Assembly: GCA_934725285.1 (NCBI GenBank)
Contig: CAKVBK010000001.1
Coordinates: forward strand, 1 to 58,841
Direction of reading: 5' to 3'
DNA length: 58,841 nucleotides
From: an uncultured Bacteroidales bacterium
GTDB taxonomy: Bacteria > Bacteroidota > Bacteroidia > Bacteroidales > UBA932
The notes under the pieces were generated by a model. It did not search any database. It was not told where the DNA came from and saw only the letters and a program-made list of their open reading frames with translations. Position numbers and translations under genes: made by a program. Below are positions 1-58,841 of the stretch, one piece after another. The first letter of the stretch is position 1; each line of letters opens with the position of its first letter.

Positions 1-52
1 GCGCGCCTCCCTTGCACTTTTGAAGAGGAAGATGGTGTTCAGTGACCTTTGC

Positions 53-76
53 TTCAACTAAATTGCGGAAGAACCA
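53..76 (+). repeat. 24-bp direct repeat, left copy
   Basis: This 24-nt stretch is identical to 55793-55816, in the same orientation, and the identity stops abruptly on both sides. It could be the left attachment-site copy of the element in between. Read on the other strand it begins GGTTCTTCCGCAATTT, which looks like the terminal inverted repeat of an insertion sequence, so it could also be the end of an IS whose body lies left of the window. Confidence 0.6.
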
Positions 77-490
77 CTATTTTCAGTTCAAGTCACAGCG
101 GACCTCGCGGCCGGCGGAGACATTAAAAACGGAAAGGCTGAACTTTCCTCTCAAAAGCAAGAACCTTCTGAAGCGGCGGGACCGGCTTAACTTTGCGGCC
201 GGAAATCTCGCCTGGGGCCTTGAATGGCCCTCGAAGGGGAAGAATTTCCGGTGGCCCTGTTAGCCGGGGAAGGCGACGGCAACGGTTTGCCCGCAGAAAA
301 ATACGAGCCGGAGGTCTGGAGATTTTTCTTCGGGATGCGCAGCACCGTTGCAGGCAAAAGCAACCATTTCGTCAACTGCCGAAACATTCTATTTCGCAAT
401 AATCATAAAAACATTTTTTTTGCGAAATATGAAATTGGGTCGTAACAAATTGTGGGTTGACCGGTACATACTGCGATAGCCCATGCACAA
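77..490 (-). other. Gene-free left end with weak leader-like segment
   Basis: I see no convincing gene in these 414 bases. The short open frames here lack recognisable domains and overlap each other in GC-rich stretches. Around 175-200 the sequence GGGACCGGC followed by TAACTTTGC resembles the core of the leader repeats found at 34505-34712 and 41391-41588, so this may be a decayed or divergent copy reading leftwards. The second conserved leader block (GGCAAGGG) was not found here. Confidence 0.3.
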
Positions 491-697
491 TCATATCATC
501 AGCATTATTCTCCCTTCAGACTTGACGAAGGTTTCCGGGTGTCGCATCACTACGGCATAGACCTGCGCGGAGGTCACCGGCTGCCCGTCCTTGCGGATAT
601 GCAGCCGCCTTCGGTTGATGATGTCGGCAATCTGTTCGGTGCGCAGACCGCAGTTGCGCTCCGCAAGGACATAGAGCATGGCTTCCTCGATTCTCAT
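491..697 (-). CDS. Small HARE-HTH-like winged-helix protein
   Basis: A 68-residue protein with the pattern of a HARE/ASXL-type winged helix: an N-terminal helix (EEAMLYVLAER), a helix with ADIINRR, a short linker, a VYAVVMRHPETF helix and a terminal strand ending in RIMLMI. Such domains bind DNA or protein partners and occur with restriction and chromatin proteins. Its ATG overlaps the stop of the upstream YbjQ-family gene in an ATGA arrangement, so the two are probably co-translated. The DNA target is unknown. The family call rests on pattern only. Confidence 0.5.
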   Translation of the reverse strand: MRIEEAMLYVLAERNCGLRTEQIADIINRRRLHIRKDGQPVTSAQVYAVVMRHPETFVKSEGRIMLMI

Positions 698-1017
698 CAG
701 TCGATGATGACGGCTGTCCCGGAGGCCGTGGCCATTAGCATGCCGTTGTCTGCACCAAGTGTCTCGTAATCGATGTCAATGCCTACCACGGCGTTGGCTC
801 CGCGCTCCATCGCCCGCTGCGACATCTCAGCCAGAGCCTTTTCTCTGGCCTTGATGAGCTCGTTCTCGTATGAGCCTGAGCGCCCGCCGATGAAATTGCG
901 GATGCTGGCCCCGAAGTCCTTGAGAAAGTTTACGCCAGCGATGACCTCTCCGCAGACGACTCCCTTGTATTCCTTGATGTTGTGACCTTCAATGGCCGGA
1001 GTGGTTGTAAGTATCAT
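697..1017 (-). CDS. YbjQ/UPF0145 family protein
   Basis: A 106-residue protein matching the YbjQ (DUF74/UPF0145) family over its full length. It opens with [13 protein letters not shown], followed by a conserved glycine-rich turn with [10 protein letters not shown], a helix with ARE-AL-EM, and the strand [12 protein letters not shown] near the C-terminus. The family forms small pentameric cytosolic assemblies of unclear role, sometimes described as heavy-metal binding; I see no cysteine cluster that would support this here. It shares a transcript with the downstream HARE-HTH gene through a 1-nt stop/start overlap. Confidence 0.85.
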
Positions 1018-1044
1018 AATGATTTTTCTGAATATAATGCAATA

Positions 1045-1443
1045 TTACCTTTTGTTGAGAACAACCCGGAACTCTTCCGGAAGTGTGACATTTCCAAGTG
1101 CTGACGCTTCCCTAAACAGCGGAGCTATTTCGCTGTCGCGCCACCCGGCAATGCCGCAGCCGATGCGTGTCACCAGAAATGTCAGTTCCGGGTGCGCCTT
1201 TGCGTATGCCGTGAAGTCATCCACGTGCCTGCGGATAATGTCAATGCTTCTGTCCATTGTCGGAATTGCATAGCATTGACCGGTCATACCGACACCGACG
1301 CCCCATTCGGCGCCGAACTCTTCATAGGCGATGCGTGCGGCCCCGCCACCATGCATTCCTTCCTTGTTGCTGCCGAATACGAATACCTCACCATCTTTCA
1401 GCGAGGTTATGTACCTCGGCGTGATTCTCTTGCTGTCTGCCAT
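1045..1443 (-). CDS. Macro-domain-like protein
   Basis: A 132-residue protein with the signature VFVFGSNKEGMHGGGAA near residues 20-36, the segment YAIPTMD, and TRIGCGIAGW at about residues 92-101, followed by an acidic SEIAPLF helix. The glycine-rich loops and the GCGIAGW element are typical of macro-like folds that bind ADP-ribose or related nucleotides. Close relatives occur in phages and mobile elements. Neighbours are a YbjQ protein and a metallophosphoesterase, so a small nucleotide-metabolism cluster is possible, but no substrate can be inferred. Confidence 0.6.
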   Translation of the reverse strand: MADSKRITPRYITSLKDGEVFVFGSNKEGMHGGGAARIAYEEFGAEWGVGVGMTGQCYAIPTMDRSIDIIRRHVDDFTAYAKAHPELTFLVTRIGCGIAGWRDSEIAPLFREASALGNVTLPEEFRVVLNKR

Positions 1444-1498
1444 AGTGTTATTGTTATTTGTCTGTTTTTCCTAAAATCAATTAACGGGCGATCATAAT

Positions 1499-2263
1499 TC
1501 ACTGTACTTTAATGTATGCCCCATTGTTAAAGTCAACTGCTTCAGGGACTTCATAAACATATCCGAGCTGATTTGACAAAAATTCCGTGTTGCCTATTTT
1601 GCCGCGAATGTTTGTATGAGAGTGCCCATATATCCAATATGCGATTTTGCTGTCAGCTATCCATTGTCCATGCTCTGAAGAGAATGCATCATTCAGTTTA
1701 CTGCCTTTGAACCTGTCCGACACCAATATCTGAGATGGAAGATGGTGAGATACAACGATTATGTTGTCATTGGCATGCAAAGACACTGCATTTCGGATAT
1801 AATCCAGCGAACATCGATGTACATCATTGAATATTGCAAAGTCGAGACGGTTTCCACCATATCTGATCCTGTGAAAATCCGTTATTCCGCTCTCTATCAA
1901 AAGTGCATTCTCTACCCTTATATTGCTCCATAGTGTGCTCAAAATAATACTTGTGTGTCCTATCTTTACTACAGTATTGTTCAGGTATCTGACGTTACTG
2001 CGAAGTTCATAGTTCCATGCCGAGAGTGTATACTTAAGATCAAATCCTCCATAATACTCATGGTTTCCAGGAACAATGAGCGTCTGTTCATAATTGTCTG
2101 CACACCAACTCCAAAATGGATTATTCGTACAGTCCGTCCCCAAATAGGCAATATCTCCGGCTAGAACGAGTATGTCTCCCGAGACGTTCAATGGATTATT
2201 TTTTATCCATCTGCTATTCCTTGGCAGTTCAAGGTGCAGATCAGACGCATACTGAATCTTCAT
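1499..2263 (-). CDS. Calcineurin-like metallophosphoesterase
   Basis: A 254-residue cytosolic metallophosphoesterase. The five metal-binding blocks appear in order: DLHLE at residues 8-12, LAGDIAYLG, PGNHEYYGG, VVSHHLPS and YGHSHTN, which together form the binuclear metal site. I chose the ATG at 2263 (protein starts MKIQYASDLH) over an in-frame TTG at 2272; the ATG start follows the stop of the upstream nucleotidyltransferase gene by one base. Its substrate cannot be told from sequence. It could hydrolyse a nucleotide product of its upstream neighbour, but that is speculation. Confidence 0.85.
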   Translation of the reverse strand: MKIQYASDLHLELPRNSRWIKNNPLNVSGDILVLAGDIAYLGTDCTNNPFWSWCADNYEQTLIVPGNHEYYGGFDLKYTLSAWNYELRSNVRYLNNTVVKIGHTSIILSTLWSNIRVENALLIESGITDFHRIRYGGNRLDFAIFNDVHRCSLDYIRNAVSLHANDNIIVVSHHLPSQILVSDRFKGSKLNDAFSSEHGQWIADSKIAYWIYGHSHTNIRGKIGNTEFLSNQLGYVYEVPEAVDFNNGAYIKVQ

Positions 2264-2264
2264 A

Positions 2265-3059
2265 TTATTCAACTATAAAACTTTCATCAAGCACATTAAG
2301 GTATTCATCGAGGAGCAATTCATTTTGCAGTTTCAAACTATCACAAAGAGACTTGCGGACTCCGTCGTCTGTATTCACGGTCTCAATGAATCTAGTAATT
2401 GCATCCTTGATATTTTGAGGAATTATAAACTCATCGCCAACAGTAAGGCTGGCAGCTGCCATAACCACATCACGGCGATGTTTCTTGAGGTCATCATCAT
2501 TGACATGCATCCCACTCTTCTTGTCTTCTCTCAAATTAAGATATGCCAAGACTTTAAGGCAGATTAATGAATCCACAGACGCATATCTAAGGCCATTCCT
2601 TTCCTCTGTATGGCTTATGAGATAACTATAATAGTCAGGTTCCAATATAATTGCCGAAAGATATGAGGCATCGTCCAGCATTATCGCCTCTATGTGGTGC
2701 TCTTCCGGATTACTCAAACCGCTTACAGGTTTGGACAACAGTTCAATCTGTGCCGGATATTCTGGTAAACTATCATAAAAACTATACAACACATATTTCT
2801 TCCGCCCGTCGGTGTCCTTTCTTGTGGCACATTTATAGTTCCCGGCTTTGACAAAAGACCAAAAAGCATCAATAAAGTCGTTGTCCAAGTTTTCAAGGAC
2901 AAGAACCATATCTATGTCTTTCGTCTTGCGTGGAGTGTATCTCCCTTCAGACAATGTTGCACGGCAGGCTGCACCTCCGATTATAATAAACGAATCCTTA
3001 TACTTTGAAAAGGTCTTCTCAAATATGCCAATTCCATCAACAATCACTTTTTCTGCCAT
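2265..3059 (-). CDS. AbiEii-like nucleotidyltransferase (putative toxin)
   Basis: A 264-residue protein with an N-terminal nucleotidyltransferase core: a GGAACRATL glycine motif near residue 28 and the metal-binding DxD in TKDIDMVLVL near residue 47, preceded by a short basic stretch. This is the layout of AbiEii/MNT-type nucleotidyltransferases. The C-terminal half is helical and unrecognised. It overlaps the upstream winged-helix gene (3044-4015) by 16 nt, the usual antitoxin-then-toxin order of AbiE-type (type IV) toxin-antitoxin systems. In that family the nucleotidyltransferase blocks growth by modifying RNA. The pairing is inferred from order and fold. Confidence 0.6.
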   Translation of the reverse strand: MAEKVIVDGIGIFEKTFSKYKDSFIIIGGAACRATLSEGRYTPRKTKDIDMVLVLENLDNDFIDAFWSFVKAGNYKCATRKDTDGRKKYVLYSFYDSLPEYPAQIELLSKPVSGLSNPEEHHIEAIMLDDASYLSAIILEPDYYSYLISHTEERNGLRYASVDSLICLKVLAYLNLREDKKSGMHVNDDDLKKHRRDVVMAAASLTVGDEFIIPQNIKDAITRFIETVNTDDGVRKSLCDSLKLQNELLLDEYLNVLDESFIVE

Positions 3060-4015
3060 ACCTCATCAAGCATTATTTTGTTTTCTTTATCGACTCTAGG
3101 ATCAGTATCACCTTCCAGACTAAGGAATAGAGATAGCCTGTCAATAACATCAGATTCTGTGTCCATTTCAGGATAACGCCATATTTCTATTTTCACATTC
3201 CCGTCAAAGTCATTCAGCCCATTGAAATCCGTCTCCTTGAAGCTTCCGGAATAAACTGCAATTGTCGGCACTTCATCCGGAGAAATCATAGTGTATGACG
3301 CCAATGCGCTGACCCCGGAATACTGGAATCCTACGGAAGGAACGGCATCGCAATATTTGACTTCCTTGACTGGAGTCGTCATATACGGCTTCGCCTTCTC
3401 CCACAACTCACGACCGCCAGCAATGAATCTTATCCTTTTGCTCCGATCAGAGTCTTTTCTGCATTCGCACAAGCCGAGAGCTTCAATGTTCTCAACCGCC
3501 TTGGCAATGCTGACATAGGAATACCCACAAATTTGCGAGGCCATTTCAGAGACAGAGAGCCCGTCAAGACTCATTTTCTGAAGATGATACAGCAAAAGGA
3601 ACTGTGCTGACGCTGACAGCTTGGAAGGATTCTTTGCCTTTTCCTTCCTGGAGTGCAGAATCACGTTGGGCAGAAAAACCTCTCCGCGCCCAGTGATGAA
3701 GAATACGCTTTTCTCAATGTATCGCTGCCTCTCATAAAACTTCAGATTGGAAAAATAATATACAATCGGTACAGAGAGAACAGAAGCCAATCTGCCAGAT
3801 ATCCTCGAACAGCTTGCAGGCGTCTCATTGATACCCAATTTCGACACAAGAAGCACGAATGTAGTCCCCGCAAATTCTGCCCTATAGAAAGAGAACCTGA
3901 CGATGTCATCAGCAATGGCGCCCTTCAGTTCTTTCTTGGGAATCTCTGACAAAGGGATAACAAATCCGGCTATCGATATGCTATTAATTTGCACTATTAT
4001 AATATATTTATACAA
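3044..4015 (-). CDS. Winged-helix protein, putative antitoxin/regulator
   Basis: A protein of up to 323 residues with a central MarR-like winged helix (about residues 130-200: SAQFLLLYHLQKM, then SVSEMASQICGYSYVSIAKAVENIEALGL, then a basic wing KRIRFIAGG). The flanking regions are unassigned. The same domain order, N-terminal module, central wHTH and C-terminal module, is seen in the AbiEi-like protein at 36492-37472. A -7-like box (TATTTTTG on the minus strand, 4021-4028) lies so close to the ATG at 4015 that an in-frame GTG at 3994 may be the real start. It is probably the autoregulating antitoxin of the overlapping nucleotidyltransferase. Confidence 0.55.
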   Translation of the reverse strand: MYKYIIIVQINSISIAGFVIPLSEIPKKELKGAIADDIVRFSFYRAEFAGTTFVLLVSKLGINETPASCSRISGRLASVLSVPIVYYFSNLKFYERQRYIEKSVFFITGRGEVFLPNVILHSRKEKAKNPSKLSASAQFLLLYHLQKMSLDGLSVSEMASQICGYSYVSIAKAVENIEALGLCECRKDSDRSKRIRFIAGGRELWEKAKPYMTTPVKEVKYCDAVPSVGFQYSGVSALASYTMISPDEVPTIAVYSGSFKETDFNGLNDFDGNVKIEIWRYPEMDTESDVIDRLSLFLSLEGDTDPRVDKENKIMLDEVWQKK

Positions 4016-4110
4016 TAATGCAAAAATAGCGTATAATTACGAATATTACAATAGTTAGAATAAAAATATCAGCCTGTTGTTATGATTGACTCAGAGCATT
4101 AAGAAGATCA

Positions 4111-4635
4111 TTATACCACACTCTCGACCACGTCGAAGGCCTTGCAGAAACGTCCCTTAAGTCCCAGACCTCCGTCATTGATCAGGCTCATCGCTGTGGC
4201 GATTGCGTCCGCCTCACTCACGCCGGTGACCCTCAAGGCCGTCTTCTCTCCGTAGTCCGTAATCACGTTTACCGTGTAGCGGTGAACCATGTCCATCCTG
4301 TCGTTCTTCAGGGCCTCGTCGCACTGGCTTGTTGTCCAAACGATCTTGCTCAGGGATGCAGGACGGACATCCTTCAGCATCTTGACCTTCACCTTGGCGT
4401 CCGTCCCGTTCGGATTGATCTTCCGGAACCGCAGGCATCCGCAGGAACATTCCCAAAGAGGCGGACGACGGGGAATCCTGTCACCGCCCATGCTCGCACT
4501 TTTACGATACCGATAGAGGAACTCCACCTCCGTCATGTCGCCGGTTCCATAGATGATATCCCAAACCGTCTCGCCGCAGACAGGACATTTGCCCGGCTTG
4601 CGAAGCACGTTTACTATTCTTGAATGAAGCGCCAT
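4111..4635 (-). CDS. Zinc-ribbon protein of unknown function
   Basis: A 174-residue protein I cannot assign. The N-terminal half has two cysteine pairs, CPVC at residues 18-21 and CSCGC near residue 65, which should form a treble-clef or zinc-ribbon knuckle. The C-terminal half (residues 110-165) reads like an alpha/beta module with TDYGEKTALRVTGVSEADAIATA. It sits alone between the AbiE-like pair and the RhuM-like gene. An overlapping frame in the GC-rich part of the gene has no domain and was discarded. Confidence 0.65.
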   Translation of the reverse strand: MALHSRIVNVLRKPGKCPVCGETVWDIIYGTGDMTEVEFLYRYRKSASMGGDRIPRRPPLWECSCGCLRFRKINPNGTDAKVKVKMLKDVRPASLSKIVWTTSQCDEALKNDRMDMVHRYTVNVITDYGEKTALRVTGVSEADAIATAMSLINDGGLGLKGRFCKAFDVVESVV

Positions 4636-4668
4636 ATCATATATGTTCAGAGTTGTAAATATCTATTA

Positions 4669-6093
4669 TCAATCCTCATCAGGGTTTATGTCAAACGGAA
4701 GAAGTGGAGCATCAGAGCCACTGACGGATTCTTCATTGAACTTGTCAAAGTCGGAGACGAAAGTACGATCCTGTATTACTTTGAACTTTTCATATTCGCC
4801 GTAAGCCTTTTCTCTGGCCTCATCCTGCGAGACCGTACCGGCAGACTCCGTAGTTTTGTAGTCATTCATTGTCAGGAACTGTTCCAGACGCTGTCTCCAG
4901 TCATCCATTGTTGTGATGATATGCCTACGCGCACGAGATTCAGCAAAATCAAGGAAGGATGTCGTTATCGAATTGAGCTCGGAGATTTCTTTCTCAGACA
5001 GATAGTTCTTCGCCACAATGGAGTCCGACCGTTGAACACGGCCGCCCGGTGCATTCTTCCATGTGGTAAGTCCCATGTTTGGTCTCTCAGCATCAGCCCT
5101 CTGATATACGATTTCAGCGGCTGTGTGATGCGTGACAGCAATATGCATCATATTCTGCACCATCTTGAAAAACAGCTTTGTGCTTTCCGATTTTGCATCA
5201 TAATCAGAGCTGCATTCAGCATAGATGTCAGTAATCTTTTGATAATACCGTCTTTTGGAAGTTCTGATTTCTCTGATGCGTTCAAGCAAGTCATCAAAGT
5301 AGTCCTTGCCGAAATGACGTCCCTGCTTCAAACGTTCATCATCCAAAACGTAGCCTTTGACGAGAAACTCTTTCAAGACAGATGTCGCCCATATCCTGAA
5401 CTGCGTGGCCTGATAGCTGTTGACCCGGTAACCCACTGCTATTATTGCATCAAGATTGTAGAATAAAGGTGAGCGTTCCACATTGCGTTCTCCTTCAGTT
5501 TGAACTATCCCGATTTTTCGGATAGTTGCCCCCTCTGACAGCTCACCGCTTTCGAATATCTGTTTCAGATGATAGTTGACGGTCCTGACATCCACTCCGA
5601 AAAGTTCCGCCATCCGCTTCTGTGACATCCAAAACGTGTCCCCATTGAAGATAACCTCAATGCGGGCTTCCCCCTGCGCAGTTTTATAGAACAATATATT
5701 GGAATCTACTGAATTACGAATCAGTTCTCCTGTCGTGACAGTATTCGAGAAGAACTGCCTTGCATGGAGCACCATAGGCTTTTTCCCATCCGCATTCTCG
5801 GCTATGATCAGGCACGCCAGCCTGGATAGATGGAAAGTATCCACCTTTCTGAAAGCCCCGCTGCCTAGCCTGACCATATCAACCGACTGGTTGAAATGGT
5901 CACCAATTTTCATTCCCTTATCATTGGCCACAGCAATGGCCTTATCAATCACCGCCCTGAATTTCCAATATCCGGAATACCCTAGTGCATCAGAAAATTC
6001 TCTGGAACTCCAGTATTCACTTCCGTCAGCACTCTGGTGACGTATTCCGTCAAATACAGATTGAAGTTCCTGTATATTGCTTTGTAGTCCCAT
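4669..6093 (-). CDS. DinD-like/RhuM fusion protein
   Basis: A 474-residue protein that joins two families. Residues 1-115 resemble the DNA-damage-inducible DinD/BRO N-terminal module (EYWSSREFSDALGYSGYWKF, then GDHFNQSV and VDTFHLSRLACLIIAENAD). From about residue 140 it is a RhuM-type protein with a helix-turn-helix (TFWMSQKRMAELFGVDVRTV), the NLDAIIAVGYRVNS block and the long helical tail. RhuM proteins are common in restriction and defence loci of Bacteroidales but have no established activity. No partner gene overlaps it; it ends about 35 nt before the start of the zinc-ribbon gene. Confidence 0.75.
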   Translation of the reverse strand: MGLQSNIQELQSVFDGIRHQSADGSEYWSSREFSDALGYSGYWKFRAVIDKAIAVANDKGMKIGDHFNQSVDMVRLGSGAFRKVDTFHLSRLACLIIAENADGKKPMVLHARQFFSNTVTTGELIRNSVDSNILFYKTAQGEARIEVIFNGDTFWMSQKRMAELFGVDVRTVNYHLKQIFESGELSEGATIRKIGIVQTEGERNVERSPLFYNLDAIIAVGYRVNSYQATQFRIWATSVLKEFLVKGYVLDDERLKQGRHFGKDYFDDLLERIREIRTSKRRYYQKITDIYAECSSDYDAKSESTKLFFKMVQNMMHIAVTHHTAAEIVYQRADAERPNMGLTTWKNAPGGRVQRSDSIVAKNYLSEKEISELNSITTSFLDFAESRARRHIITTMDDWRQRLEQFLTMNDYKTTESAGTVSQDEAREKAYGEYEKFKVIQDRTFVSDFDKFNEESVSGSDAPLLPFDINPDED

Positions 6094-6244
6094 ATTCCTC
6101 CAAATTTACGAAAATAAAACATAATCAACACCTGCGATCTTATCGCTATCGCCTTTTTCTGCTAAGGTTCACGAACCTGGTCTCCCTATAGTCGCAGCCA
6201 TACGCTTCGTTGGAGCGGACACAGGTGGTTACAATATTCTTTCC

Positions 6245-6469
6245 TTATCTTGCCTTCCCTGTGAGAAGTTCATTCTTCAAAAAATCATAGACATAACGCG
6301 GACTCTGATAGTATAACCCCGCCTTGTCATCAATGAGCCGCTGATAAGTCTCGGAATTTATTACAATGTCAAGGGCTTCTGTCATGGAAGATGCCTTCCC
6401 GTCGTCTATGAGCAACATGGCGAGTTTGGCCACCATATCGTTCTTCATCATCTGTTTCTCGTCTATCAT
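6245..6469 (-). CDS. DUF3791-like small protein
   Basis: A 74-residue protein with a helical N-terminus (MVAKLAMLLIDDGKASSMTEALDIVINS) and a conserved-looking tail GLYYQSPRYVYDFLKNE. It fits the small DUF3791-like partners that flank DUF3990 genes. Its ATG overlaps the stop of the DUF3990 frame by 4 nt. DUF3791/DUF3990 cassettes are thought to act like toxin-antitoxin modules, so this would be one of two candidate immunity or regulator proteins here. Confidence 0.6.
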   Translation of the reverse strand: MIDEKQMMKNDMVAKLAMLLIDDGKASSMTEALDIVINSETYQRLIDDKAGLYYQSPRYVYDFLKNELLTGKAR

Positions 6470-6945
6470 CGTCTTACTCTTTTAAGTATTGCCACGGCTT
6501 TTTCGGTGCCGAAGAAATACTGCACTGTCAGCCCTTTCATATATTTCAGCTTGCTAACAAGCGTCGGCATGTCTATGAGCTGGTTCTCGTATTTCCATAG
6601 CTGCACGCCTACACGGTCGTTGGCTATAGGCCCTATCACTATGTCATAGTCGTGGACTGGTGCTCCGGTTGAATTGTTGCGGTTGGCGAGGATAAACTCG
6701 GCCCATTGCTCGCTGTAATCATCGAATACAATCGTATGCAAACCTTTCATGTCCCCTTCTTCCACCTCAAACTCCATAACTATCGGCTCACCGTTCTGCT
6801 GTTGCTCGGTCTTTATCTTTGCCATATTGAGTGCCTGTTCATAGTCTGGCGACAAATAAAACCCTTAACCGAAGTCTTTGTTGGGTTTCGACTTACGCAG
6901 GTCTATCTTGTCGAAAGCTACATTGGTCCCGTGATACAATTTCAT
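6466..6945 (-). pseudogene. DUF3990 gene interrupted by an in-frame stop
   Basis: Read from the ATG at 6945 the frame starts MKLYHGTNVAFDKIDLRKSK, which is the conserved N-terminus of DUF3990, an ADP-ribosyltransferase-like family. Codon 27 is TAA (complement of 6865-6867), exactly where family members have lysine or another residue before GFYLS. The frame then continues open for 132 more codons with normal DUF3990 sequence (PVHDYDIVIGPIANDRVG, then KGLTVQYFFGTEKA). A TTG at 6855 could restart translation but would lose the YHGT substrate-binding motif. The start is one base after the stop of the upstream DUF3791 gene. Confidence 0.8.
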
Positions 6946-6946
6946 G

Positions 6947-7165
6947 CTATTCCTCTCCCAATTTATGACAATACTGCGTGAGATCGTCCACTGCCGACGC
7001 GAACGACTGTGTATGCAAATAGTCATAGTGCTGTTCCACGAAGCCGATGCCTTTATAACGTAACAGGTAGTTGAATGCCTGCTTGAGCGTCAATCCGTGC
7101 CGCTTCCCGAATTCAGTGAGGAATATCACCGTCCATTCTATCTTGTCCTTAGTGTTGTATTCCAT
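6947..7165 (-). CDS. DUF3791 protein
   Basis: A 72-residue protein matching DUF3791: an N-terminal helix KIEWTVIFLTEFGKRHGLT, the central LKQAFNYLLRYKGIGFVEQHYDYLHTQS and a C-terminal helix. It is the first gene of a three-gene cassette DUF3791, DUF3990, DUF3791-like, with spacings of 1 nt and then a 4-nt overlap. In this family arrangement the small protein is the likely antitoxin or chaperone of the DUF3990 enzyme. Confidence 0.75.
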   Translation of the reverse strand: MEYNTKDKIEWTVIFLTEFGKRHGLTLKQAFNYLLRYKGIGFVEQHYDYLHTQSFASAVDDLTQYCHKLGEE

Positions 7166-7379
7166 ATTTCCTTTCCTCTTTTCTTATAACATTTACGAAT
7201 CATTTTATTTCCGAGATCACATCATAAATCTCCTGCATCAGTTTGTCGCGTCATACATACCACTTTTCTCGATTATGACAATGACCCGAACAAGAATCGC
7301 ATCGATAATCGATAATATATGACCGGCAAACATAACAACATAGTCTCGTAGTCCTGATACTGTTTCAAAAAGCTCCCTC

Positions 7380-8888
7380 TTATAGGCATATTTGAGATTC
7401 AGATGTAATAAGGACTAGCTTCTTTCTGGCTCGTGAAATGGCCACATAGAAATTCTTTGCGTCTGTAAATTTATGCGCCTCATAAAGCACTACGGTATCA
7501 AATTCCAAACCTTTAGTCAAGAGAGTTGTCCCTATGCATCTTCCTTCGATTTTTCGTCCCATGTGCCGAATGTTATTCTTTAAGTGAGTCATAGCTTCAT
7601 ACATTGGAATGTCTTCACTTTCCGCAATATTAGAGGCACGTTTAATTTCGCGATACAACTCTTTGAAATGACATTTGTTACTAATCAAAGAATAAAAGTT
7701 ATCAAATATCTTCATTAGATTTGGCAAATTAGGATTTTCCTCAAAAGAAGAGAATAGGGATTGTAACTTCTCTCCTTTTGACTTACACTCTTGATCTCTC
7801 TTTCGCTTAATTCGATTATTGCCCCTGTCAATCCAATCATTCATAGCAGTTGCTCCGAAGTGCATGGCCTTCATTATATCATATAAGGCTTTTATCTTTT
7901 GTATTTTACGTTTATCTTGGCATGCATTTATGAATTCATCAATTTTTTTAGAACAAGAATAAAATTTATCTGAATCAATTGCGTCAAGCATATGAAAGTT
8001 ATAGCCATAATCAATTGCTATTTTCAAATCAATTCTATCCTTTATACTTCCTCTTGGTTGAATTTGTCCATCTTTGCGAGTCTCATTGTATGACGGATAA
8101 ATAATCAAGAAACTGTCTGACATGTTATTCTTTATCGCAGTCCTTAATAGACTCAAGAAAGAACTGTCGTGCAAGTCTGCCGGTATAATATGATGAATAA
8201 CTGTTAACCCTGTACAATTAATTGAGTCTAATTGTATAGGTTTATGCGTTTCCAAACATTTACGCATTGACAATATTTGATTTCCAAGCGCCTCATTTAT
8301 TCCATGCCATCTCCATGGGTCAGACAAGAGATCAAATTTTTCAAACTGGGCAAGGTCTCTTTCAAAATCCACAAGAGGCGTTTTCTCAAAGGAGAATATA
8401 CCTTGAAGTGGGTCACCAAGCACATGCAACGGCAAGTTCTTTGCCAAAGTAAGTATCATCTTATGCTGATCAGTGGTGCAATCTTGATACTCATCCACAA
8501 AGATTCCATCATAAGAAGCCTTTATAATCAGTTGGACAACAGCGTAATCTATCAACTGAGTACAATACTGAATTATAGTTGAAAAATATGTTTTTTCTTC
8601 AACTGACGGCAAATCTCTATTTTCTTTAAATGAAAGTACATACCGTTGCGCGAAACCAGTTATCGTATCTAATTGATACTTTTTTTGAGGTATGTTCTTT
8701 TCTTTGAACTTAGCACGCAATGATGCTATTCCAGCATGAGTATGAGTAAGAATTAAATAGCGCGACTCTTCTGGGCATTGCATTATACAATCAGCAATAG
8801 CCGTTGTCTTGCCGTGTCCTGCAGGGGCCGTTAATAGACCCCGTTGGCATTTCAAATATGATGTCCAATCAACCTTATTCAAAACCAC
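7380..8888 (-). CDS. gajB: UvrD-like helicase, GajB-type
   Basis: A 502-residue superfamily 1 helicase-like ATPase. Visible motifs are Walker A APAGHGKTT (residues 21-29), motif Ia ILTHTHAG, motif II DEYQD near residue 131, motif III GDPLQGIF, and the C-terminal TLLTKGLEFDTVVL and FYVAISRARKKLVL blocks of UvrD/Rep helicases. Its length and its 14-nt overlap with an upstream OLD-type nuclease gene match GajB of Gabija, where GajB senses nucleotides or DNA ends and works with the GajA nuclease during phage infection. It is the last gene of the seven-gene operon. Base composition is AT-rich compared with the mod/res part of the operon. Confidence 0.78.
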   Translation of the reverse strand: MVLNKVDWTSYLKCQRGLLTAPAGHGKTTAIADCIMQCPEESRYLILTHTHAGIASLRAKFKEKNIPQKKYQLDTITGFAQRYVLSFKENRDLPSVEEKTYFSTIIQYCTQLIDYAVVQLIIKASYDGIFVDEYQDCTTDQHKMILTLAKNLPLHVLGDPLQGIFSFEKTPLVDFERDLAQFEKFDLLSDPWRWHGINEALGNQILSMRKCLETHKPIQLDSINCTGLTVIHHIIPADLHDSSFLSLLRTAIKNNMSDSFLIIYPSYNETRKDGQIQPRGSIKDRIDLKIAIDYGYNFHMLDAIDSDKFYSCSKKIDEFINACQDKRKIQKIKALYDIMKAMHFGATAMNDWIDRGNNRIKRKRDQECKSKGEKLQSLFSSFEENPNLPNLMKIFDNFYSLISNKCHFKELYREIKRASNIAESEDIPMYEAMTHLKNNIRHMGRKIEGRCIGTTLLTKGLEFDTVVLYEAHKFTDAKNFYVAISRARKKLVLITSESQICL

Positions 8889-10557
8889 ACCATTTTGTTA
8901 ATTCAATGATATTCTTCTTCAGATTGTTGTCATTAGGAATGTTGCTCATGTCATTAAATACAATATTTCCTAAGAACTCTCCACCAGGGATATGTTTGAA
9001 CCATTCATGCTTTTTCTTTGTTGCTTCTCGAATAATTTCTTCACGAATAGTCTGTTTTTCTTCCTCTGAATTCGCATTGCTAATTCGTCCCATCATATCG
9101 TCTGACAATTCTATATTATGGTTTGGAAATCCATTTTCATTACATTTTGTCAAAGAGATAAATTCATTCCAAGAGACAGACATTATTATTTCCTTTTCAA
9201 GGCAATTCCCTTCGCCACATAAAAATAATGGAATAGAAACGTCTCTTGCTGCATTAATCTTAACGGAAAGTTCTTTAGTTACATCATTATCGGCAAAAAC
9301 ACATACATCATATCCCATTCTTTTGAGTTCAATGGCGTAAGTGTATATTTTATCTCCTCCACCAGCATTCACTATAACTACTCCTTTTGTCGAAAAGTTA
9401 GCCTCATTTTTAGTCTCAAGCCATGAATCCATCGCTCGAAGAAAACCACATTCAGTTTTTCCTTCACAGATTATAAGTTTCTTTCCGAAGAATGCCTGAG
9501 GGTTTGAACGGCGACAACTATCCATTGCACTATCCACACGACATAAAGAATCCATATCTTTGTTTAGTATAAAGATATTGTCTGCTTCCGCTTCGAGAAT
9601 TACATGAACAGAATGAGTCGTAATGAACATTTGTCCTTTATCTATTCTACGGAAGAGCCGAACAAGAGTCGCTATGCGATCCGGTTCAAGTCCTTGCTCT
9701 ATTTCGTCAATCAAAGCAATGCCGCCAGTCTGTGCCAGATCCATCTGAATGGCAATTGACATCAAACGTTTGCTACCTTTACCATGAAGACGAAATGGCA
9801 GTTCCATGTCTTCAGTTTTCTCATGAAGGGCTATACTATTTCCAGTATAAGGGTTTTCCTTTATGTCTATACCCGTAGAAAGTTCACCTAGAGAAAGCCC
9901 AAGTCGCTCTGATGTAGTTTTGAGTTGTTCCAAAGGTTTGTTTAATTCCTCCTTATCTTCATTATTCAATGAGGAAGACATTGTCCTTAGCATCTTGGAC
10001 TTAATTTGGTCAATCTGCTTGCTATTACTGAGTGAGGATTTTGTTAATGAGTATAATGGTGAAAGTTTATTATACGAGAACTGGTTATCAGTATAATCTG
10101 TAATGAAGTTAATTGCGAACAAAGCTCTTTCTTGAGCGGATATTACCTTATCTTCAATATCAGCACCGGATCGAGCCTTAACAACCCAACGAGGTTCTAA
10201 AGACTCGTCCACAGATAGTTTTATGCTAATTCGCAGATTGGATTCTTGGCAATCTTCATCAGTTAAATCGTTCGTTACATATAATCCAAACTTTTTTTCC
10301 GCTAATAGCTCATGCGGTATATCAGACAGCTCAGCTTCGATTTCTATAGGAGATGATGTATTTTGGTTATAGAAATCAAGATCACTAAATGTCATATTCC
10401 ACGATGGTGAAAGCACAGCATGAATAGCAGATAAGACTGTGCTTTTTCCTGAATCTCCTCTGCCGATAAGTATAATAAACTTCTCTTCTCCAAAATCTTG
10501 ACAGAGATGCTTTATTCCTCTGTAATTATTGATTATAAGTTTATTTATATGGCTCAT
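8875..10557 (-). CDS. gajA: OLD-family ATPase/TOPRIM nuclease, GajA-type
   Basis: A 560-residue OLD-family protein. The ABC-type ATPase half has Walker A GRGDSGKST (residues 32-40), the downstream block LHGKGSKRLMSIAIQMDLA and Walker B LIDEIEQGLEPD near residue 282, followed by an ITTHS H-loop. The C-terminal TOPRIM nuclease has ICEGKTE near residue 363 and VCVFADND near residue 420, giving the acidic metal-binding residues. With the overlapping UvrD-like gene downstream it forms a Gabija-like pair: GajA nicks DNA and is held inactive by nucleotides until they are depleted. Single-protein OLD nucleases are the alternative, but the partner gene argues for Gabija. Confidence 0.8.
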   Translation of the reverse strand: MSHINKLIINNYRGIKHLCQDFGEEKFIILIGRGDSGKSTVLSAIHAVLSPSWNMTFSDLDFYNQNTSSPIEIEAELSDIPHELLAEKKFGLYVTNDLTDEDCQESNLRISIKLSVDESLEPRWVVKARSGADIEDKVISAQERALFAINFITDYTDNQFSYNKLSPLYSLTKSSLSNSKQIDQIKSKMLRTMSSSLNNEDKEELNKPLEQLKTTSERLGLSLGELSTGIDIKENPYTGNSIALHEKTEDMELPFRLHGKGSKRLMSIAIQMDLAQTGGIALIDEIEQGLEPDRIATLVRLFRRIDKGQMFITTHSVHVILEAEADNIFILNKDMDSLCRVDSAMDSCRRSNPQAFFGKKLIICEGKTECGFLRAMDSWLETKNEANFSTKGVVIVNAGGGDKIYTYAIELKRMGYDVCVFADNDVTKELSVKINAARDVSIPLFLCGEGNCLEKEIIMSVSWNEFISLTKCNENGFPNHNIELSDDMMGRISNANSEEEKQTIREEIIREATKKKHEWFKHIPGGEFLGNIVFNDMSNIPNDNNLKKNIIELTKWCGFE

Positions 10558-10566
10558 TATACGACT

Positions 10567-12150
10567 TTAAATCAAATGCGTAACCTTTATCTTCTTATAG
10601 TTCTTGCCGGAAATGCCGAGCAGGGCCATAGTGTCATCCTTGATGATGAGTTCACCTTTCTGGAGTGAGGCGATTTCAGCCTTTATGTCATTGAAGTCCT
10701 TGCCTGTCACTCCGAAAATATCCTTGATAACGGAGTCATTTATGCTCTGCTGCTTCATAATGAGAGGATATTGAGCGTTGGCATAGAAATCAAAATGCTT
10801 ACTCTTGAAACTGTCCATATTCTGAGTCGCCAGGATGATGCTCAGCCCCTTGTTTCGACCGACAGCGATAAGATTCCTTAAAGGTTGATTGTCAAAGTCA
10901 AGCATATAGTGAGCCTCATCTATGATTGTGAAATGCCTGATCTGCACACACTCGTCATTTACGGCCTGCTTTTCCAACTTCTCATATATGTTGTTTAGTT
11001 TCGAGATTACGAAATAGACTATTGCTTTGGCGATGACACCATCCTTAGGGAAGCTGTCCATCTTGACAATGTAGCATCCGTTGACAAGGTCAGTCTTATC
11101 TTCCGTCTCAAACAGATTGTTACGAACGAGCTGTTTGAGGACAGAGGAAATGCTGTCATCCTTGTCCGCATTGACCATCTTGCAGCGATACTGGTTCAGC
11201 ATTTCATTGAAAGTGATAGGGCGGCCATTGGTTTTCTTGTATGCGTCCACAATGGCTTCGCTGAGGCGATTGCTCATGTTGGCGCTGATGCTCGCCTTGT
11301 CTATAGCACACAAGGCGTTCGCCATCTCCGTCGAATACAAGTTGATCTCGTTTATCGGGCGGCCGCTGAAATCCTTGAAAGGAGTGAATGGGAGAGGATT
11401 CTTTACAGGGTCAAGGATGCTTGACCGGTCAACTTCAAAGTGCTGAAGCCAATGACTGTTGGTGGGGTCAGAGAACTCACCTTTATAGTCAAACAAGAGG
11501 AAATTGACCGGATAAGGGCTTTCGACGGAAAGGCTGCGGAACTGTTCGATGATAACCGCAAGAAGGTTCGTCTTACCTGAGCCTGTCGTCCCGGCAATAA
11601 TCACCTGTGCATTGCTTACAGAACGCCCGTTTATGTTGAGTTTGGCCTCTATTCCATCACCGTATTCACCGATAACCAAATCCAAAACAGGAATGCTCGT
11701 AGATGCGCACTTCCTGTCACTTTCTGCAAACAGGAACGCATTTAAGTTGTCGTCGCTCATCAAGTACTTAAGTCCTCTGTGCATTTCAGCGGCAACAATC
11801 TTCGAGACGACCGTCATATCCTTCAAATCAAGTCCAAGATCCTTATACCTCATTTTGATGAGGGCCGAGAACAAAGGCTTCAGGTCTCTGGCCGTGAAGA
11901 AAGTCGCGACAAGACGCTGGCTGTTCTTTGAAAGGGATTCCTGCTCAATGTCTTCAACCTTCCTTTTTTCCGGAAGATTCAGCCCCACAAGAAGGCATAT
12001 CCTCATCACCTTGTTCAGCGGGAAAAGATAAGGATTGCATCCGTCAATTTGCTTTGTCAAATTGAATTTTGACTCCAACAGATTCTTCAATGGCGTTATG
12101 TCATCAATGATTCCTTCCGCCTGACGCAGGTTGTCTAATACAATATCCAT
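10567..12150 (-). CDS. HerA/FtsK-like ATPase, Dnd-system-like
   Basis: A 527-residue DNA-translocase-type ATPase with Walker A IIAGTTGSGKTNLL near residue 190, Walker B HFTIIDEAHYMLD near residue 408, and a sensor strand IILATQNMDSF. The first 170 residues precede the motor and contain NKVMRICLLVGLNLPE, faintly like the helix of the small DndE DNA-binding protein; this resemblance is tentative. In Dnd-type loci HerA-like proteins act in restriction next to DndD-like ATPases, which matches the gene directly upstream (3-nt gap). No nuclease domain is visible, so DNA cutting would rely on Res or GajA. Confidence 0.72.
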   Translation of the reverse strand: MDIVLDNLRQAEGIIDDITPLKNLLESKFNLTKQIDGCNPYLFPLNKVMRICLLVGLNLPEKRKVEDIEQESLSKNSQRLVATFFTARDLKPLFSALIKMRYKDLGLDLKDMTVVSKIVAAEMHRGLKYLMSDDNLNAFLFAESDRKCASTSIPVLDLVIGEYGDGIEAKLNINGRSVSNAQVIIAGTTGSGKTNLLAVIIEQFRSLSVESPYPVNFLLFDYKGEFSDPTNSHWLQHFEVDRSSILDPVKNPLPFTPFKDFSGRPINEINLYSTEMANALCAIDKASISANMSNRLSEAIVDAYKKTNGRPITFNEMLNQYRCKMVNADKDDSISSVLKQLVRNNLFETEDKTDLVNGCYIVKMDSFPKDGVIAKAIVYFVISKLNNIYEKLEKQAVNDECVQIRHFTIIDEAHYMLDFDNQPLRNLIAVGRNKGLSIILATQNMDSFKSKHFDFYANAQYPLIMKQQSINDSVIKDIFGVTGKDFNDIKAEIASLQKGELIIKDDTMALLGISGKNYKKIKVTHLI

Positions 12151-12153
12151 GAC

Positions 12154-14154
12154 TTAATTATCTAATTGGATTCCAAAATATCCGGATTCTACACTCGTTG
12201 ACTGCTTTTCAACATCACGTTTCAATGTATAAGACTTGGCTATGAAAGGCTCAAGCTTTATATAGTCACTGTCTTTCCGTATTTCCGATGTCGTGCAAAG
12301 CAGAATTGTCTGTTCCGCCAAGTCTGGAAAATATAGTTCCATCAATGCGTCACGGCTTTCCTCATCAAGAACGCCCATGACCGTATCAATCATGACAGGC
12401 GGGTTGTAGTCTCCGAGATTCCTGAGCACTTTAAGGAGCACCTGGATGAAGATCTGTTTGGAGGCCGCATTCAGCTGGTTCAATGAAATCTGGTTTCCGG
12501 CCTTATGATATAGCTTTATTGAGAAATGCTCCATCCTGTCTGACAGCTCAACCCTTGATATACATCCCTTATACGAGATAAGCAACTCATTGAGCTGTTC
12601 TTTCATTTCAGTCTCTATTTTCTCTTTCTTGCGTTTAAGGAGACTATCGGCAACCTCTTCAAAGAATGATTTCAACTTGACCAACGTATCATACTTGACA
12701 TCCGGTTCCTGCTGCACCTGAATGTCGTACTTGTGGATTTGTTTATCAAGTTTCGATATTTCAGAATTCAGGTCCTCGGCCTCGTGTTTCAATGATTCAA
12801 GACTCCGCTCCCTTTCCTCGTAGTCTTTTATGAGTTCAGCATTCCCACCGCTTTGCTGCCGGAGCAAAGTGTCCCGCTGCATTTCCTGATCGTGGAGCGT
12901 TGCGATGCGTGTATCTATGTCGTGCTTGAGTTCGTCCAATTGCAGGAATCTGTTGAATGCGCCGCCTGTCATCATGCGTTTGATGGCAGACAGCTCGTTG
13001 TCATCAATGTAAGAATACTTGTCAACGTTGCTTGAGGGTTGCCGGCGGTCATACAGATAATCGACAATTTCTTTCTCTTCAACATGTTCGGGACAAAGGC
13101 ACTTGCGCTTCAGGTATTCGAGAATCTTATCAGTAATATCCTTAATCTGCTCAAGCGAAAGGGCATCACTCATCCTCTTCTTCAATTCATCCTTATGCCT
13201 GATGATGTCATTGAAGTCAAGGGCCATATTGTTGAATATCTTCGGGATAAAGATATCCGTCTCTATTGAATCGACTATGCTCTTGATTTGCTCGTTATAA
13301 CTGCGTGCAGCCTTCTTTGTCTCCTCTATATTTTCAGTGAGGCTGTTGATTTTTATAGAGTTGTCCGCAATGGTTTTTGCGCCGACCTTCGCAATATCAT
13401 AGTCATCCTTGATTCCTACAAGATACTTGTAAAGCTTGTCCTGCTCCGCAACGTTCTGATCAAGTTTCTCGACCAAAGCTGCCTTATTCGCACAGAGCCC
13501 ATTATATTCCTTGGCCTCCTGCTCTGCCGCCAGTCTTCTTGCCGCCCATTCCTGCTGCAATTTTTCGGCAGCCCGCTTCATCTGGATATATTTATTGAAG
13601 CCCATGACGTTCTCAATGTTCTCACGTATCAGTTGGGAGAACACGCCTTCCTTCAAAAGGTCGCTCGATTGCATCGCATCGAACAGGAAATACTTGCTCA
13701 GTTCCTGCGGAAGATTAGCCTTTATGATCTTGTTTACCTGCTGTTCGGCGATAGTGCGCTGCGCTATTGGCATTGCAGTGCCATAGACGAATTGATTGCC
13801 GTTCATATTCAACGACACGCTTTCCACAGGCTTTTCGGCAGTGTTTAGTTTATAGCCCCTTTTCAGGATATAGGTCTGTTCCTGCCCGAGAACCTGCCCA
13901 GTGAATGTCAGTTCCAGCCATATCTCAGGTGCCTCTGTCCCGACCGCACCGTTGTTAAGAAGTTCTCTGAACTGTTCCTTTGTGGAAATCTTCAGCCCAT
14001 ACAGCGCTCCGCATATAGCCTCGAACAGGGTTGTCTTACCGCCACCGTTCATGCCGCCTATCAGGATTATCGGCCTGTACTTGGAAATGGACAAGTCCAA
14101 ATCAAGAGACAGATAGGTCTTGTAATTCCTTATTTTGATGTTCTTTATCACCAT
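12154..14154 (-). CDS. DndD-like SMC/RecN-type ATPase
   Basis: A 666-residue SMC-like ATPase. Walker A is GGMNGGGKTT (residues 33-42) after the typical IKIRNYKTY start. Residues 190-300 and 400-510 form heptad-rich coiled coils, separated near residues 345-365 by a CLCP segment that may be a zinc-hook-like hinge. The C-terminal head has a signature-like LNAASKQIFIQVLL and Walker B PPVMIDTVMGVLDE near residue 585. This is the architecture of DndD from DNA phosphorothioation systems. dndA, dndB and dndC are absent, so it probably serves a methylation-based system here, together with Mod/Res and the HerA-like ATPase. Confidence 0.75.
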   Translation of the reverse strand: MVIKNIKIRNYKTYLSLDLDLSISKYRPIILIGGMNGGGKTTLFEAICGALYGLKISTKEQFRELLNNGAVGTEAPEIWLELTFTGQVLGQEQTYILKRGYKLNTAEKPVESVSLNMNGNQFVYGTAMPIAQRTIAEQQVNKIIKANLPQELSKYFLFDAMQSSDLLKEGVFSQLIRENIENVMGFNKYIQMKRAAEKLQQEWAARRLAAEQEAKEYNGLCANKAALVEKLDQNVAEQDKLYKYLVGIKDDYDIAKVGAKTIADNSIKINSLTENIEETKKAARSYNEQIKSIVDSIETDIFIPKIFNNMALDFNDIIRHKDELKKRMSDALSLEQIKDITDKILEYLKRKCLCPEHVEEKEIVDYLYDRRQPSSNVDKYSYIDDNELSAIKRMMTGGAFNRFLQLDELKHDIDTRIATLHDQEMQRDTLLRQQSGGNAELIKDYEERERSLESLKHEAEDLNSEISKLDKQIHKYDIQVQQEPDVKYDTLVKLKSFFEEVADSLLKRKKEKIETEMKEQLNELLISYKGCISRVELSDRMEHFSIKLYHKAGNQISLNQLNAASKQIFIQVLLKVLRNLGDYNPPVMIDTVMGVLDEESRDALMELYFPDLAEQTILLCTTSEIRKDSDYIKLEPFIAKSYTLKRDVEKQSTSVESGYFGIQLDN

Positions 14155-14167
14155 ACCTGTGCCCTCC

Positions 14168-14383
14168 CTATTTCAAATGCTGAATCGCCTCGTTTATAAT
14201 TATCTCCGTGTCGGAATCGCTCATTTCTATTCTGTCAACCTTCGCGGCATGATACTTCCTTAAGATTTCCTCGCTCAGCCAGTCAAAATCAATTTCATGA
14301 GCGAGGCACAAACTCTTTATCAGAGTAAGATCCTCTTCCCTGATTCCGTAATGAAGGAACTTATGGTCTAAACCTTGTGCCAT
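14168..14383 (-). CDS. Small acidic protein between res and dndD-like gene
   Basis: A 71-residue, acidic, probably all-helical protein (LIKSLCLAHEIDFDWLSEEI, then SDSDTEIIINEAIQHLK). I cannot assign a function. It lies 12 nt after res and 13 nt before the DndD-like gene, so it is clearly part of the operon. A small adaptor, a regulator of the neighbouring ATPase or a structural subunit are all possible. Confidence 0.7.
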   Translation of the reverse strand: MAQGLDHKFLHYGIREEDLTLIKSLCLAHEIDFDWLSEEILRKYHAAKVDRIEMSDSDTEIIINEAIQHLK

Positions 14384-14395
14384 AACAATGTGGTA

Positions 14396-16738
14396 TTACT
14401 GTTTATATTGCTCCGGATAGAAGCAATCCCATCCGGAGAGGTCGTCAGTGTTGGAGATAGGAAGCGGTGAATATTTCCAGTTCTCGTGGTCATAAATCAA
14501 AACACCACCCTTGAGCCCAAGCCCAGCGTTCTCGTCATTCCGCATATATTCCAAAAGGGCGTTATGCTTGTTGGGAGCGTTCTCATCGCTGTTCTGGGAT
14601 TTCGTGTCAAACAGGAATATCTGCCCGTTTTTCATGCGTATGACATAATCCACATAGAAAAGAGACTGCTCGCCACGGACATTCTTGTAAGGGACGGCAT
14701 AATTCATTATTCCGCTGTCTCCGTTCTTGTACCACCAGTCGATATATTGTGTGTTCTGTTCCAGAAACTCCGAGAAGTTCACTTCCTGATATGAGGCATT
14801 ACGTGAAGCGATGAAAGGCATCAAGGCATGATTTTTCTTAGTGTCATCCACGTAGTTTACCTGTTCGTTATAGACTCTCTCTTCCGGGACCTCCCATTCA
14901 TAGGAAATCAAATCCCTCTCGGAAGCCTTTCGACGCATATTCATCGTCTGCTTATATGCGTTCAGAGCTGCGTGAATGACCTCCACGAATTTCGGCCTAT
15001 TGCCATGGTACAGTACAATCTTCTTGACATCCGTCTCAAACACATCGAAAAGAGACTCCATAGCTTCCTCGATTGCGTTCTCCAACACAGCAAGGCTCTG
15101 GTGCTTTTCCCACTCAGTCAGCTGCTTAAGACAGAAATCATCAAACACTCGCTTGAGCTCGGACTCCGTACGTGCAAACTTCACTTTGCTGCCCACCTCG
15201 ATAACGCCAAGTTCGTTCAGTATGGGCAAGTCTTTCGGAATGTCTATCGAAATACTTTTGACATCGAAATTGATATACTTCGATGCGGCAACTCTATTGT
15301 CCGGAGCCTTGTTGTCAAGGGAGAATGGTTCCGGCGAGTCGTCATCACCGAACAGATCAAAAAGAGAAGGCTCATAGACCTTGGTCCAGCTTCTGGCCAT
15401 CTGTTCCTTCAGAACTGTCTTGAAACCGGTACCGAGACGCATACGGTCGGTGCCTTTCCTCTCAACATATACTGACTGCAGCTTGACATTATTGAGGTTG
15501 GGTCTCCTTTTGGCCGAGAGTTTGGAGATGTAATCCAGGTCGTCCTTCACAATCTGAATCTTGTCCTTGCTCAAGTCAGTATAGACATATCCCATATTGA
15601 GCGCATCCTTGGAGTAGTACTTCTGCTCAGGCATACGAAGGATTCTCCCTATGGTCTGCATCGTGAATGTGAAACTGTCCAACTTTCTGAATATAAGAAG
15701 GACAGCCGCGCGTGGGCAATCCCACCCCAGGGCAATAGCCTGTTTGAATAACAGCACCTCGGTAAGGTTGTCCGGAGCCTCAAGATTATCAAGGTTTTCC
15801 TTTTCATTGGAAAGCCAAACCGCCAGCTTACCGTTTTCCGTCGTGATGTCATGCATCGCACGAAGATATTCTATCACCTCTTCCTTGATGGTGTTGTCCT
15901 CGGCAGTGTTGGCCTCGCTTGAGTCATTCGGCAACTGGATGAGCAGCAGAGGGTTTATGCCTGCTCCCAATTCTTTGTACGCTGCAGCAAGCTCATTCCG
16001 CTTGTTCAAGGCTTCTTTTATAAGCCATTGATTAGCTGTAAGCCCGTCGGAACGCGCAATATCGATGGCCGGATTCAGGACTATGCCATTTTTAATCATC
16101 TCCTCGGCGATGACATCCTCACGCAACACGTTCACCATTTCGTCGCCGGTAGTGATAGGAGTCGCAGAAATACGGATCTCCAGTTTCGGATTGATGTTCT
16201 GAAGTACTTTCTCGCACTTCTTGGCGTTCTTCGTCCCGAACATATGCTCCTCGTCAATCACGACCACAATCTGGATGTGGTTGTCTTCCTGAGTCCTCCT
16301 CGTGATGTCGTATAGAGAAGCCGAGTTCTCGGTCTCACGAATCATCACGGCATTGTCCTTGTTGATGCTCTCCCAGTTCACAAACAGAATCTCTCCGTGC
16401 CGTATGTAACTCTCGTTGGAGTGATCAAGTTCATCATAGATGAGGGGCTGAAGGATGCGGGTCTCGGTGAAGAAGTTCTTCATCTTGAAATAACTCTGTT
16501 CGTGAAGTTTATTCGGAGCTATCCAGATGAGAGCCACCTTGTCATAATTGCAGTCAGTCCGTTCCGGCAGCTCGCTGACCAGACGGCCGAGCATCTCGGA
16601 AGCCATCACTGTCTTTCCGGAACCCGTGGGCGCCTTGAACACGAGTTTCTTTCTCTGCCCGGAACTGTTGAGCAGTTTTATTGTTTTGGAGACAAGTTCG
16701 TTTACCGCAGTCTCCTGATATTTAACTTGCTTAAGCAT
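14396..16738 (-). CDS. res: Type III-like restriction subunit (Res), helicase-nuclease
   Basis: A 780-residue superfamily 2 helicase with Walker A APTGSGKT (residues 36-43), motif Ia WIAPNKLHEQ, a DEEH box near residue 158, motif III SATPIT near residue 188 and motif VI TIGRILR near residue 372. Near the C-terminus VDYVIRMKNGQ-IFLFDTKSQ (about residues 692-712) fits a PD-(D/E)XK endonuclease core of the D...DxK type. Together with the DNA methyltransferase 2 nt upstream it forms a type III-like restriction-modification pair in which Res translocates or diffuses along DNA and cuts unmodified sites. It is somewhat shorter than classical Res subunits (about 900-1000 residues). Confidence 0.85.
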   Translation of the reverse strand: MLKQVKYQETAVNELVSKTIKLLNSSGQRKKLVFKAPTGSGKTVMASEMLGRLVSELPERTDCNYDKVALIWIAPNKLHEQSYFKMKNFFTETRILQPLIYDELDHSNESYIRHGEILFVNWESINKDNAVMIRETENSASLYDITRRTQEDNHIQIVVVIDEEHMFGTKNAKKCEKVLQNINPKLEIRISATPITTGDEMVNVLREDVIAEEMIKNGIVLNPAIDIARSDGLTANQWLIKEALNKRNELAAAYKELGAGINPLLLIQLPNDSSEANTAEDNTIKEEVIEYLRAMHDITTENGKLAVWLSNEKENLDNLEAPDNLTEVLLFKQAIALGWDCPRAAVLLIFRKLDSFTFTMQTIGRILRMPEQKYYSKDALNMGYVYTDLSKDKIQIVKDDLDYISKLSAKRRPNLNNVKLQSVYVERKGTDRMRLGTGFKTVLKEQMARSWTKVYEPSLFDLFGDDDSPEPFSLDNKAPDNRVAASKYINFDVKSISIDIPKDLPILNELGVIEVGSKVKFARTESELKRVFDDFCLKQLTEWEKHQSLAVLENAIEEAMESLFDVFETDVKKIVLYHGNRPKFVEVIHAALNAYKQTMNMRRKASERDLISYEWEVPEERVYNEQVNYVDDTKKNHALMPFIASRNASYQEVNFSEFLEQNTQYIDWWYKNGDSGIMNYAVPYKNVRGEQSLFYVDYVIRMKNGQIFLFDTKSQNSDENAPNKHNALLEYMRNDENAGLGLKGGVLIYDHENWKYSPLPISNTDDLSGWDCFYPEQYKQ

Positions 16739-16740
16739 AA

Positions 16741-18588
16741 CTATTCCTCCCCGAAAATCAGATTCAACTCACTCTCTCCGTCTTCACTCAATTCCGGTGA
16801 TGTCCCGTCACCGACAGTGCCATCCAGGAACTTTGTCTTTCTCTTAGGCAGGACTTTCTGATAGGCATTGTATATCGCTGCCGGAAGGGCGCATAATTCG
16901 ACCTTGTCCAGAACATCCACGAACTCATCATCATAGGCATAATTGCCCGGAGCGAAGACATAGATAAGAATCTTGCCGTCCACATTCATCTTTGAAATTT
17001 CATCGGCAAATGCCGGAACCGCCAATTCGTTGTAGATAACAAGCATACGTCTGTTATTATCCTCAAAGTACCTTGACACAGAAGCCTTGAGTTTGAGGCT
17101 TCCGAAAGTCTTGACTTCCCGGTAGATGTCCTCCTTGATGCAGAGCATGTCGGTCGCCGCATATACCAACTGGCGCATATTCCTGCTTGTGCGGTCTCGT
17201 CCGATGAAGTCTGTCTTATAGTAGCGGAGCGTGTTGGCCGTCAAGCCCGGTACGCCTTCTCCTTTTGGAGTCGTGTAACCATTGATTATGCGCTTGTTGC
17301 GCTCGTATGTCACCTCCTCGCAGATATGATTTTCGTTGTTGGTGACAAGGATGCACTTACGGTGTCCTCCGTCCTCGGCGTTTAGTTTCATTGTAGCGTG
17401 GAGGGTCGTGCCACTGCCGGCGAAGAAGTCGAGAAGGGTGATCGGTTTTGATGGAATTGAAACCAACTTGAGAAGATTCGAAATGAGTAATGTTGGTTTT
17501 GGAGATGTAAAGACCTTATCTCCGTCAAATAGGGCTTGTAGTTCTTTCGACCCATGAGTCGCTGTCCCATATTGTTCTGCCTCAAACCAAGTGTGAGCAA
17601 TAGAACCAAACTCAACCTGCTCATTTAAGAAAACTTTCAATTGAGGTCTTGATGTGCCATTTTTACCAAACAAGATACGATTGTCTGCTAAGGCACTGGC
17701 GAATTTCTCCTGAGAAATTCGCCAGTGCCTCCCTCTTGGAGGGAGGTGCTGGATCCCTGTTGCAGGATTCGTTATAGGATATGTCAAATTAGGCCTTACA
17801 TGAGGCGCATCCATCGGGTCTGCCTTCCAAGGACCTCTTGGATCATTATCTGGATTCGAGTACTTATCACTATCAACATCAATAGGATAAAAAACAAAGC
17901 CGCCCTGCTCATACCAAATCGAAGCATTGGATTTTTTTAACCGTCTATTGCTTTGCCGCCTACTTTTTGCTACTGCTAAAATGTATTCATGATTAATGCT
18001 TAAGTCAGTATCATTTTGCAGAGATTGACGTGAATGCCATGGTATTGAAGAAATATAGTTTGCAACCCCAAAAATCTCATCACACAACAGCTTCAATTGC
18101 GCCTGTTCATTATCATCAATTGAAATGAAAATAACTCCTTTATCTGACAGCAATTGTTTGGCAATCTTCAGTCGCTTATTCATGAACGACAGCCATTTGC
18201 TATGTCTGAACGAATCCTCCGAATCCACAAAGGAGTCGTTATAGACAAAATCCTTGTTTCCTGTATTGTACGGCGGATCGATGTAGATGACATCTATCTT
18301 CCCGGCGTGGGTGTATGAAAGCGCAGTCAGTGCCTCCAGATTATCGCCCTCGATGAGGATATGATTAGGGGCATCTGGATCATCACTGATGATTGCGCGT
18401 TCCTTGACCTCAGTCAGAACCGGAAGTTCCTCCCTCAGCCGTTCCTCGACTTCCTCCGGCTTGTCCTCCCAGACGAGCCCGTATTTCTTATGAGTCTTGA
18501 GAAGTTCTATGAGAGCCGACTTCTCGTCATTGCTCAAGCCTTCAATTTGATGAATCTTACCTATCAGTTCTTGTTTATTTATACTCAT
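16741..18588 (-). CDS. mod: Type III-like N6-adenine DNA methyltransferase (Mod)
   Basis: A 615-residue methyltransferase of the beta class: the catalytic DPPYNTG motif near residue 103 precedes the SAM-binding LLDFFAGSGTT motif near residue 385, and the target-recognition region lies between them. The conserved GRHWRISQEKF stretch is present. I start it at the ATG at 18588 (MSINKQELIGK); an upstream ATG at 18651 would add 21 cysteine/tryptophan-containing residues unlike the family. The recognition region (roughly 17440-18200) is visibly more AT-rich than the flanks, as expected if it was exchanged by recombination. A 40-bp palindrome lies in the coding sequence at 17691-17730. Confidence 0.87.
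   Translation of the reverse strand: MSINKQELIGKIHQIEGLSNDEKSALIELLKTHKKYGLVWEDKPEEVEERLREELPVLTEVKERAIISDDPDAPNHILIEGDNLEALTALSYTHAGKIDVIYIDPPYNTGNKDFVYNDSFVDSEDSFRHSKWLSFMNKRLKIAKQLLSDKGVIFISIDDNEQAQLKLLCDEIFGVANYISSIPWHSRQSLQNDTDLSINHEYILAVAKSRRQSNRRLKKSNASIWYEQGGFVFYPIDVDSDKYSNPDNDPRGPWKADPMDAPHVRPNLTYPITNPATGIQHLPPRGRHWRISQEKFASALADNRILFGKNGTSRPQLKVFLNEQVEFGSIAHTWFEAEQYGTATHGSKELQALFDGDKVFTSPKPTLLISNLLKLVSIPSKPITLLDFFAGSGTTLHATMKLNAEDGGHRKCILVTNNENHICEEVTYERNKRIINGYTTPKGEGVPGLTANTLRYYKTDFIGRDRTSRNMRQLVYAATDMLCIKEDIYREVKTFGSLKLKASVSRYFEDNNRRMLVIYNELAVPAFADEISKMNVDGKILIYVFAPGNYAYDDEFVDVLDKVELCALPAAIYNAYQKVLPKRKTKFLDGTVGDGTSPELSEDGESELNLIFGEE
17691..17730. repeat. 40-bp near-perfect palindrome inside mod
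   Basis: Positions 17691-17709 and 17712-17730 are perfect inverted repeats of 19 bp separated by only 2 nt. A second inverted repeat with 8-bp arms (17728-17735 and 17739-17746) follows directly. The DNA encodes the conserved HWRISQEKFASAL stretch of Mod, so the structure coexists with a conserved protein motif. On the mod transcript it would form a very stable hairpin. Confidence 0.9.
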
Positions 18589-18690
18589 CGCCAAATTCTT
18601 ATATGGTTTTAACCAGCAGGATGCACACACAATATCGCCATGATGCCGCATCTGAAATCAATCTGAAAAAGGTGTCCTTGCTATATCATA

Positions 18691-18698
18691 CAAATATA
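18691..18698 (-). promoter_or_regulatory. Putative promoter -7 box of the defence operon
   Basis: On the minus strand this reads TATATTTG, matching the Bacteroidota -7 consensus TAnnTTTG. It lies about 100 nt upstream of the mod start, and the intergenic region is shared with the divergent fimbrial operon. No second promoter-sized gap exists among the seven genes downstream. Confidence 0.5.
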
Positions 18699-18861
18699 GC
18701 AAATAACCACGTCTATTCAAACAAAAGTCTATGAAAATGAAAAACTTGTCAAGCAAATGTGTACACAGTCAGACGGCTTGACCAAGTCGTGAAGAAGGGA
18801 ATAAGGAATAAAAATTCCGTAATATAGTATTCTTTTTATATTGTATATGTATTATATTTAT

Positions 18862-18869
18862 TATCTTTG
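18862..18869 (+). promoter_or_regulatory. Putative promoter -7 box of the fimbrial operon
   Basis: TATCTTTG matches the Bacteroidota -7 consensus. A TTG at 18841-18843 gives a -33 element at suitable spacing (about 19 nt). The first start codon of the operon is at 18898, giving a leader of about 20 nt. Confidence 0.6.
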
Positions 18870-18897
18870 TCACGAATTTCAAAAGCAAGAATAAAAT

Positions 18898-19503
18898 ATG
18901 GCAATCAGAAGAAGCATTCTAATAATTGCCCTCGCACCGGTCCTTTGGACCGCGATGCAAACCGAAGCTTCCGCCCAACGTACCGCCGAAGGAAGCATGT
19001 TCATAGGCGCGTCCCAGATGGTGTCCGCCTATGCGGTGCCTTCGGGAGGGCTGGAGCTTGGGGCCGGCGGCTATCTACGTTCATCCATGTGGAAGGCCGG
19101 GGTGAGGGCAGTGGACTGGAACCACAAGGTGTCGGCCGACACCGGGGTGGAACACGATGACCTGTTCGACCACATAGCGTGGTCGCTCTACGGGGGATGG
19201 CGCTACCGCCTCATGGGGACCTACAACCGGATGTTCAGCCTTTACCTCGGCGGGGACATCTTCCTGGGTCTGAACCAATACGAGGCTTTCCGGAAACTAC
19301 CTGACGAACTAGCCACCGGCATCGCCAGGTGCGGGTTCATCTACGGTGTCCAGCCGGAGCTGGAGCTGGAGGTGTTCCCGGGCCGTCGCGTGGCTCTCGT
19401 TCTCGGAGTACAACTTCCGGTCACGCTCGGCTCATCACTCAAGACAGACATCTGGAACATCACGGGCTCTGTAGGGGCCCGCATCAACCTCGTGACGAAA
19501 TGA
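18898..19503 (+). CDS. TraO-like outer-membrane beta-barrel protein
   Basis: A 201-residue exported protein: a signal peptide with cleavage after ASA near residue 27, then alternating beta strands rich in glycine and aromatic residues and ending in a barrel-like GSVGARINLV strand. The segment with FIYGVQPELELEVFPGRRVAL and TLGSSLKTDIWN resembles TraO, an outer-membrane-associated protein of Bacteroidales conjugation systems. traO normally follows traN, but the tra operon at 44-52 kb has no traO there. This gene leads a fimbrial operon, with an ATGA overlap to the next gene. A generic fimbria-associated barrel is the alternative. Confidence 0.55.
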   Translation: MAIRRSILIIALAPVLWTAMQTEASAQRTAEGSMFIGASQMVSAYAVPSGGLELGAGGYLRSSMWKAGVRAVDWNHKVSADTGVEHDDLFDHIAWSLYGGWRYRLMGTYNRMFSLYLGGDIFLGLNQYEAFRKLPDELATGIARCGFIYGVQPELELEVFPGRRVALVLGVQLPVTLGSSLKTDIWNITGSVGARINLVTK

Positions 19504-20756
19504 AAACGAAACTGATCCTCGCCGCGGCGGCGACAGCCGTCTCGGCCACGCTGTCATGCAGCAAGTTCAACCGGCCGGAGCCGATAAACGACAAAGGCTT
19601 CGAAATAGGCTCGTCCGTCGTCTTCAATTCGGACTACCTGTGCAACACCCTCTCATTGGGACTGAAGAGCGGGACCGAGGGCGACTACACTCTCGACTAT
19701 GTGATTGACACTGACCACACGCAGAAACTCTCCGACCTCAGGGGCGGCTCGGTGGATTCCGGAGACAAGGTGGACCTGAGCCTCAGGAACCCTGTCGTCT
19801 ATCTGCTTCCGAAGCTCCCGGGCGAGTCGCACAAGCTATATATGGAGATCAGCCGCGATGGGGTGACAAGACGGGACACGGTCGTATTCCGGACGGAGAA
19901 CGCCGTGGCCGTGAGAATGGACACATCCGAGGAGCTGGACTTCTCCAGAGTCATACTCACCAACCGCATGGGAGCGGCGCAGACCGCCTACGAGGCGTCA
20001 TTCTTCCTTGACGGCGAGTCCCTGTCCGGCATCAAGTACCTTGGCAACGAGTTCGGCGGCGCGATGGAGCTGGACTTCGCCAGGAGCGAGTCCTACACCT
20101 TCGAGCTCCCGTACATCCTCACCGGGGAGCACACGCTGAGGGTTGACATAAGGTCTGAATCCGGGAGCGAGTCCACAACCGTCACATTCTCGGAGCCGGA
20201 GAGGAAGCCAACGACACTTGTCATGGCGTACAATGACATAACGGGACAGCTGACGCTGCGCTCCGACCACAATCCTCTGCCTACCGAGTTCGAGGTCACA
20301 ATCGACATGACGGTCACAGGACACATCACTTACAGGCATGAGCTGTTCTTCGGAGTGGCGGATCCCAAGACCGAGTACTTCACGGAATCAGGGCAGTCGA
20401 AGATAAAGGTCTCGCCCGTGGCATCGGCAATCTCGATAGACGGAGGCACCCTGAGAGGGCTTCTGGACAAGATATACTCAATCACAAGGACAGACGCGTC
20501 AAACGCCATCGGCAACGGCAACAAGAGGTCGCTTCACTGCGACATAGGCACGGTGACACTCAAGTTCACCATCGCATCGCTTGGCGCCACCGCGGGAAAG
20601 ACCTCCGTCCAGATACTTCCGTCTTACTCCGGTGCGTTTCCTATACGATACCTCTACAAATCGGCGACATGGAGCCATTCCGCCAACCAGACACAGACAA
20701 TAATCCCGACATACACAGTGAACGGGAAGTCGCCCTCGCTTGTACATACTCTCTGA
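19500..20756 (+). CDS. Lipoprotein with TraQ-like Ig domains
   Basis: A 418-residue lipoprotein: signal peptide and lipobox LSC (Cys20). Residues 40-125 and 130-220 look like two related beta-sandwich domains, each with the run of strands seen in TraQ (DUF3872) proteins (for example DYTLDYVIDTDHTQKLSD, and EASFFLDGESLSGIKYL). The C-terminal third is another beta-rich region. TraQ-like proteins are surface or periplasmic components of Bacteroidales conjugation systems. The gene overlaps the TraO-like gene by 4 nt and is followed after 2 nt by the DUF3575 gene. The Ig repeat assignment is by eye. Confidence 0.5.
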   Translation: MKTKLILAAAATAVSATLSCSKFNRPEPINDKGFEIGSSVVFNSDYLCNTLSLGLKSGTEGDYTLDYVIDTDHTQKLSDLRGGSVDSGDKVDLSLRNPVVYLLPKLPGESHKLYMEISRDGVTRRDTVVFRTENAVAVRMDTSEELDFSRVILTNRMGAAQTAYEASFFLDGESLSGIKYLGNEFGGAMELDFARSESYTFELPYILTGEHTLRVDIRSESGSESTTVTFSEPERKPTTLVMAYNDITGQLTLRSDHNPLPTEFEVTIDMTVTGHITYRHELFFGVADPKTEYFTESGQSKIKVSPVASAISIDGGTLRGLLDKIYSITRTDASNAIGNGNKRSLHCDIGTVTLKFTIASLGATAGKTSVQILPSYSGAFPIRYLYKSATWSHSANQTQTIIPTYTVNGKSPSLVHTL

Positions 20757-20758
20757 CA

Positions 20759-21325
20759 ATGAAGAAGTTTCTCATATCTCTCATCGTCTCGGCAGTGGCT
20801 GTCACGCTTGCCGTCCCTTGCCGGGCGCAGCGGTGGGCCGTGGGCACCAACGCCGCGGACTGGCTGCTGTTCGGTACGATCAACGCCGGTGGAAGCGTCG
20901 CGGTCGCCAGACACGTCACAGTGAACGCCGAGGCAAGATACAACCCGTGGGCCTTCAACAGGGGCGACGCGAGCACGCAGCTCCAGATGCGCCAGCAGAC
21001 TTACGACGTCGGGGCGCGCTGGTGGCCGTGGTACGTATATTCGGGATGGTGGGCCGGGCTCGCCGGACAGTATCAGGAATACAACCGCGGAGGACTCTTC
21101 TCCCGAAGGACAGAAGAGGGCGACGCCTTCGGTCTCGCCGTCTCTGGCGGTTACACAATGATGCTCCACGAGCATCTCAACATGGAGTTCGGCGCGTCGT
21201 TCTGGGGCGGATACACGCTTTACACGGCATACGCCTGCCCGAAGTGCGGACGTGTAACAGGCTCCGGCGGGAAGTGGTTCTTCCTGCCGTCAAGTGTAAT
21301 CGCATCCTTGATATGGGTATTCTGA
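20759..21325 (+). CDS. DUF3575 family outer-membrane protein
   Basis: A 188-residue secreted protein with a signal peptide ending near ...CRAQ. It matches DUF3575: RWAVGTNAADWLLFGTINAG at the start of the mature protein, then RYNPWAFN, YDVGARWWPWYVYSGWWAG and GGYTMMLHEHLNMEFGASF. DUF3575 proteins accompany FimA/Mfa fimbriae in Bacteroidales and are predicted eight-stranded barrels. A CPKCG motif near residue 160 is unusual for an exported barrel and could form a disulfide. The start codon follows the preceding stop by 2 nt. Confidence 0.85.
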   Translation: MKKFLISLIVSAVAVTLAVPCRAQRWAVGTNAADWLLFGTINAGGSVAVARHVTVNAEARYNPWAFNRGDASTQLQMRQQTYDVGARWWPWYVYSGWWAGLAGQYQEYNRGGLFSRRTEEGDAFGLAVSGGYTMMLHEHLNMEFGASFWGGYTLYTAYACPKCGRVTGSGGKWFFLPSSVIASLIWVF

Positions 21326-23298
21326 ATTCCATAAAACACAGTTCAATGACACTTGGTCTGATTGCCGTCCTTGCCACGGGCTGCGGCACCCCGCAGCGTG
21401 TCCGCGACCTCAGGCAGCGGGAGGTCTCGGCCTCGCTGCGTCTGCCGGAGCGTCAGACGTCCATTCCTGAGTACAGTCTTGGAACGGCGCGCAGGGACAC
21501 GCTCAAGGTGACCGACGACAGCGGGAACGAGCTCTTCATAATGAAGGCCATAAAGGATGTGGACGGCGAGATGGTGGCCAGCGATGTCATCGACGCCGCA
21601 TTCGTGACAGCACGTTTACGAAACGTGGCCGAGCGGCACGGCAAGGTGGACCTGGAGTTCCAGATAGTGGTGCCGCAGGCGCTGATGGACAGCCGCTGGC
21701 AGCTGAGGCTCCATCCCGACATGTTCATCCTCGGCGACAGCGTCAGGCTTGAAGGTATCGTCGTCACCGGCAGGGACTACCGGAAGGCACAGCTGAAGGG
21801 CTACCAGCAGTACGAGAGGTTCCTCTCCACAATCGTGAGCGACTCCACGAGATTCATAGACATAAGGCAGCTTGAGATATTCCTGAGGCGGAACATTCCG
21901 ACCCTGTACGCTATGCGAACGGACTCGACGGAGGTCTCCGACGAGCGGTTCGCCTCGGTTTTCGGCGCCACGGAACGCGAGGCGGTGGAGCACTACACCA
22001 ACAGGGTGGCCGTGTACCTTAACGAGAGGCGCAAGGCGCGCCGTGGAAAGATGTACAGGCGCTATATAAAGGCTCCGATTGTCACGGAGGGACTCAGGCT
22101 TGACACTGTGATGAGAGCAGTCAACGGCAACTTCATTTACAACTATGTGCAGACGGTGGCCACAAGACCGCAGCTGCGCAAGGTGGACATCGTCCTGTCG
22201 GGAGGCATATGGGAGAGCGACAGGCGGATCTACGACATTCCGCGCGGCGAGCCTTTGACCTTCTACATCAGCTCGATATCTACGCTTGCGGATCCTACAG
22301 AACGCTATCTCCAGAAGGTCATAGAGAGGAGGGCCGATGCGAGCACCGCCTGCTATGTGGAGTTCCGGTCAGGGAGGAGCGATGTGGATCCGTCACTCGG
22401 AAACAACGCCGAAGAGACGGGGCGCATACGTGAGACCCTCGCGTCGCTCCTCCAGAACAGGGACTACGACCTCGACTCCATAGTGGTCACCGCCAGCTGC
22501 TCTCCGGAAGGTCCCGTGAGATATAACGGGGCTCTCTCACAAAGACGATCCGAGGGGGTCTCCGCTTACTTCAAGGCCTGGATGAAGGCTTTCACAGACT
22601 CCCTGAAGGTGGAAAGGGGCGTAGTCATGGACATAGACGGCAATGTCAGCGTCCCGACGGACGGTGACGTCCGGGAAATAGCTTTCGTTCCAAGAAACGT
22701 CCCGGAGAACTGGGACTGCCTCGACGCACTTGTGCGCAAGGACACCGTAATGAGCGCGGAGCAGAAGGACTCATACTTCAGCATCAGGAGGATTCCGGAC
22801 GCCGACGCCCGTGAAGAGACGCTGGCCGGGGAACCGTACTACCGCAGGATGCGCGCGGCGATGTATCCCTACCTCAGGACCGTGAGGTTCGACTTCCACC
22901 TTCACCGCAAGGGAATGGTCAAGGACACGGTCCACACCACCGAGCCGGACACGGCCTACATGCGCGGGGTCCAGGCCATACGGGACAGGGACTACAGGAC
23001 GGCGCTCACCCTGCTGCGCCCGTACAGGGACTACAACACGGCCGTGGCGTATTGCCTCCTGGACTACAACGCCAGCGCGATGGAGATACTCGCCCCGATG
23101 GAGAGGACGGCCAGGGTGGACTACCTGCTGGCCATCCTCTTCTCCCGACGCGGCGATGACGCACAGGCGGTGAGGCACTACCTCGACGCCTGCCGCAAGG
23201 ACCCGTCATACAGGCACAGGGGCAATCTGGACCCGGAGATATCAGCGCTGATAAAGGCATATGGTCTTAACAGGGAGGAGGAAGACTATGGCTTCTGA
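21313..23298 (+). CDS. OmpA-domain lipoprotein of the fimbrial cluster
   Basis: A 661-residue lipoprotein with lipobox LATGC near residue 24. Residues 350-440 form an OmpA-like peptidoglycan-binding domain (YVEFRSGRSDVDPSLGNN, then ASCSPEGP and GALSQRRSEGVSAYF). The C-terminal 120 residues look like TPR-type helices (YMRGVQAIRDRDYRTALTLL). Proteins of this kind (DUF3868/OmpA-like) are encoded with FimA/Mfa fimbriae and probably anchor or organise the assembly in the cell wall. It starts inside the last codons of the DUF3575 gene, so the two are translationally coupled. Confidence 0.7.
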   Translation: MGILNSIKHSSMTLGLIAVLATGCGTPQRVRDLRQREVSASLRLPERQTSIPEYSLGTARRDTLKVTDDSGNELFIMKAIKDVDGEMVASDVIDAAFVTARLRNVAERHGKVDLEFQIVVPQALMDSRWQLRLHPDMFILGDSVRLEGIVVTGRDYRKAQLKGYQQYERFLSTIVSDSTRFIDIRQLEIFLRRNIPTLYAMRTDSTEVSDERFASVFGATEREAVEHYTNRVAVYLNERRKARRGKMYRRYIKAPIVTEGLRLDTVMRAVNGNFIYNYVQTVATRPQLRKVDIVLSGGIWESDRRIYDIPRGEPLTFYISSISTLADPTERYLQKVIERRADASTACYVEFRSGRSDVDPSLGNNAEETGRIRETLASLLQNRDYDLDSIVVTASCSPEGPVRYNGALSQRRSEGVSAYFKAWMKAFTDSLKVERGVVMDIDGNVSVPTDGDVREIAFVPRNVPENWDCLDALVRKDTVMSAEQKDSYFSIRRIPDADAREETLAGEPYYRRMRAAMYPYLRTVRFDFHLHRKGMVKDTVHTTEPDTAYMRGVQAIRDRDYRTALTLLRPYRDYNTAVAYCLLDYNASAMEILAPMERTARVDYLLAILFSRRGDDAQAVRHYLDACRKDPSYRHRGNLDPEISALIKAYGLNREEEDYGF

Positions 23299-23596
23299 CA
23301 GACAATCCGCACGCAGGAAGGACAGGAGGTTCTTCCTCAGGATGACCTGCATCCTCCTCGCCGAAACCATCTCCGGCGGTGTCCTGCTGTGGCTCGCCCT
23401 GAAGACGGGATCCCTGTTCCTGGGATTCCTCGCATACCTCCTTTGGGCCTTCGGGGTTCTGGCAGCCGTGATCATGGCGCTGGGGATTATCCTTCACCTT
23501 CAGAACCGCAGGACTATCCGGAGGATGATGAAAGACGACAGGTACAACAACATATTCAACTCTTTAACAAACAATCAAAACAACAAGAAGCAATGA
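23288..23596 (+). CDS. Small membrane protein of the fimbrial cluster
   Basis: A 102-residue protein with a basic N-terminus, two hydrophobic segments (MTCILLAETISGGVLLWLAL and LFLGFLAYLLWAFGVLAAVI) and a basic cytoplasmic tail. No family recognised. It overlaps the OmpA-domain gene by 11 nt and the fimbrillin gene by 4 nt. I chose the ATG at 23288 over one at 23261 because a GGGAGGAGGA stretch sits just upstream of it. Confidence 0.65.
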   Translation: MASDRQSARRKDRRFFLRMTCILLAETISGGVLLWLALKTGSLFLGFLAYLLWAFGVLAAVIMALGIILHLQNRRTIRRMMKDDRYNNIFNSLTNNQNNKKQ

Positions 23597-24654
23597 AAAA
23601 GACAGTTTCATTCATCCTTGCGGGCCTGACGATCGCGTTCGCGGCCTGCAGCAAGCAGCAGACTGCGCCAGACGAGGCGGCGACCTGCGGCACGATTTGC
23701 GTGAGCGTCGCCCAGCAGGACGGAATCCAGACAAAGGCCGTCACGGCATACACCACCGCGCAGACCTACGAGACGCAGGTGAACAGCGTTCAGGTGTTCG
23801 TGTTCGGCGCCGACGGAAAGATCAACTTCTACAAGAACCTCGGGACGCAGCTCTCAGGTTCAGTGTCCACGACTTCAGGGACGAAAACCGTGTACGCTGT
23901 GGTGAACGGTCCCGACCTGTCCGGAGTGGCGACCATATCAGCCCTTGAGGCCACCGCCGTTGACCTGTCAGCCAACAGCACGACGGCTTCCAAGGGCTTC
24001 GTGATGGCAGGAAAAGGCTCCTGCACGGTCTCCACGGGGACGGTGAACTGCGCCGTGGCTGTCAGTCGGCTGTCTGCCAGGGTCGCCCTCCGGAACATTG
24101 TCAACAAGCTTCCCGAATCATACGGTGCGCTGAAGGTGGAGCGGGTTTTCCTCTCCAATGTGGTGGGCAACCAGAACATCGGCGGGACAGCGACTGCGAG
24201 CACATGGTACAACAAGGAGGGAAGAAAGGATGAAAGCCCGCTTGTGCAGAGCCACATCATCGACGGGAGCGCCTACGCCGCCTCCTGCCCGGAGCTGACC
24301 TTCAGGGCTGTCGGGAGCACGGTCGCCAACGGCGGCACGCTTGAGCCAGCGACCCCGCTCCTCTTCTACGGCTACGCCAACTCCAGCACAGCGGCTCCGA
24401 AGGGATTCAGCGCGTCGTTCTCCCCGCAGCGGAGCGTGCTTGTGGTGGCCGCCACCATCGAGGGCAGGCTCTACTACTATCCCATAGTCCTGGACAATTC
24501 CACAATCGAGCGAAACACCACGTACACCGTTGCCCTCACGATAACGAGCCTTGGCTCAGATGACCCGAACAAGCCTGTGGACAAGGGCTCGGCGGACATC
24601 ACGGTCAGCGTGGACGGATGGAAGGCGGGAGCCACATACGACGAGACGATCTAG
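23593..24654 (+). CDS. FimA/Mfa1-type major fimbrillin
   Basis: A 353-residue lipoprotein (lipobox FAAC, Cys near residue 20) of the FimA/P_gingi_FimA type. The N-terminal beta-sandwich includes TYETQVNSVQVFVFGADG and the VYAVVNGP strand typical of fimbrillins. The C-terminal half ends with the donor-strand-like block RNTTYTVALTITSLGSDDPN and ADITVSVDGW. Such proteins are exported as lipoproteins, cleaved by a gingipain-like protease and polymerise into type V pili. A TKAVTAY segment after the lipid-anchored stretch could hold the processing site (usually after Arg or Lys). It is the probable pilus shaft subunit. Confidence 0.85.
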   Translation: MKKTVSFILAGLTIAFAACSKQQTAPDEAATCGTICVSVAQQDGIQTKAVTAYTTAQTYETQVNSVQVFVFGADGKINFYKNLGTQLSGSVSTTSGTKTVYAVVNGPDLSGVATISALEATAVDLSANSTTASKGFVMAGKGSCTVSTGTVNCAVAVSRLSARVALRNIVNKLPESYGALKVERVFLSNVVGNQNIGGTATASTWYNKEGRKDESPLVQSHIIDGSAYAASCPELTFRAVGSTVANGGTLEPATPLLFYGYANSSTAAPKGFSASFSPQRSVLVVAATIEGRLYYYPIVLDNSTIERNTTYTVALTITSLGSDDPNKPVDKGSADITVSVDGWKAGATYDETI

Positions 24655-24694
24655 CATAAAGGATAATCTGTCTCAGGGGCGTGCCCGGCGGCGC

Positions 24695-24724
24695 GTCCGG
24701 TCTGTCCCGGAAACAGTCCCGGAC
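24695..24724 (+). promoter_or_regulatory. Intercistronic hairpin after the fimbrillin gene
   Basis: GTCCGG at 24695-24700 pairs with CCGGAC at 24719-24724, with further GT/AC pairs inside. The hairpin lies in the only sizeable gap (121 nt) of the fimbrial operon, between the shaft subunit and the anchor gene, and lacks a following T-run. It could stabilise the upstream message or lower downstream expression, giving more shaft than anchor subunit. Confidence 0.35.
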
Positions 24725-24775
24725 GTACGGCGGTCCGACTCCGCCCGCCCCGCAAGAAAACAAGGACAAATAACC

Positions 24776-25555
24776 ATGACAACAAAGAACTCGATTACAT
24801 GTGCGGCCGCGGCACTCCTTCTTCTGCCGTCCTGCTCCGTGAAGGAAGACCGGCAGCCGTGTCCGTGCTGGCTCACGGTGGTTCTCGAAGACGCGTCACG
24901 CACCGCCCCGGACGCGAAGGTGCTTCTAGTGAGCGGGAACGGGAGGCTGATCTCCGAATCGGTATCCCCGAAAGAGGAATACGAGAGGACCGTCCCGAGG
25001 GGATATGTAAGGACCGTCGTCTGCACAGGCGCGGAATTGTCGAAGATATCGACTGGGACGGTGACATTCCAGCATGGAGAACAAATAGACACCATCTGGT
25101 CGCACACGGATGTCATCGATTGCAGAGACGAATTCGCGAGGGACACCGCGGCGCTGCACAGGCAGTTCGCCGTCGCCAGGCTCGTCCTCAAGGCCACACC
25201 TGAGGGGGATGACGGAAGGCTGTATTCGGTCGAGACGTCGTGCGGAGGGCTGGACCTGCAGTCGTCCTCCCCGACAAAAGGCGGCTGGGGCATGCGGCTG
25301 GTGATGGACGGCACGTCGGGATGCGTGTTCAGCGTTCCGAGGATGAGGCCGGAGGACAGGTTCGTGATCAGGATCTCCAATCCGGACGGCGACGATGACG
25401 AGGTGGACATACAGGCGATTCTCCAGGACATCGGCTACAGCTGGTCGAAGCGCGACCTCGACGACATGGTCATCGCGCTGGACTACGCGCGCGGGACGGT
25501 GGACATAACCGTCCTGCCGTGGGAGGACGGAGGCCGGATTGAAGAGACTATATGA
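24776..25555 (+). CDS. Mfa2/FimB-like fimbrial anchor lipoprotein
   Basis: A 259-residue lipoprotein with lipobox LPSC (Cys20) and directly after it the DRQPCPCWLTV block, which is characteristic of the FimB/Mfa2 anchor family. The remainder is beta-rich and ends with RGTVDITVLPWEDG, the usual terminal strand of fimbrial subunits. The anchor subunit caps the base of the pilus and limits its length. It lies 121 nt after the fimbrillin and is followed after 13 nt by the DUF4906 gene. Confidence 0.8.
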   Translation: MTTKNSITCAAAALLLLPSCSVKEDRQPCPCWLTVVLEDASRTAPDAKVLLVSGNGRLISESVSPKEEYERTVPRGYVRTVVCTGAELSKISTGTVTFQHGEQIDTIWSHTDVIDCRDEFARDTAALHRQFAVARLVLKATPEGDDGRLYSVETSCGGLDLQSSSPTKGGWGMRLVMDGTSGCVFSVPRMRPEDRFVIRISNPDGDDDEVDIQAILQDIGYSWSKRDLDDMVIALDYARGTVDITVLPWEDGGRIEETI

Positions 25556-25568
25556 AAACGAAAAGCAT

Positions 25569-28500
25569 ATGAGCAACAGAATCTTACCATCGCTCATCGT
25601 GGCGGTGATCGCCATGGGATGCGCCAGGATACAGCCGGAAACGGCCCCCGTTAAAGATATGGAGACAAGCGTCACCATCAATGTCGCCTGCGAGGAGGAG
25701 ACGGCGACAAAGTCGGCGGCATTCTCCTCGGTCGGGAGCGGCATAGCGGACGTGAACATCTATATCTGGAACGACGGACACCTGATTCATCACGATTACA
25801 TCACTTCCGACAAAGGCGCCATCGCCGTCACCAAAAGTCTTTCCACAGACCGGAGATACGACATATACGCATTGGCGAACATGGGAGGGAAGGTGTCCCC
25901 GTCCTCGGCGGACTGGCGGAGGGACGAGTCCTCCATGGCCACCATCACGGTGACGAGGGACGATGTCGGAAGCGACTTCCCGATGGCCGGCAAGGTGACG
26001 GGGGCAAGGGTGCCCACGGACGGGGCGAGGCTGACCGTACAGGTGCGCAGGCTGGTGTCGAGAATAGCGTTCCGATATTCACCGGACACAGCCCTCGGCG
26101 GCCAGGACCTCTCGGTAACCGGCGTCAGCCTCCGCAATGCGGCGGCGCAGGTCTTTCCGTTCCGTGACAGGTCGAAGGCCGAAAGCACGCTGCCGCGGGA
26201 CGACCACGCCTCCTCATCTGACATCGAGACTCTCAACAGGGGCGGCGAGGTGTTCTTCTACGCGTTCGAGAACTGCCGGGGCGACCTCCTTCCGGGGAAC
26301 GACGACCCATGGGAGAAGGTGCCGGACAACATCACCTCCGACGATCCGGACCTCTTCATCTATGTGGAGGTGAGCTGCGGGATGTCAGGAGACGGAGTCA
26401 TTGGCGGGGAGGCCACATACAGGTTCTTCCCCGGATCCGACAACGTGTCAAACTTCGACCTTGTCCGCAACACGGGCTACACCATCACGCTGTGCCCGAC
26501 GCTTGACGGACTGGACAGGACATCGTGGAAGATCGACGTGGACATGTGGTACACCGGGAACGCCCTTGCGAGCCTCAAGTATGTCACGGGGCTGCACCCT
26601 CTGACGGACTGCTATGTCGGTGAGGTTCTCCAGTACAGGCTCTCGGATGTCGCGCAGAGCCTCTCGGACTATTTCGGCGGCTCGCTCTCCGCTGTGCGCT
26701 CTGGCATGAGGCTGACATGCGAAAGCGGTGACGGGACGACCCTCGCGACGTTCGGCGGGGATATGGCCGTGTCCGGGGCGGATATAACAGGAATAGACAT
26801 CACGGCGGTGAAGGCCGGTACAGGGAACCTGTGGCTCTGTTCCGGCTCAGGGCAGAGGCTTGTCCGGCTCGTTGAGAATGTGAAGGTGTCCAACCCCGCC
26901 ATGGTGCTTAGCTTCGACACGTCAGCGTCGAATGACTGTCCGGAGCCTTGCGACGAGCCGCCGACGGCCGTGATCAACAGTGCCGATCCTCTCCGTCTCG
27001 GCCTCTATCTTTGCGACCGAGACGGGAGGAACCTCCTCACGGACAACGACCGGAACCAATACCGGTTCGACGGCAGCGTCTTTGACTTCAGAACAACCCG
27101 CTCCCTCGGCAGTTTCGGCCAATACATTCCGGACGGCGGCGAGGCGGAGGTGCGCATCGACCGCATCGTCCTGTACGACATGGATCGGGACGGTGCGGAG
27201 GGGCAGCCGTTCTCCGTCTATGAGTACACCGTCAGCAACACAGGTAAGAACATCCAGGCGGGACGCGCCCTCGCGGAAGCATGCTTCACCGCCTATCCGT
27301 TCTCGATGACCCTCTCCGACGCCACAAGCGGCATGAGCTCCAGATATTCCCTCGACGTGACCTACAGGCAGATGGAAGTCAGGACTGATCCGTACGCCAC
27401 CGGGAGCTCCATCATCACCGTCACGAACCCGTCACGCCTGCCGCTCTACCTGAGGGCTTATGAATACACGCGGACAGATTCTCCGGAGAGCAAGATAAAG
27501 AAGCTTGGAACCTCCTATAATCTCAATTCAATAAGTTCTTCCCTGCCGAGCGTAGACATGACATTCTACGGGCTTGTGGGCTATACGGAACAGAACATCA
27601 TAAGCTCACCGGTATACACGATAGCGGATCTCAACTATGGAGGAAGCCAAATAAGCTCCAGCGGAGACGACTGCCTCATAGGCAGGTCACGAATTCCGTT
27701 CCGAGGATTCAACGTCATGAAGAATGTAAATCTGGCACTCACCAGCGCCGCAGAGGCGGGCAGCCTCACCTACGCCGTCATTGACATCACGGCAAGAGGC
27801 TTGAGCGCACAGCATTTCATCGCCAACATGAAAGAGTCCGACAAGCAGGTGTATCCGGGCGGGACGGCGGAAACATATGACGGCTGTTTCGCCGGATGCG
27901 TCCTGTTCTCCAACGGGGCCTTCGTCTCCGGCCCGTCAGCAAACACAGCTTCATCACAGGACGTGTTCCGTGGTGATGGAGGAATCGTCTATTCCCCGTC
28001 AACCATGTATACACTTCAGAATTCGACTGCCTCGCTGACGACATCCACATCCTCCGTGAGCGTGACGGGAGGCACATGCACGTCCAATGTCAACATGAGG
28101 CTGTCGGGCGGCAAGACAACGAGCGTGTCCCTTGTCATGAGGGGATACGGCGAGGTGACGGTCTGGCCGAAGGGCACCTGGGGCAAGACGCAGAGCTATC
28201 TGTGCGGCCCGGACAAGGACTGCGTCACGGCAAGGATAAACAGCGGGTCGGACATATCGTCGGACAACTACAGGCAGTACTCGGAGCTGAAAAGGACCTA
28301 TTCCGCCACGCTCACGCCGGGCTCCACCACAGGCGTCATCCCGATGAAGAGCTTCGTTGACAGCTACATCTTCACGAAGACGGAGAAGGACGCGTACACG
28401 AAACTCAACGGCTCCAACGACTTCCAGCACCAGTATCACCCAATAGACTTCCGTCTGGATCTGACGATACGCACCCAGAAACCAGGGGACGTGTACAAGG

Positions 28501-28691
28501 GACTCATCTATACCGGCTACGCGGACTCCGACAGGGAGGACGTCACCGGAAGGCTCTTCACTGCGACGAACAGGTACTTCAACTCAGACTACAGGTGCAA
28601 CAGCAAGTCGGACGACAACAAGACGACGTTCGAGTTCAAGTGCCACAGGCTCGTCACGTCCGGCATAGGATACTTCGCCGTGATGAAATAG
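25569..28691 (+). CDS. Large DUF4906 fimbrial lipoprotein
   Basis: A 1040-residue lipoprotein (lipobox IAMGC, Cys near residue 18). The first 330 residues carry two fimbrillin-like beta-sandwich domains (ADVNIYIWNDGHLIHHDY, then VRNTGYTITLCPTLDG and SWKIDVDMW). The rest is a long beta-rich region of the type found in DUF4906 proteins, with several CPEPCDEPP-like and serine-rich linkers. Proteins of this size at the end of fimbrial operons are likely tip adhesins or accessory subunits. I start it at the ATG at 25569; the ATG at 25552 is closed by a stop after six codons. A terminator hairpin follows. Confidence 0.75.
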   Translation: MSNRILPSLIVAVIAMGCARIQPETAPVKDMETSVTINVACEEETATKSAAFSSVGSGIADVNIYIWNDGHLIHHDYITSDKGAIAVTKSLSTDRRYDIYALANMGGKVSPSSADWRRDESSMATITVTRDDVGSDFPMAGKVTGARVPTDGARLTVQVRRLVSRIAFRYSPDTALGGQDLSVTGVSLRNAAAQVFPFRDRSKAESTLPRDDHASSSDIETLNRGGEVFFYAFENCRGDLLPGNDDPWEKVPDNITSDDPDLFIYVEVSCGMSGDGVIGGEATYRFFPGSDNVSNFDLVRNTGYTITLCPTLDGLDRTSWKIDVDMWYTGNALASLKYVTGLHPLTDCYVGEVLQYRLSDVAQSLSDYFGGSLSAVRSGMRLTCESGDGTTLATFGGDMAVSGADITGIDITAVKAGTGNLWLCSGSGQRLVRLVENVKVSNPAMVLSFDTSASNDCPEPCDEPPTAVINSADPLRLGLYLCDRDGRNLLTDNDRNQYRFDGSVFDFRTTRSLGSFGQYIPDGGEAEVRIDRIVLYDMDRDGAEGQPFSVYEYTVSNTGKNIQAGRALAEACFTAYPFSMTLSDATSGMSSRYSLDVTYRQMEVRTDPYATGSSIITVTNPSRLPLYLRAYEYTRTDSPESKIKKLGTSYNLNSISSSLPSVDMTFYGLVGYTEQNIISSPVYTIADLNYGGSQISSSGDDCLIGRSRIPFRGFNVMKNVNLALTSAAEAGSLTYAVIDITARGLSAQHFIANMKESDKQVYPGGTAETYDGCFAGCVLFSNGAFVSGPSANTASSQDVFRGDGGIVYSPSTMYTLQNSTASLTTSTSSVSVTGGTCTSNVNMRLSGGKTTSVSLVMRGYGEVTVWPKGTWGKTQSYLCGPDKDCVTARINSGSDISSDNYRQYSELKRTYSATLTPGSTTGVIPMKSFVDSYIFTKTEKDAYTKLNGSNDFQHQYHPIDFRLDLTIRTQKPGDVYKGLIYTGYADSDREDVTGRLFTATNRYFNSDYRCNSKSDDNKTTFEFKCHRLVTSGIGYFAVMK

Positions 28692-28710
28692 GTGCGTCGG
28701 ACAGACATGA

Positions 28711-28760
28711 ATAATCCGTCACCGGCTTCCCGTTAAGGCGGGATGTCAATGACGGATTAT
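28711..28760. terminator. Terminator hairpin between convergent genes
   Basis: ATAATCCGTCA at 28711-28721 pairs perfectly with TGACGGATTAT at 28750-28760, with a smaller internal hairpin (CCCG/CGGG) in the loop. It lies between the end of the rightward fimbrial operon (28691) and the end of a leftward gene (28790), so it may serve both strands. The T-run GTGTTTTGTC is short. Confidence 0.65.
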
Positions 28761-28789
28761 GTGTTTTGTCACTAGAAGGTATCAGACTC

Positions 28790-29503
28790 CTAAAGCTCGA
28801 ATCCGATGGTGAACCTGAGTTCGGGCTTCAGCCTGCCGCATTTCGGGTTCGCGCCACGGACCAGAACGGTGGTCCCGCCCGTCCCCGTAACGACCTCTGA
28901 GTAGCTCGCTGTCGTGCCGTCGCCCATATCGACGCTCACGGCATGGGAGATCCCGCACACTCCGGCGGTGACCCCGAGATAGACGCGGCTGCCTTTCTCC
29001 GCCCGCACCGCCACGCCGGCGCTCAAGGCTGCCCTCAGTCCCTTCCGGAAGGGGGCGATGAGGTTGGGATTGTCGATGTATGTCGTCTCGCCGTTCCAAA
29101 AAGGCTCGTCCGCCGCCTTCAGCACGTTTGACGCCGACATTACGGGACCGCCCCTGAACGACCATCCCAGTTCCGCGGCCAGATATGGGGAGAAGAGGCT
29201 GCCGAGGATGTCGTAGCGGACTTTCATCTGCACCGGGAAGCTCCAGGCGTCGCTCTTTATCATGCGGGACGCAATGGTTCCCGCTCCGATGGCTAAGCGG
29301 TCGCTGACGCGGTAGCCGATCGTGACCTCCGCGGCATAGTCGGTGTGCCCCTTGTAGGCGCGCTCATATACCGGCTCTACGTTCACGATCTCGCCGGTTG
29401 AAAGCGCGAGATCCATCCAGAAACCCTTGCGGGGGGCCTGGGCGGTGGCGGCCAGCCCGATGAGGGCGGCCGTGAGTGTCATAAAAATGCGTCTCATATT
29501 CAT
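28790..29503 (-). CDS. Exported outer-membrane beta-barrel protein
   Basis: A 237-residue protein with a signal peptide (RIFMTLTAALIGLAATAQA) and a barrel-like body: VEPVYERAYKG, TDYAAEVTIGYRVSDRLAIGAG, YDILGSLFSPYLAAELGWS, GVAVRAEKGSRVYLGVTAG and a C-terminal strand ending ELRFTIGFEL with the terminal hydrophobic residue usual for BAM substrates. No named family. It begins 7 nt after the stop of a small membrane peptide and is the last gene of a leftward transcript. Confidence 0.7.
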   Translation of the reverse strand: MNMRRIFMTLTAALIGLAATAQAPRKGFWMDLALSTGEIVNVEPVYERAYKGHTDYAAEVTIGYRVSDRLAIGAGTIASRMIKSDAWSFPVQMKVRYDILGSLFSPYLAAELGWSFRGGPVMSASNVLKAADEPFWNGETTYIDNPNLIAPFRKGLRAALSAGVAVRAEKGSRVYLGVTAGVCGISHAVSVDMGDGTTASYSEVVTGTGGTTVLVRGANPKCGRLKPELRFTIGFEL

Positions 29504-29510
29504 GGTCTTT

Positions 29511-29621
29511 TTAGTCCGGTGTCGAGCCGACGAAGACGGCGGCAAGGAAAAGGACGAGGCCGAAGACAAACTTCAGCGTCCCGAAGACGGACCTGCACAG
29601 TCCGAAAAGCAGATTTCTCAT
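29511..29621 (-). CDS. 36-residue membrane peptide
   Basis: A short gene encoding 36 residues, mostly one transmembrane helix (TLKFVFGLVLFLAAVFVG) after a basic RNLLFGLCRS start. It is preceded 6 nt upstream by AGGAGGG, a near-perfect Shine-Dalgarno sequence, which is rare in Bacteroidota and makes the start convincing. It lies 29 nt after the gene at 29651-30040 and 7 nt before the barrel gene. Function unknown. Confidence 0.6.
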   Translation of the reverse strand: MRNLLFGLCRSVFGTLKFVFGLVLFLAAVFVGSTPD

Positions 29622-29650
29622 AACGAACCCTCCTGTCACTTTCTATTATG

Positions 29651-30040
29651 TCATTCTTCCTTGTGGAAGCTTCTGTATCCGTCGACAAGGGAGCTCAGGC
29701 AGTCCACGGCGTCAGTGACGTCACCAAGGCCGGACCGGAGGGTGCCTTCGGTGAGGCATCCCAGCTCCTCCATCTCAAGGGCCTTCCGGTACTTTGCCTC
29801 GAAGTCCCGGCATTGTGACAGGCTGTCCTTGACGGACCCCTCGACTCCTCCGACCTCCTCCAGACAGAAGAGCGCCTCATCCAGGCTTGCCCGCGCCCTC
29901 TCCAGCTCATTGACGACCGCCTGCGAGTTCTCGTCGGAGGCCCTTCTGTGCGCGGTGCCCACCATCCAGCTCGCCCTGTATCCCGATTGGAGCGCCTCGC
30001 CAATCGTGCTTCCCGCATTTATGTGTTCCTTGTTGCCCAT
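29651..30040 (-). CDS. Helical protein, paralogue of 30248-30625
   Basis: A 129-residue soluble, helical protein of unknown function. Residues 34-129 align with the product of 30248-30625 along the whole length: a shared VxNELxxA segment, an LEEVGG/IEDVLG turn, an SxxxLxQC motif with a conserved cysteine, and a LxSxVxGYR C-terminal signature. The two are diverged tandem duplicates. The predicted heptads suggest a coiled-coil dimer. Confidence 0.65.
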   Translation of the reverse strand: MGNKEHINAGSTIGEALQSGYRASWMVGTAHRRASDENSQAVVNELERARASLDEALFCLEEVGGVEGSVKDSLSQCRDFEAKYRKALEMEELGCLTEGTLRSGLGDVTDAVDCLSSLVDGYRSFHKEE

Positions 30041-30247
30041 ATAGCTTGTCTGTGATGTGCGGACGGACTCCCGGCCGTCGTACTTTTATCAGCTCGCGTC
30101 CGCTTGCGTTCATAAGACAACTAAAACAATACAAATGTAATATAATTATACAACATAAACAAAAATAAGATACAAAATAGTGATAAAATAAATACTATTA
30201 TCAAAAAACGGTGGCCTTTGCGGTCACCGTCCTGGCACATGCCGATG

Positions 30248-30625
30248 TCATCGGTCATCAGAGTCCAGGTATCTGTAGCCTGACACTATGGATCTGAGGT
30301 GTTCCTCTGCGCACTCGGCGCTTGATTCGGCATCCTCAAGGGTTCCGGCCTCGAACCTGTCCAGCCCGGAAAGTACAGCCCTCGCCCGTCTGATGCGATC
30401 CAGATAGCCTTGACATTGCCGCAGGCATTCTTCAGCGGAGACTGTGCTGCCGAGCACGTCCTCTATTTCTCCGACCGATGTCTCCAGCTCGGAAAGCGCG
30501 TACTTCAGCTCGTTGATGACGCGCAGGTCTGTGTCTTCTGAAGCCATTCTGATGGCACGGCAGACGGTCTGATGGCAGGCGGCCCCTTTCCGTGAGGCCG
30601 TCATTAAAACTACATCCTTTTTCAT
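30248..30625 (-). CDS. Helical protein, paralogue of 29651-30040
   Basis: A 125-residue helical protein of unknown function, homologous to its downstream neighbour (shared VINEL, LRQCQGYLDR and LRSIVSGYRYLD elements). I start it at the ATG at 30625 (MKKDVVLM); a longer frame to 30712 runs through non-coding leader sequence. Between the paralogues lies about 200 nt of AT-rich DNA that probably contains a promoter for the second copy. Confidence 0.65.
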   Translation of the reverse strand: MKKDVVLMTASRKGAACHQTVCRAIRMASEDTDLRVINELKYALSELETSVGEIEDVLGSTVSAEECLRQCQGYLDRIRRARAVLSGLDRFEAGTLEDAESSAECAEEHLRSIVSGYRYLDSDDR

Positions 30626-30764
30626 AAATGCTGTTTTGTTTGATTTTTGATTATTGAGATGGACACCGCGTCCTTCTCTTGTCCGTCCATCCTCGTCACG
30701 GCGTACTGTCATGTCGTTTCCTGCACGAAAGGCGGGAATGACTGCAAATTTAGTTCACAATGAA

Positions 30765-30800
30765 CAAGCGTCGCCGCGACATGAATCGCAGCGACGCTTG
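30765..30800 (-). terminator. Terminator-like hairpin
   Basis: CAAGCGTCGC at 30765-30774 pairs perfectly with GCGACGCTTG at 30791-30800, leaving a 16-nt loop. It follows the stop of the leftward gene at 30850-31203 by about 50 nt and would end the YqaJ/recombination transcript before the paralogue genes. There is no strong T-run. Confidence 0.55.
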
Positions 30801-30849
30801 CTTCGCATTCCGGCTGTCCGGAAATGAATTGCGGACCTTGGGAAGTCGG

Positions 30850-31203
30850 CTAACCGACAGGCAGGTCCTCGTCCGTCTGGGCCTTCCTCGGAAGAGGCTT
30901 CAGGTTGCCGATGATAGGGGTGTACTTCTTCAGGGTTTCCGCGGTGAGCTTCATCTCGTCTCTTTTCTTCTTCCCGACGGAGAGCTTCACGAAATGCGTG
31001 TTGCCGTACTGGTTCTCCGACACCTCGCGGACTTCGATGTCCATGTAGATGTGCCCTCCTTTCTCCTTCGCCCCGACGAATATTGACGGGTTCTCCGCCA
31101 CGGGGATCACCACGGTCTGCCGTCCGTTGACGGTCGTGTTGAGCTGCACTCCATTGAGTGCGGACAGGTCGATGCTTCCGACCAGGGTCTGATTGCTTGC
31201 CAT
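30850..31203 (-). CDS. Hypothetical protein of the recombination cluster
   Basis: A 117-residue protein I cannot assign. It is a compact beta-rich sequence (LVGSIDLSALNGVQLNTTVN, TVVIPVAENPSIFVGAKEKG, HIYMDIEVREVSENQYGNTH) with a basic tail. The alternating strands are compatible with an OB or similar small barrel, and its place next to exonuclease and annealing genes would suit a DNA-binding accessory protein, but no conserved motif proves this. Confidence 0.6.
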   Translation of the reverse strand: MASNQTLVGSIDLSALNGVQLNTTVNGRQTVVIPVAENPSIFVGAKEKGGHIYMDIEVREVSENQYGNTHFVKLSVGKKKRDEMKLTAETLKKYTPIIGNLKPLPRKAQTDEDLPVG

Positions 31204-31307
31204 ACCTTATGATTTTAGTTGATAAATTGTTTTTGTGGTCCTGCCCGAGCAGTCGGACAAGACCATGCAAATATAGAAACAAATGCTCAAAGATAATTAT
31301 TATGATA

Positions 31308-32354
31308 CTATTTAAGCAGAAATTTTCTACCCGAGGCCACCTTTGACGAATACGTCTCATACAGTTCCGGCTCGTTCTTGGCGAGAGCCTTCCTGTCGAG
31401 GGTGACGGTCGTCTCCGTCCTGCCGTACCGAGTCCACACGTCGGGATGATCCCTCTGGAGGGCGTCCTCGTCCAGGACTTCCTTGAGCGAGCTCTTCCAT
31501 GTGGCGAGCGTCCTCACCTCCCCGGTCTCGCTGTCGGTGTAGGTAAGCGCTTCGGCCTCGCCTGTGGCTGTCTTCAGGGCGTCGGTAAGGTTGGACTCAC
31601 GCTCCTCCAGCTCCTTGAGGCTCGCGCGGCATTCCTTGAGCGACTTCCAAAGCTCGTAGGTGGTCCTGTCGGCCTCTGCCGAGAGCCCTTTCCTTGACTG
31701 TGGATAGCGCCTGAGGGTATCGGCGGCGTTGGAGTCGGCGGGAGGGACGCCCTTCCCGACATTCTCGTTCCAGAATCTGTCTATCCGTTCGACGAGCGCT
31801 TCGAAGAACGCCCCGTTGAACTCCACCTCCGCACAGTCGAAATGCAGTGTCGGCGCGCCGCTTATCCAGCAGAGAGTTCCTGTCTCCGCGCCGAGTATGC
31901 CCATCTGGTACTGTATCTGGCAGTACCAGTAGTCAGGCAGGTCGTCCTTGTCGACAATCTTCGAGGTGGATTTTATCTCAAGCACGCGGGCGTTGCCGAG
32001 CGTCTGCCCGGACGCGGGAGTCCCCTTGGGCCAGTAGAGTCGGTCCGGGCTCACCCTCAGGTAGTCCCTCTCCGTGTCGACGGCCAGCCAGTCGCCCTCG
32101 GAGGTGATGTCCACGACATTCCCCGTCCTGGCGGCGAACCACTCGGCCACCGCCGGCTCCAGGATGTGTCCGTTGAACATGGCGTCGCTCTCCCTGACAG
32201 GCTCGGACAGCCCCTTCTTCAGGAGGTAGAGCCCGTAGGGCGTCTGGAAAGGGCTGGCGCCCATTATCGTCCCGGCGTCCGACGAGCCGATGCCTTTCTT
32301 TCTCTCCTCAAGCCACTCGTCGTGCGTGGCCGGTCTGATGATTCTGTAGCTCAT
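31308..32354 (-). CDS. YqaJ-type viral recombinase/exonuclease
   Basis: A 348-residue protein of the YqaJ/lambda-exonuclease superfamily. The N-terminal half carries the family blocks: EWLEERKKGIGSSDAGTIMG (residues 13-32), GHILEPAVAEWF, and the catalytic acidic/lysine pair in RVSPDRLYW and VLEIKSTSK, followed by YWYCQIQYQMGIL. The C-terminal 130 residues are a helical extension. This family resects double-stranded DNA ends 5'-3'. With the Rad52-like annealing protein (33764-34486) and the SSB at 42138-42464 it forms a phage-type homologous recombination set that could repair or circularise incoming element DNA. Confidence 0.85.
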   Translation of the reverse strand: MSYRIIRPATHDEWLEERKKGIGSSDAGTIMGASPFQTPYGLYLLKKGLSEPVRESDAMFNGHILEPAVAEWFAARTGNVVDITSEGDWLAVDTERDYLRVSPDRLYWPKGTPASGQTLGNARVLEIKSTSKIVDKDDLPDYWYCQIQYQMGILGAETGTLCWISGAPTLHFDCAEVEFNGAFFEALVERIDRFWNENVGKGVPPADSNAADTLRRYPQSRKGLSAEADRTTYELWKSLKECRASLKELEERESNLTDALKTATGEAEALTYTDSETGEVRTLATWKSSLKEVLDEDALQRDHPDVWTRYGRTETTVTLDRKALAKNEPELYETYSSKVASGRKFLLK

Positions 32355-32370
32355 ATTGTCTTCTGTTTTT

Positions 32371-32685
32371 TTAGTTTAACTTGTCCTTGATGTCATTGTA
32401 GCAGGCGAAATGCACCCTCTCGCTGAATTGTCTGCCGTCGTGCCAGAATGTCTGCCACAGGTCGTCGCTCTCCTCGCCGTCGCCGTAGATTCTAACGGTG
32501 ATGTCCGGGTATTTCCGCGACAGCCTCTCCATGTCCTCCTCAATTCTGTACCATTTGGCGTACACCGCCTCGAAGGCCGACATGTCGCCGCATCCGAGAA
32601 TGTCATCTATGTCCTTCAGCATCAGACCGTACTGCTCTTTCGGCCCATCCTCAAGCGTGATGCTGTATTGTGTGTAGTATCCCAT
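32371..32685 (-). CDS. Hypothetical protein (MGYYT type)
   Basis: A 104-residue soluble protein, acidic, with a MGYYTQYSITLEDG start, a central helix (DDILGCGDMSAFEAVYAKWYRIEEDMERL) and a DITVRIYGDGEESDDLWQTF strand-helix. Related small proteins occur in phages and conjugative elements of this phylum without known function. It sits 16 nt upstream of the YqaJ gene and 11 nt downstream of the next gene in the same transcript. Confidence 0.6.
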   Translation of the reverse strand: MGYYTQYSITLEDGPKEQYGLMLKDIDDILGCGDMSAFEAVYAKWYRIEEDMERLSRKYPDITVRIYGDGEESDDLWQTFWHDGRQFSERVHFACYNDIKDKLN

Positions 32686-32696
32686 ATCTCAGTGTC

Positions 32697-33053
32697 CTAA
32701 AACCATTCTACCCTTATGAAGCCGTTCGACCTGTCAGCCGAGTCCAGCCATCCCCGCAACACTCCTGCAAGGCGCTCCGTCGTATATCCCGCCTCAGCGA
32801 GCCGTCCGACCTCCTCGTCGCCGTATCCGCCCTTTTCTAGGGCCAGCACCAGCGATTCAAGACCTTCCCGGCTCAGTTCCATGACCGTCTCTTCCGAGTC
32901 GCAGTACTCGACTATGCCCCTGCGGACCCCGTCCCTGCCAGTGTACTCGTAGTCGAGCAGCAGCGCGTTCACCGGCCCACAGGTGCCGGCGGAGAAGCTG
33001 CCGCCGCCATACCGCACCTGATATGTGGTGCATACATGTGCTCTGTATCCCAT
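32697..33053 (-). CDS. Hypothetical protein (MGYRAHV type)
   Basis: A 118-residue protein beginning MGYRAHVCTTYQVRYGGG, with a central strand DGVRRGIVEYCDSEETVMEL and a helical C-terminus ending FIRVEWF. No function recognised. It belongs to the compact leftward recombination cluster and has a similar start and size to its downstream neighbour, but the sequences are not clearly homologous. Confidence 0.6.
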   Translation of the reverse strand: MGYRAHVCTTYQVRYGGGSFSAGTCGPVNALLLDYEYTGRDGVRRGIVEYCDSEETVMELSREGLESLVLALEKGGYGDEEVGRLAEAGYTTERLAGVLRGWLDSADRSNGFIRVEWF

Positions 33054-33100
33054 GATTGATTTTATTTGCTGGCCGCCGTGAAAGCGGCCCCGTTAGTAAT

Positions 33101-33751
33101 CTAGCAGTCCTCGAACACCGCGAAGCCTATGCGGTCGCCGTCATCGTCGAGACTGTCGTTGTATATGTCTATCATGTCCCGGAACTCCCGCGAGCGGAAA
33201 AACTCCGCATCCGCTTCGTCAGGGAGGCTGATGTATTCCTTGGCATGCTCCCTCATCAGGGGAATCTCGTCTTCGGAATATACGCAGCCGTCGAAGGTGA
33301 AGGCGGGAAGGTCGGTGTGCCCTTCAGGGTTGTGGCTAAGGCTGAAGTTCCCGAACTCGTCGGTGCAGGACCAGGAGAGGTCTATCGACGGGAACCTTTC
33401 CTGAATCATCACCTCGATGTCCTCCGACCTGTCCCACGCGGATATGGTCGAGAAACGCATCTTGCCGTCCTCATCGACGGAAAACTCCTCCTTCTCGTCA
33501 ACGTCCGGCCCGCAGAAGCAGGGCACGGCGTGGAAGTTCGGGTCGAAGGTGCCGCGGCAGCGGATATGGCCGTTGTCGATCTGCTCCATTGTCATCCCGA
33601 AGGCGGCCAGAAGGTTGCCCATCCAGTAGCGTCCGAAGCTGAGAGGCTTTCCCTCCAAGAGGTTAGGCATCGTGTTGAGTGTGCGGGCGAACTCCTTGAG
33701 TTCGGCCATTTCGCCGGTGGCGATGTAGTTTGTGCAGGCCCAGTTTGGCAT
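33101..33751 (-). CDS. Api92-like protein (ferredoxin-like fold)
   Basis: A 216-residue protein with the opening MPNWACTNYIATGEMAELKEF and, in the second half, WSCTDEFGNFSLSHNPEG, a pattern known from Api92-like proteins carried by phages and conjugative elements. The family is predicted to adopt a ferredoxin-like fold and has no biochemical role assigned. The gene starts 12 nt after the annealing-protein gene. Confidence 0.65.
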   Translation of the reverse strand: MPNWACTNYIATGEMAELKEFARTLNTMPNLLEGKPLSFGRYWMGNLLAAFGMTMEQIDNGHIRCRGTFDPNFHAVPCFCGPDVDEKEEFSVDEDGKMRFSTISAWDRSEDIEVMIQERFPSIDLSWSCTDEFGNFSLSHNPEGHTDLPAFTFDGCVYSEDEIPLMREHAKEYISLPDEADAEFFRSREFRDMIDIYNDSLDDDGDRIGFAVFEDC

Positions 33752-33763
33752 AATGCGTATGGT

Positions 33764-34486
33764 TTAACTGTTTGACGTCTGTCTTCCGGAGAGCCTCATA
33801 AGCTCGTTGAAGTTCTCGTCAGTGATGTTCCACTGCTTGCGGATGGCGCTCTTCAGGACCCATGACGGCTTGTCCTTGGACTTCTTGGCGGCCCAGCTGA
33901 TGAAGGCATTCCAGCGGGGATGCTCGGGATTGAGTTCCGGCAAACCCTTGGGCGGCTCCGGCAGTGCCGGTGCGGCCTGGCGGGCTGGTTTCTCCTCCTG
34001 CCCGGCGGAGGGGCTGGTCATGGTGGCCGTCTGGCTTGAGTACTTCGTGTCGCCGCGTCCGCGGTAGATGTCGGCGCCGAATCCGAGCGCCTTGCACGCG
34101 ACTCCCAGGGCGTCTGTGTAGGCCTTCTTGAAAGCCTCGTCATCCACGAAGAGGCCGTCGTCCGTGCGGATCACGAGCCGGTTGCCTCCCGTGCCGCGGA
34201 TCGGCTTGCTCCATTTGCCGCTCTTGGAGTCCTTCAGATAGAGGTTGATGTCCGTGAACACGCATATCTCGCCGTTCTGGAAGGGCACCTGCTCCTGGCG
34301 CGTGACCTCCGTGAACCATCCTTCCCCGCATACGCCGAAGAGCCTGGTGAGCTGCTCGATTCTCCACATCGGGTCAATCTCCGTCAGTTCCTTTCCCCAG
34401 GAGGACTTGAAAGGCTTGCGCGCATCCTCCGGAACACTCTGCACCTGCTTGAAGATATGCAGGTTGTCTTCGTTTTTCAGTTCCAT
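33764..34486 (-). CDS. Rad52-like single-strand annealing protein
   Basis: A 240-residue protein. Residues 1-140 resemble the Rad52/Sak group of phage annealing proteins: EIDPMWRIEQLTRLFGVCGEGW, then ICVFTDINLYLKDSKSGKWS, GTGGNRLV and DDEAFKKAYTDALGVACKAL with the AxTDALxxACKALGFGADIY signature. A proline-rich linker (residues 155-185) leads to a C-terminal helical module (NPEHPRWNAFISWAAKKS). Such proteins coat single strands and anneal complementary DNA, acting with a 5' exonuclease. It is the first gene after leader repeat A and heads the recombination transcript. Confidence 0.75.
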   Translation of the reverse strand: MELKNEDNLHIFKQVQSVPEDARKPFKSSWGKELTEIDPMWRIEQLTRLFGVCGEGWFTEVTRQEQVPFQNGEICVFTDINLYLKDSKSGKWSKPIRGTGGNRLVIRTDDGLFVDDEAFKKAYTDALGVACKALGFGADIYRGRGDTKYSSQTATMTSPSAGQEEKPARQAAPALPEPPKGLPELNPEHPRWNAFISWAAKKSKDKPSWVLKSAIRKQWNITDENFNELMRLSGRQTSNS

Positions 34487-34504
34487 ATCTCAGTATATTT
34501 AAAG

Positions 34505-34712
34505 TTGAACTTTCCCTTCCTCAGGCATTTGTTGCCCGTTCCCTTGACGGGCTGCCTGTGATGCTCGGGAAGTGCACGGACGGAAGAGAAAGGCAAGGGC
34601 GGGCGAAGAAAACCGATGCCGGAGGTGTTCTGTTTTCGAGGACGAGGGAACTGTCCCTTGCCGTAGGGAGTCCGCGCTTTAACTTCGCAGAGCAGGCGGA
34701 CTGACAAGGGAC
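34505..34712 (-). ncRNA. Leader repeat A upstream of the annealing-protein gene
   Basis: A ~200-nt noncoding leader between the start of the leftward transcript and its first gene. It shares two blocks with leaders B (41391-41588) and C (43717-43945): TAACTTCGC at 34680-34688 and GGCAAGGG at 34592-34599 (plus-strand sequence), spaced 88 nt here versus 86 and about 77. Between and beside them GAAGAAA and GGTGTTC-type runs are also shared. GAGGAAGGG near the end may serve as ribosome binding site. I infer a cis-acting RNA; no known family recognised. Confidence 0.5.
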
Positions 34713-34839
34713 AACTTTAGTCTCTAAAAATGCGGTCAGTCAGCATTATATCCAATACAAATCTGCGCTGAGTTGTGTTATTATCAAAATAAAAATTGCG
34801 GAAAATTATCGTTAGTATATGTATTTCAAACATTTTCCG

Positions 34840-34847
34840 TAACTTTG
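34840..34847 (+). promoter_or_regulatory. Putative promoter -7 box for the AAA/DUF4143 gene
   Basis: TAACTTTG matches the TAnnTTTG consensus and lies 22 nt before the ATG at 34869. The upstream AT-rich stretch holds candidate -33 sequences. It is the only promoter candidate between the divergent leader A and this gene. Confidence 0.55.
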
Positions 34848-34868
34848 CAGTCAATAAATCGACACACA

Positions 34869-36203
34869 ATGGACACCATATTCAAAAGAAAAATATACAA
34901 TGAAATGCTGGTATGGAAGGAGCAGTCAGCAGGAGAATCAGCATTGCTCATTGAAGGACCTAGACGTGTCGGGAAATCGACAATAACGAAATTGTTTGCC
35001 CAAAGAGAATACCGCACACACATCGTTATCGATTTTGCCAAAGCGTCTATAGAAGAAAAGAATTTATTCAACGACCTTTCAGACATGGACTATTTTTTCA
35101 CCAGGCTTAAACTTCTGAAAGGGGTTTCTCTTTATGAAAGGGAATCGGTCATCATATTTGATGAAGTCCAACAATACCCGATCGCGCGCCAAGCAATCAA
35201 GTATTTAGTGAAGGATGGCCGCTACGATTATATCGAGACGGGGTCGCTTATAAGCATACACAAGAATATCGACAAGATTGTCATCCCGAGCGAAGAAGAG
35301 GCAATAAACATGTACCCCATGGATTATGAGGAATTTCGTTGGGCTTTGGGCGATTCAGAAACCATTCCATTACTTAGGGAATTGTTCCAAAAAAGAAAGC
35401 CCCTTGGAGATGACATAAACCGCAAGATGCTACGTGATTATCGCCTGTATATGTTAGTCGGAGGAATGCCGCAGGCTGTGAGCAAATACATAGAGACTCA
35501 TGACATGATGATGGTTGATAAGGTTAAACGTGGCATTCTGCGCATATATGAACAAGACTTTCATAAACTTGACAAAACTGACAAGGCAAAGGCAGTATTC
35601 AAGGCAATACCATCTGAACTGCACAAGAATGCGACCCGTTACCAAATCACAACTGTCCTGGGAAAGGTCAGCAATGACTCGACACGCGGCCTGATAGAAA
35701 TGATAGAAGACAGCAAGACTGTAAATATCGCCTATCATGCCGACGACCCGAATGTCGGCATGGAGTTGACATCCGACAAATCATCCTATAAGATGTATCT
35801 TTGCGACACCGGCTTATTCGTCACGCTTGCATTCTGGGATAAGAAATTCACGGAGAACATCATCTATCAGAAACTGCTTAACGACAAACTGGATGCTAAC
35901 CTTGGATATGTTTACGAAAATGCGGTGGCACAGGCATTGGCATCTTCCGGAAACGAGTTGTTTTACTACACTTGGCTATCCGGAAATAAGCACGCTTATG
36001 AAATCGACTTTCTTCTATCAAGAGGATTTAAGATATGGCCTATTGAAGTGAAGTCCTCCGGATACAAGACCCATAGATCACTAGATGAATTTTGCAATAA
36101 ATTCTCTAACCGCATCAGCAACAGGTATCTTATCTACACTAAAGATCTGAACAAGGACGGAGAGACTACAATGATTCCTATCTTTATGGCAGGGCTGCTA
36201 TGA
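34869..36203 (+). CDS. AAA ATPase with DUF4143 nuclease-like domain
   Basis: A 444-residue protein of the AAA_14-DUF4143 type. Walker A is EGPRRVGKST (residues 29-38), Walker B VIIFDEVQQYP near residue 98, and the central winged-helix region follows. The C-terminal part has the conserved LGYVYENAVAQAL and FYYTW...AYEIDFLLSRGFKIWPIEVKSS, where E...D...(I)EVK recalls a PD-(D/E)XK nuclease core. These ATPases are abundant in Bacteroidota and remain poorly characterised. The gene is a single-gene cargo unit, divergent from the recombination cluster, and uses more AT-rich codons than the tra genes. Confidence 0.85.
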   Translation: MDTIFKRKIYNEMLVWKEQSAGESALLIEGPRRVGKSTITKLFAQREYRTHIVIDFAKASIEEKNLFNDLSDMDYFFTRLKLLKGVSLYERESVIIFDEVQQYPIARQAIKYLVKDGRYDYIETGSLISIHKNIDKIVIPSEEEAINMYPMDYEEFRWALGDSETIPLLRELFQKRKPLGDDINRKMLRDYRLYMLVGGMPQAVSKYIETHDMMMVDKVKRGILRIYEQDFHKLDKTDKAKAVFKAIPSELHKNATRYQITTVLGKVSNDSTRGLIEMIEDSKTVNIAYHADDPNVGMELTSDKSSYKMYLCDTGLFVTLAFWDKKFTENIIYQKLLNDKLDANLGYVYENAVAQALASSGNELFYYTWLSGNKHAYEIDFLLSRGFKIWPIEVKSSGYKTHRSLDEFCNKFSNRISNRYLIYTKDLNKDGETTMIPIFMAGLL

Positions 36204-36241
36204 AATCCCACCAGATCAGTCAAAATGCCATATAGAAATGG

Positions 36242-36352
36242 TCAAACCACGTAATCCCTGTCCAGCTCCACGAGTGTGTCGACCCTGAAACAGCGCCAGT
36301 CACGTCGGATAGGGATGATGAATCGTAATGGTCTGTTTTCGTGATGCGAACA
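36242..36352 (-). pseudogene. Remnant of a DUF2693 gene 3' end
   Basis: On the minus strand this open fragment ends with RRDWRCFRVDTLVELDRDYV and a stop, identical over 20 residues to the C-terminus of the intact DUF2693 protein at 39054-39428. At the DNA level about 57 nt match with about 6 differences. A stop codon closes the frame upstream, so only the tail survives. It marks the left side of the AbiE/PP2C cassette, whose right side abuts the intact gene. Confidence 0.75.
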
Positions 36353-36359
36353 TTATGGC

Positions 36360-36472
36360 CGTTCACGAAATAAACTTTGTTCAAATTGCGTGAACGATAG
36401 TGATTTGGTGAAATTTTTTTTGGGATCTCCAATATGTTCATTAATTTTGCAATGTTCATAATTTGTGAACAT
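36360..36472 (+). promoter_or_regulatory. Promoter with inverted-repeat operators of the AbiEi cassette
   Basis: Two inverted repeats of related sequence are visible: CGTTCACG/CGTGAACG at 36360-36367 and 36389-36396, and ATGTTCA/TGAACAT at 36452-36458 and 36466-36472. A further direct ATGTTCAT copy is at 36434-36441. A -7 box TAATTTTG sits at 36442-36449 between them. The start codon is at 36492. AbiEi antitoxins repress their own promoters by binding inverted repeats, so these are likely its operators. Confidence 0.6.
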
Positions 36473-36491
36473 AATACAAGTCGTGATCAAA

Positions 36492-37472
36492 ATGACAAGC
36501 GGAACAGAAATAATCAATGATGCCGTGTATAATCTTAAGAGACTGACAGGCATAGAATATATAGATTGTCAGAATGTTGATGGGACGTATGATTATGATG
36601 TGAGCATCAATGGCATAAGCTTCGCCTGCGTGGTGAAAAATCAGGTGACAAAGGCTAATTATAACCTTGTAGTCCAACAGATGAGAGGAGTGGCAACTCA
36701 AACGCGGAACCCCCTACTTCTTGTAGCCAATCATTTCGTGCCAGAGGTTTTCAGCCAGTTCGCCACGGAAGAGATCAATGTCATTGAGAGTAATGGAAAC
36801 TGCAATATTACAGTTTCTCCATTGTTTGTCCATATCAGTGGGCAGAAAAGCATTCAGCCAAAAGAAAGCCTGGGAAGGGCCTTCAAGGAAACCGGATTGA
36901 AGGTCATATTCTATTTCCTTCTCAATGACGCGAATATCGGCAAGCCATATCGTGTCATCAGCAAGGCGACAGGAGCCTCTTTGGGCGCGATAAAAAACGT
37001 CATTGAGGAACTATGTGAAAGTCGGTTTGCAATCGTGACGGACAATGGCCGCGTTCTGAAAGACAAGAAAAAACTTCTTGAGTCTTGGCAGATGCATTAT
37101 AACCAGACCATGAAACCCAGTCTCCTTGTCAAGGAAATGGATTTCATCGATGAAGATACAAGAAAGCACTGGGATCAAATAAAACTTCCGGAAGGAATGT
37201 ACTGGGGAGGTGAAGGTGGCGCGTTCCTTCTGGACCACTACCTCGTTCCAGAGACATTCGACATTTACACTGATGAGCCTACCGTCAAATTGCTGATGAC
37301 AAGAAAAGTAAAACTTCAAAAGGATGGGCCGATAAAGGTGTATCAGAAATTTTGGAACGGCATAAGCGGGGATGGCATCGCTCCGAGAATCCTTGTGTAT
37401 GCAGATCTGATGGGCAGTGGTAACAGCCGTTGCATCGAGGCGGCACAAAGACTGATGAAAGATGAATTATAA
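36492..37472 (+). CDS. AbiEi-like antitoxin/autorepressor
   Basis: A 326-residue protein of the type IV AbiEi antitoxin group. It has an N-terminal module (residues 1-115) ending in FATEEINVIESNGNCNI, which resembles a restriction-endonuclease-like fold, then a winged helix (residues 150-200: YRVISKATGASLGAIKNVIEEL), then a C-terminal module with PEGMYWGGEGGAFLLDHYLVPE. The ATG at 36492 is preferred over a GTG at 36465, which falls in an operator half-site. It overlaps the downstream nucleotidyltransferase gene by 11 nt. It should neutralise that enzyme and repress the operon. Confidence 0.75.
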   Translation: MTSGTEIINDAVYNLKRLTGIEYIDCQNVDGTYDYDVSINGISFACVVKNQVTKANYNLVVQQMRGVATQTRNPLLLVANHFVPEVFSQFATEEINVIESNGNCNITVSPLFVHISGQKSIQPKESLGRAFKETGLKVIFYFLLNDANIGKPYRVISKATGASLGAIKNVIEELCESRFAIVTDNGRVLKDKKKLLESWQMHYNQTMKPSLLVKEMDFIDEDTRKHWDQIKLPEGMYWGGEGGAFLLDHYLVPETFDIYTDEPTVKLLMTRKVKLQKDGPIKVYQKFWNGISGDGIAPRILVYADLMGSGNSRCIEAAQRLMKDEL

Positions 37473-38361
37473 TATCACGAGGCAGGAACTTGGCAATGAC
37501 TGGCTATATAGCACATTGGCTGCACTGAATAGATGTATGGCAGAGCACGACCTTCCTTTGTATATTGTCGGAGCCAGAGCGAGGGACATTGCAATGAGAC
37601 TGATGAAGGGCGATGAGCCCAAAAGACGCACGGAAGATTTGGATGTGGCGATAGCGATTCCAAACTGGCAGACCTTTGACGCCATTTGCGACACCCTTTC
37701 TCGGAATCATTTCGTGCGCATTGGAAGCACCCAGAAATTCTGCTACCAAGGTGAGAAGGGAGATATTGATTTTGAGGTGGATGTCGTTCCATTTGGAGGC
37801 GTCGCCGTAGATGAGACCATCGGCTGGCCACCAGAAGGCAATCCAGTGATGTCCGTGAAATGTTTTCAGGACGTGATGGAGCATGCGGTGTCTGTGGAAG
37901 TTGATGGAAAGTTTTCGGTAATGATGGCTCCACTGGCAGGACAGTTCCTTATCAAACTTGATGCATGGAACGACAGGAACTCATTCACGGACAAGGATGC
38001 GGAAGACATGATGTTTCTGCTGAAGAATTACTTCGATGTACAGATTCTCAAAGAGGGGGACAACACGCCGCCCAAGGTCGTGAACTTCGAAGACGAGAAT
38101 ATAGAGACCATCATCTGGAGCACCCAGTGGCTGGCATACGACATAAGCAAGATGCTGACAACACAACATCTGGAGTTCTATGTCAACCTCGTCACGGAAG
38201 AACTGGAGAAGGAAGAAAAGAGCAACCTCGTTTATCACTATATGAAGTTTTACGGCAACAGCTATGACGAAGAATCTTATGAAGTGTGTCGTGGCATCTT
38301 GCAAGAGTTCCGCAAGGTGCTGCAAATGGAAATAGACGAAAGGAAGGCTCATGAAGGTTGA
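37462..38361 (+). CDS. AbiEii-like nucleotidyltransferase toxin
   Basis: A 299-residue nucleotidyltransferase with the AbiEii signature: YIVGARARDIAM near residue 33 and the metal site RTEDLDVAIAI near residue 55, a third acid probably in DIDFEVDVVPFGG, and a KLDAWNDR helix near residue 172 that typically contributes lysine and aspartate residues. AbiEii toxins transfer nucleotides to tRNA or other acceptors and stop growth on phage infection. It lies between AbiEi and a PP2C phosphatase, with 11-nt overlaps to both, so all three are translated together. Confidence 0.75.
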   Translation: MNYNITRQELGNDWLYSTLAALNRCMAEHDLPLYIVGARARDIAMRLMKGDEPKRRTEDLDVAIAIPNWQTFDAICDTLSRNHFVRIGSTQKFCYQGEKGDIDFEVDVVPFGGVAVDETIGWPPEGNPVMSVKCFQDVMEHAVSVEVDGKFSVMMAPLAGQFLIKLDAWNDRNSFTDKDAEDMMFLLKNYFDVQILKEGDNTPPKVVNFEDENIETIIWSTQWLAYDISKMLTTQHLEFYVNLVTEELEKEEKSNLVYHYMKFYGNSYDEESYEVCRGILQEFRKVLQMEIDERKAHEG

Positions 38362-38986
38362 ATCATTCTCTATAGGCAGTAAATACTATTCAAATGAGGA
38401 TAGGCTTCTCGTAAAGGATCTGGGTTCCTTAGGTGCTGTTGCCGTCATGGCTGATGGCATGGGAGGACTTAGTCTCGGAGAAGTCGCCGCAGAGGCTGTA
38501 ACACGTTCCGTGTCTGATTATCTTGCCAACAACTATCATGGCAACGATGAGCAGTCCGCCTTGCATAAGTCTCTAGAATTTGCGGATCAGGAACTTCGTA
38601 AGCTCTGTATAGAGAAGCGAAGCAATATGGGAGCTGCCATTGCTGTTGCTATAGTGACAGAGCGAAAGATCTCTTACACATGGCAAGGCAATGTAAGGAT
38701 ATACTTAAGCCGAGATGGTGTGGCCACTATGTTGACACATGATCATATCGCTGATGTGGGATATGGCAGGACTGCCCTTGTAAGGTGCATCAAAGGAGCC
38801 GGCTTGCGTTCCGGTCTGCCATCCTATGAGCGGAAACTGCAGAAAGGCGACATAATTTTCATGTGCTCGGACGGGCTGTACTCCACGGCAGAGACTCTCC
38901 TCGGCCATGCGTCAATGGAAGAAATGAAAGAGGTCATCGGAATGCCGGATGATGACGCATCACTGATTTCACTTACAATCCGATAA
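38351..38986 (+). CDS. PP2C-type Ser/Thr protein phosphatase
   Basis: A 211-residue PP2C catalytic domain. The metal-binding motifs are present: SNEDR (residues 14-18), ADGMGGLSLGE (34-44), a central SNMGAAIAVAI, IFMCSDGLYS near residue 172 and DDDASLISL near the end. It is short but complete for a bacterial PP2C. It overlaps the AbiEii-like gene by 11 nt. PP2C is not a usual part of AbiE systems; it may act as a third component that removes phosphate from toxin, antitoxin or a cell target. No Ser/Thr kinase gene is nearby. Confidence 0.85.
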   Translation: MKVESFSIGSKYYSNEDRLLVKDLGSLGAVAVMADGMGGLSLGEVAAEAVTRSVSDYLANNYHGNDEQSALHKSLEFADQELRKLCIEKRSNMGAAIAVAIVTERKISYTWQGNVRIYLSRDGVATMLTHDHIADVGYGRTALVRCIKGAGLRSGLPSYERKLQKGDIIFMCSDGLYSTAETLLGHASMEEMKEVIGMPDDDASLISLTIR

Positions 38987-39053
38987 CGGAGATGCCCCGG
39001 TGAAAGTACAATGTCGTGGGTGATGTTATGTTATAATACTATAAATCATCGGT

Positions 39054-39428
39054 TTATATAACATAGTCCCTATCCAGTTCCACGAGTGTGTCGACCCTGA
39101 AGCAGCGCCAGTCACGGCGCACCAGGTCGAAATACGAGAAGGTACCGTTGAAGGCCGGCCTGCGCCGTGACGGGGCTTTCCCTTTGTACCCGTAGCGGTC
39201 GATGATGTCGGACGCCCTCGTTCCGTAGGCGTCGCGTCTTTCTCCGTTCACCTTCCTGAAGATGAAGTGGCACATCCCGTCGGACATCAGGTTCTTCAGC
39301 TCCTCGATGTCATCATAGAGCCTGACGGCATCCTGCGTGGGCCTGCTCTCGCCGAGGTAGCGCGCGATGTGTCCGAGTTCCTCGTCGTTGTCCTTTGTGT
39401 ATCTTATCGACAGACGTTTCATAATCAT
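39054..39428 (-). CDS. DUF2693 SH3-like protein
   Basis: A 124-residue protein with the DUF2693 block FRKVNGERRDAYGTRASDII and the C-terminal FSYFDLVRRDWRCFRVDTLV, an SH3-like small barrel frequent in Bacteroidales mobile elements. Function unknown. Its ATG (39428) overlaps the stop of the vWA gene as ATGA, so it is coupled to it. A truncated second copy of its 3' end lies at 36242-36352. Confidence 0.7.
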   Translation of the reverse strand: MIMKRLSIRYTKDNDEELGHIARYLGESRPTQDAVRLYDDIEELKNLMSDGMCHFIFRKVNGERRDAYGTRASDIIDRYGYKGKAPSRRRPAFNGTFSYFDLVRRDWRCFRVDTLVELDRDYVI

Positions 39429-41233
39429 TTCATTTTAGAGCTGTCCATAATCGCTTTCTTGATCATCTTTCCCAGTTCCGGGGCCAGTCTAGACATATCC
39501 GTCATAGTAACGTGGTGGTCATACATCGTCGAAGGGTCGTACTCGAAGTCGATTCCGATGCTCACGAAGGAGAATCCGTCGCGGGAGAGATCCGTCACCG
39601 CCTTTCTCACATTGTCGGTGTTCTCGCACGGTGCGCCGTCGGATATGACGAAGAAGAGGCATCTCTCGCATGTTCTTGCACGCACCCTGCAGGCCGCCTC
39701 CCTGATGGCCATCGAGTCGATGTTGCCCCAGTCCGCCTCAATCGAGCCGAGTGAGTATCTCTCCTTCACGGCCTTTCCCTCCCGGTACGCGTTCAGCTTC
39801 ACGAACGCCCCGTCTTCCGTAGTGTGTCCGTAAATGTACAGGTCCACATTCCGGACGGTGGCAAGTGCCTCATTGAGAAGAACGGCGGTATCCCTCGCTG
39901 CAGTTATCTTCTCTCCTTCCATCGAGCCGCTCTCATCCACCAGTATGCACACCGCCATGCGGTCGGCCCTCACGGTGGACTCCTGACGGTAGATGCTTTC
40001 CACCCCCTGGACGGCCTCCGCGATCTTGCAGGTATCCAGAATTCCGCTGCGCAGCCCGCGCAGTTCCGACACCCTGTCCAAGCCGTTTCCCCTGAGTGCG
40101 GTCGCCATCGCAGGTATATACCGCCTTACCCGTTCCAGCGACTGCATATAGAGTTCGCGGTTTGACTTGGGCGTGTGGATGTTGACCTTCGCGTTGCGGC
40201 CGATCTCGATCTCTCCGGATATGGCCTTTCCAAGCCTGCATCCGTCCTTGAGCACGGATCTCGACATCCGCCTCATATCAAGGCTTCCGCTGTCCGAACC
40301 GTCCGACGGCCTTCGGGTGACATCCCGCTCGATGGACTCAAGCGCATCCTTCAGCGAGTCTTCAATGTCCTTGTCTGAGGTCCGTGGTGAACCGTCTTTC
40401 CCGGAAGTCTTCCCGTCAGGGCCTTTACCCGAACCGGACTGCCGCTCCTGCTTCTTCTCTTCCTGCTCGAAGAATCTCCTGATGATCGCATAGATCTTTC
40501 TTGCGGCGTCGAGAGACCCCCGGCAAGTGTCCGGATACGGGAAGATGACGTTTCTGACCTCGAAGAGCGTGTCCGCGAACTCATTGACATCGTCTGACAC
40601 GAGCGTCTTCGGATATCGGATCATCGAGAGTATCGCATTGAGAAGGCGCGTGGGTCTGTCAAGAGGTTTTGACTGCTGTGAACGCATGCGGGATGAGTGC
40701 CTGTCGAAGTAATAGTACTTGGCACAGGCAAGGAAGTTCGCAAGCCCTGGCCTGTCCTGCCCGGTCCGCATCTCAATCCTCTCGTCCTCGATGATGTTGA
40801 GAAGATTTGCCGTTATCCTGTTCTCAGCCTTCGGAAGAAGAGCGAAATCGGTGTAGAGCAGATGGCTTCCCTCGTGGATGGCGAGTCCGGTGAAGATGTC
40901 GATCTTCTGGCCGACTGACAGGGCCGTGTCATCGAACACATCCGTGGCTACGGCCAGTGTCTTGCCGTCAGTGTATGACGAATCGGGCGTGAGGGCTATC
41001 TTCACCCTGAACGGGGTGTTCATCGCGATGACCATGTCCCTCGCGTGGTTGTATGCCGTCCTGAGCAGGTCCGCCTCGTCTTTGAGCGAAAGCATCGCCG
41101 ACGAGTACGCGGAGCCGGATTCAAGAAGAGCCTCCCAGCCGAGTCTGCCTGTGCTTTTGTGGCTCGTGTAGTTCCTCCCGTTCCGGGAAAGGAAGTCACT
41201 TGTGATGATGTCAATTTTCTGCTGCCGTGTCAT
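39425..41233 (-). CDS. CobT-like vWA protein with HExxH motif
   Basis: A 602-residue protein with an N-terminal metallopeptidase-like part: AIHEGSHLLYTDF near residues 115-127 gives HExxH, with NIIEDERIE downstream as a possible third ligand. An acidic/basic serine-rich linker (residues 265-330) leads to a von Willebrand factor A domain with the MIDAS DESGSMEG near residue 432 and FFVISDGAPCE. Such CobT-like proteins work with MoxR/CobS-type AAA ATPases, and one is encoded at 42487-43716. The ATG at 41233 follows a clear AGGAGG ribosome-binding sequence and overlaps the small membrane-peptide gene by 23 nt. Confidence 0.8.
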   Translation of the reverse strand: MTRQQKIDIITSDFLSRNGRNYTSHKSTGRLGWEALLESGSAYSSAMLSLKDEADLLRTAYNHARDMVIAMNTPFRVKIALTPDSSYTDGKTLAVATDVFDDTALSVGQKIDIFTGLAIHEGSHLLYTDFALLPKAENRITANLLNIIEDERIEMRTGQDRPGLANFLACAKYYYFDRHSSRMRSQQSKPLDRPTRLLNAILSMIRYPKTLVSDDVNEFADTLFEVRNVIFPYPDTCRGSLDAARKIYAIIRRFFEQEEKKQERQSGSGKGPDGKTSGKDGSPRTSDKDIEDSLKDALESIERDVTRRPSDGSDSGSLDMRRMSRSVLKDGCRLGKAISGEIEIGRNAKVNIHTPKSNRELYMQSLERVRRYIPAMATALRGNGLDRVSELRGLRSGILDTCKIAEAVQGVESIYRQESTVRADRMAVCILVDESGSMEGEKITAARDTAVLLNEALATVRNVDLYIYGHTTEDGAFVKLNAYREGKAVKERYSLGSIEADWGNIDSMAIREAACRVRARTCERCLFFVISDGAPCENTDNVRKAVTDLSRDGFSFVSIGIDFEYDPSTMYDHHVTMTDMSRLAPELGKMIKKAIMDSSKMK

Positions 41234-41390
41234 GGACGTCCTCCTTTTCTCCGTCAAGTTCCTTTTTGCAGAAGGTATCCTTCGTGAGGATGATGGTGTC
41301 ATGAATGAGCTGCGCTCCGAGAGCCAGTGTGACGCCGCCTAAGACGATGGCGTACAAGCTCCAATAGATGATTTCGTAAATCAGTCCCAT
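41211..41390 (-). CDS. 59-residue single-pass membrane protein
   Basis: A short gene encoding one transmembrane helix (IIYWSLYAIVLGGVTLALGA) followed by a charged tail (KKELDGEKEDVHDTAAEN). It is the first gene behind leader repeat B and its end overlaps the vWA gene start by 23 nt, with the vWA ribosome-binding site inside its coding sequence. This arrangement indicates coupled translation and possibly a membrane anchor for the vWA protein. No family recognised. Confidence 0.6.
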   Translation of the reverse strand: MGLIYEIIYWSLYAIVLGGVTLALGAQLIHDTIILTKDTFCKKELDGEKEDVHDTAAEN

Positions 41391-41588
41391 ACTCTATAAT
41401 GTTATCCGTTTCCCTCAGACGGGAAATCCTGACGCCGACACAAGGACGGAACGACGGCAAGGGTGAACAAAGAAACTGACGCACCGGTGTCCGTTTCTGC
41501 GGTGAAAGGAAAAGCCGACCCTTGCTATCAGGGACCGGCCGTAACTTCGCGAATAGGATTGTCCGTCAGTGGGCGAAGGAAACTTCTT
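41391..41588 (-). ncRNA. Leader repeat B upstream of the vWA transcript
   Basis: A ~198-nt gene-free segment inside an otherwise compact leftward cluster. Shared blocks (plus strand): TAACTTCGC at 41542-41550, GGGACCGGC at 41531-41539 and GGCAAGGG at 41456-41463, spaced like those in leaders A and C. CCCTTGC/GCAAGGG and CCGGTCC runs could pair to form stems. The start codon of the membrane-peptide gene directly follows. I infer a structured 5' UTR or attenuator common to several operons of this element. Confidence 0.5.
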
Positions 41589-41762
41589 TTAACAATCATC
41601 ATGATTGTCTTGCACCTCCTCAATCCGGAACCATTCCACGTCGTCTTCCTTCAGCCCGAAGAACTCGATGAGGTAGTCTCTGCCTACATCACCGTGGAAA
41701 TCAGTGATGACGGGACTCTCGCGTCCCACTTCCTTGGTCATGATACGATAATGTTTCTTCAT
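41589..41762 (-). CDS. Small hypothetical protein
   Basis: A 57-residue acidic protein (MKKHYRIMTKEVG at the start, then DYLIEFFGLKEDDVEWFRIE). I chose the ATG at 41762 over a longer frame to 41801 that would overlap the preceding gene. Its helix-strand content and size give no functional hint. It is the last gene of the MoxR-SSB transcript before leader B. Confidence 0.5.
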   Translation of the reverse strand: MKKHYRIMTKEVGRESPVITDFHGDVGRDYLIEFFGLKEDDVEWFRIEEVQDNHDDC

Positions 41763-41784
41763 GATATATCTAATCTTTAAATTG

Positions 41785-42141
41785 TTATTCAGGTGATTCA
41801 AGAGCCTCGGCTATGGAGACGAGCGTCGGCAGCTGGAGCCCGTAGAACCCCTCGTCCATCACGAACCATCCAGGTATGTAGGAGTCCTTCCTCAGGTAGT
41901 CCATGGCCTTTTCCCTGGAGTACTCGTTCACGTCTCCAGCGCAGGTCATGAAGACATAGAGGTCTCCGTCGATGACTTCGAGCATCCGTACCTCCATCTC
42001 CTGTATGGTGTCGTAATATGGATTGAACACATATCCGAGAACCGTGTCGGAGAGGTTGAGTGTCCACCCGCCCCGCGCGAGGCGGATGATCTCATTCCTA
42101 AGAAGGTCGGTGTCCTTCCTTATCCTGTCCAGCGTTCTCAT
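41785..42141 (-). CDS. Hypothetical protein downstream of ssb
   Basis: A 118-residue protein with an N-terminal basic helix (RIRKDTDLLRNEIIRLARGG), a beta-rich centre (TVLGYVFNPYYDTIQEMEVRML, DGDLYVFMTCAG) and a C-terminal helix. No family recognised. It overlaps the SSB gene by 4 nt and is therefore coupled to it, which suggests a DNA-related accessory role for the element. Confidence 0.6.
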   Translation of the reverse strand: MRTLDRIRKDTDLLRNEIIRLARGGWTLNLSDTVLGYVFNPYYDTIQEMEVRMLEVIDGDLYVFMTCAGDVNEYSREKAMDYLRKDSYIPGWFVMDEGFYGLQLPTLVSIAEALESPE

Positions 42142-42464
42142 AACGTCTCAAGAGTATTTACGACAATCTCCACCTCGGACCTCCCGGTGTTGTTGATGTC
42201 GACATATCTGTAACATCTCAACCGTCCGTGCAGATGGACAGCCGCTCCTTTCACGATCCCGTCAAGGCTGCAGCCGCATTTGTCCTCGAAGGCAAGGCAC
42301 TTGTGCCATGTGGTCTCGATGACCGGCGTGCCGTCCCCCAGCTTGAAAGCGTGATTTGTGGCCACCGAGAAACGGACATACCTGCCGTCTCCAACCTCTC
42401 TCATTTGCACAGAGCCGACCACTCCTTGTAGTTCGACCCTGTTGATGTCTTGTCTCTTTTCCAT
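42138..42464 (-). CDS. ssb: Single-stranded DNA-binding protein
   Basis: A 108-residue OB-fold protein of the SSB family: INRVELQGVVGSVQMREVGD at the N-terminus, RFSVATNHAF, the TTWHKCLAFE strand corresponding to the conserved W-h-V block, and KGAAVHLHGRLRCYRYVD. The acidic C-terminal tip of cellular SSBs is missing, as in many element-encoded versions. It probably coats single strands during conjugative transfer or in the YqaJ/Rad52-like recombination pathway encoded at 31-34 kb. Confidence 0.85.
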   Translation of the reverse strand: MEKRQDINRVELQGVVGSVQMREVGDGRYVRFSVATNHAFKLGDGTPVIETTWHKCLAFEDKCGCSLDGIVKGAAVHLHGRLRCYRYVDINNTGRSEVEIVVNTLETL

Positions 42465-42486
42465 TGTATCTGAATTGATTGTAATA

Positions 42487-43716
42487 TTATCTCGCGCAGA
42501 GCATCTTGTTGACGATTCCCATCTCGCCCTCGGAAGGAGCGCCCTCGAAGTACGGAAGGAATATCTGCGTCAGTGCTTCCAGCGCGCTGTACCCGCAGCT
42601 GACCAGCTTCGCCGCCATGAGGGTCTGCCTCACCGTCACGGCCGTGGAGAGCTCGCCCTTGGCGTGGCTGTCCCTGATGTCCTTCGCCACCTTGCAGATG
42701 TTCAGTGCGTCTGATTCCTGGATGCCGTGTCGGGAAACGAGCAAGGAGCTCTCTTCCGCGACGGAAGGGTACGCCATCTGAAGCCTGAAGAAACGTGAGT
42801 TCAGTGCTGGGTCGAGGATGTTTGTCCCGACAAACTCGGCTCCGATGTTGGCCGTGGCCACGAAGGTACATTCCGGGTGGACCTTGACTATCTGCACCGG
42901 GGAGACGTAGTCGTTTCTCATCTCCCTCGTGCCGTCAAGGCAGGACATCAGATAGTTCAGCGCGTTCAGTGGGGCTCGGTTGATCTCGTCGAGAAGCACG
43001 ACGCCCGGTTGCTGTATGTCCTCAAGGAACTGCGCCGGCTCGAACACCGACTTGCCGTCCTTGATGCGGTGCACGCCAAGGAGCGCGGACATAGGGTCCG
43101 ACATCGTTCCCATGTTGAACTTGTGGCATTCAATGCCCAGCCTCCTGCATGCGAGCAGCACCAATTCGGTCTTTCCCGTCCCGGAAGGGCCGGTAAGAAG
43201 CAGGTTGTCGTGGTTGTGGATGAATGTCATGGCCATCTCCCAATGACGCCCGTCCACCGCGAAGCCGTCATCCTCTATCGTGGGACGTGCCCAGCGCCTG
43301 TCGGTGCGTATCCTCTCAAGGAGGCTTTTCGGCTTTTTCGCGGACGGCTGGCACGGCGGGACTGCCGGCGTCTCCTCCTCGGGCTCACCATTGCGGCTGC
43401 AGTACGACTGCCACTCGGAAAGCATGTCGGAGGTGGGCTGTACCGGATCCCCGGGGACGCCGATGGGGGTTATCCCTCCGATCGCCGCCATGAATGGGGC
43501 GAGCCCGTCGCCGGTCGAGCGGCTGCGCGACTGCCGCAGTTCCAGTGAGGGCGTGCAGAACACCGTCCCGATGGGACATCGCGCCCTCATCCTCGAGTTA
43601 GCCTGGATGTTAAGGTCGGTCGGCACATCGGTCCCGTCCGAAAATGTCTGGCCGGGAAGCGCCCTGAGGCGGTTCGAACAGCCTTCCGCGAATGTCTTAA
43701 GGAAATAATGGCTCAT
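42487..43716 (-). CDS. MoxR/CobS-like AAA ATPase
   Basis: A 409-residue AAA+ ATPase with a ~150-residue unassigned N-terminal region, Walker A TGPSGTGKTE near residue 178, Walker B VVLLDEINRAP near residue 240, sensor TFVATANIGAEF, and an arginine-finger region LDPALNSRFFRLQ. This is the CobS/CbbQ/MoxR group, which remodels protein complexes together with vWA partners; the CobT-like vWA protein is encoded at 39425-41233. I start it at the ATG at 43716 (MSHYFLKTFAEG) because upstream frame sequence falls in leader repeat C. Confidence 0.82.
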   Translation of the reverse strand: MSHYFLKTFAEGCSNRLRALPGQTFSDGTDVPTDLNIQANSRMRARCPIGTVFCTPSLELRQSRSRSTGDGLAPFMAAIGGITPIGVPGDPVQPTSDMLSEWQSYCSRNGEPEEETPAVPPCQPSAKKPKSLLERIRTDRRWARPTIEDDGFAVDGRHWEMAMTFIHNHDNLLLTGPSGTGKTELVLLACRRLGIECHKFNMGTMSDPMSALLGVHRIKDGKSVFEPAQFLEDIQQPGVVLLDEINRAPLNALNYLMSCLDGTREMRNDYVSPVQIVKVHPECTFVATANIGAEFVGTNILDPALNSRFFRLQMAYPSVAEESSLLVSRHGIQESDALNICKVAKDIRDSHAKGELSTAVTVRQTLMAAKLVSCGYSALEALTQIFLPYFEGAPSEGEMGIVNKMLCAR

Positions 43717-43945
43717 CTTTCTGTCTGTGTGTGTCCGCTTACAGCCCGTCAGCCTGCGTGTGTCGGCCTTCCGGCTACCGGAATCACGAAGCCAGGGCAG
43801 GCCCGCAAGGGAAGGCATGGACAAGGAGGAAGCGAAGAAAATGATGCGCATGGCGTGTCCCTTTTCCCGGCGCCTTGGCACTGCCGTCACGGGGCCACCT
43901 TCGCGCAGGGATTCGGTGACCGGAAGACTCTGTATATGCACTTAA
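43717..43945 (-). ncRNA. Leader repeat C upstream of the MoxR gene
   Basis: A ~220-nt leader before the MoxR start. It is the most divergent of the three copies: the blocks are GGACAAGG at 43819-43826 followed by AGCGAAGAAAATGATGCGCA, and ACCTTCGC at 43897-43904, with about 77 nt between them. An open frame spans it, but the resemblance to the noncoding leaders A and B and the lack of any domain argue against translation. The divergent tra promoter lies just to the right. Confidence 0.45.
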
Positions 43946-44001
43946 TGTATTAAATCGATAATCTTTTTAGGGTTATATGTATATTTATAATTATCTTTTT
44001 A

Positions 44002-44009
44002 TATCTTTG
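44002..44009 (+). promoter_or_regulatory. Putative promoter -7 box of the tra operon
   Basis: TATCTTTG fits the Bacteroidota consensus. The flanking 100 nt between leader C and the first tra gene are strongly AT-rich. All tra genes downstream to 52661 have gaps of less than 30 nt, so this is the likely single promoter. Confidence 0.6.
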
Positions 44010-44043
44010 CGTATTGAAATAATTATCTCAAAAGCAAAAATTA

Positions 44044-44598
44044 ATGATGGATGTGACAATTTGCGTGTGCCTGCTGCTGATAGTGGCGGCGGTGTTCATC
44101 GGGCTAAGACTGCTCCTGGCAAAGGAGAAGGGGGCTCCGACGGTGACGATTGAGGAAAGCGACGGACTCTGCCCGACGGTTGAGACAAGCGGCACGAAGG
44201 CCGCAACCTGTGACAGCCCGCGTCCGGAGGAGCTTCAGGAGCCGGAGCCGATGTCCGAGGCTCCGGACAGCCGTCCCCTTGACGAGGGACCTTCCGACAT
44301 CGAGACGGCCGTGGAGGACTCCTGCGGAGGTGAGCGTCTCCGGCAGGTATTGGCCTCCCTGATGCGGTCGGGGATGAGCGTCGTATCACGGGAGGACGGC
44401 AGGGTCCTGTCCCTTGAAGACATCCTCGCGAAGGAAGGCGTCGAGGAGAGGGTCGTCGAGGCGGGCGATGCCGTTCCCGGGACGGATCCGGAACCGGAGC
44501 GTAAACGTCCCCGCGGGAAAAATGGGACGAAGCGACTGGAGGGGGCCATTGACCGCATTGACAGCGAGTTCAACAGCAACAAACACAAACAGAAATGA
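44044..44598 (+). CDS. Membrane-anchored acidic protein preceding traE
   Basis: A 184-residue protein with one N-terminal transmembrane helix (TICVCLLLIVAAVFIGLRLLL), an acidic proline-rich linker (residues 35-95), a short helical module (LRQVLASLMRSGMSVVSRED, then LSLEDILAKEGVEERVV) and a basic C-terminal tail. It occupies the place of TraD in CTnDOT-type operons, but I cannot confirm homology. It overlaps traE by 4 nt. Confidence 0.6.
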   Translation: MMDVTICVCLLLIVAAVFIGLRLLLAKEKGAPTVTIEESDGLCPTVETSGTKAATCDSPRPEELQEPEPMSEAPDSRPLDEGPSDIETAVEDSCGGERLRQVLASLMRSGMSVVSREDGRVLSLEDILAKEGVEERVVEAGDAVPGTDPEPERKRPRGKNGTKRLEGAIDRIDSEFNSNKHKQK

Positions 44599-44909
44599 AA
44601 GCAGCAACAAGAAGGACAGTCGCCACGGCTGTGGCGCTGAACGCGGCGCTTGTGCCGGCGGCGGCGAGAGTGGGAACAACCGAATCATTCCTCAAGGAAA
44701 TCGAGGACAAGCTCTCGACCCTCGGGACAAACGCCCTGGACATAGTGGCCATACTCATAGGACTCGCGGCGGGCGTCTTTCTCGTGATGATCTTCATCGA
44801 ATCGAACAAGCCCCAGTCCCAGAGCAAGGATGCGCTGGTGAGGTGGTTTAGCGTGCTCATCCTCTGCCTGGTGGCAGTGGAGCTCATAAACGCGTTCATC
44901 TTCAAATAG
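44595..44909 (+). CDS. traE: TraE, conjugation inner-membrane protein (DUF4134)
   Basis: A 104-residue protein with a cleavable or anchor N-terminal hydrophobic segment, two further membrane helices (ALDIVAILIGLAAGVFLVMI and WFSVLILCLVAVELINAFIF) and a short periplasmic part. Size, topology and position between the TraD-place gene and traF fit TraE (DUF4134), a VirB2/VirB3-region component of Bacteroidales type IV secretion channels. Translation is coupled to the preceding gene. Confidence 0.85.
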   Translation: MKAATRRTVATAVALNAALVPAAARVGTTESFLKEIEDKLSTLGTNALDIVAILIGLAAGVFLVMIFIESNKPQSQSKDALVRWFSVLILCLVAVELINAFIFK

Positions 44910-44915
44910 CCGCCT

Positions 44916-45233
44916 ATGGACATCAAGGTGTACAGGTCGCTTGACCGGAGCGTGCAGTTCTTCGGAATAAGGGGGCGTTTCGTCATGCCGATGGGACTCG
45001 GGGCGGCGCTCTCGCTGGGCATCGCGGGAGCGGTCGGCTCGGCGGTCAACGGCCTGGTCGGCATAGCCCTCTTCCTGATACTCTTCTTCCTGTGCGCGAT
45101 GGCGGTCGTCGCCGTCCAGGGGTCGATAAGCGAGAAGGCTCTCTTCAGGAAGCTGTCCATGACACGCTGTCCCGAATACATTCACGTCAAACCGCAGAAA
45201 ATGGTCGGATTATGGAAATCAACAGAAGAATAG
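44916..45233 (+). CDS. traF: TraF, conjugation membrane protein (DUF4133)
   Basis: A 105-residue protein matching TraF/DUF4133: the start YRSLDRSVQFFGIRGRFVMP, two adjacent membrane helices (LGAALSLGIAGAVGSAVNGL, IALFLILFFLCAMAVVAVQG) and a basic C-terminal tail. The family corresponds in size and topology to VirB3. It begins 6 nt after traE and its end overlaps traG by 22 nt. Confidence 0.85.
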   Translation: MDIKVYRSLDRSVQFFGIRGRFVMPMGLGAALSLGIAGAVGSAVNGLVGIALFLILFFLCAMAVVAVQGSISEKALFRKLSMTRCPEYIHVKPQKMVGLWKSTEE

Positions 45234-47764
45234 CTGAGTGGGAGTCCGTGTTCCCGCTCGCGGGAGTGGACAACGGATACATCCTCTCAAAGCGCGGTGA
45301 CGTCACAGTCGGGTGGGAGCTGACTCTCCCCGTGGCCTTCACCGTGGACACGGCATCCTATGACGCGATGCTCCGTTCCATGGCGTCGGCCGTGAGGGCG
45401 CTGCCGGACTGGTCGGTCGTCCACCGCCAGGACATCTATCTTGAGAAAGAATACATGGCCGCGGACAGGCCCGCCTTCCTTGACGCCGCCTACGAGAGGC
45501 ATTTCGCCGGCAGGCGGTATCTGGACGGGCGGCATTTCCTGTATCTCACCCGCGCCGGCAGGGCGTCCGCGCTCCGCCCTTCAGACAGGTGCGGCCTTTT
45601 CGGGACCGCACTGACGGACAAGCTCCCGACGCCGGAGGAACTTGGAGAGTTCAGGGCGAGGAGCGAGGAGTTCATTGCCGTGGCGACGGCCGGGGGAGCC
45701 CTGAGGGCTCGGCGCCTCACCGACGCCGACCTGGCCGGCGAGGACGGACGCGGAGGGCTCATCGAGCAGGTGATGACGCTGGGGACGGGGATGCTCTCGG
45801 ATGTGGCCCTCACACCGGAGAGCGTGCGCGTCGGGGACGTCAGCACCGTATCGTTCATCCTGTCGGAGAGCGACCGCCTCCCGTCCGCGCTAAAGAGCGT
45901 CAGGCGGGTGGATTCGATGAGCTCGGCCACGTCGGAGGTGGATCTCTGCCTGGCGGCGCAGGTGGGGCTGATGCTCCATGACCATCCGCATATATGCAAC
46001 ACATACATAGTGAAGGACTCGCAGCAGGGAATGCTGTCTGAACTGTCGAGGAGGACGAGGCGGATGAGGCAGTTCTCCACGGACGGGGCCAACAGCGTCA
46101 ACGCCGACGAGAACGACTCCTTCGTTGCCGACTCCGGCAGCGACTCGCTCTGCGCCGTCCACGCGCACAGCAATGTCATCTGCTGGGGAGCGGACGAGAG
46201 GGAGAGGCTGTCCATCCGCTCGGAGGTGAGCGCGGCGCTCTCGTCGATGGGCGTGGACGCGGTGCGGGACATCCACTCGGCGCCCGTCCTCTGGTACGCG
46301 TCGCTTCCAGGAGCGGAGACGGAGCTGGGACGGGACCACCTGATGCTCACCGAGCTGAGGGCGGCCCTAGCCCTGGCGCAGTACGAGTCCTTCGACAACG
46401 GGCTGGAGAGAGGCGCGCTGCGGCTGACTGACAGGCTGCGGCATATCCCGCTCACGCTGGACGTGCAGGCGGACGCCGAGCGCGCGAACCTGGTGAGCAA
46501 CTACAACATCTTCCTCGACGGCGCGTCCGGCACGGGAAAGTCCTTCACTACGTCAAGCCTCCTGTATAATATGTACTCATACGGGGAGCATGTATTCATC
46601 ATCGACGTCGGAGGCTCCTATGAGCAGGTATGCGCGGTGGTCAACGAGGAGAGCGGGGGCCGCGACGGCATCTACAGCCGTTGGGACAACGCCCATCCGT
46701 TCTCGTTCTGCCCGTTTCTCCCGCTCAGAGGATGGGTGGCCCGGGACGGGACGGCGCGCCGGGACGACCCGTCGCTGAACTTCCTCATATCGCTGCTGAT
46801 GACGCTGGGGACGGACAGGAAGAAAGGGATCGTGCTGGGAGACTATGAGGAGACGCTCCTCGTCCAGTTCGTGACGTCGTTCGTCACGGAGTGGCTCAGG
46901 GACAACCCGCGGAGGGAGTTCCCGATCTTCGACGAGTTCGTGCGGTGGCTGCGCGGGTTCCTCATCTACGGGGACGAGGAGCCGGACAGGAAAGGGACGA
47001 TGCGCCCGTTCCTGACCAGGAACGGAGTCCGCGTGGGGCCGGAGTCGTTCCGCGGGGAGCAGTTCGTGGAGTCTCTGTCCTCCTACGCCCGCGACGGCCA
47101 GTTCGGGTTCCTCCTCAATGCCGGCGAGCCGAGGGACCTGTTCACCAGCCGGTTCACGGTGTTTGACGTGGGTGAGCTTAGCGGTGTGAACAACGACAAG
47201 TTCTACTCCCTCTGCGTGCTCTGCATAGTCAACGCCTTCGACATGAAGATGCGCTCGAAGGACATCGACGGGTTCAAGGTGATGGCCATAGACGAGGCGT
47301 GGAAGGCCATCTCCAACGAGACGATGGCCCCTTATCTGAGAGAGCTGTGGAAGACGGCGAGGAAGATGTCCACGTCGGCCATGGTCATCACGCAGGAGCT
47401 TGACGACATACTCACGTCCGATGTCATCCGGGAGACCATCCTCCAGAACTCCGACGTGAAGATACTCATGAGCCAGGAGGGGAACCGCAACAGCTTCGAG
47501 AAGATAAGCGGGCCTCTCGGCCTGTCACCGACGGACGTGAACCTCGTCTTCAGCATGGCCGGGAAGGAGAGCAGGTCGCGCGACGTGTTCATCAAGTGGG
47601 GCGGCGGCCGTTCGGGCGTATATACCGTGGAGGCCTGTCCGGAGCAGATGTGGGCGTTCGAGAGCAACCTGCAGAGGAAGCGTCCGCTGATGGATCTCGC
47701 CGGGAAGCTAGGGTCGGTATTCAAGGCCATACGCAGGATGACGGACGAGGGCAGGCTGCCGTAG
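45212..47764 (+). CDS. traG: TraG, VirB4-type conjugation ATPase
   Basis: An 850-residue ATPase that powers the type IV secretion channel. Walker A GASGTGKSF is near residue 438, Walker B FKVMAIDEAWK near residue 688, followed by the VITQELDDIL and QNSDVKILMSQEG blocks characteristic of VirB4/TraG proteins. The N-terminal half is the usual CagE/VirB4 N-domain. I chose the ATG at 45212, inside the traF 3' end, because the alternative longer frame would run antisense-like through traF. It is the most diagnostic gene of the conjugation cluster. Confidence 0.93.
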   Translation: MEINRRIAEWESVFPLAGVDNGYILSKRGDVTVGWELTLPVAFTVDTASYDAMLRSMASAVRALPDWSVVHRQDIYLEKEYMAADRPAFLDAAYERHFAGRRYLDGRHFLYLTRAGRASALRPSDRCGLFGTALTDKLPTPEELGEFRARSEEFIAVATAGGALRARRLTDADLAGEDGRGGLIEQVMTLGTGMLSDVALTPESVRVGDVSTVSFILSESDRLPSALKSVRRVDSMSSATSEVDLCLAAQVGLMLHDHPHICNTYIVKDSQQGMLSELSRRTRRMRQFSTDGANSVNADENDSFVADSGSDSLCAVHAHSNVICWGADERERLSIRSEVSAALSSMGVDAVRDIHSAPVLWYASLPGAETELGRDHLMLTELRAALALAQYESFDNGLERGALRLTDRLRHIPLTLDVQADAERANLVSNYNIFLDGASGTGKSFTTSSLLYNMYSYGEHVFIIDVGGSYEQVCAVVNEESGGRDGIYSRWDNAHPFSFCPFLPLRGWVARDGTARRDDPSLNFLISLLMTLGTDRKKGIVLGDYEETLLVQFVTSFVTEWLRDNPRREFPIFDEFVRWLRGFLIYGDEEPDRKGTMRPFLTRNGVRVGPESFRGEQFVESLSSYARDGQFGFLLNAGEPRDLFTSRFTVFDVGELSGVNNDKFYSLCVLCIVNAFDMKMRSKDIDGFKVMAIDEAWKAISNETMAPYLRELWKTARKMSTSAMVITQELDDILTSDVIRETILQNSDVKILMSQEGNRNSFEKISGPLGLSPTDVNLVFSMAGKESRSRDVFIKWGGGRSGVYTVEACPEQMWAFESNLQRKRPLMDLAGKLGSVFKAIRRMTDEGRLP

Positions 47765-47772
47765 AGGAAGGT

Positions 47773-48618
47773 ATGGGAAAGCGGATGCTCATATTGACGG
47801 TGGCCGTTCTGCCGCTGCTGCTCCTGTGCCGCAAGGCTGCGGCGCAGGAGGTCGTCGTGGACCCGACACATATCGGGGTGGCCGTGGAGAACACCGCCTC
47901 GTCCCTTGAGGAGATGATAACGATGATCGAGGAGATGTTCAGCCTTAACGGCAAGATCGACGACCTGTACGGCCTTGCCGAGAAGGTCGGCGAGGTCGCG
48001 GACCGCTTCAAGGAGGTCGGCTATCTGGTGGACATGACCGAGTCCTATAACGACCTGCTCAGGCGCACCTGCGAGTATTCGGCAAGGATTCGTGAGTGGG
48101 CGGATGAAGGAGACCTTTACGGATACGAGAAGCAGCTCAGGTACCTGTCTCGCTGCGAGAGGCAGGGGGTGAAGCTGTTCAACCAGTATATGGATTACTT
48201 CAGGAGCCTGAGGACGTCGGACGCGGACAAGGCCGGACAGGCGCAGAAGACCTTGAAGGAGCTGGAGGAGGCCCGGGCCGCGGTAACGCGCGAGATGGAC
48301 TCCGCGGAGGGTGCGCGTGAGATCGCCGGAAGCCTTGCCGACGCCGTCCGGTTCTTCGACAAGGCGATGGACCCGCAGGGCTATGCCGACACCTACAGCC
48401 GTCTCGGTGACGCGGACTACGCAGCGTCATCGTGGATCTCAGTCATCCGGGTCATAATGGGGCTGATGTATATGTTCCTCGTCGTGACCGCGCTCGTCAC
48501 CATCTTCAGAGGTCAGGAGCTCGGAACGATGACAGGGGCGATGGCACTGTACAGGTGGTTCATAGGCCTCACCGCGGTGTGGCTGCTTCTGGAAATCTTC
48601 AACAGGGTGATAATATGA
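47773..48618 (+). CDS. traI: TraI-type conjugation protein (DUF4141)
   Basis: A 281-residue exported protein: signal peptide (LILTVAVLPLLLLCRKAAA), a long helical periplasmic part (residues 35-205) with coiled-coil character (TASSLEEMITMIEEMFSLNG, KTLKELEEARAAVTREMDSA) and two C-terminal membrane helices. This is the TraI/DUF4141 protein of Bacteroidales conjugation operons, comparable to VirB5. It follows traG by 8 nt and overlaps traJ by 4 nt. Confidence 0.85.
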   Translation: MGKRMLILTVAVLPLLLLCRKAAAQEVVVDPTHIGVAVENTASSLEEMITMIEEMFSLNGKIDDLYGLAEKVGEVADRFKEVGYLVDMTESYNDLLRRTCEYSARIREWADEGDLYGYEKQLRYLSRCERQGVKLFNQYMDYFRSLRTSDADKAGQAQKTLKELEEARAAVTREMDSAEGAREIAGSLADAVRFFDKAMDPQGYADTYSRLGDADYAASSWISVIRVIMGLMYMFLVVTALVTIFRGQELGTMTGAMALYRWFIGLTAVWLLLEIFNRVII

Positions 48619-49550
48619 ACATGACGGGAGGAACGATGCTGGCCGCCACGGCGGGATTATGGGGACGGCTTCAGGATGTGAACGAGACGGTGGTCGCCGG
48701 GCGCTTCTCCGCGCTACAGGCGCTTGCCGTCATTCTGGCGGCGATGCTCGCCGCCTTCTCACTCATAAAGACCTCCTCGGATTATGTCCAGGGTGAGAGC
48801 AGGTTCGGATGGCAGCTCATGCGCCCGATAGTGATATTGCTCTGCGTCATGTGTTTCTCGCCACTCTGCACGGCCTTCGAGGGAATGGTGAACATCTTCA
48901 CGAGGGAGATGGCGGAAATCTCTGACACGAGCATCGCTGACCTGAATGGAGTCATAACGGACTCGTTCGGCTCGCTCGGCTCGCAGACCACCGACATGGC
49001 GGAGGCGGCGGATGAACTGGCCGAGCAGGAGGGCTGGGGGTTCTGGAGGAAGCTGAAGGAGGGGCTGAGGATAGCGGCGTCATCGTTCTTCAAGACATCG
49101 CAGGTGTCACAGCTGTCGGTCCTGGCTTTTTGCGGGAGGCTCATCACGGAGCTGGTGTTCTTCATGTTCCAGCTGCTGGTGTCGCTTTATCTGGCGCTGC
49201 TCCGGCTGTCGGGCCCGTTCATCGTGGCTCTGTCCATCCCGGAGGAGTGGAAGAGAGGGGTGTCGGGCTGGATCGCAAGATACATACAGATCTCGTTGTG
49301 GATGCCTGTGGGATACATCGTCATCTGGATCCTCACGGCGTACTTCGAGGCCGTCTGCGAGGCGATAATAAGTGGAGGCCTTGAGGCCGGCATCTTCGTC
49401 ATAGGCATCGGTCTGGTCGCCGTCACCGTGACTGCCATCCTCGCCGTGCCGAAGCTCGCGTCCTGGTTCATCAACTCCTCGGGATCCGGCAACGCGCAGT
49501 CCGGGCTGGAGAGGTCTCTCCATGGACTCGGCAGAAGGCTGATGAAATAG
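48615..49550 (+). CDS. traJ: TraJ, polytopic conjugation protein (VirB6-like)
   Basis: A 311-residue inner-membrane protein with at least six membrane helices (for example ALQALAVILAAMLAAFSLIK, PIVILLCVMCFSPLCTAF, FMFQLLVSLYLALLRLSGPF, MPVGYIVIWILTAYF and GIFVIGIGLVAVTVTAILAV). The RLSGPFIVALSIPEEWK segment is typical of TraJ. It corresponds to VirB6 and forms part of the inner-membrane channel. The start overlaps the traI stop (ATGA). Confidence 0.85.
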   Translation: MNMTGGTMLAATAGLWGRLQDVNETVVAGRFSALQALAVILAAMLAAFSLIKTSSDYVQGESRFGWQLMRPIVILLCVMCFSPLCTAFEGMVNIFTREMAEISDTSIADLNGVITDSFGSLGSQTTDMAEAADELAEQEGWGFWRKLKEGLRIAASSFFKTSQVSQLSVLAFCGRLITELVFFMFQLLVSLYLALLRLSGPFIVALSIPEEWKRGVSGWIARYIQISLWMPVGYIVIWILTAYFEAVCEAIISGGLEAGIFVIGIGLVAVTVTAILAVPKLASWFINSSGSGNAQSGLERSLHGLGRRLMK

Positions 49551-49575
49551 ATGAAACTAAATAAGGAAAACAGAT

Positions 49576-50205
49576 ATGGAAAAGATTATCAAGGAAATGG
49601 TCACCATCAAATCCAGCGTGGCGAACATGAGAAGGGTGACGGTCGTCTCCCTTTGCGTCGCCGCACTGGTCTGCGTGGGCTCAGTGGCGGCCGCGCTGCA
49701 CTTCACGTCCTCGCGGATGTCCAACATCTATGTGCTCGACCGCGGAAGCGTGGCTGCCGCCTCCGTTGGAGAGGATGACGTCCAGCGCGACCTGGAGGTC
49801 CAGGATCATGTGACAAGATTCCATGAGCTGCTGCTCAACCTCTCGCCGTCGAGCGACGCCATAAAGACCAATGTGGACAGGGCTCTGACCATGAGCGACC
49901 GCTCCGCGTACAACTACTATCAGGACCTGTCCGAGCAGGGGTTCTACCAGAGGCTCGTGTCCGCCAACATAAGCCAGCAGTTCTCCCTGGACTCCCTCGT
50001 GACGGACATGAGCGTCTATCCGTACAAGGCGCATGCCTACGGCAAGCTCTATCTGATGCGGGAGACCAACATCACCGCCTATGACATCCATACCTCGTGC
50101 TGCCTTGTGGACGTGGGCCGCTCGAAGGACAATCCGCACGGCCTTATGATAGAACAGTTCAAGGTGGTCTCCAACGACAAGCTTGGAACCAGAAGGAGGA
50201 ATTAG
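49576..50205 (+). CDS. traK: TraK, VirB8-like conjugation protein
   Basis: A 209-residue bitopic protein: short cytoplasmic N-terminus, one membrane helix (RVTVVSLCVAALVCVGSVAA), then a periplasmic domain with the TraK blocks EVQDHVTRFHELLLNLSPSS, NYYQDLSEQGFYQRLVSANI and HGLMIEQFKVVSNDKLG. It is the VirB8 equivalent that nucleates assembly of the transfer complex. It lies 25 nt after traJ. Confidence 0.9.
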   Translation: MEKIIKEMVTIKSSVANMRRVTVVSLCVAALVCVGSVAAALHFTSSRMSNIYVLDRGSVAAASVGEDDVQRDLEVQDHVTRFHELLLNLSPSSDAIKTNVDRALTMSDRSAYNYYQDLSEQGFYQRLVSANISQQFSLDSLVTDMSVYPYKAHAYGKLYLMRETNITAYDIHTSCCLVDVGRSKDNPHGLMIEQFKVVSNDKLGTRRRN

Positions 50206-50206
50206 C

Positions 50207-50347
50207 ATGAGGCTGCTCAGGGAACTTGCCGCTCTGGTGTCGGAGCGGCTCGGGATGCGGAGGAGCGGCGAGGGGATGCTCGCGGCCATCCTCGTCACGG
50301 GCTGCGTGGCTGTCGCCATACTTGAAATGATGACACTCATCAGATAA
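50207..50347 (+). CDS. Short membrane protein at the TraL position
   Basis: A 46-residue peptide (start MRLLRELAALVSERLG, then one membrane helix MLAAILVTGCVAVAILEMM). It begins 1 nt after traK and ends 5 nt before traM, the place of traL in CTnDOT-type operons. TraL proteins are usually longer, so this is either a shortened TraL or an unrelated small protein. An AGAAGGAGGAATT stretch just upstream supports the start. Confidence 0.6.
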   Translation: MRLLRELAALVSERLGMRRSGEGMLAAILVTGCVAVAILEMMTLIR

Positions 50348-50352
50348 GCTTT

Positions 50353-51480
50353 ATGAAAATGAATATAGATATCTCAGGGAAGCGGAAATTGGGCGCGATG
50401 CTTCTTCTGTTCGGGATGGTCATCGTGATACTGGTGGTTCAGATGATGAAGAAGCGCCCTGACAATGTGGAGCCGGAGCCCCCGGCTGCCGTCATCGACA
50501 TCCAGGATCCTGAGACCTCCGAGCCTGAACAGTCCAAGATACGGGCGTACCGTTCGTCGGACACCTCCAGGGCGGGACGCATGTGGGATGAGCTGGAGGA
50601 GGACATGGGCGACCCATACCGGAGTGAGGAGGACAGGGACGCCTCCTCTTCCAGAAGGACGACTCCGGATGAGATGTACGGAAACATCACGTCAAACTCG
50701 GAGGCGGGGTCGGCAGGAACCCCCTCGGAGCGGGAGCGCCTGGACGGCGGAAGCTCCGTCCATGGCGGGACGCCGAAGCCCGGCGATCCGGATTACCGGG
50801 CCTACCGGATGAATCAGTATTACGACAACACGGACGCCACCGTCCGCCGCGGGGAGGCCGTGAAGGACAGCATCCGGAGCGCCTCCACCGAGGATCACCG
50901 GTCAGAGGAGCCGATGGCCTTCATCGGGGATTCCCTTCCTGTCCGCCGCTCGACGGCGATGTCCACCATCGACTCCAGTCCCTGGCAGGGGTTCTCGTCC
51001 CTGACGGATGACGACAGCATTCCCGCGGACTCGCAGCATCCCTTCGAGTGCATGTTCGTCAGGGCGGAGAAACTGCGCGACGGGGCGAGGGTGTCCGTCC
51101 GCCTGCTGGAGGATATGGTGGTGGGAGGCACCGTGATCCCTAAGAACACGCACTTGATGGCCATGTGCTCGATAAAGGACAGGCTTGAGCTGAGCATATC
51201 CAGCGTGGAGATGAACTCGAGGATCTACCAGCTGGGATACGAGGCTTACGACACGGACGGGGGCAGGGGCATCTATTGCCCTGACCTCGGAGGTGACACC
51301 AAGCGCAGCATCCAGAGCCGTGGGATATCGTCCGTGGGGCGTGTCATCGGAGGAAGGATGGCGCGTCTCGCTTCTGAGGCAGTGCAGACAGGAGTGTCCG
51401 TCGCCCAGACAAAGACCGGCGAGGTGACCGTCTCCGTCCCCTCCGGCTACCGCTTCTTCATAGTACGTAAACAACGATAA
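50353..51480 (+). CDS. traM: TraM, VirB10-like conjugation protein
   Basis: A 375-residue protein with a cytoplasmic start, one membrane helix (KLGAMLLLFGMVIVILVVQM), a long disordered periplasmic linker rich in Glu, Ser and Pro (residues 35-215) and a C-terminal beta-barrel domain (FECMFVRAEKLRDGARVSVR, then VVGGTVIPKNTHLMAM and VSVPSGYRFFIVRK). This matches conjugative transposon TraM (VirB10-like), which spans the envelope. The Bacteroidales signature VIPKNT is present. Confidence 0.9.
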   Translation: MKMNIDISGKRKLGAMLLLFGMVIVILVVQMMKKRPDNVEPEPPAAVIDIQDPETSEPEQSKIRAYRSSDTSRAGRMWDELEEDMGDPYRSEEDRDASSSRRTTPDEMYGNITSNSEAGSAGTPSERERLDGGSSVHGGTPKPGDPDYRAYRMNQYYDNTDATVRRGEAVKDSIRSASTEDHRSEEPMAFIGDSLPVRRSTAMSTIDSSPWQGFSSLTDDDSIPADSQHPFECMFVRAEKLRDGARVSVRLLEDMVVGGTVIPKNTHLMAMCSIKDRLELSISSVEMNSRIYQLGYEAYDTDGGRGIYCPDLGGDTKRSIQSRGISSVGRVIGGRMARLASEAVQTGVSVAQTKTGEVTVSVPSGYRFFIVRKQR

Positions 51481-51482
51481 AA

Positions 51483-52346
51483 ATGAATATGAAAAAGACA
51501 GTACTCCTTTTGCTCGCGCTGGCCTGTGCGACATCGGCTCACGCGCAGCAGGACACTCTCAGAGTGTCAACGCGATTCACGTCCCACGTCATCTTCTCGA
51601 CGGACATCACCTATGCGGACATGTCCGACAGCCGCTCCATCGCGGCGAAGGTCGTGGAACAGAACAAGAATATGATCGCCCTCAAGGCGAGGGACCGGTT
51701 CGGCGAGCCGTGCTCGGTGTCCGCGCTGGAGTCCAACGGGCGGATGTGGACTTTCGTGGTCGTGTATGACGACAGTCCGCATGACCTTATCGTGGACACC
51801 AGAGGAAGCGGAAGTGAGCCTGACGACAAGGATGAGCAGCCCGGCTCGCGCGAAAAGGGAGGAAAGAAGAAGGAGCCCTCAAGGCGCAGGACGGCGAGCA
51901 CATGGAAGAGCGGCGACGCCCCCATGCTTGACGAAGTGTCGGGGATGAGGCGCGAGCTGTACCATATCGGGACATCCGGATATGGGATAACCCTTCTCTG
52001 CGAGAACATCTGCTCCTATTCTGACATCACCTATATGGTGTTCTCCGTGGACAACGGCTCGGGCATCAGCTATCAGGTGACGGACGCCACATTCGTCATC
52101 GAGAGCCGCAGGCAGTCGAAAAGGACCGTGGCCTATGACCAGACGACCTTCCCGAGGAGCCGTTACGGCAGCCTCTCCGCAGGCCCCGGGGAGAAGGGTC
52201 GCATCGTCTATTCGTTCGACAAGATGACGCTCTCGAAGGACCAGGTATTGAGGGTTTATTTCTACGAGAACGGAGGCCAGCGCAACCTGGTCATGTCCAT
52301 CAGCCCCAATGACATCAACAAGGCCAGGAGCCTTCTCATCAAGTGA
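51483..52346 (+). CDS. traN: TraN, VirB9-like conjugation protein (DUF4138)
   Basis: A 287-residue exported protein: signal peptide (KKTVLLLLALACATSAHA), an N-terminal beta domain (FTSHVIFSTDITYADMSDSR, IALKARDRFGEPCSVSALES), a charged linker (residues 100-135) and a C-terminal beta domain (DITYMVFSVDNGSGISYQVT). This is TraN/DUF4138, the VirB9 equivalent. It is the last recognisable tra gene; traO, traP and traQ do not follow as they do in CTnDOT-like operons. Confidence 0.88.
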   Translation: MNMKKTVLLLLALACATSAHAQQDTLRVSTRFTSHVIFSTDITYADMSDSRSIAAKVVEQNKNMIALKARDRFGEPCSVSALESNGRMWTFVVVYDDSPHDLIVDTRGSGSEPDDKDEQPGSREKGGKKKEPSRRRTASTWKSGDAPMLDEVSGMRRELYHIGTSGYGITLLCENICSYSDITYMVFSVDNGSGISYQVTDATFVIESRRQSKRTVAYDQTTFPRSRYGSLSAGPGEKGRIVYSFDKMTLSKDQVLRVYFYENGGQRNLVMSISPNDINKARSLLIK

Positions 52347-52355
52347 CGGAAGGCG

Positions 52356-52661
52356 ATGAAGAACGGGAACAGATTGGAGCTGGACCGCGACAAGCCTCTC
52401 CTGACGGTCACGGTCGGCGAGTTCGCCGATTTGTTGAACGGAATCCTCGGAGAGAGGCGTGAGCGTCGTGAAGGTGGACTTACCGCGAAAGGGATCGGCG
52501 AGTTGGCCGAGCGGCTCGGCTGCGGGCGTTCAAAGGTCTCTGACCTCAAACGGCGCGGCGTGCTGGACGGCGCGGTGATTTCAAGCATCGGGCGCAAGAC
52601 CGTCTTTGACGTGAAGACAGCGATGCGGCTCGTGTCGGAATATCAGAGCAATAACAAATAA
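52356..52661 (+). CDS. DUF3853 HTH protein
   Basis: A 101-residue protein with the DUF3853 layout: LLTVTVGEFADLLNG near residues 15-29 and a helix-turn-helix AKGIGELAERLGCGRSKVSDL (about residues 44-64) followed by RRGVLDGAVISSIGRKTVFD. Members recognise DNA and occur at the ends of operons in Bacteroidales mobile elements. It starts 9 nt after traN and may regulate the tra operon or an excision function. Confidence 0.75.
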   Translation: MKNGNRLELDRDKPLLTVTVGEFADLLNGILGERRERREGGLTAKGIGELAERLGCGRSKVSDLKRRGVLDGAVISSIGRKTVFDVKTAMRLVSEYQSNNK

Positions 52662-52798
52662 AGTAACTACTCGGGGGATCCTGAGCTGGATATGAACCGA
52701 AGATGACGCAAGGCTTTCACCATCCCGCTGTAACTTTCAAAAAAATACTCACATGTCATAAAGTCGCGTTTCGGACCGCTGGGGCGCAAGCATTAGTA

Positions 52799-52836
52799 TT
52801 ACCACCTTTGCAAAATTTACCACCTTATTTGGTAGT
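52799..52836 (+). repeat. 38-bp direct repeat, left copy (fic flank)
   Basis: This segment matches 53924-53961 at 36 of 38 positions. It contains ATTTACCACC-type motifs and overlaps the last codons and stop of the fic gene (the repeat encodes the final TTK and stop on the minus strand). Within it TACCA...TGGTA forms a short inverted repeat. Confidence 0.8.
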
Positions 52837-53892
52837 AGATACAGCAATTACAAGGTAGCTGTTTGAATCCGGATTTTTAGTGATGTAACCTTTTGACAAT
52901 AGGTTTGAGAGCTGCTTTTGAACGGCTGAAGTATTGATTTTGAGCACTGACGAAAGCTCTGCAATGGTCGCTTTGGGGTTCTTTTTTAAATATTGAAGCA
53001 ACAGAACAGTTCTCGGACTTCTGAAAGTAATGGTTTCTCCATCATACCACCAGGTAGTCCTGGCATCAGCATTGAGGAATGCAATATTCTGATTAATCTC
53101 TGATATCATCAGGTCTGTCATATACTTCACAAATGGCCCTACCTGCTCGATGGAAGCATGCGAACCATCAGAAGGAACGACTCCAACGTTAACATCGGCA
53201 AATCCAAGAGCGTTAAGATACGCTTTTTTCTTGCGGCTGAGCACCACAATCATCGGATAATTGTGCCTGAGCAAGATGAAATTCACAATAAGCCTGGCGA
53301 TTCGACCGTTACCGTCTTCAAAAGGATGGATTCTGATATACCTATAATGGAAGAGCGCGGCAAGTTCGACTGGCGAAAGATTGCCGGCCTTCTCCTCTTC
53401 GTTGTACCACCGAATCAGGTCGTACATCAAAGAAGGAGTCTCTTCTGGAGAAGCATAGTCAAAGCGTTCGCCTGTTTGAGTGATTACCGAGTTCGGTCTG
53501 GTCTTGTACGTACCGGCGTGTACGACGTAACTTGTCTGGCGGCCATTTTGAAGCTCACGATGGACTACATAATCTTCTCGGAGCATCACCTGATGAAGTC
53601 GCTTGATGAAAGACTCAGAAAGGTGGTCAGCAGTCTTGGCCTCCTCAATCATGAGATTGAGGCAGAGATTGTGGGCCTTCATGTCTTCAAGGTCCTTCAT
53701 CTTGGCAGAGCCGATAACCTCACCCATAAGAAGAAGCACCTCGGTCTGACCATACGTCAAGGTATTCCCCTCGATATGGTTGCTGTTATAGTTGAAATCC
53801 ATCATGAACTTGCGGTCAAGCCTTGCTGAATCCATTGAAGATAAAGGCTGCAAAGCCATCCATTTCTCATATGCTTCACTCAATTTACTCAT
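52825..53892 (-). CDS. Fic family protein (AMP transferase) with C-terminal HTH
   Basis: A 355-residue Fic protein. The catalytic motif HPFEDGNGRIAR is near residues 185-196, and the inhibitory motif SNHIEG (residues 37-42) places it among class II Fic enzymes whose N-terminal helix blocks the ATP site. A C-terminal winged helix (TVLLLQYLKKNPKATIAELS, INTSAVQKQLSNLLSKG) may bind DNA, perhaps its own repeated operators. The enzyme should AMPylate a hydroxyl on a target protein. It lies alone between 38-bp direct repeats, in opposite orientation to the tra operon. Confidence 0.9.
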   Translation of the reverse strand: MSKLSEAYEKWMALQPLSSMDSARLDRKFMMDFNYNSNHIEGNTLTYGQTEVLLLMGEVIGSAKMKDLEDMKAHNLCLNLMIEEAKTADHLSESFIKRLHQVMLREDYVVHRELQNGRQTSYVVHAGTYKTRPNSVITQTGERFDYASPEETPSLMYDLIRWYNEEEKAGNLSPVELAALFHYRYIRIHPFEDGNGRIARLIVNFILLRHNYPMIVVLSRKKKAYLNALGFADVNVGVVPSDGSHASIEQVGPFVKYMTDLMISEINQNIAFLNADARTTWWYDGETITFRSPRTVLLLQYLKKNPKATIAELSSVLKINTSAVQKQLSNLLSKGYITKNPDSNSYLVIAVSTTK

Positions 53893-53923
53893 AGTTCGAA
53901 TCTTTTTGCAAATGTAATAAAGT

Positions 53924-53961
53924 TTACCACCTTTACAAAATTTACCACCTTATTTGGTGGT
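53924..53961 (+). repeat. 38-bp direct repeat, right copy (fic promoter side)
   Basis: This is the second copy of the repeat at 52799-52836, located 32 nt upstream of the fic ATG. It includes two TTTACCACC half-sites and a GGTGGT inverted half-site, so it could also be the operator bound by the Fic protein's C-terminal winged helix. Confidence 0.8.
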
Positions 53962-53965
53962 GATT

Positions 53966-54353
53966 CGTGTGCTTTTGAGATTTTTTTTGTCCCCCTATTG
54001 TCTTCAGAGATTCACATGTCGCCATCTACAATCTTGGTAGCAGCGGCAGAGAGATTATCGCAAAGGAGCTTCTCCGGCAACATCATCCCTACTGCTGAAT
54101 CCATCCCTTGAAGAATCAGCCATTGTTTTTTTGACCTACTTAACTTCAATACTACGTTAAAAATTTTAAAACACAGTGACATACTGTCACTTACGTATAT
54201 AATAGCCCGTCAAAGGGTACTTTACAGCACCTCGCAGACGACATAGAAAACAGTTGAAAAAAGTGTTAAATAAGATGAAGATTTTGCTTGAAAAATTTGG
54301 ATAAGAGCTTGATTTTCAGTAACTTAATAATGCGAATCAAACAAGTTACATAG
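53966..54353. other. Gene-free gap left of the IS4 transposase
   Basis: I see no gene in this 388-nt stretch. It contains a T-run (54114-54122) and a small perfect hairpin AGTGACA/TGTCACT (54175-54191). The left border of the IS4-type element must lie somewhere between here and the transposase start, but I could not find an inverted repeat matching the right side. Confidence 0.4.
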
Positions 54354-55601
54354 ATGAAAATCAAGCCACTTATCCAGCTCAGAGAGCTGATTGCAGACGC
54401 CCTCAAAAGCCAGACAAATTTAAGCAAATCTTTTCAATCTTTCTTCAAGGAAGCCATGGAACTTTTTCTTACCATACCGAATCGCATCAACTTTCTCCAA
54501 ATGGAGAGGTTCGGACATTCGTCTGAACAGCGCTTCCGCATGAATTTCCGGAAGAAGTGCTGTAGCTGGATCCGTTTCAACAAATCGTTCGTTGCCGAAG
54601 GGAATCCGGAACGACGAGCCATCGCCATTGACCCGAGTTACATCAGCAAGTCCGGAAAGAAGACTCCAGGTCTGGGCTACTTCTGGTCAGGCTGCGCTTC
54701 TTCAATGAAGTGGGGCCTGGAGTTGATGGGTTTTGCTCTTGTCGATGCCGATGCCACCAGCGGCACACACTTGATTGCGAAACAGACATTCAACAAAAAG
54801 AGGCGTGGGCGCGTACCCGAATATTTGAAGCATATGGACAATCCGAACTCCCTTGTGGGACAATATCTCAGGACCATCAATTCGCTCAAAGATGAGCTTG
54901 TTTCAATATCTAAGTGTATGGTTGCAGACGCTTTCTTCTCCAAAGAGAGTTTCGTTACCGGACTGAACAGTCTGGGGCTCAGCCTCATGAGCCGCTTCCG
55001 AGACGATGTCAGACTTAAGTACCTGTATACCGGTCCCAAGACAGGACAAAGAGACCGTCCAAAAAAGTTCATCGGAGATGTCAATCTCAAGAAACTTGAC
55101 ATGAGCATATTCGAAACCTTTGCTTCTGGCGACATTGCCATCTACTCGGCAATCGTATGGGCTGTCAGCTTAAAGCGAGAAGTCAAGGTCGTCATCGCAG
55201 ACTTCAACGAGCCGGACAAAAAGGCTCAGTCCCGAAAAGTATTTTTCTCGACCGACACATCAAAATCGGCTATTGACATATTTGAAATTTACAGAACCAG
55301 ATTTCAGATCGAGTTTCTGTACCGTGACGCAAAGCAATATACTGGCCTGTGTGATTGCCAGTCAAGGAATAGCGACACCCTGGACTTCGCCTTTAACATG
55401 TCGCTCTCCACAATCAACATTGCAAGACAGTTCGGAACTCAATACAGCACCCCTCTTTCGGTCGGTGATGTCAAAGTGCTACTGCACAATGCTGCAATGG
55501 TCGAACGATTATTTTCCATGTTTGGAAACAGCCCAAACTTGAAGATAAATAACACTGATTTCAAAGAACTATTATTCTACGGCGTTCGCGCCGCTGCGTA
55601 A
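54354..55601 (+). mobile_element. IS4-family transposase
   Basis: A 415-residue DDE transposase, apparently intact. The first catalytic aspartate lies in RAIAIDPSYI near residue 91, the second in CMVADAFFSKES near residue 200, and the third acid sits in the IS4 signature Y-x2-R-x3-E-x6-K (YRTRFQIEFLYRDAK) near residue 313. The N-terminal helical region with IRFNKSFV is typical. A stem-loop with a T-run follows at 55667-55724. IS boundaries were not found, so only the coding region is reported. The element sits next to the right copy of the 24-bp repeat. Confidence 0.9.
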
Positions 55602-55666
55602 AACTTATAAAATTAACGAACTATTGTAAGCATACAAGTTACGAATAATTTATGTAAATACCCAAT

Positions 55667-55724
55667 AATCAATTAGCTGAATTGCATTATATCTATAAGA
55701 TTTCTTCAATTTGGCTAATTGATT
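55667..55724 (+). terminator. Stem-loop after the transposase gene
   Basis: AATCAATTAGC at 55667-55677 pairs perfectly with GCTAATTGATT at 55714-55724, followed by TTTCT. The loop is long (36 nt), so it may instead be part of the IS end structure. Confidence 0.5.
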
Positions 55725-55792
55725 TTTCTGCTTCTTAAGTAGTTTTCTTATGTAATACTTACTCCCAATCGAAACACCTATACGAATCGCTT

Positions 55793-55816
55793 TTCAACTA
55801 AATTGCGGAAGAACCA
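55793..55816 (+). repeat. 24-bp direct repeat, right copy
   Basis: Identical to 53-76. It lies between the IS4 transposase and the WYL regulator, about 150 nt upstream of the latter's start. If it is an attachment site, the mobile element ends here and the ubiquitin-like operon to the right belongs to neighbouring DNA. Confidence 0.6.
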
Positions 55817-55910
55817 ATTTAATGCTGTAATGGAGCGGCCTGAGTTGTTTCTATGCTAGAAGAATGGATAATTTTGTATATTTGCGCACATAGAGTTCGC
55901 TTACAAAATA

Positions 55911-55918
55911 TACCTTTG
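55911..55918 (+). promoter_or_regulatory. Putative -7 box for the WYL regulator
   Basis: TACCTTTG matches the Bacteroidota consensus and lies 25 nt before the ATG at 55943. A second candidate, TATATTTG, is at 55877-55884, so two start sites are possible. Confidence 0.55.
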
Positions 55919-55942
55919 CAGTCAAGAAAAACAACTGAAGAT

Positions 55943-56983
55943 ATGCCAGTAAACAAAGACGCACTAAAGAGATTCAGGGTTATCGACAGGCTTCTTTCGG
56001 ACCCGAATCATGATTATACAACAGAGGATATATTCCGGGCCGTGAAGCGTGAAGGCTGCGAGGTCTCCATACGCATGATCCAGAAGGATATTCGGGCAAT
56101 CGATGAAGAATTCGGAAAGGAGATGGAGAGAAATAGGGGAGGACGGGGAACCGTGAGGTACAGGGACCAGAGTGAACCGATCTTCTATAAGGAACTCACT
56201 TCAGATGAGGAGGAAGTCCTCAGGGAGGTCCTGTCTAGCCTTGGTCAGTTTGACGGTCTAGACAACTTCACTTGGCTTGATTTGCTGAAGAAGAAGCTCC
56301 AGTTCCATGCCAGACCCAACCAAACGCCACTGATTTCCTTCAGCAAGAATGAGGGCCTGCAGATACCTCACAACCTTCTTGGACGTCTTTTCACTGCTAT
56401 ATCGCGTAAGAAGGTCATCCGCATAAGCTATACCGTATTCGGAGGCAGAACGAAGGAGCATACGGTCTATCCGTACCAGCTTAAGCAGTTCAACGACCGA
56501 TGGTTTCTGCTGTGCACTCCTCTTGCTAACGAGGAGTTTGCGTACAATCCAGAGTTCATTGCGACGTTCGCCCTCGACCGTATAGACGAGAAGTTCGACT
56601 ATGTTGAAGAGGAGGCTTACGTGGAAACCCCTGTTGACCTCAGCGAGAGGTTCGATGAGATAATCGGCGTAACCTTGAGGAAGGATGCAGACATTGAGGA
56701 GGTGGTGTTTGCGGTCAAACCTGGTTCGCTTCCTTATGTGCAGACGAAGTATCTGCACAGCACACAGATTCAGATAGATGGGGACTGGGAGAAGGACTTG
56801 AGGGCGAAGTATCCGGGACTTTCTGACTGCACTTTTTTTTCTCTGGAGTGCAGGCCTAACTATGAGCTCTACAGCAGGTTCGCGAGCTTCTCCGATCAGA
56901 TAATCCTTCTTGAGCCTACATGCATGAGGGATGAGATGAAAAAGCGGATGGAAGAAGCTACCCGCAACTACGAGCAGCTGTAA
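55943..56983 (+). CDS. WYL-domain transcriptional regulator
   Basis: A 346-residue regulator. Residues 1-75 form a winged helix (ALKRFRVIDRLLSDPNHDYT, EVSIRMIQKDIRAIDEEFG); residues 145-215 the WYL domain (VIRISYTVFGGRTKEHTVYP, then PYQLKQFNDRWFLLC); the remainder the WCX extension. WYL proteins sense ligands or nucleic acid ends and often repress phage-defence operons (CapW/BrxR types). I start it at the ATG at 55943, after the promoter. A strong terminator separates it from the downstream zinc-ribbon/JAB/E2 operon, so any control of that operon is in trans. Confidence 0.85.
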   Translation: MPVNKDALKRFRVIDRLLSDPNHDYTTEDIFRAVKREGCEVSIRMIQKDIRAIDEEFGKEMERNRGGRGTVRYRDQSEPIFYKELTSDEEEVLREVLSSLGQFDGLDNFTWLDLLKKKLQFHARPNQTPLISFSKNEGLQIPHNLLGRLFTAISRKKVIRISYTVFGGRTKEHTVYPYQLKQFNDRWFLLCTPLANEEFAYNPEFIATFALDRIDEKFDYVEEEAYVETPVDLSERFDEIIGVTLRKDADIEEVVFAVKPGSLPYVQTKYLHSTQIQIDGDWEKDLRAKYPGLSDCTFFSLECRPNYELYSRFASFSDQIILLEPTCMRDEMKKRMEEATRNYEQL

Positions 56984-57008
56984 ATCTTCGGGATTCCTGC
57001 CTCATGGA

Positions 57009-57034
57009 AAAGAGCCGGACGTGTCCGGCTCTTT
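57009..57034 (+). terminator. Rho-independent terminator after the WYL gene
   Basis: A 12-bp GC-rich stem AAAGAGCCGGAC/GTCCGGCTCTTT with a 2-nt loop, followed by TTTTA. It is the clearest intrinsic terminator in the window. Confidence 0.9.
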
Positions 57035-57137
57035 TTTATACCGTCTTTTTATTTTTAGCGTCAATACAGTTCGTTTAATAACCCCATCTTTGTACTGTAC
57101 TCAGAAAGGGTACGAAAATTAACTAATCAATAGAGGT

Positions 57138-57590
57138 ATGGCAAGACAGAGTTATTCAATCATTGAGATCCCTTCAAGATATGGAAGGAAGGGAGTGTGC
57201 GATGGAGCAATCATGTTCGGCAGCGGTAAGTCATGTTTTCTTGTGTTAGGGAGCAGGATACACGGACAGAGTTTGACAGTGGACGTCCGGTGCTCCTCAC
57301 AAAAGGATGCCTATCCGACATACGCGGCAGCTGAGCAGGCGTTTAGGATGAAGAACTCGAGCGGTCAGAGGACCAAGAGGATATACAAGTGCAGTGAGTG
57401 CGGTTGTTATCACTTCACCACTGTGGACAGCCAGACAAGGAAGCCCCACCCGTACAGACGCAATGAGGAGAAGAGACTCACGGAACTTCTCACTAGGGAC
57501 TACAGAGGGTATGCGGGAGAGACAGACTCCAAGGGGTTTAGCATGAGGAGATACCGGAACACACAGTCAAGAATAGTTTCATTTATATAA
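57138..57590 (+). CDS. Zinc-ribbon protein heading the JAB/E2 operon
   Basis: A 150-residue protein with a zinc-knuckle-like CSECGCYHFT near residue 91 and a basic C-terminal half (RRNEEKRLTELLTRDYRGYA). The N-terminal part is beta-rich (GRKGVCDGAIMFGSGKSCFLVLGSRIHGQSLTVD, in two segments). The fold beyond the cysteine pair is not recognised. The gene is preceded by a promoter-like CATCTTTG near 57085. It ends one base before an ATG (57592) and 11 nt before the JAB protein start at 57602. Confidence 0.7.
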   Translation: MARQSYSIIEIPSRYGRKGVCDGAIMFGSGKSCFLVLGSRIHGQSLTVDVRCSSQKDAYPTYAAAEQAFRMKNSSGQRTKRIYKCSECGCYHFTTVDSQTRKPHPYRRNEEKRLTELLTRDYRGYAGETDSKGFSMRRYRNTQSRIVSFI

Positions 57591-57591
57591 C

Positions 57592-57726
57592 ATGAGAGAA
57601 GATGAGAAGAGGAAAGAAAGTTTATATGAAGGTCATAAGGATCCAGAGGGGATTTATCCAGACCATACAGAGGGAACTCCTGAATGCAAGGAGCGTTCAG
57701 CACCAGACAAACTGCCCGCCGGCTGA
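57592..57726 (+). CDS. Possible 44-residue overlapping ORF
   Basis: An ATG one base after the zinc-ribbon stop opens a 44-codon frame encoding a very charged peptide (starting MREDEKRKESLYEGHKDPEG) in a different frame from the JAB protein. Its tight spacing would suit a real gene, and the corresponding N-terminal 40 residues of the JAB frame are poorly conserved-looking. No domain is visible. It may instead be a chance frame. Confidence 0.2.
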   Translation: MREDEKRKESLYEGHKDPEGIYPDHTEGTPECKERSAPDKLPAG

Positions 57727-58645
57727 CAGGACGGTACATGAAGCGGGAGCCAGACCTCAGATATTCCGTAGCGAGATGGACTACATCTCCCGCTGCATCC
57801 TAGACTTCCCGAACATAGAGACAGGCGGCCAGCTCTTCGGCTATTGGACGTCGGACGGTATTCCGGTAGTTGTGTATGCCATCGGTCCTGGCCCGAGAGC
57901 GAATCACCAGAGCACGTTCTTCAACCAAGATGTAGAATACCTGCTAGAGGTGGGCAACATCCTTCGCGAGAGGTATGGACTCCAGCATATAGGGGAGTGG
58001 CACTCACACCATAGGCTGGGCCTTGCCCGCCCGAGCGGTCATGATGCCAACACCATGGTCTCCACCATCAGGGAGAAGAACCTCGGCAGGTTCCTTCTCT
58101 GCATCGGCAATACTGACGGACGAGGATCCTCCCTGAACCCGTTCATGTGTGATGATAGCGCATGCGTACCATCGTCATGGAACATAATAGAGGGTGCTAG
58201 TCCTGTGAGAGGGGTGGCTGATTCAAACCTAGCCCCGATACTCCTTCATCCAAGAACCAGAACGGCGTCATACAGCGACCCAGCCATGGAGCCGTCAAGG
58301 ACAGTGGTAAAGCCCAGGCTTGCATCAAACTACTGGCTCAACGATAAGCGATACGGGCCGATTCTCTACAGGATGCAGGAATATGTGAGAGCCAGGTCCT
58401 ATCCGACGGCCAGGACGACCATCAAACTTGACAGTAGCGGTATGGTCCACATAGTGACCAACAACGTTGCCACGAACGGGAAGGTTGTCACGGAAGACGT
58501 GCTATTCCCTATGGGCTTTCCAGACGAGGAACCTAGGTGCACTCTTGAGATAGGTTCTGAGAAAGAATTCAAGACAGGTACATGGAAATACAGTGGAGAC
58601 ATATTCAGCTCCTTCGTTCAGTATTACAACAGCATTAACAACTAG
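57602..58645 (+). CDS. JAB/JAMM metalloprotease with C-terminal E2-like domain
   Basis: A protein of up to 347 residues. The JAMM catalytic set is complete: glutamate in NIETGGQLFG near residue 73, HSHH near residue 134 and SGHD near residue 144. JAB proteins remove ubiquitin-like modifiers. The C-terminal 110 residues (LDSSGMVHIVTNNVATNG, then VLFPMGFPDEEPRCTLEIGS) resemble an RWD/E2-type fold without an obvious active cysteine. The start is uncertain: 57602 gives a 55-residue extension before the domain, and an ATG near 57776 would begin directly at it. A UBC-like gene follows, so this belongs to a bacterial ubiquitin-like conjugation or deconjugation operon. Confidence 0.75.
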   Translation: MRRGKKVYMKVIRIQRGFIQTIQRELLNARSVQHQTNCPPADRTVHEAGARPQIFRSEMDYISRCILDFPNIETGGQLFGYWTSDGIPVVVYAIGPGPRANHQSTFFNQDVEYLLEVGNILRERYGLQHIGEWHSHHRLGLARPSGHDANTMVSTIREKNLGRFLLCIGNTDGRGSSLNPFMCDDSACVPSSWNIIEGASPVRGVADSNLAPILLHPRTRTASYSDPAMEPSRTVVKPRLASNYWLNDKRYGPILYRMQEYVRARSYPTARTTIKLDSSGMVHIVTNNVATNGKVVTEDVLFPMGFPDEEPRCTLEIGSEKEFKTGTWKYSGDIFSSFVQYYNSINN

Positions 58646-58653
58646 TCACAGAC

Positions 58654-58841
58654 ATGGATAACGAAAGATATCAGGCAGAGCTATCTGTCCTCAGAAAACG
58701 GCTCCCGGAGAATGTTTTCCGCTTTGTCGGAATGGAAACCCCGAACCCTTATGTGCTTATGGCGGCGAGAACCAACAGCGGCAACGTGTACACCCTTCAC
58801 TTTGACCTCTCGGATTTTCCGATGAGCGTGCCGAAGGTGTT
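58654..58841 (+). CDS. E2/UBC-like protein (partial, cut by window edge)
   Basis: The first 62 residues of a gene that runs off the right edge. The pattern RYQAELSVLRKRLPENVF, VLMAARTNSGNVYTLHFDL and SDFPMSVPKVF follows the N-terminal helix, the paired strands and the FPxxxP turn of ubiquitin-conjugating (E2) folds. The catalytic cysteine would lie beyond the window. It begins 8 nt after the JAB gene, so the two are co-transcribed. E1-like and ubiquitin-like genes would be expected next. Confidence 0.6.
   Translation, partial: MDNERYQAELSVLRKRLPENVFRFVGMETPNPYVLMAARTNSGNVYTLHFDLSDFPMSVPKV

Follow-up and report, generated by a model that had tools for sequence, protein, structure and literature searches.

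A type III-like methyltransferase at the head of a Dnd/Pbe-related gene set, with an adjoining Gabija-like pair, in an uncultured Bacteroidales bacterium

Seven tightly packed genes in the stretch of DNA analysed here (58,841 nt from an uncultured Bacteroidales bacterium, in the following called the window) combine features of type III restriction-modification (R-M), Dnd and Gabija systems, which raises the question of whether they constitute one defence machine or two systems that were joined. The features are, in the direction of transcription:

probable operon promoter, 18691..18721, minus strand: TTTG, 19-nt spacer, TATATTTG; first base of the -7 element at 18698; consensus match
mod, 16741..18588, minus strand: 615 aa; adenine DNA methyltransferase resembling those of type III systems; its target-recognition region (about residues 181-380) is hypervariable
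res, 14396..16738, minus strand: 780 aa; SF2 helicase; PD-(D/E)XK-like nuclease motif at the C-terminus (D697 ... D711-T-K713)
sp, 14168..14383, minus strand: 71 aa; helical small protein of the Sp-DndD family (PbeB-like)
dndD-like, 12154..14154, minus strand: 666 aa; ABC (Rad50/SbcC-type) ATPase of the DndD/PbeC group
herA-like, 10567..12150, minus strand: 527 aa; probable DndE domain (about 43-141) and DndH-type HerA/FtsK motor (154-527)
gajA-like, 8875..10557, minus strand: 560 aa; OLD-type ABC ATPase and TOPRIM nuclease
gajB-like, 7380..8888, minus strand: 502 aa, GTG start; UvrD-type helicase

A preliminary description had drawn this operon correctly: ORF calls returned the same seven genes with gaps of 2, 12, 13, 3, 9 and -14 nt, and the gene names it gave agree with family matches in Pfam and PADLOC. 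For mod, the longest ORF has its start at 18651. Promoters of Bacteroidota follow the consensus TTTG-N17..23-TAnnTTTG, and its sole coding-strand match between 7380 and 19000 sits upstream of mod, with 0.10 matches expected by chance. The same scan, with a consensus that is insensitive, gave no match before gajA, so that a transcriptional joining of gajAB to the five preceding genes (the core) is still plausible. Among relatives, this strict and insensitive pattern was present upstream of mod in 4/52 cases (0.3 expected) and upstream of genes following herA in 0/29, while a sigma-70-type scan of 6800-19000 was uninformative (32 matches versus 24.6 expected). The seven genes probably share a single transcript.

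The last two genes have the content of a Gabija system, i.e., an ABC ATPase/TOPRIM protein of the OLD type adjoining a UvrD-type helicase, with overlapping genes. GajA matches the PADLOC GajA model (3.9e-134) and PF20469 (3.4e-9), and GajB the PADLOC GajB model (4.2e-114) and the solved GajB 8jqb (E 2.9e-7). The Walker A, Walker B, CEG-TE and DxD motifs of GajA are kept in six loci. Compared to known Gabija, the pair represents a distant branch; in a search of solved structures with the window GajA no chain named GajA was matched, even with a profile. A low-GC stretch here adjoins a TraO-like conjugation gene.

Three observations separate gajAB from the core. Among 80 related core loci from Bacteroidota and Ignavibacteria, 62 of them readable past herA, not one carries gajAB behind herA. 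Third-position GC content (GC3) is 0.567 in the core versus 0.312 in gajAB (z 14), and the best GC change point, position 10606, lies within herA, 39 nt from its end and 49 nt ahead of the gajA start. Moreover, all five gajAB loci found elsewhere are devoid of any core gene in the stretches fetched. Conservation, composition and context consequently speak for two joined systems rather than one seven-part machine, which favours the alternative offered in the preliminary description over the single seven-gene system it proposed; rare adjacency of gajAB to the other five genes in homologous loci had been named there as counting against such unity. The closest metagenomic relatives (dndD 78-90% and gajA 88-97% identical) fall outside the 80 loci, and a close lineage always carrying gajAB is therefore possible. 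We consider it likely that the operon holds two defence systems on one probable transcript: a methylation-paired Dnd/Pbe-relative core and a separately acquired Gabija-like pair in a variable 3' position.

What brought the pair behind herA is a further question. Chance could have placed it there, in a defence island of a conjugative element, with transcription by read-through and without a functional link to the core. The low-GC stretch beside the TraO-like gene would fit such an event, as would the mixed genes found after herA in other loci, several of them without evident defence role: of 25 first genes scanned, nine had no Pfam match and two were housekeeping-like (CrcB, adenylate kinase). 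Tight neighbours (at most 60 nt away, same strand) follow herA in 29/62 readable loci and precede mod in 16/53, an excess on the 3' side that is not significant (Fisher p 0.086). Against a chance landing, gajAB lies behind methylase genes in three of six loci, the window counted (the other two follow SNF2 helicase and Eco57I-type methylase genes), and other complete defence systems recur behind the five-gene core, the genes after herA including a Zorya ABC, a GmrSD/HEC-05-like protein, PDC-M62A/B and PDC-S20. Overall, we regard chance as a serious contender, albeit on the unlikely side.

A more speculative option, to which we give low credence, is that the position after herA acts as a guard slot, to which the core recruits autonomous systems that are set off once restriction is blocked by a phage, e.g., via a DNA-mimic protein. 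In an excerpt of one study, Gabija, PARIS and type II Zorya are given as systems that Ocr, an anti-restriction protein, activates (PMC12255303). If the slot exists, the core would be a methylation and scanning platform whose fail-safe modules can be swapped and whose recognition domain is exchanged independently, and the Gabija pair here and Zorya in loci L046 and L048 would be parallel occupants. The Zorya genes of L046 include a ZorC-like gene and thus look like type I, which weakens the parallel with the Ocr-activated type II Zorya. Autonomous effectors in or beside modification-based operons have precedents, including TgvAB embedded in a type I operon (PMC11411939) and, as far as the excerpts of the respective sources go, DarTG in type I R-M (PMC12255303) and OLD-ABC/TOPRIM modules as BREX backup effectors (PMC12839542). 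Embedded or backup defence genes in the five-gene core were not found in the literature searched. The interchangeable genes behind herA offer natural combinations for testing whether docked systems guard a restriction core.

The core itself is a conserved unit. Its genes occur in the exact order mod-res-sp-dndD-herA in 61 of the 80 loci, far beyond chance, and a contig end cuts the core in another 16. The remaining three (L037, L076, L079) keep sp-dndD-herA with other genes upstream, which showed no similarity at E 1e-3 to DndC, PbeA, other Mod/Res proteins or methylases; mod-res is hence not an obligatory partner of sp-dndD-herA. Pairwise distances over 43 complete core sets correlate between dndD and herA (r 0.93), sp and dndD (0.87), and res and dndD (0.80). 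For Mod, the catalytic part follows dndD with r 0.63 and the recognition region with r 0.02, which indicates that the latter turns over independently of the rest of the core.

Mod and Res have the attributes of a type III R-M pair of the EcoP15I kind. Mod matches PF01555 (5e-33) and PADLOC MTase_III (3.6e-103), with Mod of 6k0w and EcoP15I Mod (4zcf) as solved relatives, and across 49 Mods, the window's included, DPPY is kept and the recognition region variable, as expected for an exchangeable target-recognition domain next to an adjoining Res. Res, in turn, matches PF04851 (1.1e-16) and PADLOC REase_III (1.4e-16), and D(x13)D(T/P)K is found in all 63 aligned Res proteins, so that it combines an SF2 helicase with a PD-(D/E)XK nuclease predicted by motif alone. 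A search of Res against the PDB gave no match at E 0.01. In comparison to EcoP15I-like systems, the core adds three conserved genes.

The core could accordingly be split further, into a plain type III R-M system and a separate neighbour consisting of sp-dndD-herA. That mod-res alone forms a complete type III pair, that Mod co-varies with dndD and herA more weakly than these two with each other, and that three loci have sp-dndD-herA without detectable mod-res would agree with this; the five-gene order common to 61/80 loci, the 2-13 nt gaps in the window and the res-dndD correlation of 0.80 render it improbable. Least probable of all, and rejected here on conservation, composition and context, is one integrated system with GajA/GajB as dedicated effector of the methylation and scanning core: genes that overlap or nearly touch and a single 5' consensus promoter with none before gajA would suit it, but the pair is missing from every related core locus, is set off by a sharp compositional break, occurs elsewhere without the core, and would serve a core that already has its own likely nuclease in Res.

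The remaining three genes tie the core to Dnd and Pbe systems. The 71-residue protein, left unnamed in the preliminary description, matches the Dnd/Pbe-associated small protein family PF20306 (Sp-DndD; 1.2e-6, 29.0 bits versus a cut-off of 27.2), as is characteristic of PbeB. Ten positions are invariant in an alignment of 38 sequences, and the AF2 model has four helices (mean pLDDT 71). The DndD-like ATPase matches the PADLOC models DndD (1.9e-62) and PbeC (6.4e-56) and also TIGR03185 DndD (6.8e-52), but with 176.8 bits it stays below the cut-off of 245.85 for the latter. HerA matches the DndH-type HerA family (5.3e-30), and a structural search with its whole model covered residues 153-527 only, i.e., the DndH-type motor. 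Its N-terminus resembled a profile of seven DndE proteins in one profile comparison (P 85%, E 5.9e-6), showed no similarity to four proteins at PbeD/DndE positions in a poor alignment (E 0.26; 19-24% identity to the first row), and returned nothing credible in a PDB sequence search. Judging from these profile matches, the window HerA is probably a fusion of DndE with a motor of the DndH-type HerA kind.

These assignments suggest how the operon could work. Mod would label the cell's own DNA with methyladenine, its exchangeable recognition domain choosing the site. The DndD-like ABC ATPase, together with the probable DndE-HerA fusion, might scan and pump DNA and judge the mark, and the small protein may link or restrain the complex. 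Res, with its SF2 motor and PD-(D/E)XK-like nuclease, would then attack unmarked DNA, while gajAB would be an independent nuclease/helicase pair, probably acting as a second layer.

The core is best read as a relative of Pbe/Dnd systems that is paired with methylation and whose accessory genes vary, in this case Gabija. With PbeABCD and CxC ATPase-DndE systems (PMC6459918, PMC10853773), near whose loci methylase genes have been noted in both reports, it shares the order of a Res-like helicase subunit, a small protein, a DndD/CxC-group ABC ATPase and, probably, a DndE component. It differs in a type III Mod heading the operon, in DndE being probably fused to HerA, and in Res, which keeps a PD-(D/E)XK-like motif that PbeA is without according to the 2019 paper on PbeABCD. 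Res furthermore yielded no PLD match at E 0.1 in a search for an HKD/PLD domain, nor was the PbeA model among its PADLOC matches, unlike what is expected of PbeA. Moreover, the CxC zinc hook of PbeABCD and CxC-DndE systems is not a property of this ATPase family: the window protein has KCLCPE, and both CxC cysteines are present in 3/77 aligned proteins and the second in 44/77.

Dnd loci with a DndE-HerA/FtsK fusion next to a DndD-related ATPase, such as those with clade-3 HerA (PMC10853773) and pM0123d of Mesorhizobium amorphae (L142), share the order sp-ABC ATPase-(DndE)HerA, and the FtsK-domain protein of L142 has a DndE match (PADLOC 9.2e-6), at 19% identity to the window HerA. In L142, these genes follow dnd phosphorothioation genes, whereas the window has mod-res in their place. 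The sulfur-transfer genes dndC/dndA, which in an operon would indicate Dnd phosphorothioation, are absent from the seven genes (elsewhere in the window, ten flanking ORFs were scanned). In joining type III-like methylation to a putative DndD/DndE-HerA scanning machinery, the core bears on the published proposal that base methylation can replace phosphorothioation as partner of such machinery.

The five-gene combination was not found in the literature searched, and the 2023 PADLOC models include none dedicated to it, its proteins matching as members of different systems. As to mobility, the operon had no plasmid DNA match, and no viral-contig relatives of dndD and gajA were confirmed; at the protein level, the plasmid records that match dndD, gajA and herA (27, 308 and 7) all lie below 60% identity. 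The five-gene core is found repeatedly in Bacteroidota from gut and environment, as well as in two Ignavibacteria loci.

What deserves attention in this operon is a conserved five-gene core with interchangeable neighbours. Relatives were sought in a genome collection with a profile built from the window's DndD-like sequence and 23 others (24 in all), and the best 80 of 117 loci encoding a DndD relative were analysed as core loci. The exact order mod-res-sp-dndD-herA (sp encoding a 71-residue protein) occurs in 61 of these 80; a contig end cuts 16 of the remaining 19, and the other three (L037, L076 and L079) show no similarity to Mod, Res, DndC or PbeA in the 0.6, 5.3 and 2.0 kb 5' of sp. With these three lacking mod-res, sp-dndD-herA is the part that varies least, and mod-res is what usually accompanies it. 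The three loci concern the mod-res link, a rival reading already allowed for, rather than whether gajAB is separate, so that our odds were kept. The genes ahead of sp in L076 (L076:973-5125, e.g., 469 aa) and L079 (L079:324-1766, e.g., 365 aa) possibly represent a further partner module.

In 43 complete core sets, the window included, pairwise distances correlated at 0.93 for dndD-herA, 0.87 for sp-dndD and 0.80 for res-dndD; the catalytic part of Mod reached 0.63 to dndD and its recognition region 0.02, the latter implying turnover independent of the scanning core. Mean column conservation per 20-residue block (49 sequences) is 8-43% in Mod residues 181-380 and 68-89% in blocks 81-180 and 381-460. 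Three loci carry a tandem mod pair 5' of res (L057:1960-5559, L062:3638-7471 and L077:1702-5550; in L057 the second gene is split over two ORFs), which suggests a reserve of DNA specificities.

The seven-gene leftward layout of the preliminary description holds, with ORFs, strand and gaps (2, 12, 13, 3, 9 and -14 nt) all matching. Its proposal of a single seven-part system is not supported: gajAB is missing from 80/80 core loci, of which 62 are readable past herA, and GC3 breaks at the herA/gajA junction (core 0.567 vs. gajAB 0.312, z 14). The operon's best single GC change point falls at 10606, within herA but only 39 nt short of its end; gajA starts 49 nt away. Weak gajA-like matches without gajB were seen 5' of mod in L054 (22% over 453 aa, opposite strand) and L064 (83 aa), and in L061 (75 aa). 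What is supported is the alternative that one operon joins two systems. Around five other gajAB loci (G247, G733, G895, G997 and G1076), no core gene was found at E 1e-3 within 14-35 kb. In all five, which hold strong GajA matches (E below 1e-30), gajA adjoins gajB. This GajA subfamily is rare in genomes (1/395 class, 1/399 family and 3/393 order members, samples that may overlap).

Among these loci, G247 and G997 look stand-alone, and in G733 and G895 gajAB is preceded by genes for an SNF2 helicase and a methylase of the Eco57I type, for which the top PADLOC models were DpdE and DrmMI in G733 and HKD+Snf2 and type IIG in G895. The gap ahead of gajAB is 14 nt in G895; G733 has an intervening 334-aa gene that matched no family, and the gap to it is 122 nt. 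A RhuM gene directly follows gajB in G733 (L144:6279-7289).

The gene after herA lies on the same strand in 48/62 readable loci, and within 60 nt in 29 of them. Since the 5' side of mod also has tight same-strand neighbours (16/53), the surplus on the 3' side falls short of significance (p 0.086). First or second genes after herA include:

L046:13617-17449, directly behind herA: Zorya-type ZorA/ZorB/ZorC
L048:13617-17419, directly behind herA: Zorya-type ZorA/ZorB/ZorC, 82-95% identical to the L046 genes
L015: GmrSD-N/HEC-05-like protein
L071: PDC-M62A/B
L026: PDC-S20, KAP-type
L008 (PADLOC PDC-S72) and L009 (97% identical to that of L008): Fic protein
L070: Fic protein
L013 and L055 (87% identical): PbeA/type IV-like SF2 helicase
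L051: UvrD-like helicase
L032: ADP-ribosylglycohydrolase

By contrast, a Pfam scan of 25 first genes after herA (those other than in L009, L022, L048 and L060) returned 9 without match, and two more seem to be housekeeping genes, namely CrcB (L029) and adenylate kinase (L080). Moreover, + strand genes are inserted within the core in 12 loci. Inserts were scanned in nine (leaving out L039, L040 and L064), with a family found in seven and no match in L038 and L042:

L009, + strand: DUF1016/YhcG nuclease
L013, L018 and L055, + strand, between mod and res: RhuM
L056, + strand: Schlafen AlbA
L066, + strand: Abi_2
L077, + strand: AAA_15 ATPase

Such neighbours and inserts resemble defence genes embedded in R-M, Hma and BREX loci (PMC11411939, PMC12255303 and PMC12839542, with a preprint, Payne et al., 2024, cited there).

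From the protein families we infer every step of a possible mechanism: Mod would mark self DNA, the DndD-like protein would scan and pump DNA in a complex with the probable DndE-HerA fusion, the small protein could serve as adaptor or brake, Res would cut unmarked DNA, and GajAB would add a second, independent nuclease/helicase response. The motif D(x13)D(T/P)K is kept in 63/63 aligned Res proteins. A type III Mod/Res with DndE-HerA may already be contained in the ABC ATPase source paper behind Rakesh et al., and we therefore present the arrangement as a variant only. It is not described in the accessible parts of PMC6459918 (Xiong et al.) or PMC10853773 (Rakesh et al.); the latter report cytosine methylases in CxC systems, and the former suggest methylation as a possible partner of Pbe modules and report candidate base-modifying genes near 155/320 solitary PbeAC pairs. 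As viral DNA is, according to PMC6459918, not cleaved by Pbe, cleavage by Res in the core is not to be assumed.

The consensus for Bacteroidota promoters is TTTG-N17..23-TAnnTTTG. Its sole match on the coding strand between 7380 and 19000 lies 5' of mod (chance expectation 0.10), and none was found ahead of gajA with this consensus, which is insensitive, given that only 4/52 relatives match it 5' of mod. One further element was noted here:

Window 18678-18702: inverted repeat TTGCTATAT-N7-ATATAGCAA, overlapping the -7 element of the probable operon promoter and possibly serving as an operator for a repressor

To the right, a divergent + strand gene starting at 18898 is TraO-like (PF10626, 3.8e-7), and the three right-flank genes measured have 59-60% GC vs. 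42-48% in the operon's first five genes; together these features speak for a Bacteroidota conjugative element as the setting. Further low-GC patches (about 42-50%) at 34000-38000 and 52000-58000, in a backbone of 54-64% GC, are likely other cargo. Downstream of gajB lie:

Window 4669-6093, same strand as gajB: RhuM-family gene
Window 6466-6855, same strand as gajB: DUF3990 gene

Window 1499-4015 holds three overlapping leftward genes, which possibly form another uncharacterised multi-gene system. One encodes a calcineurin-like phosphoesterase; the products of the other two, of 264 and 323 aa, matched nothing in Pfam.
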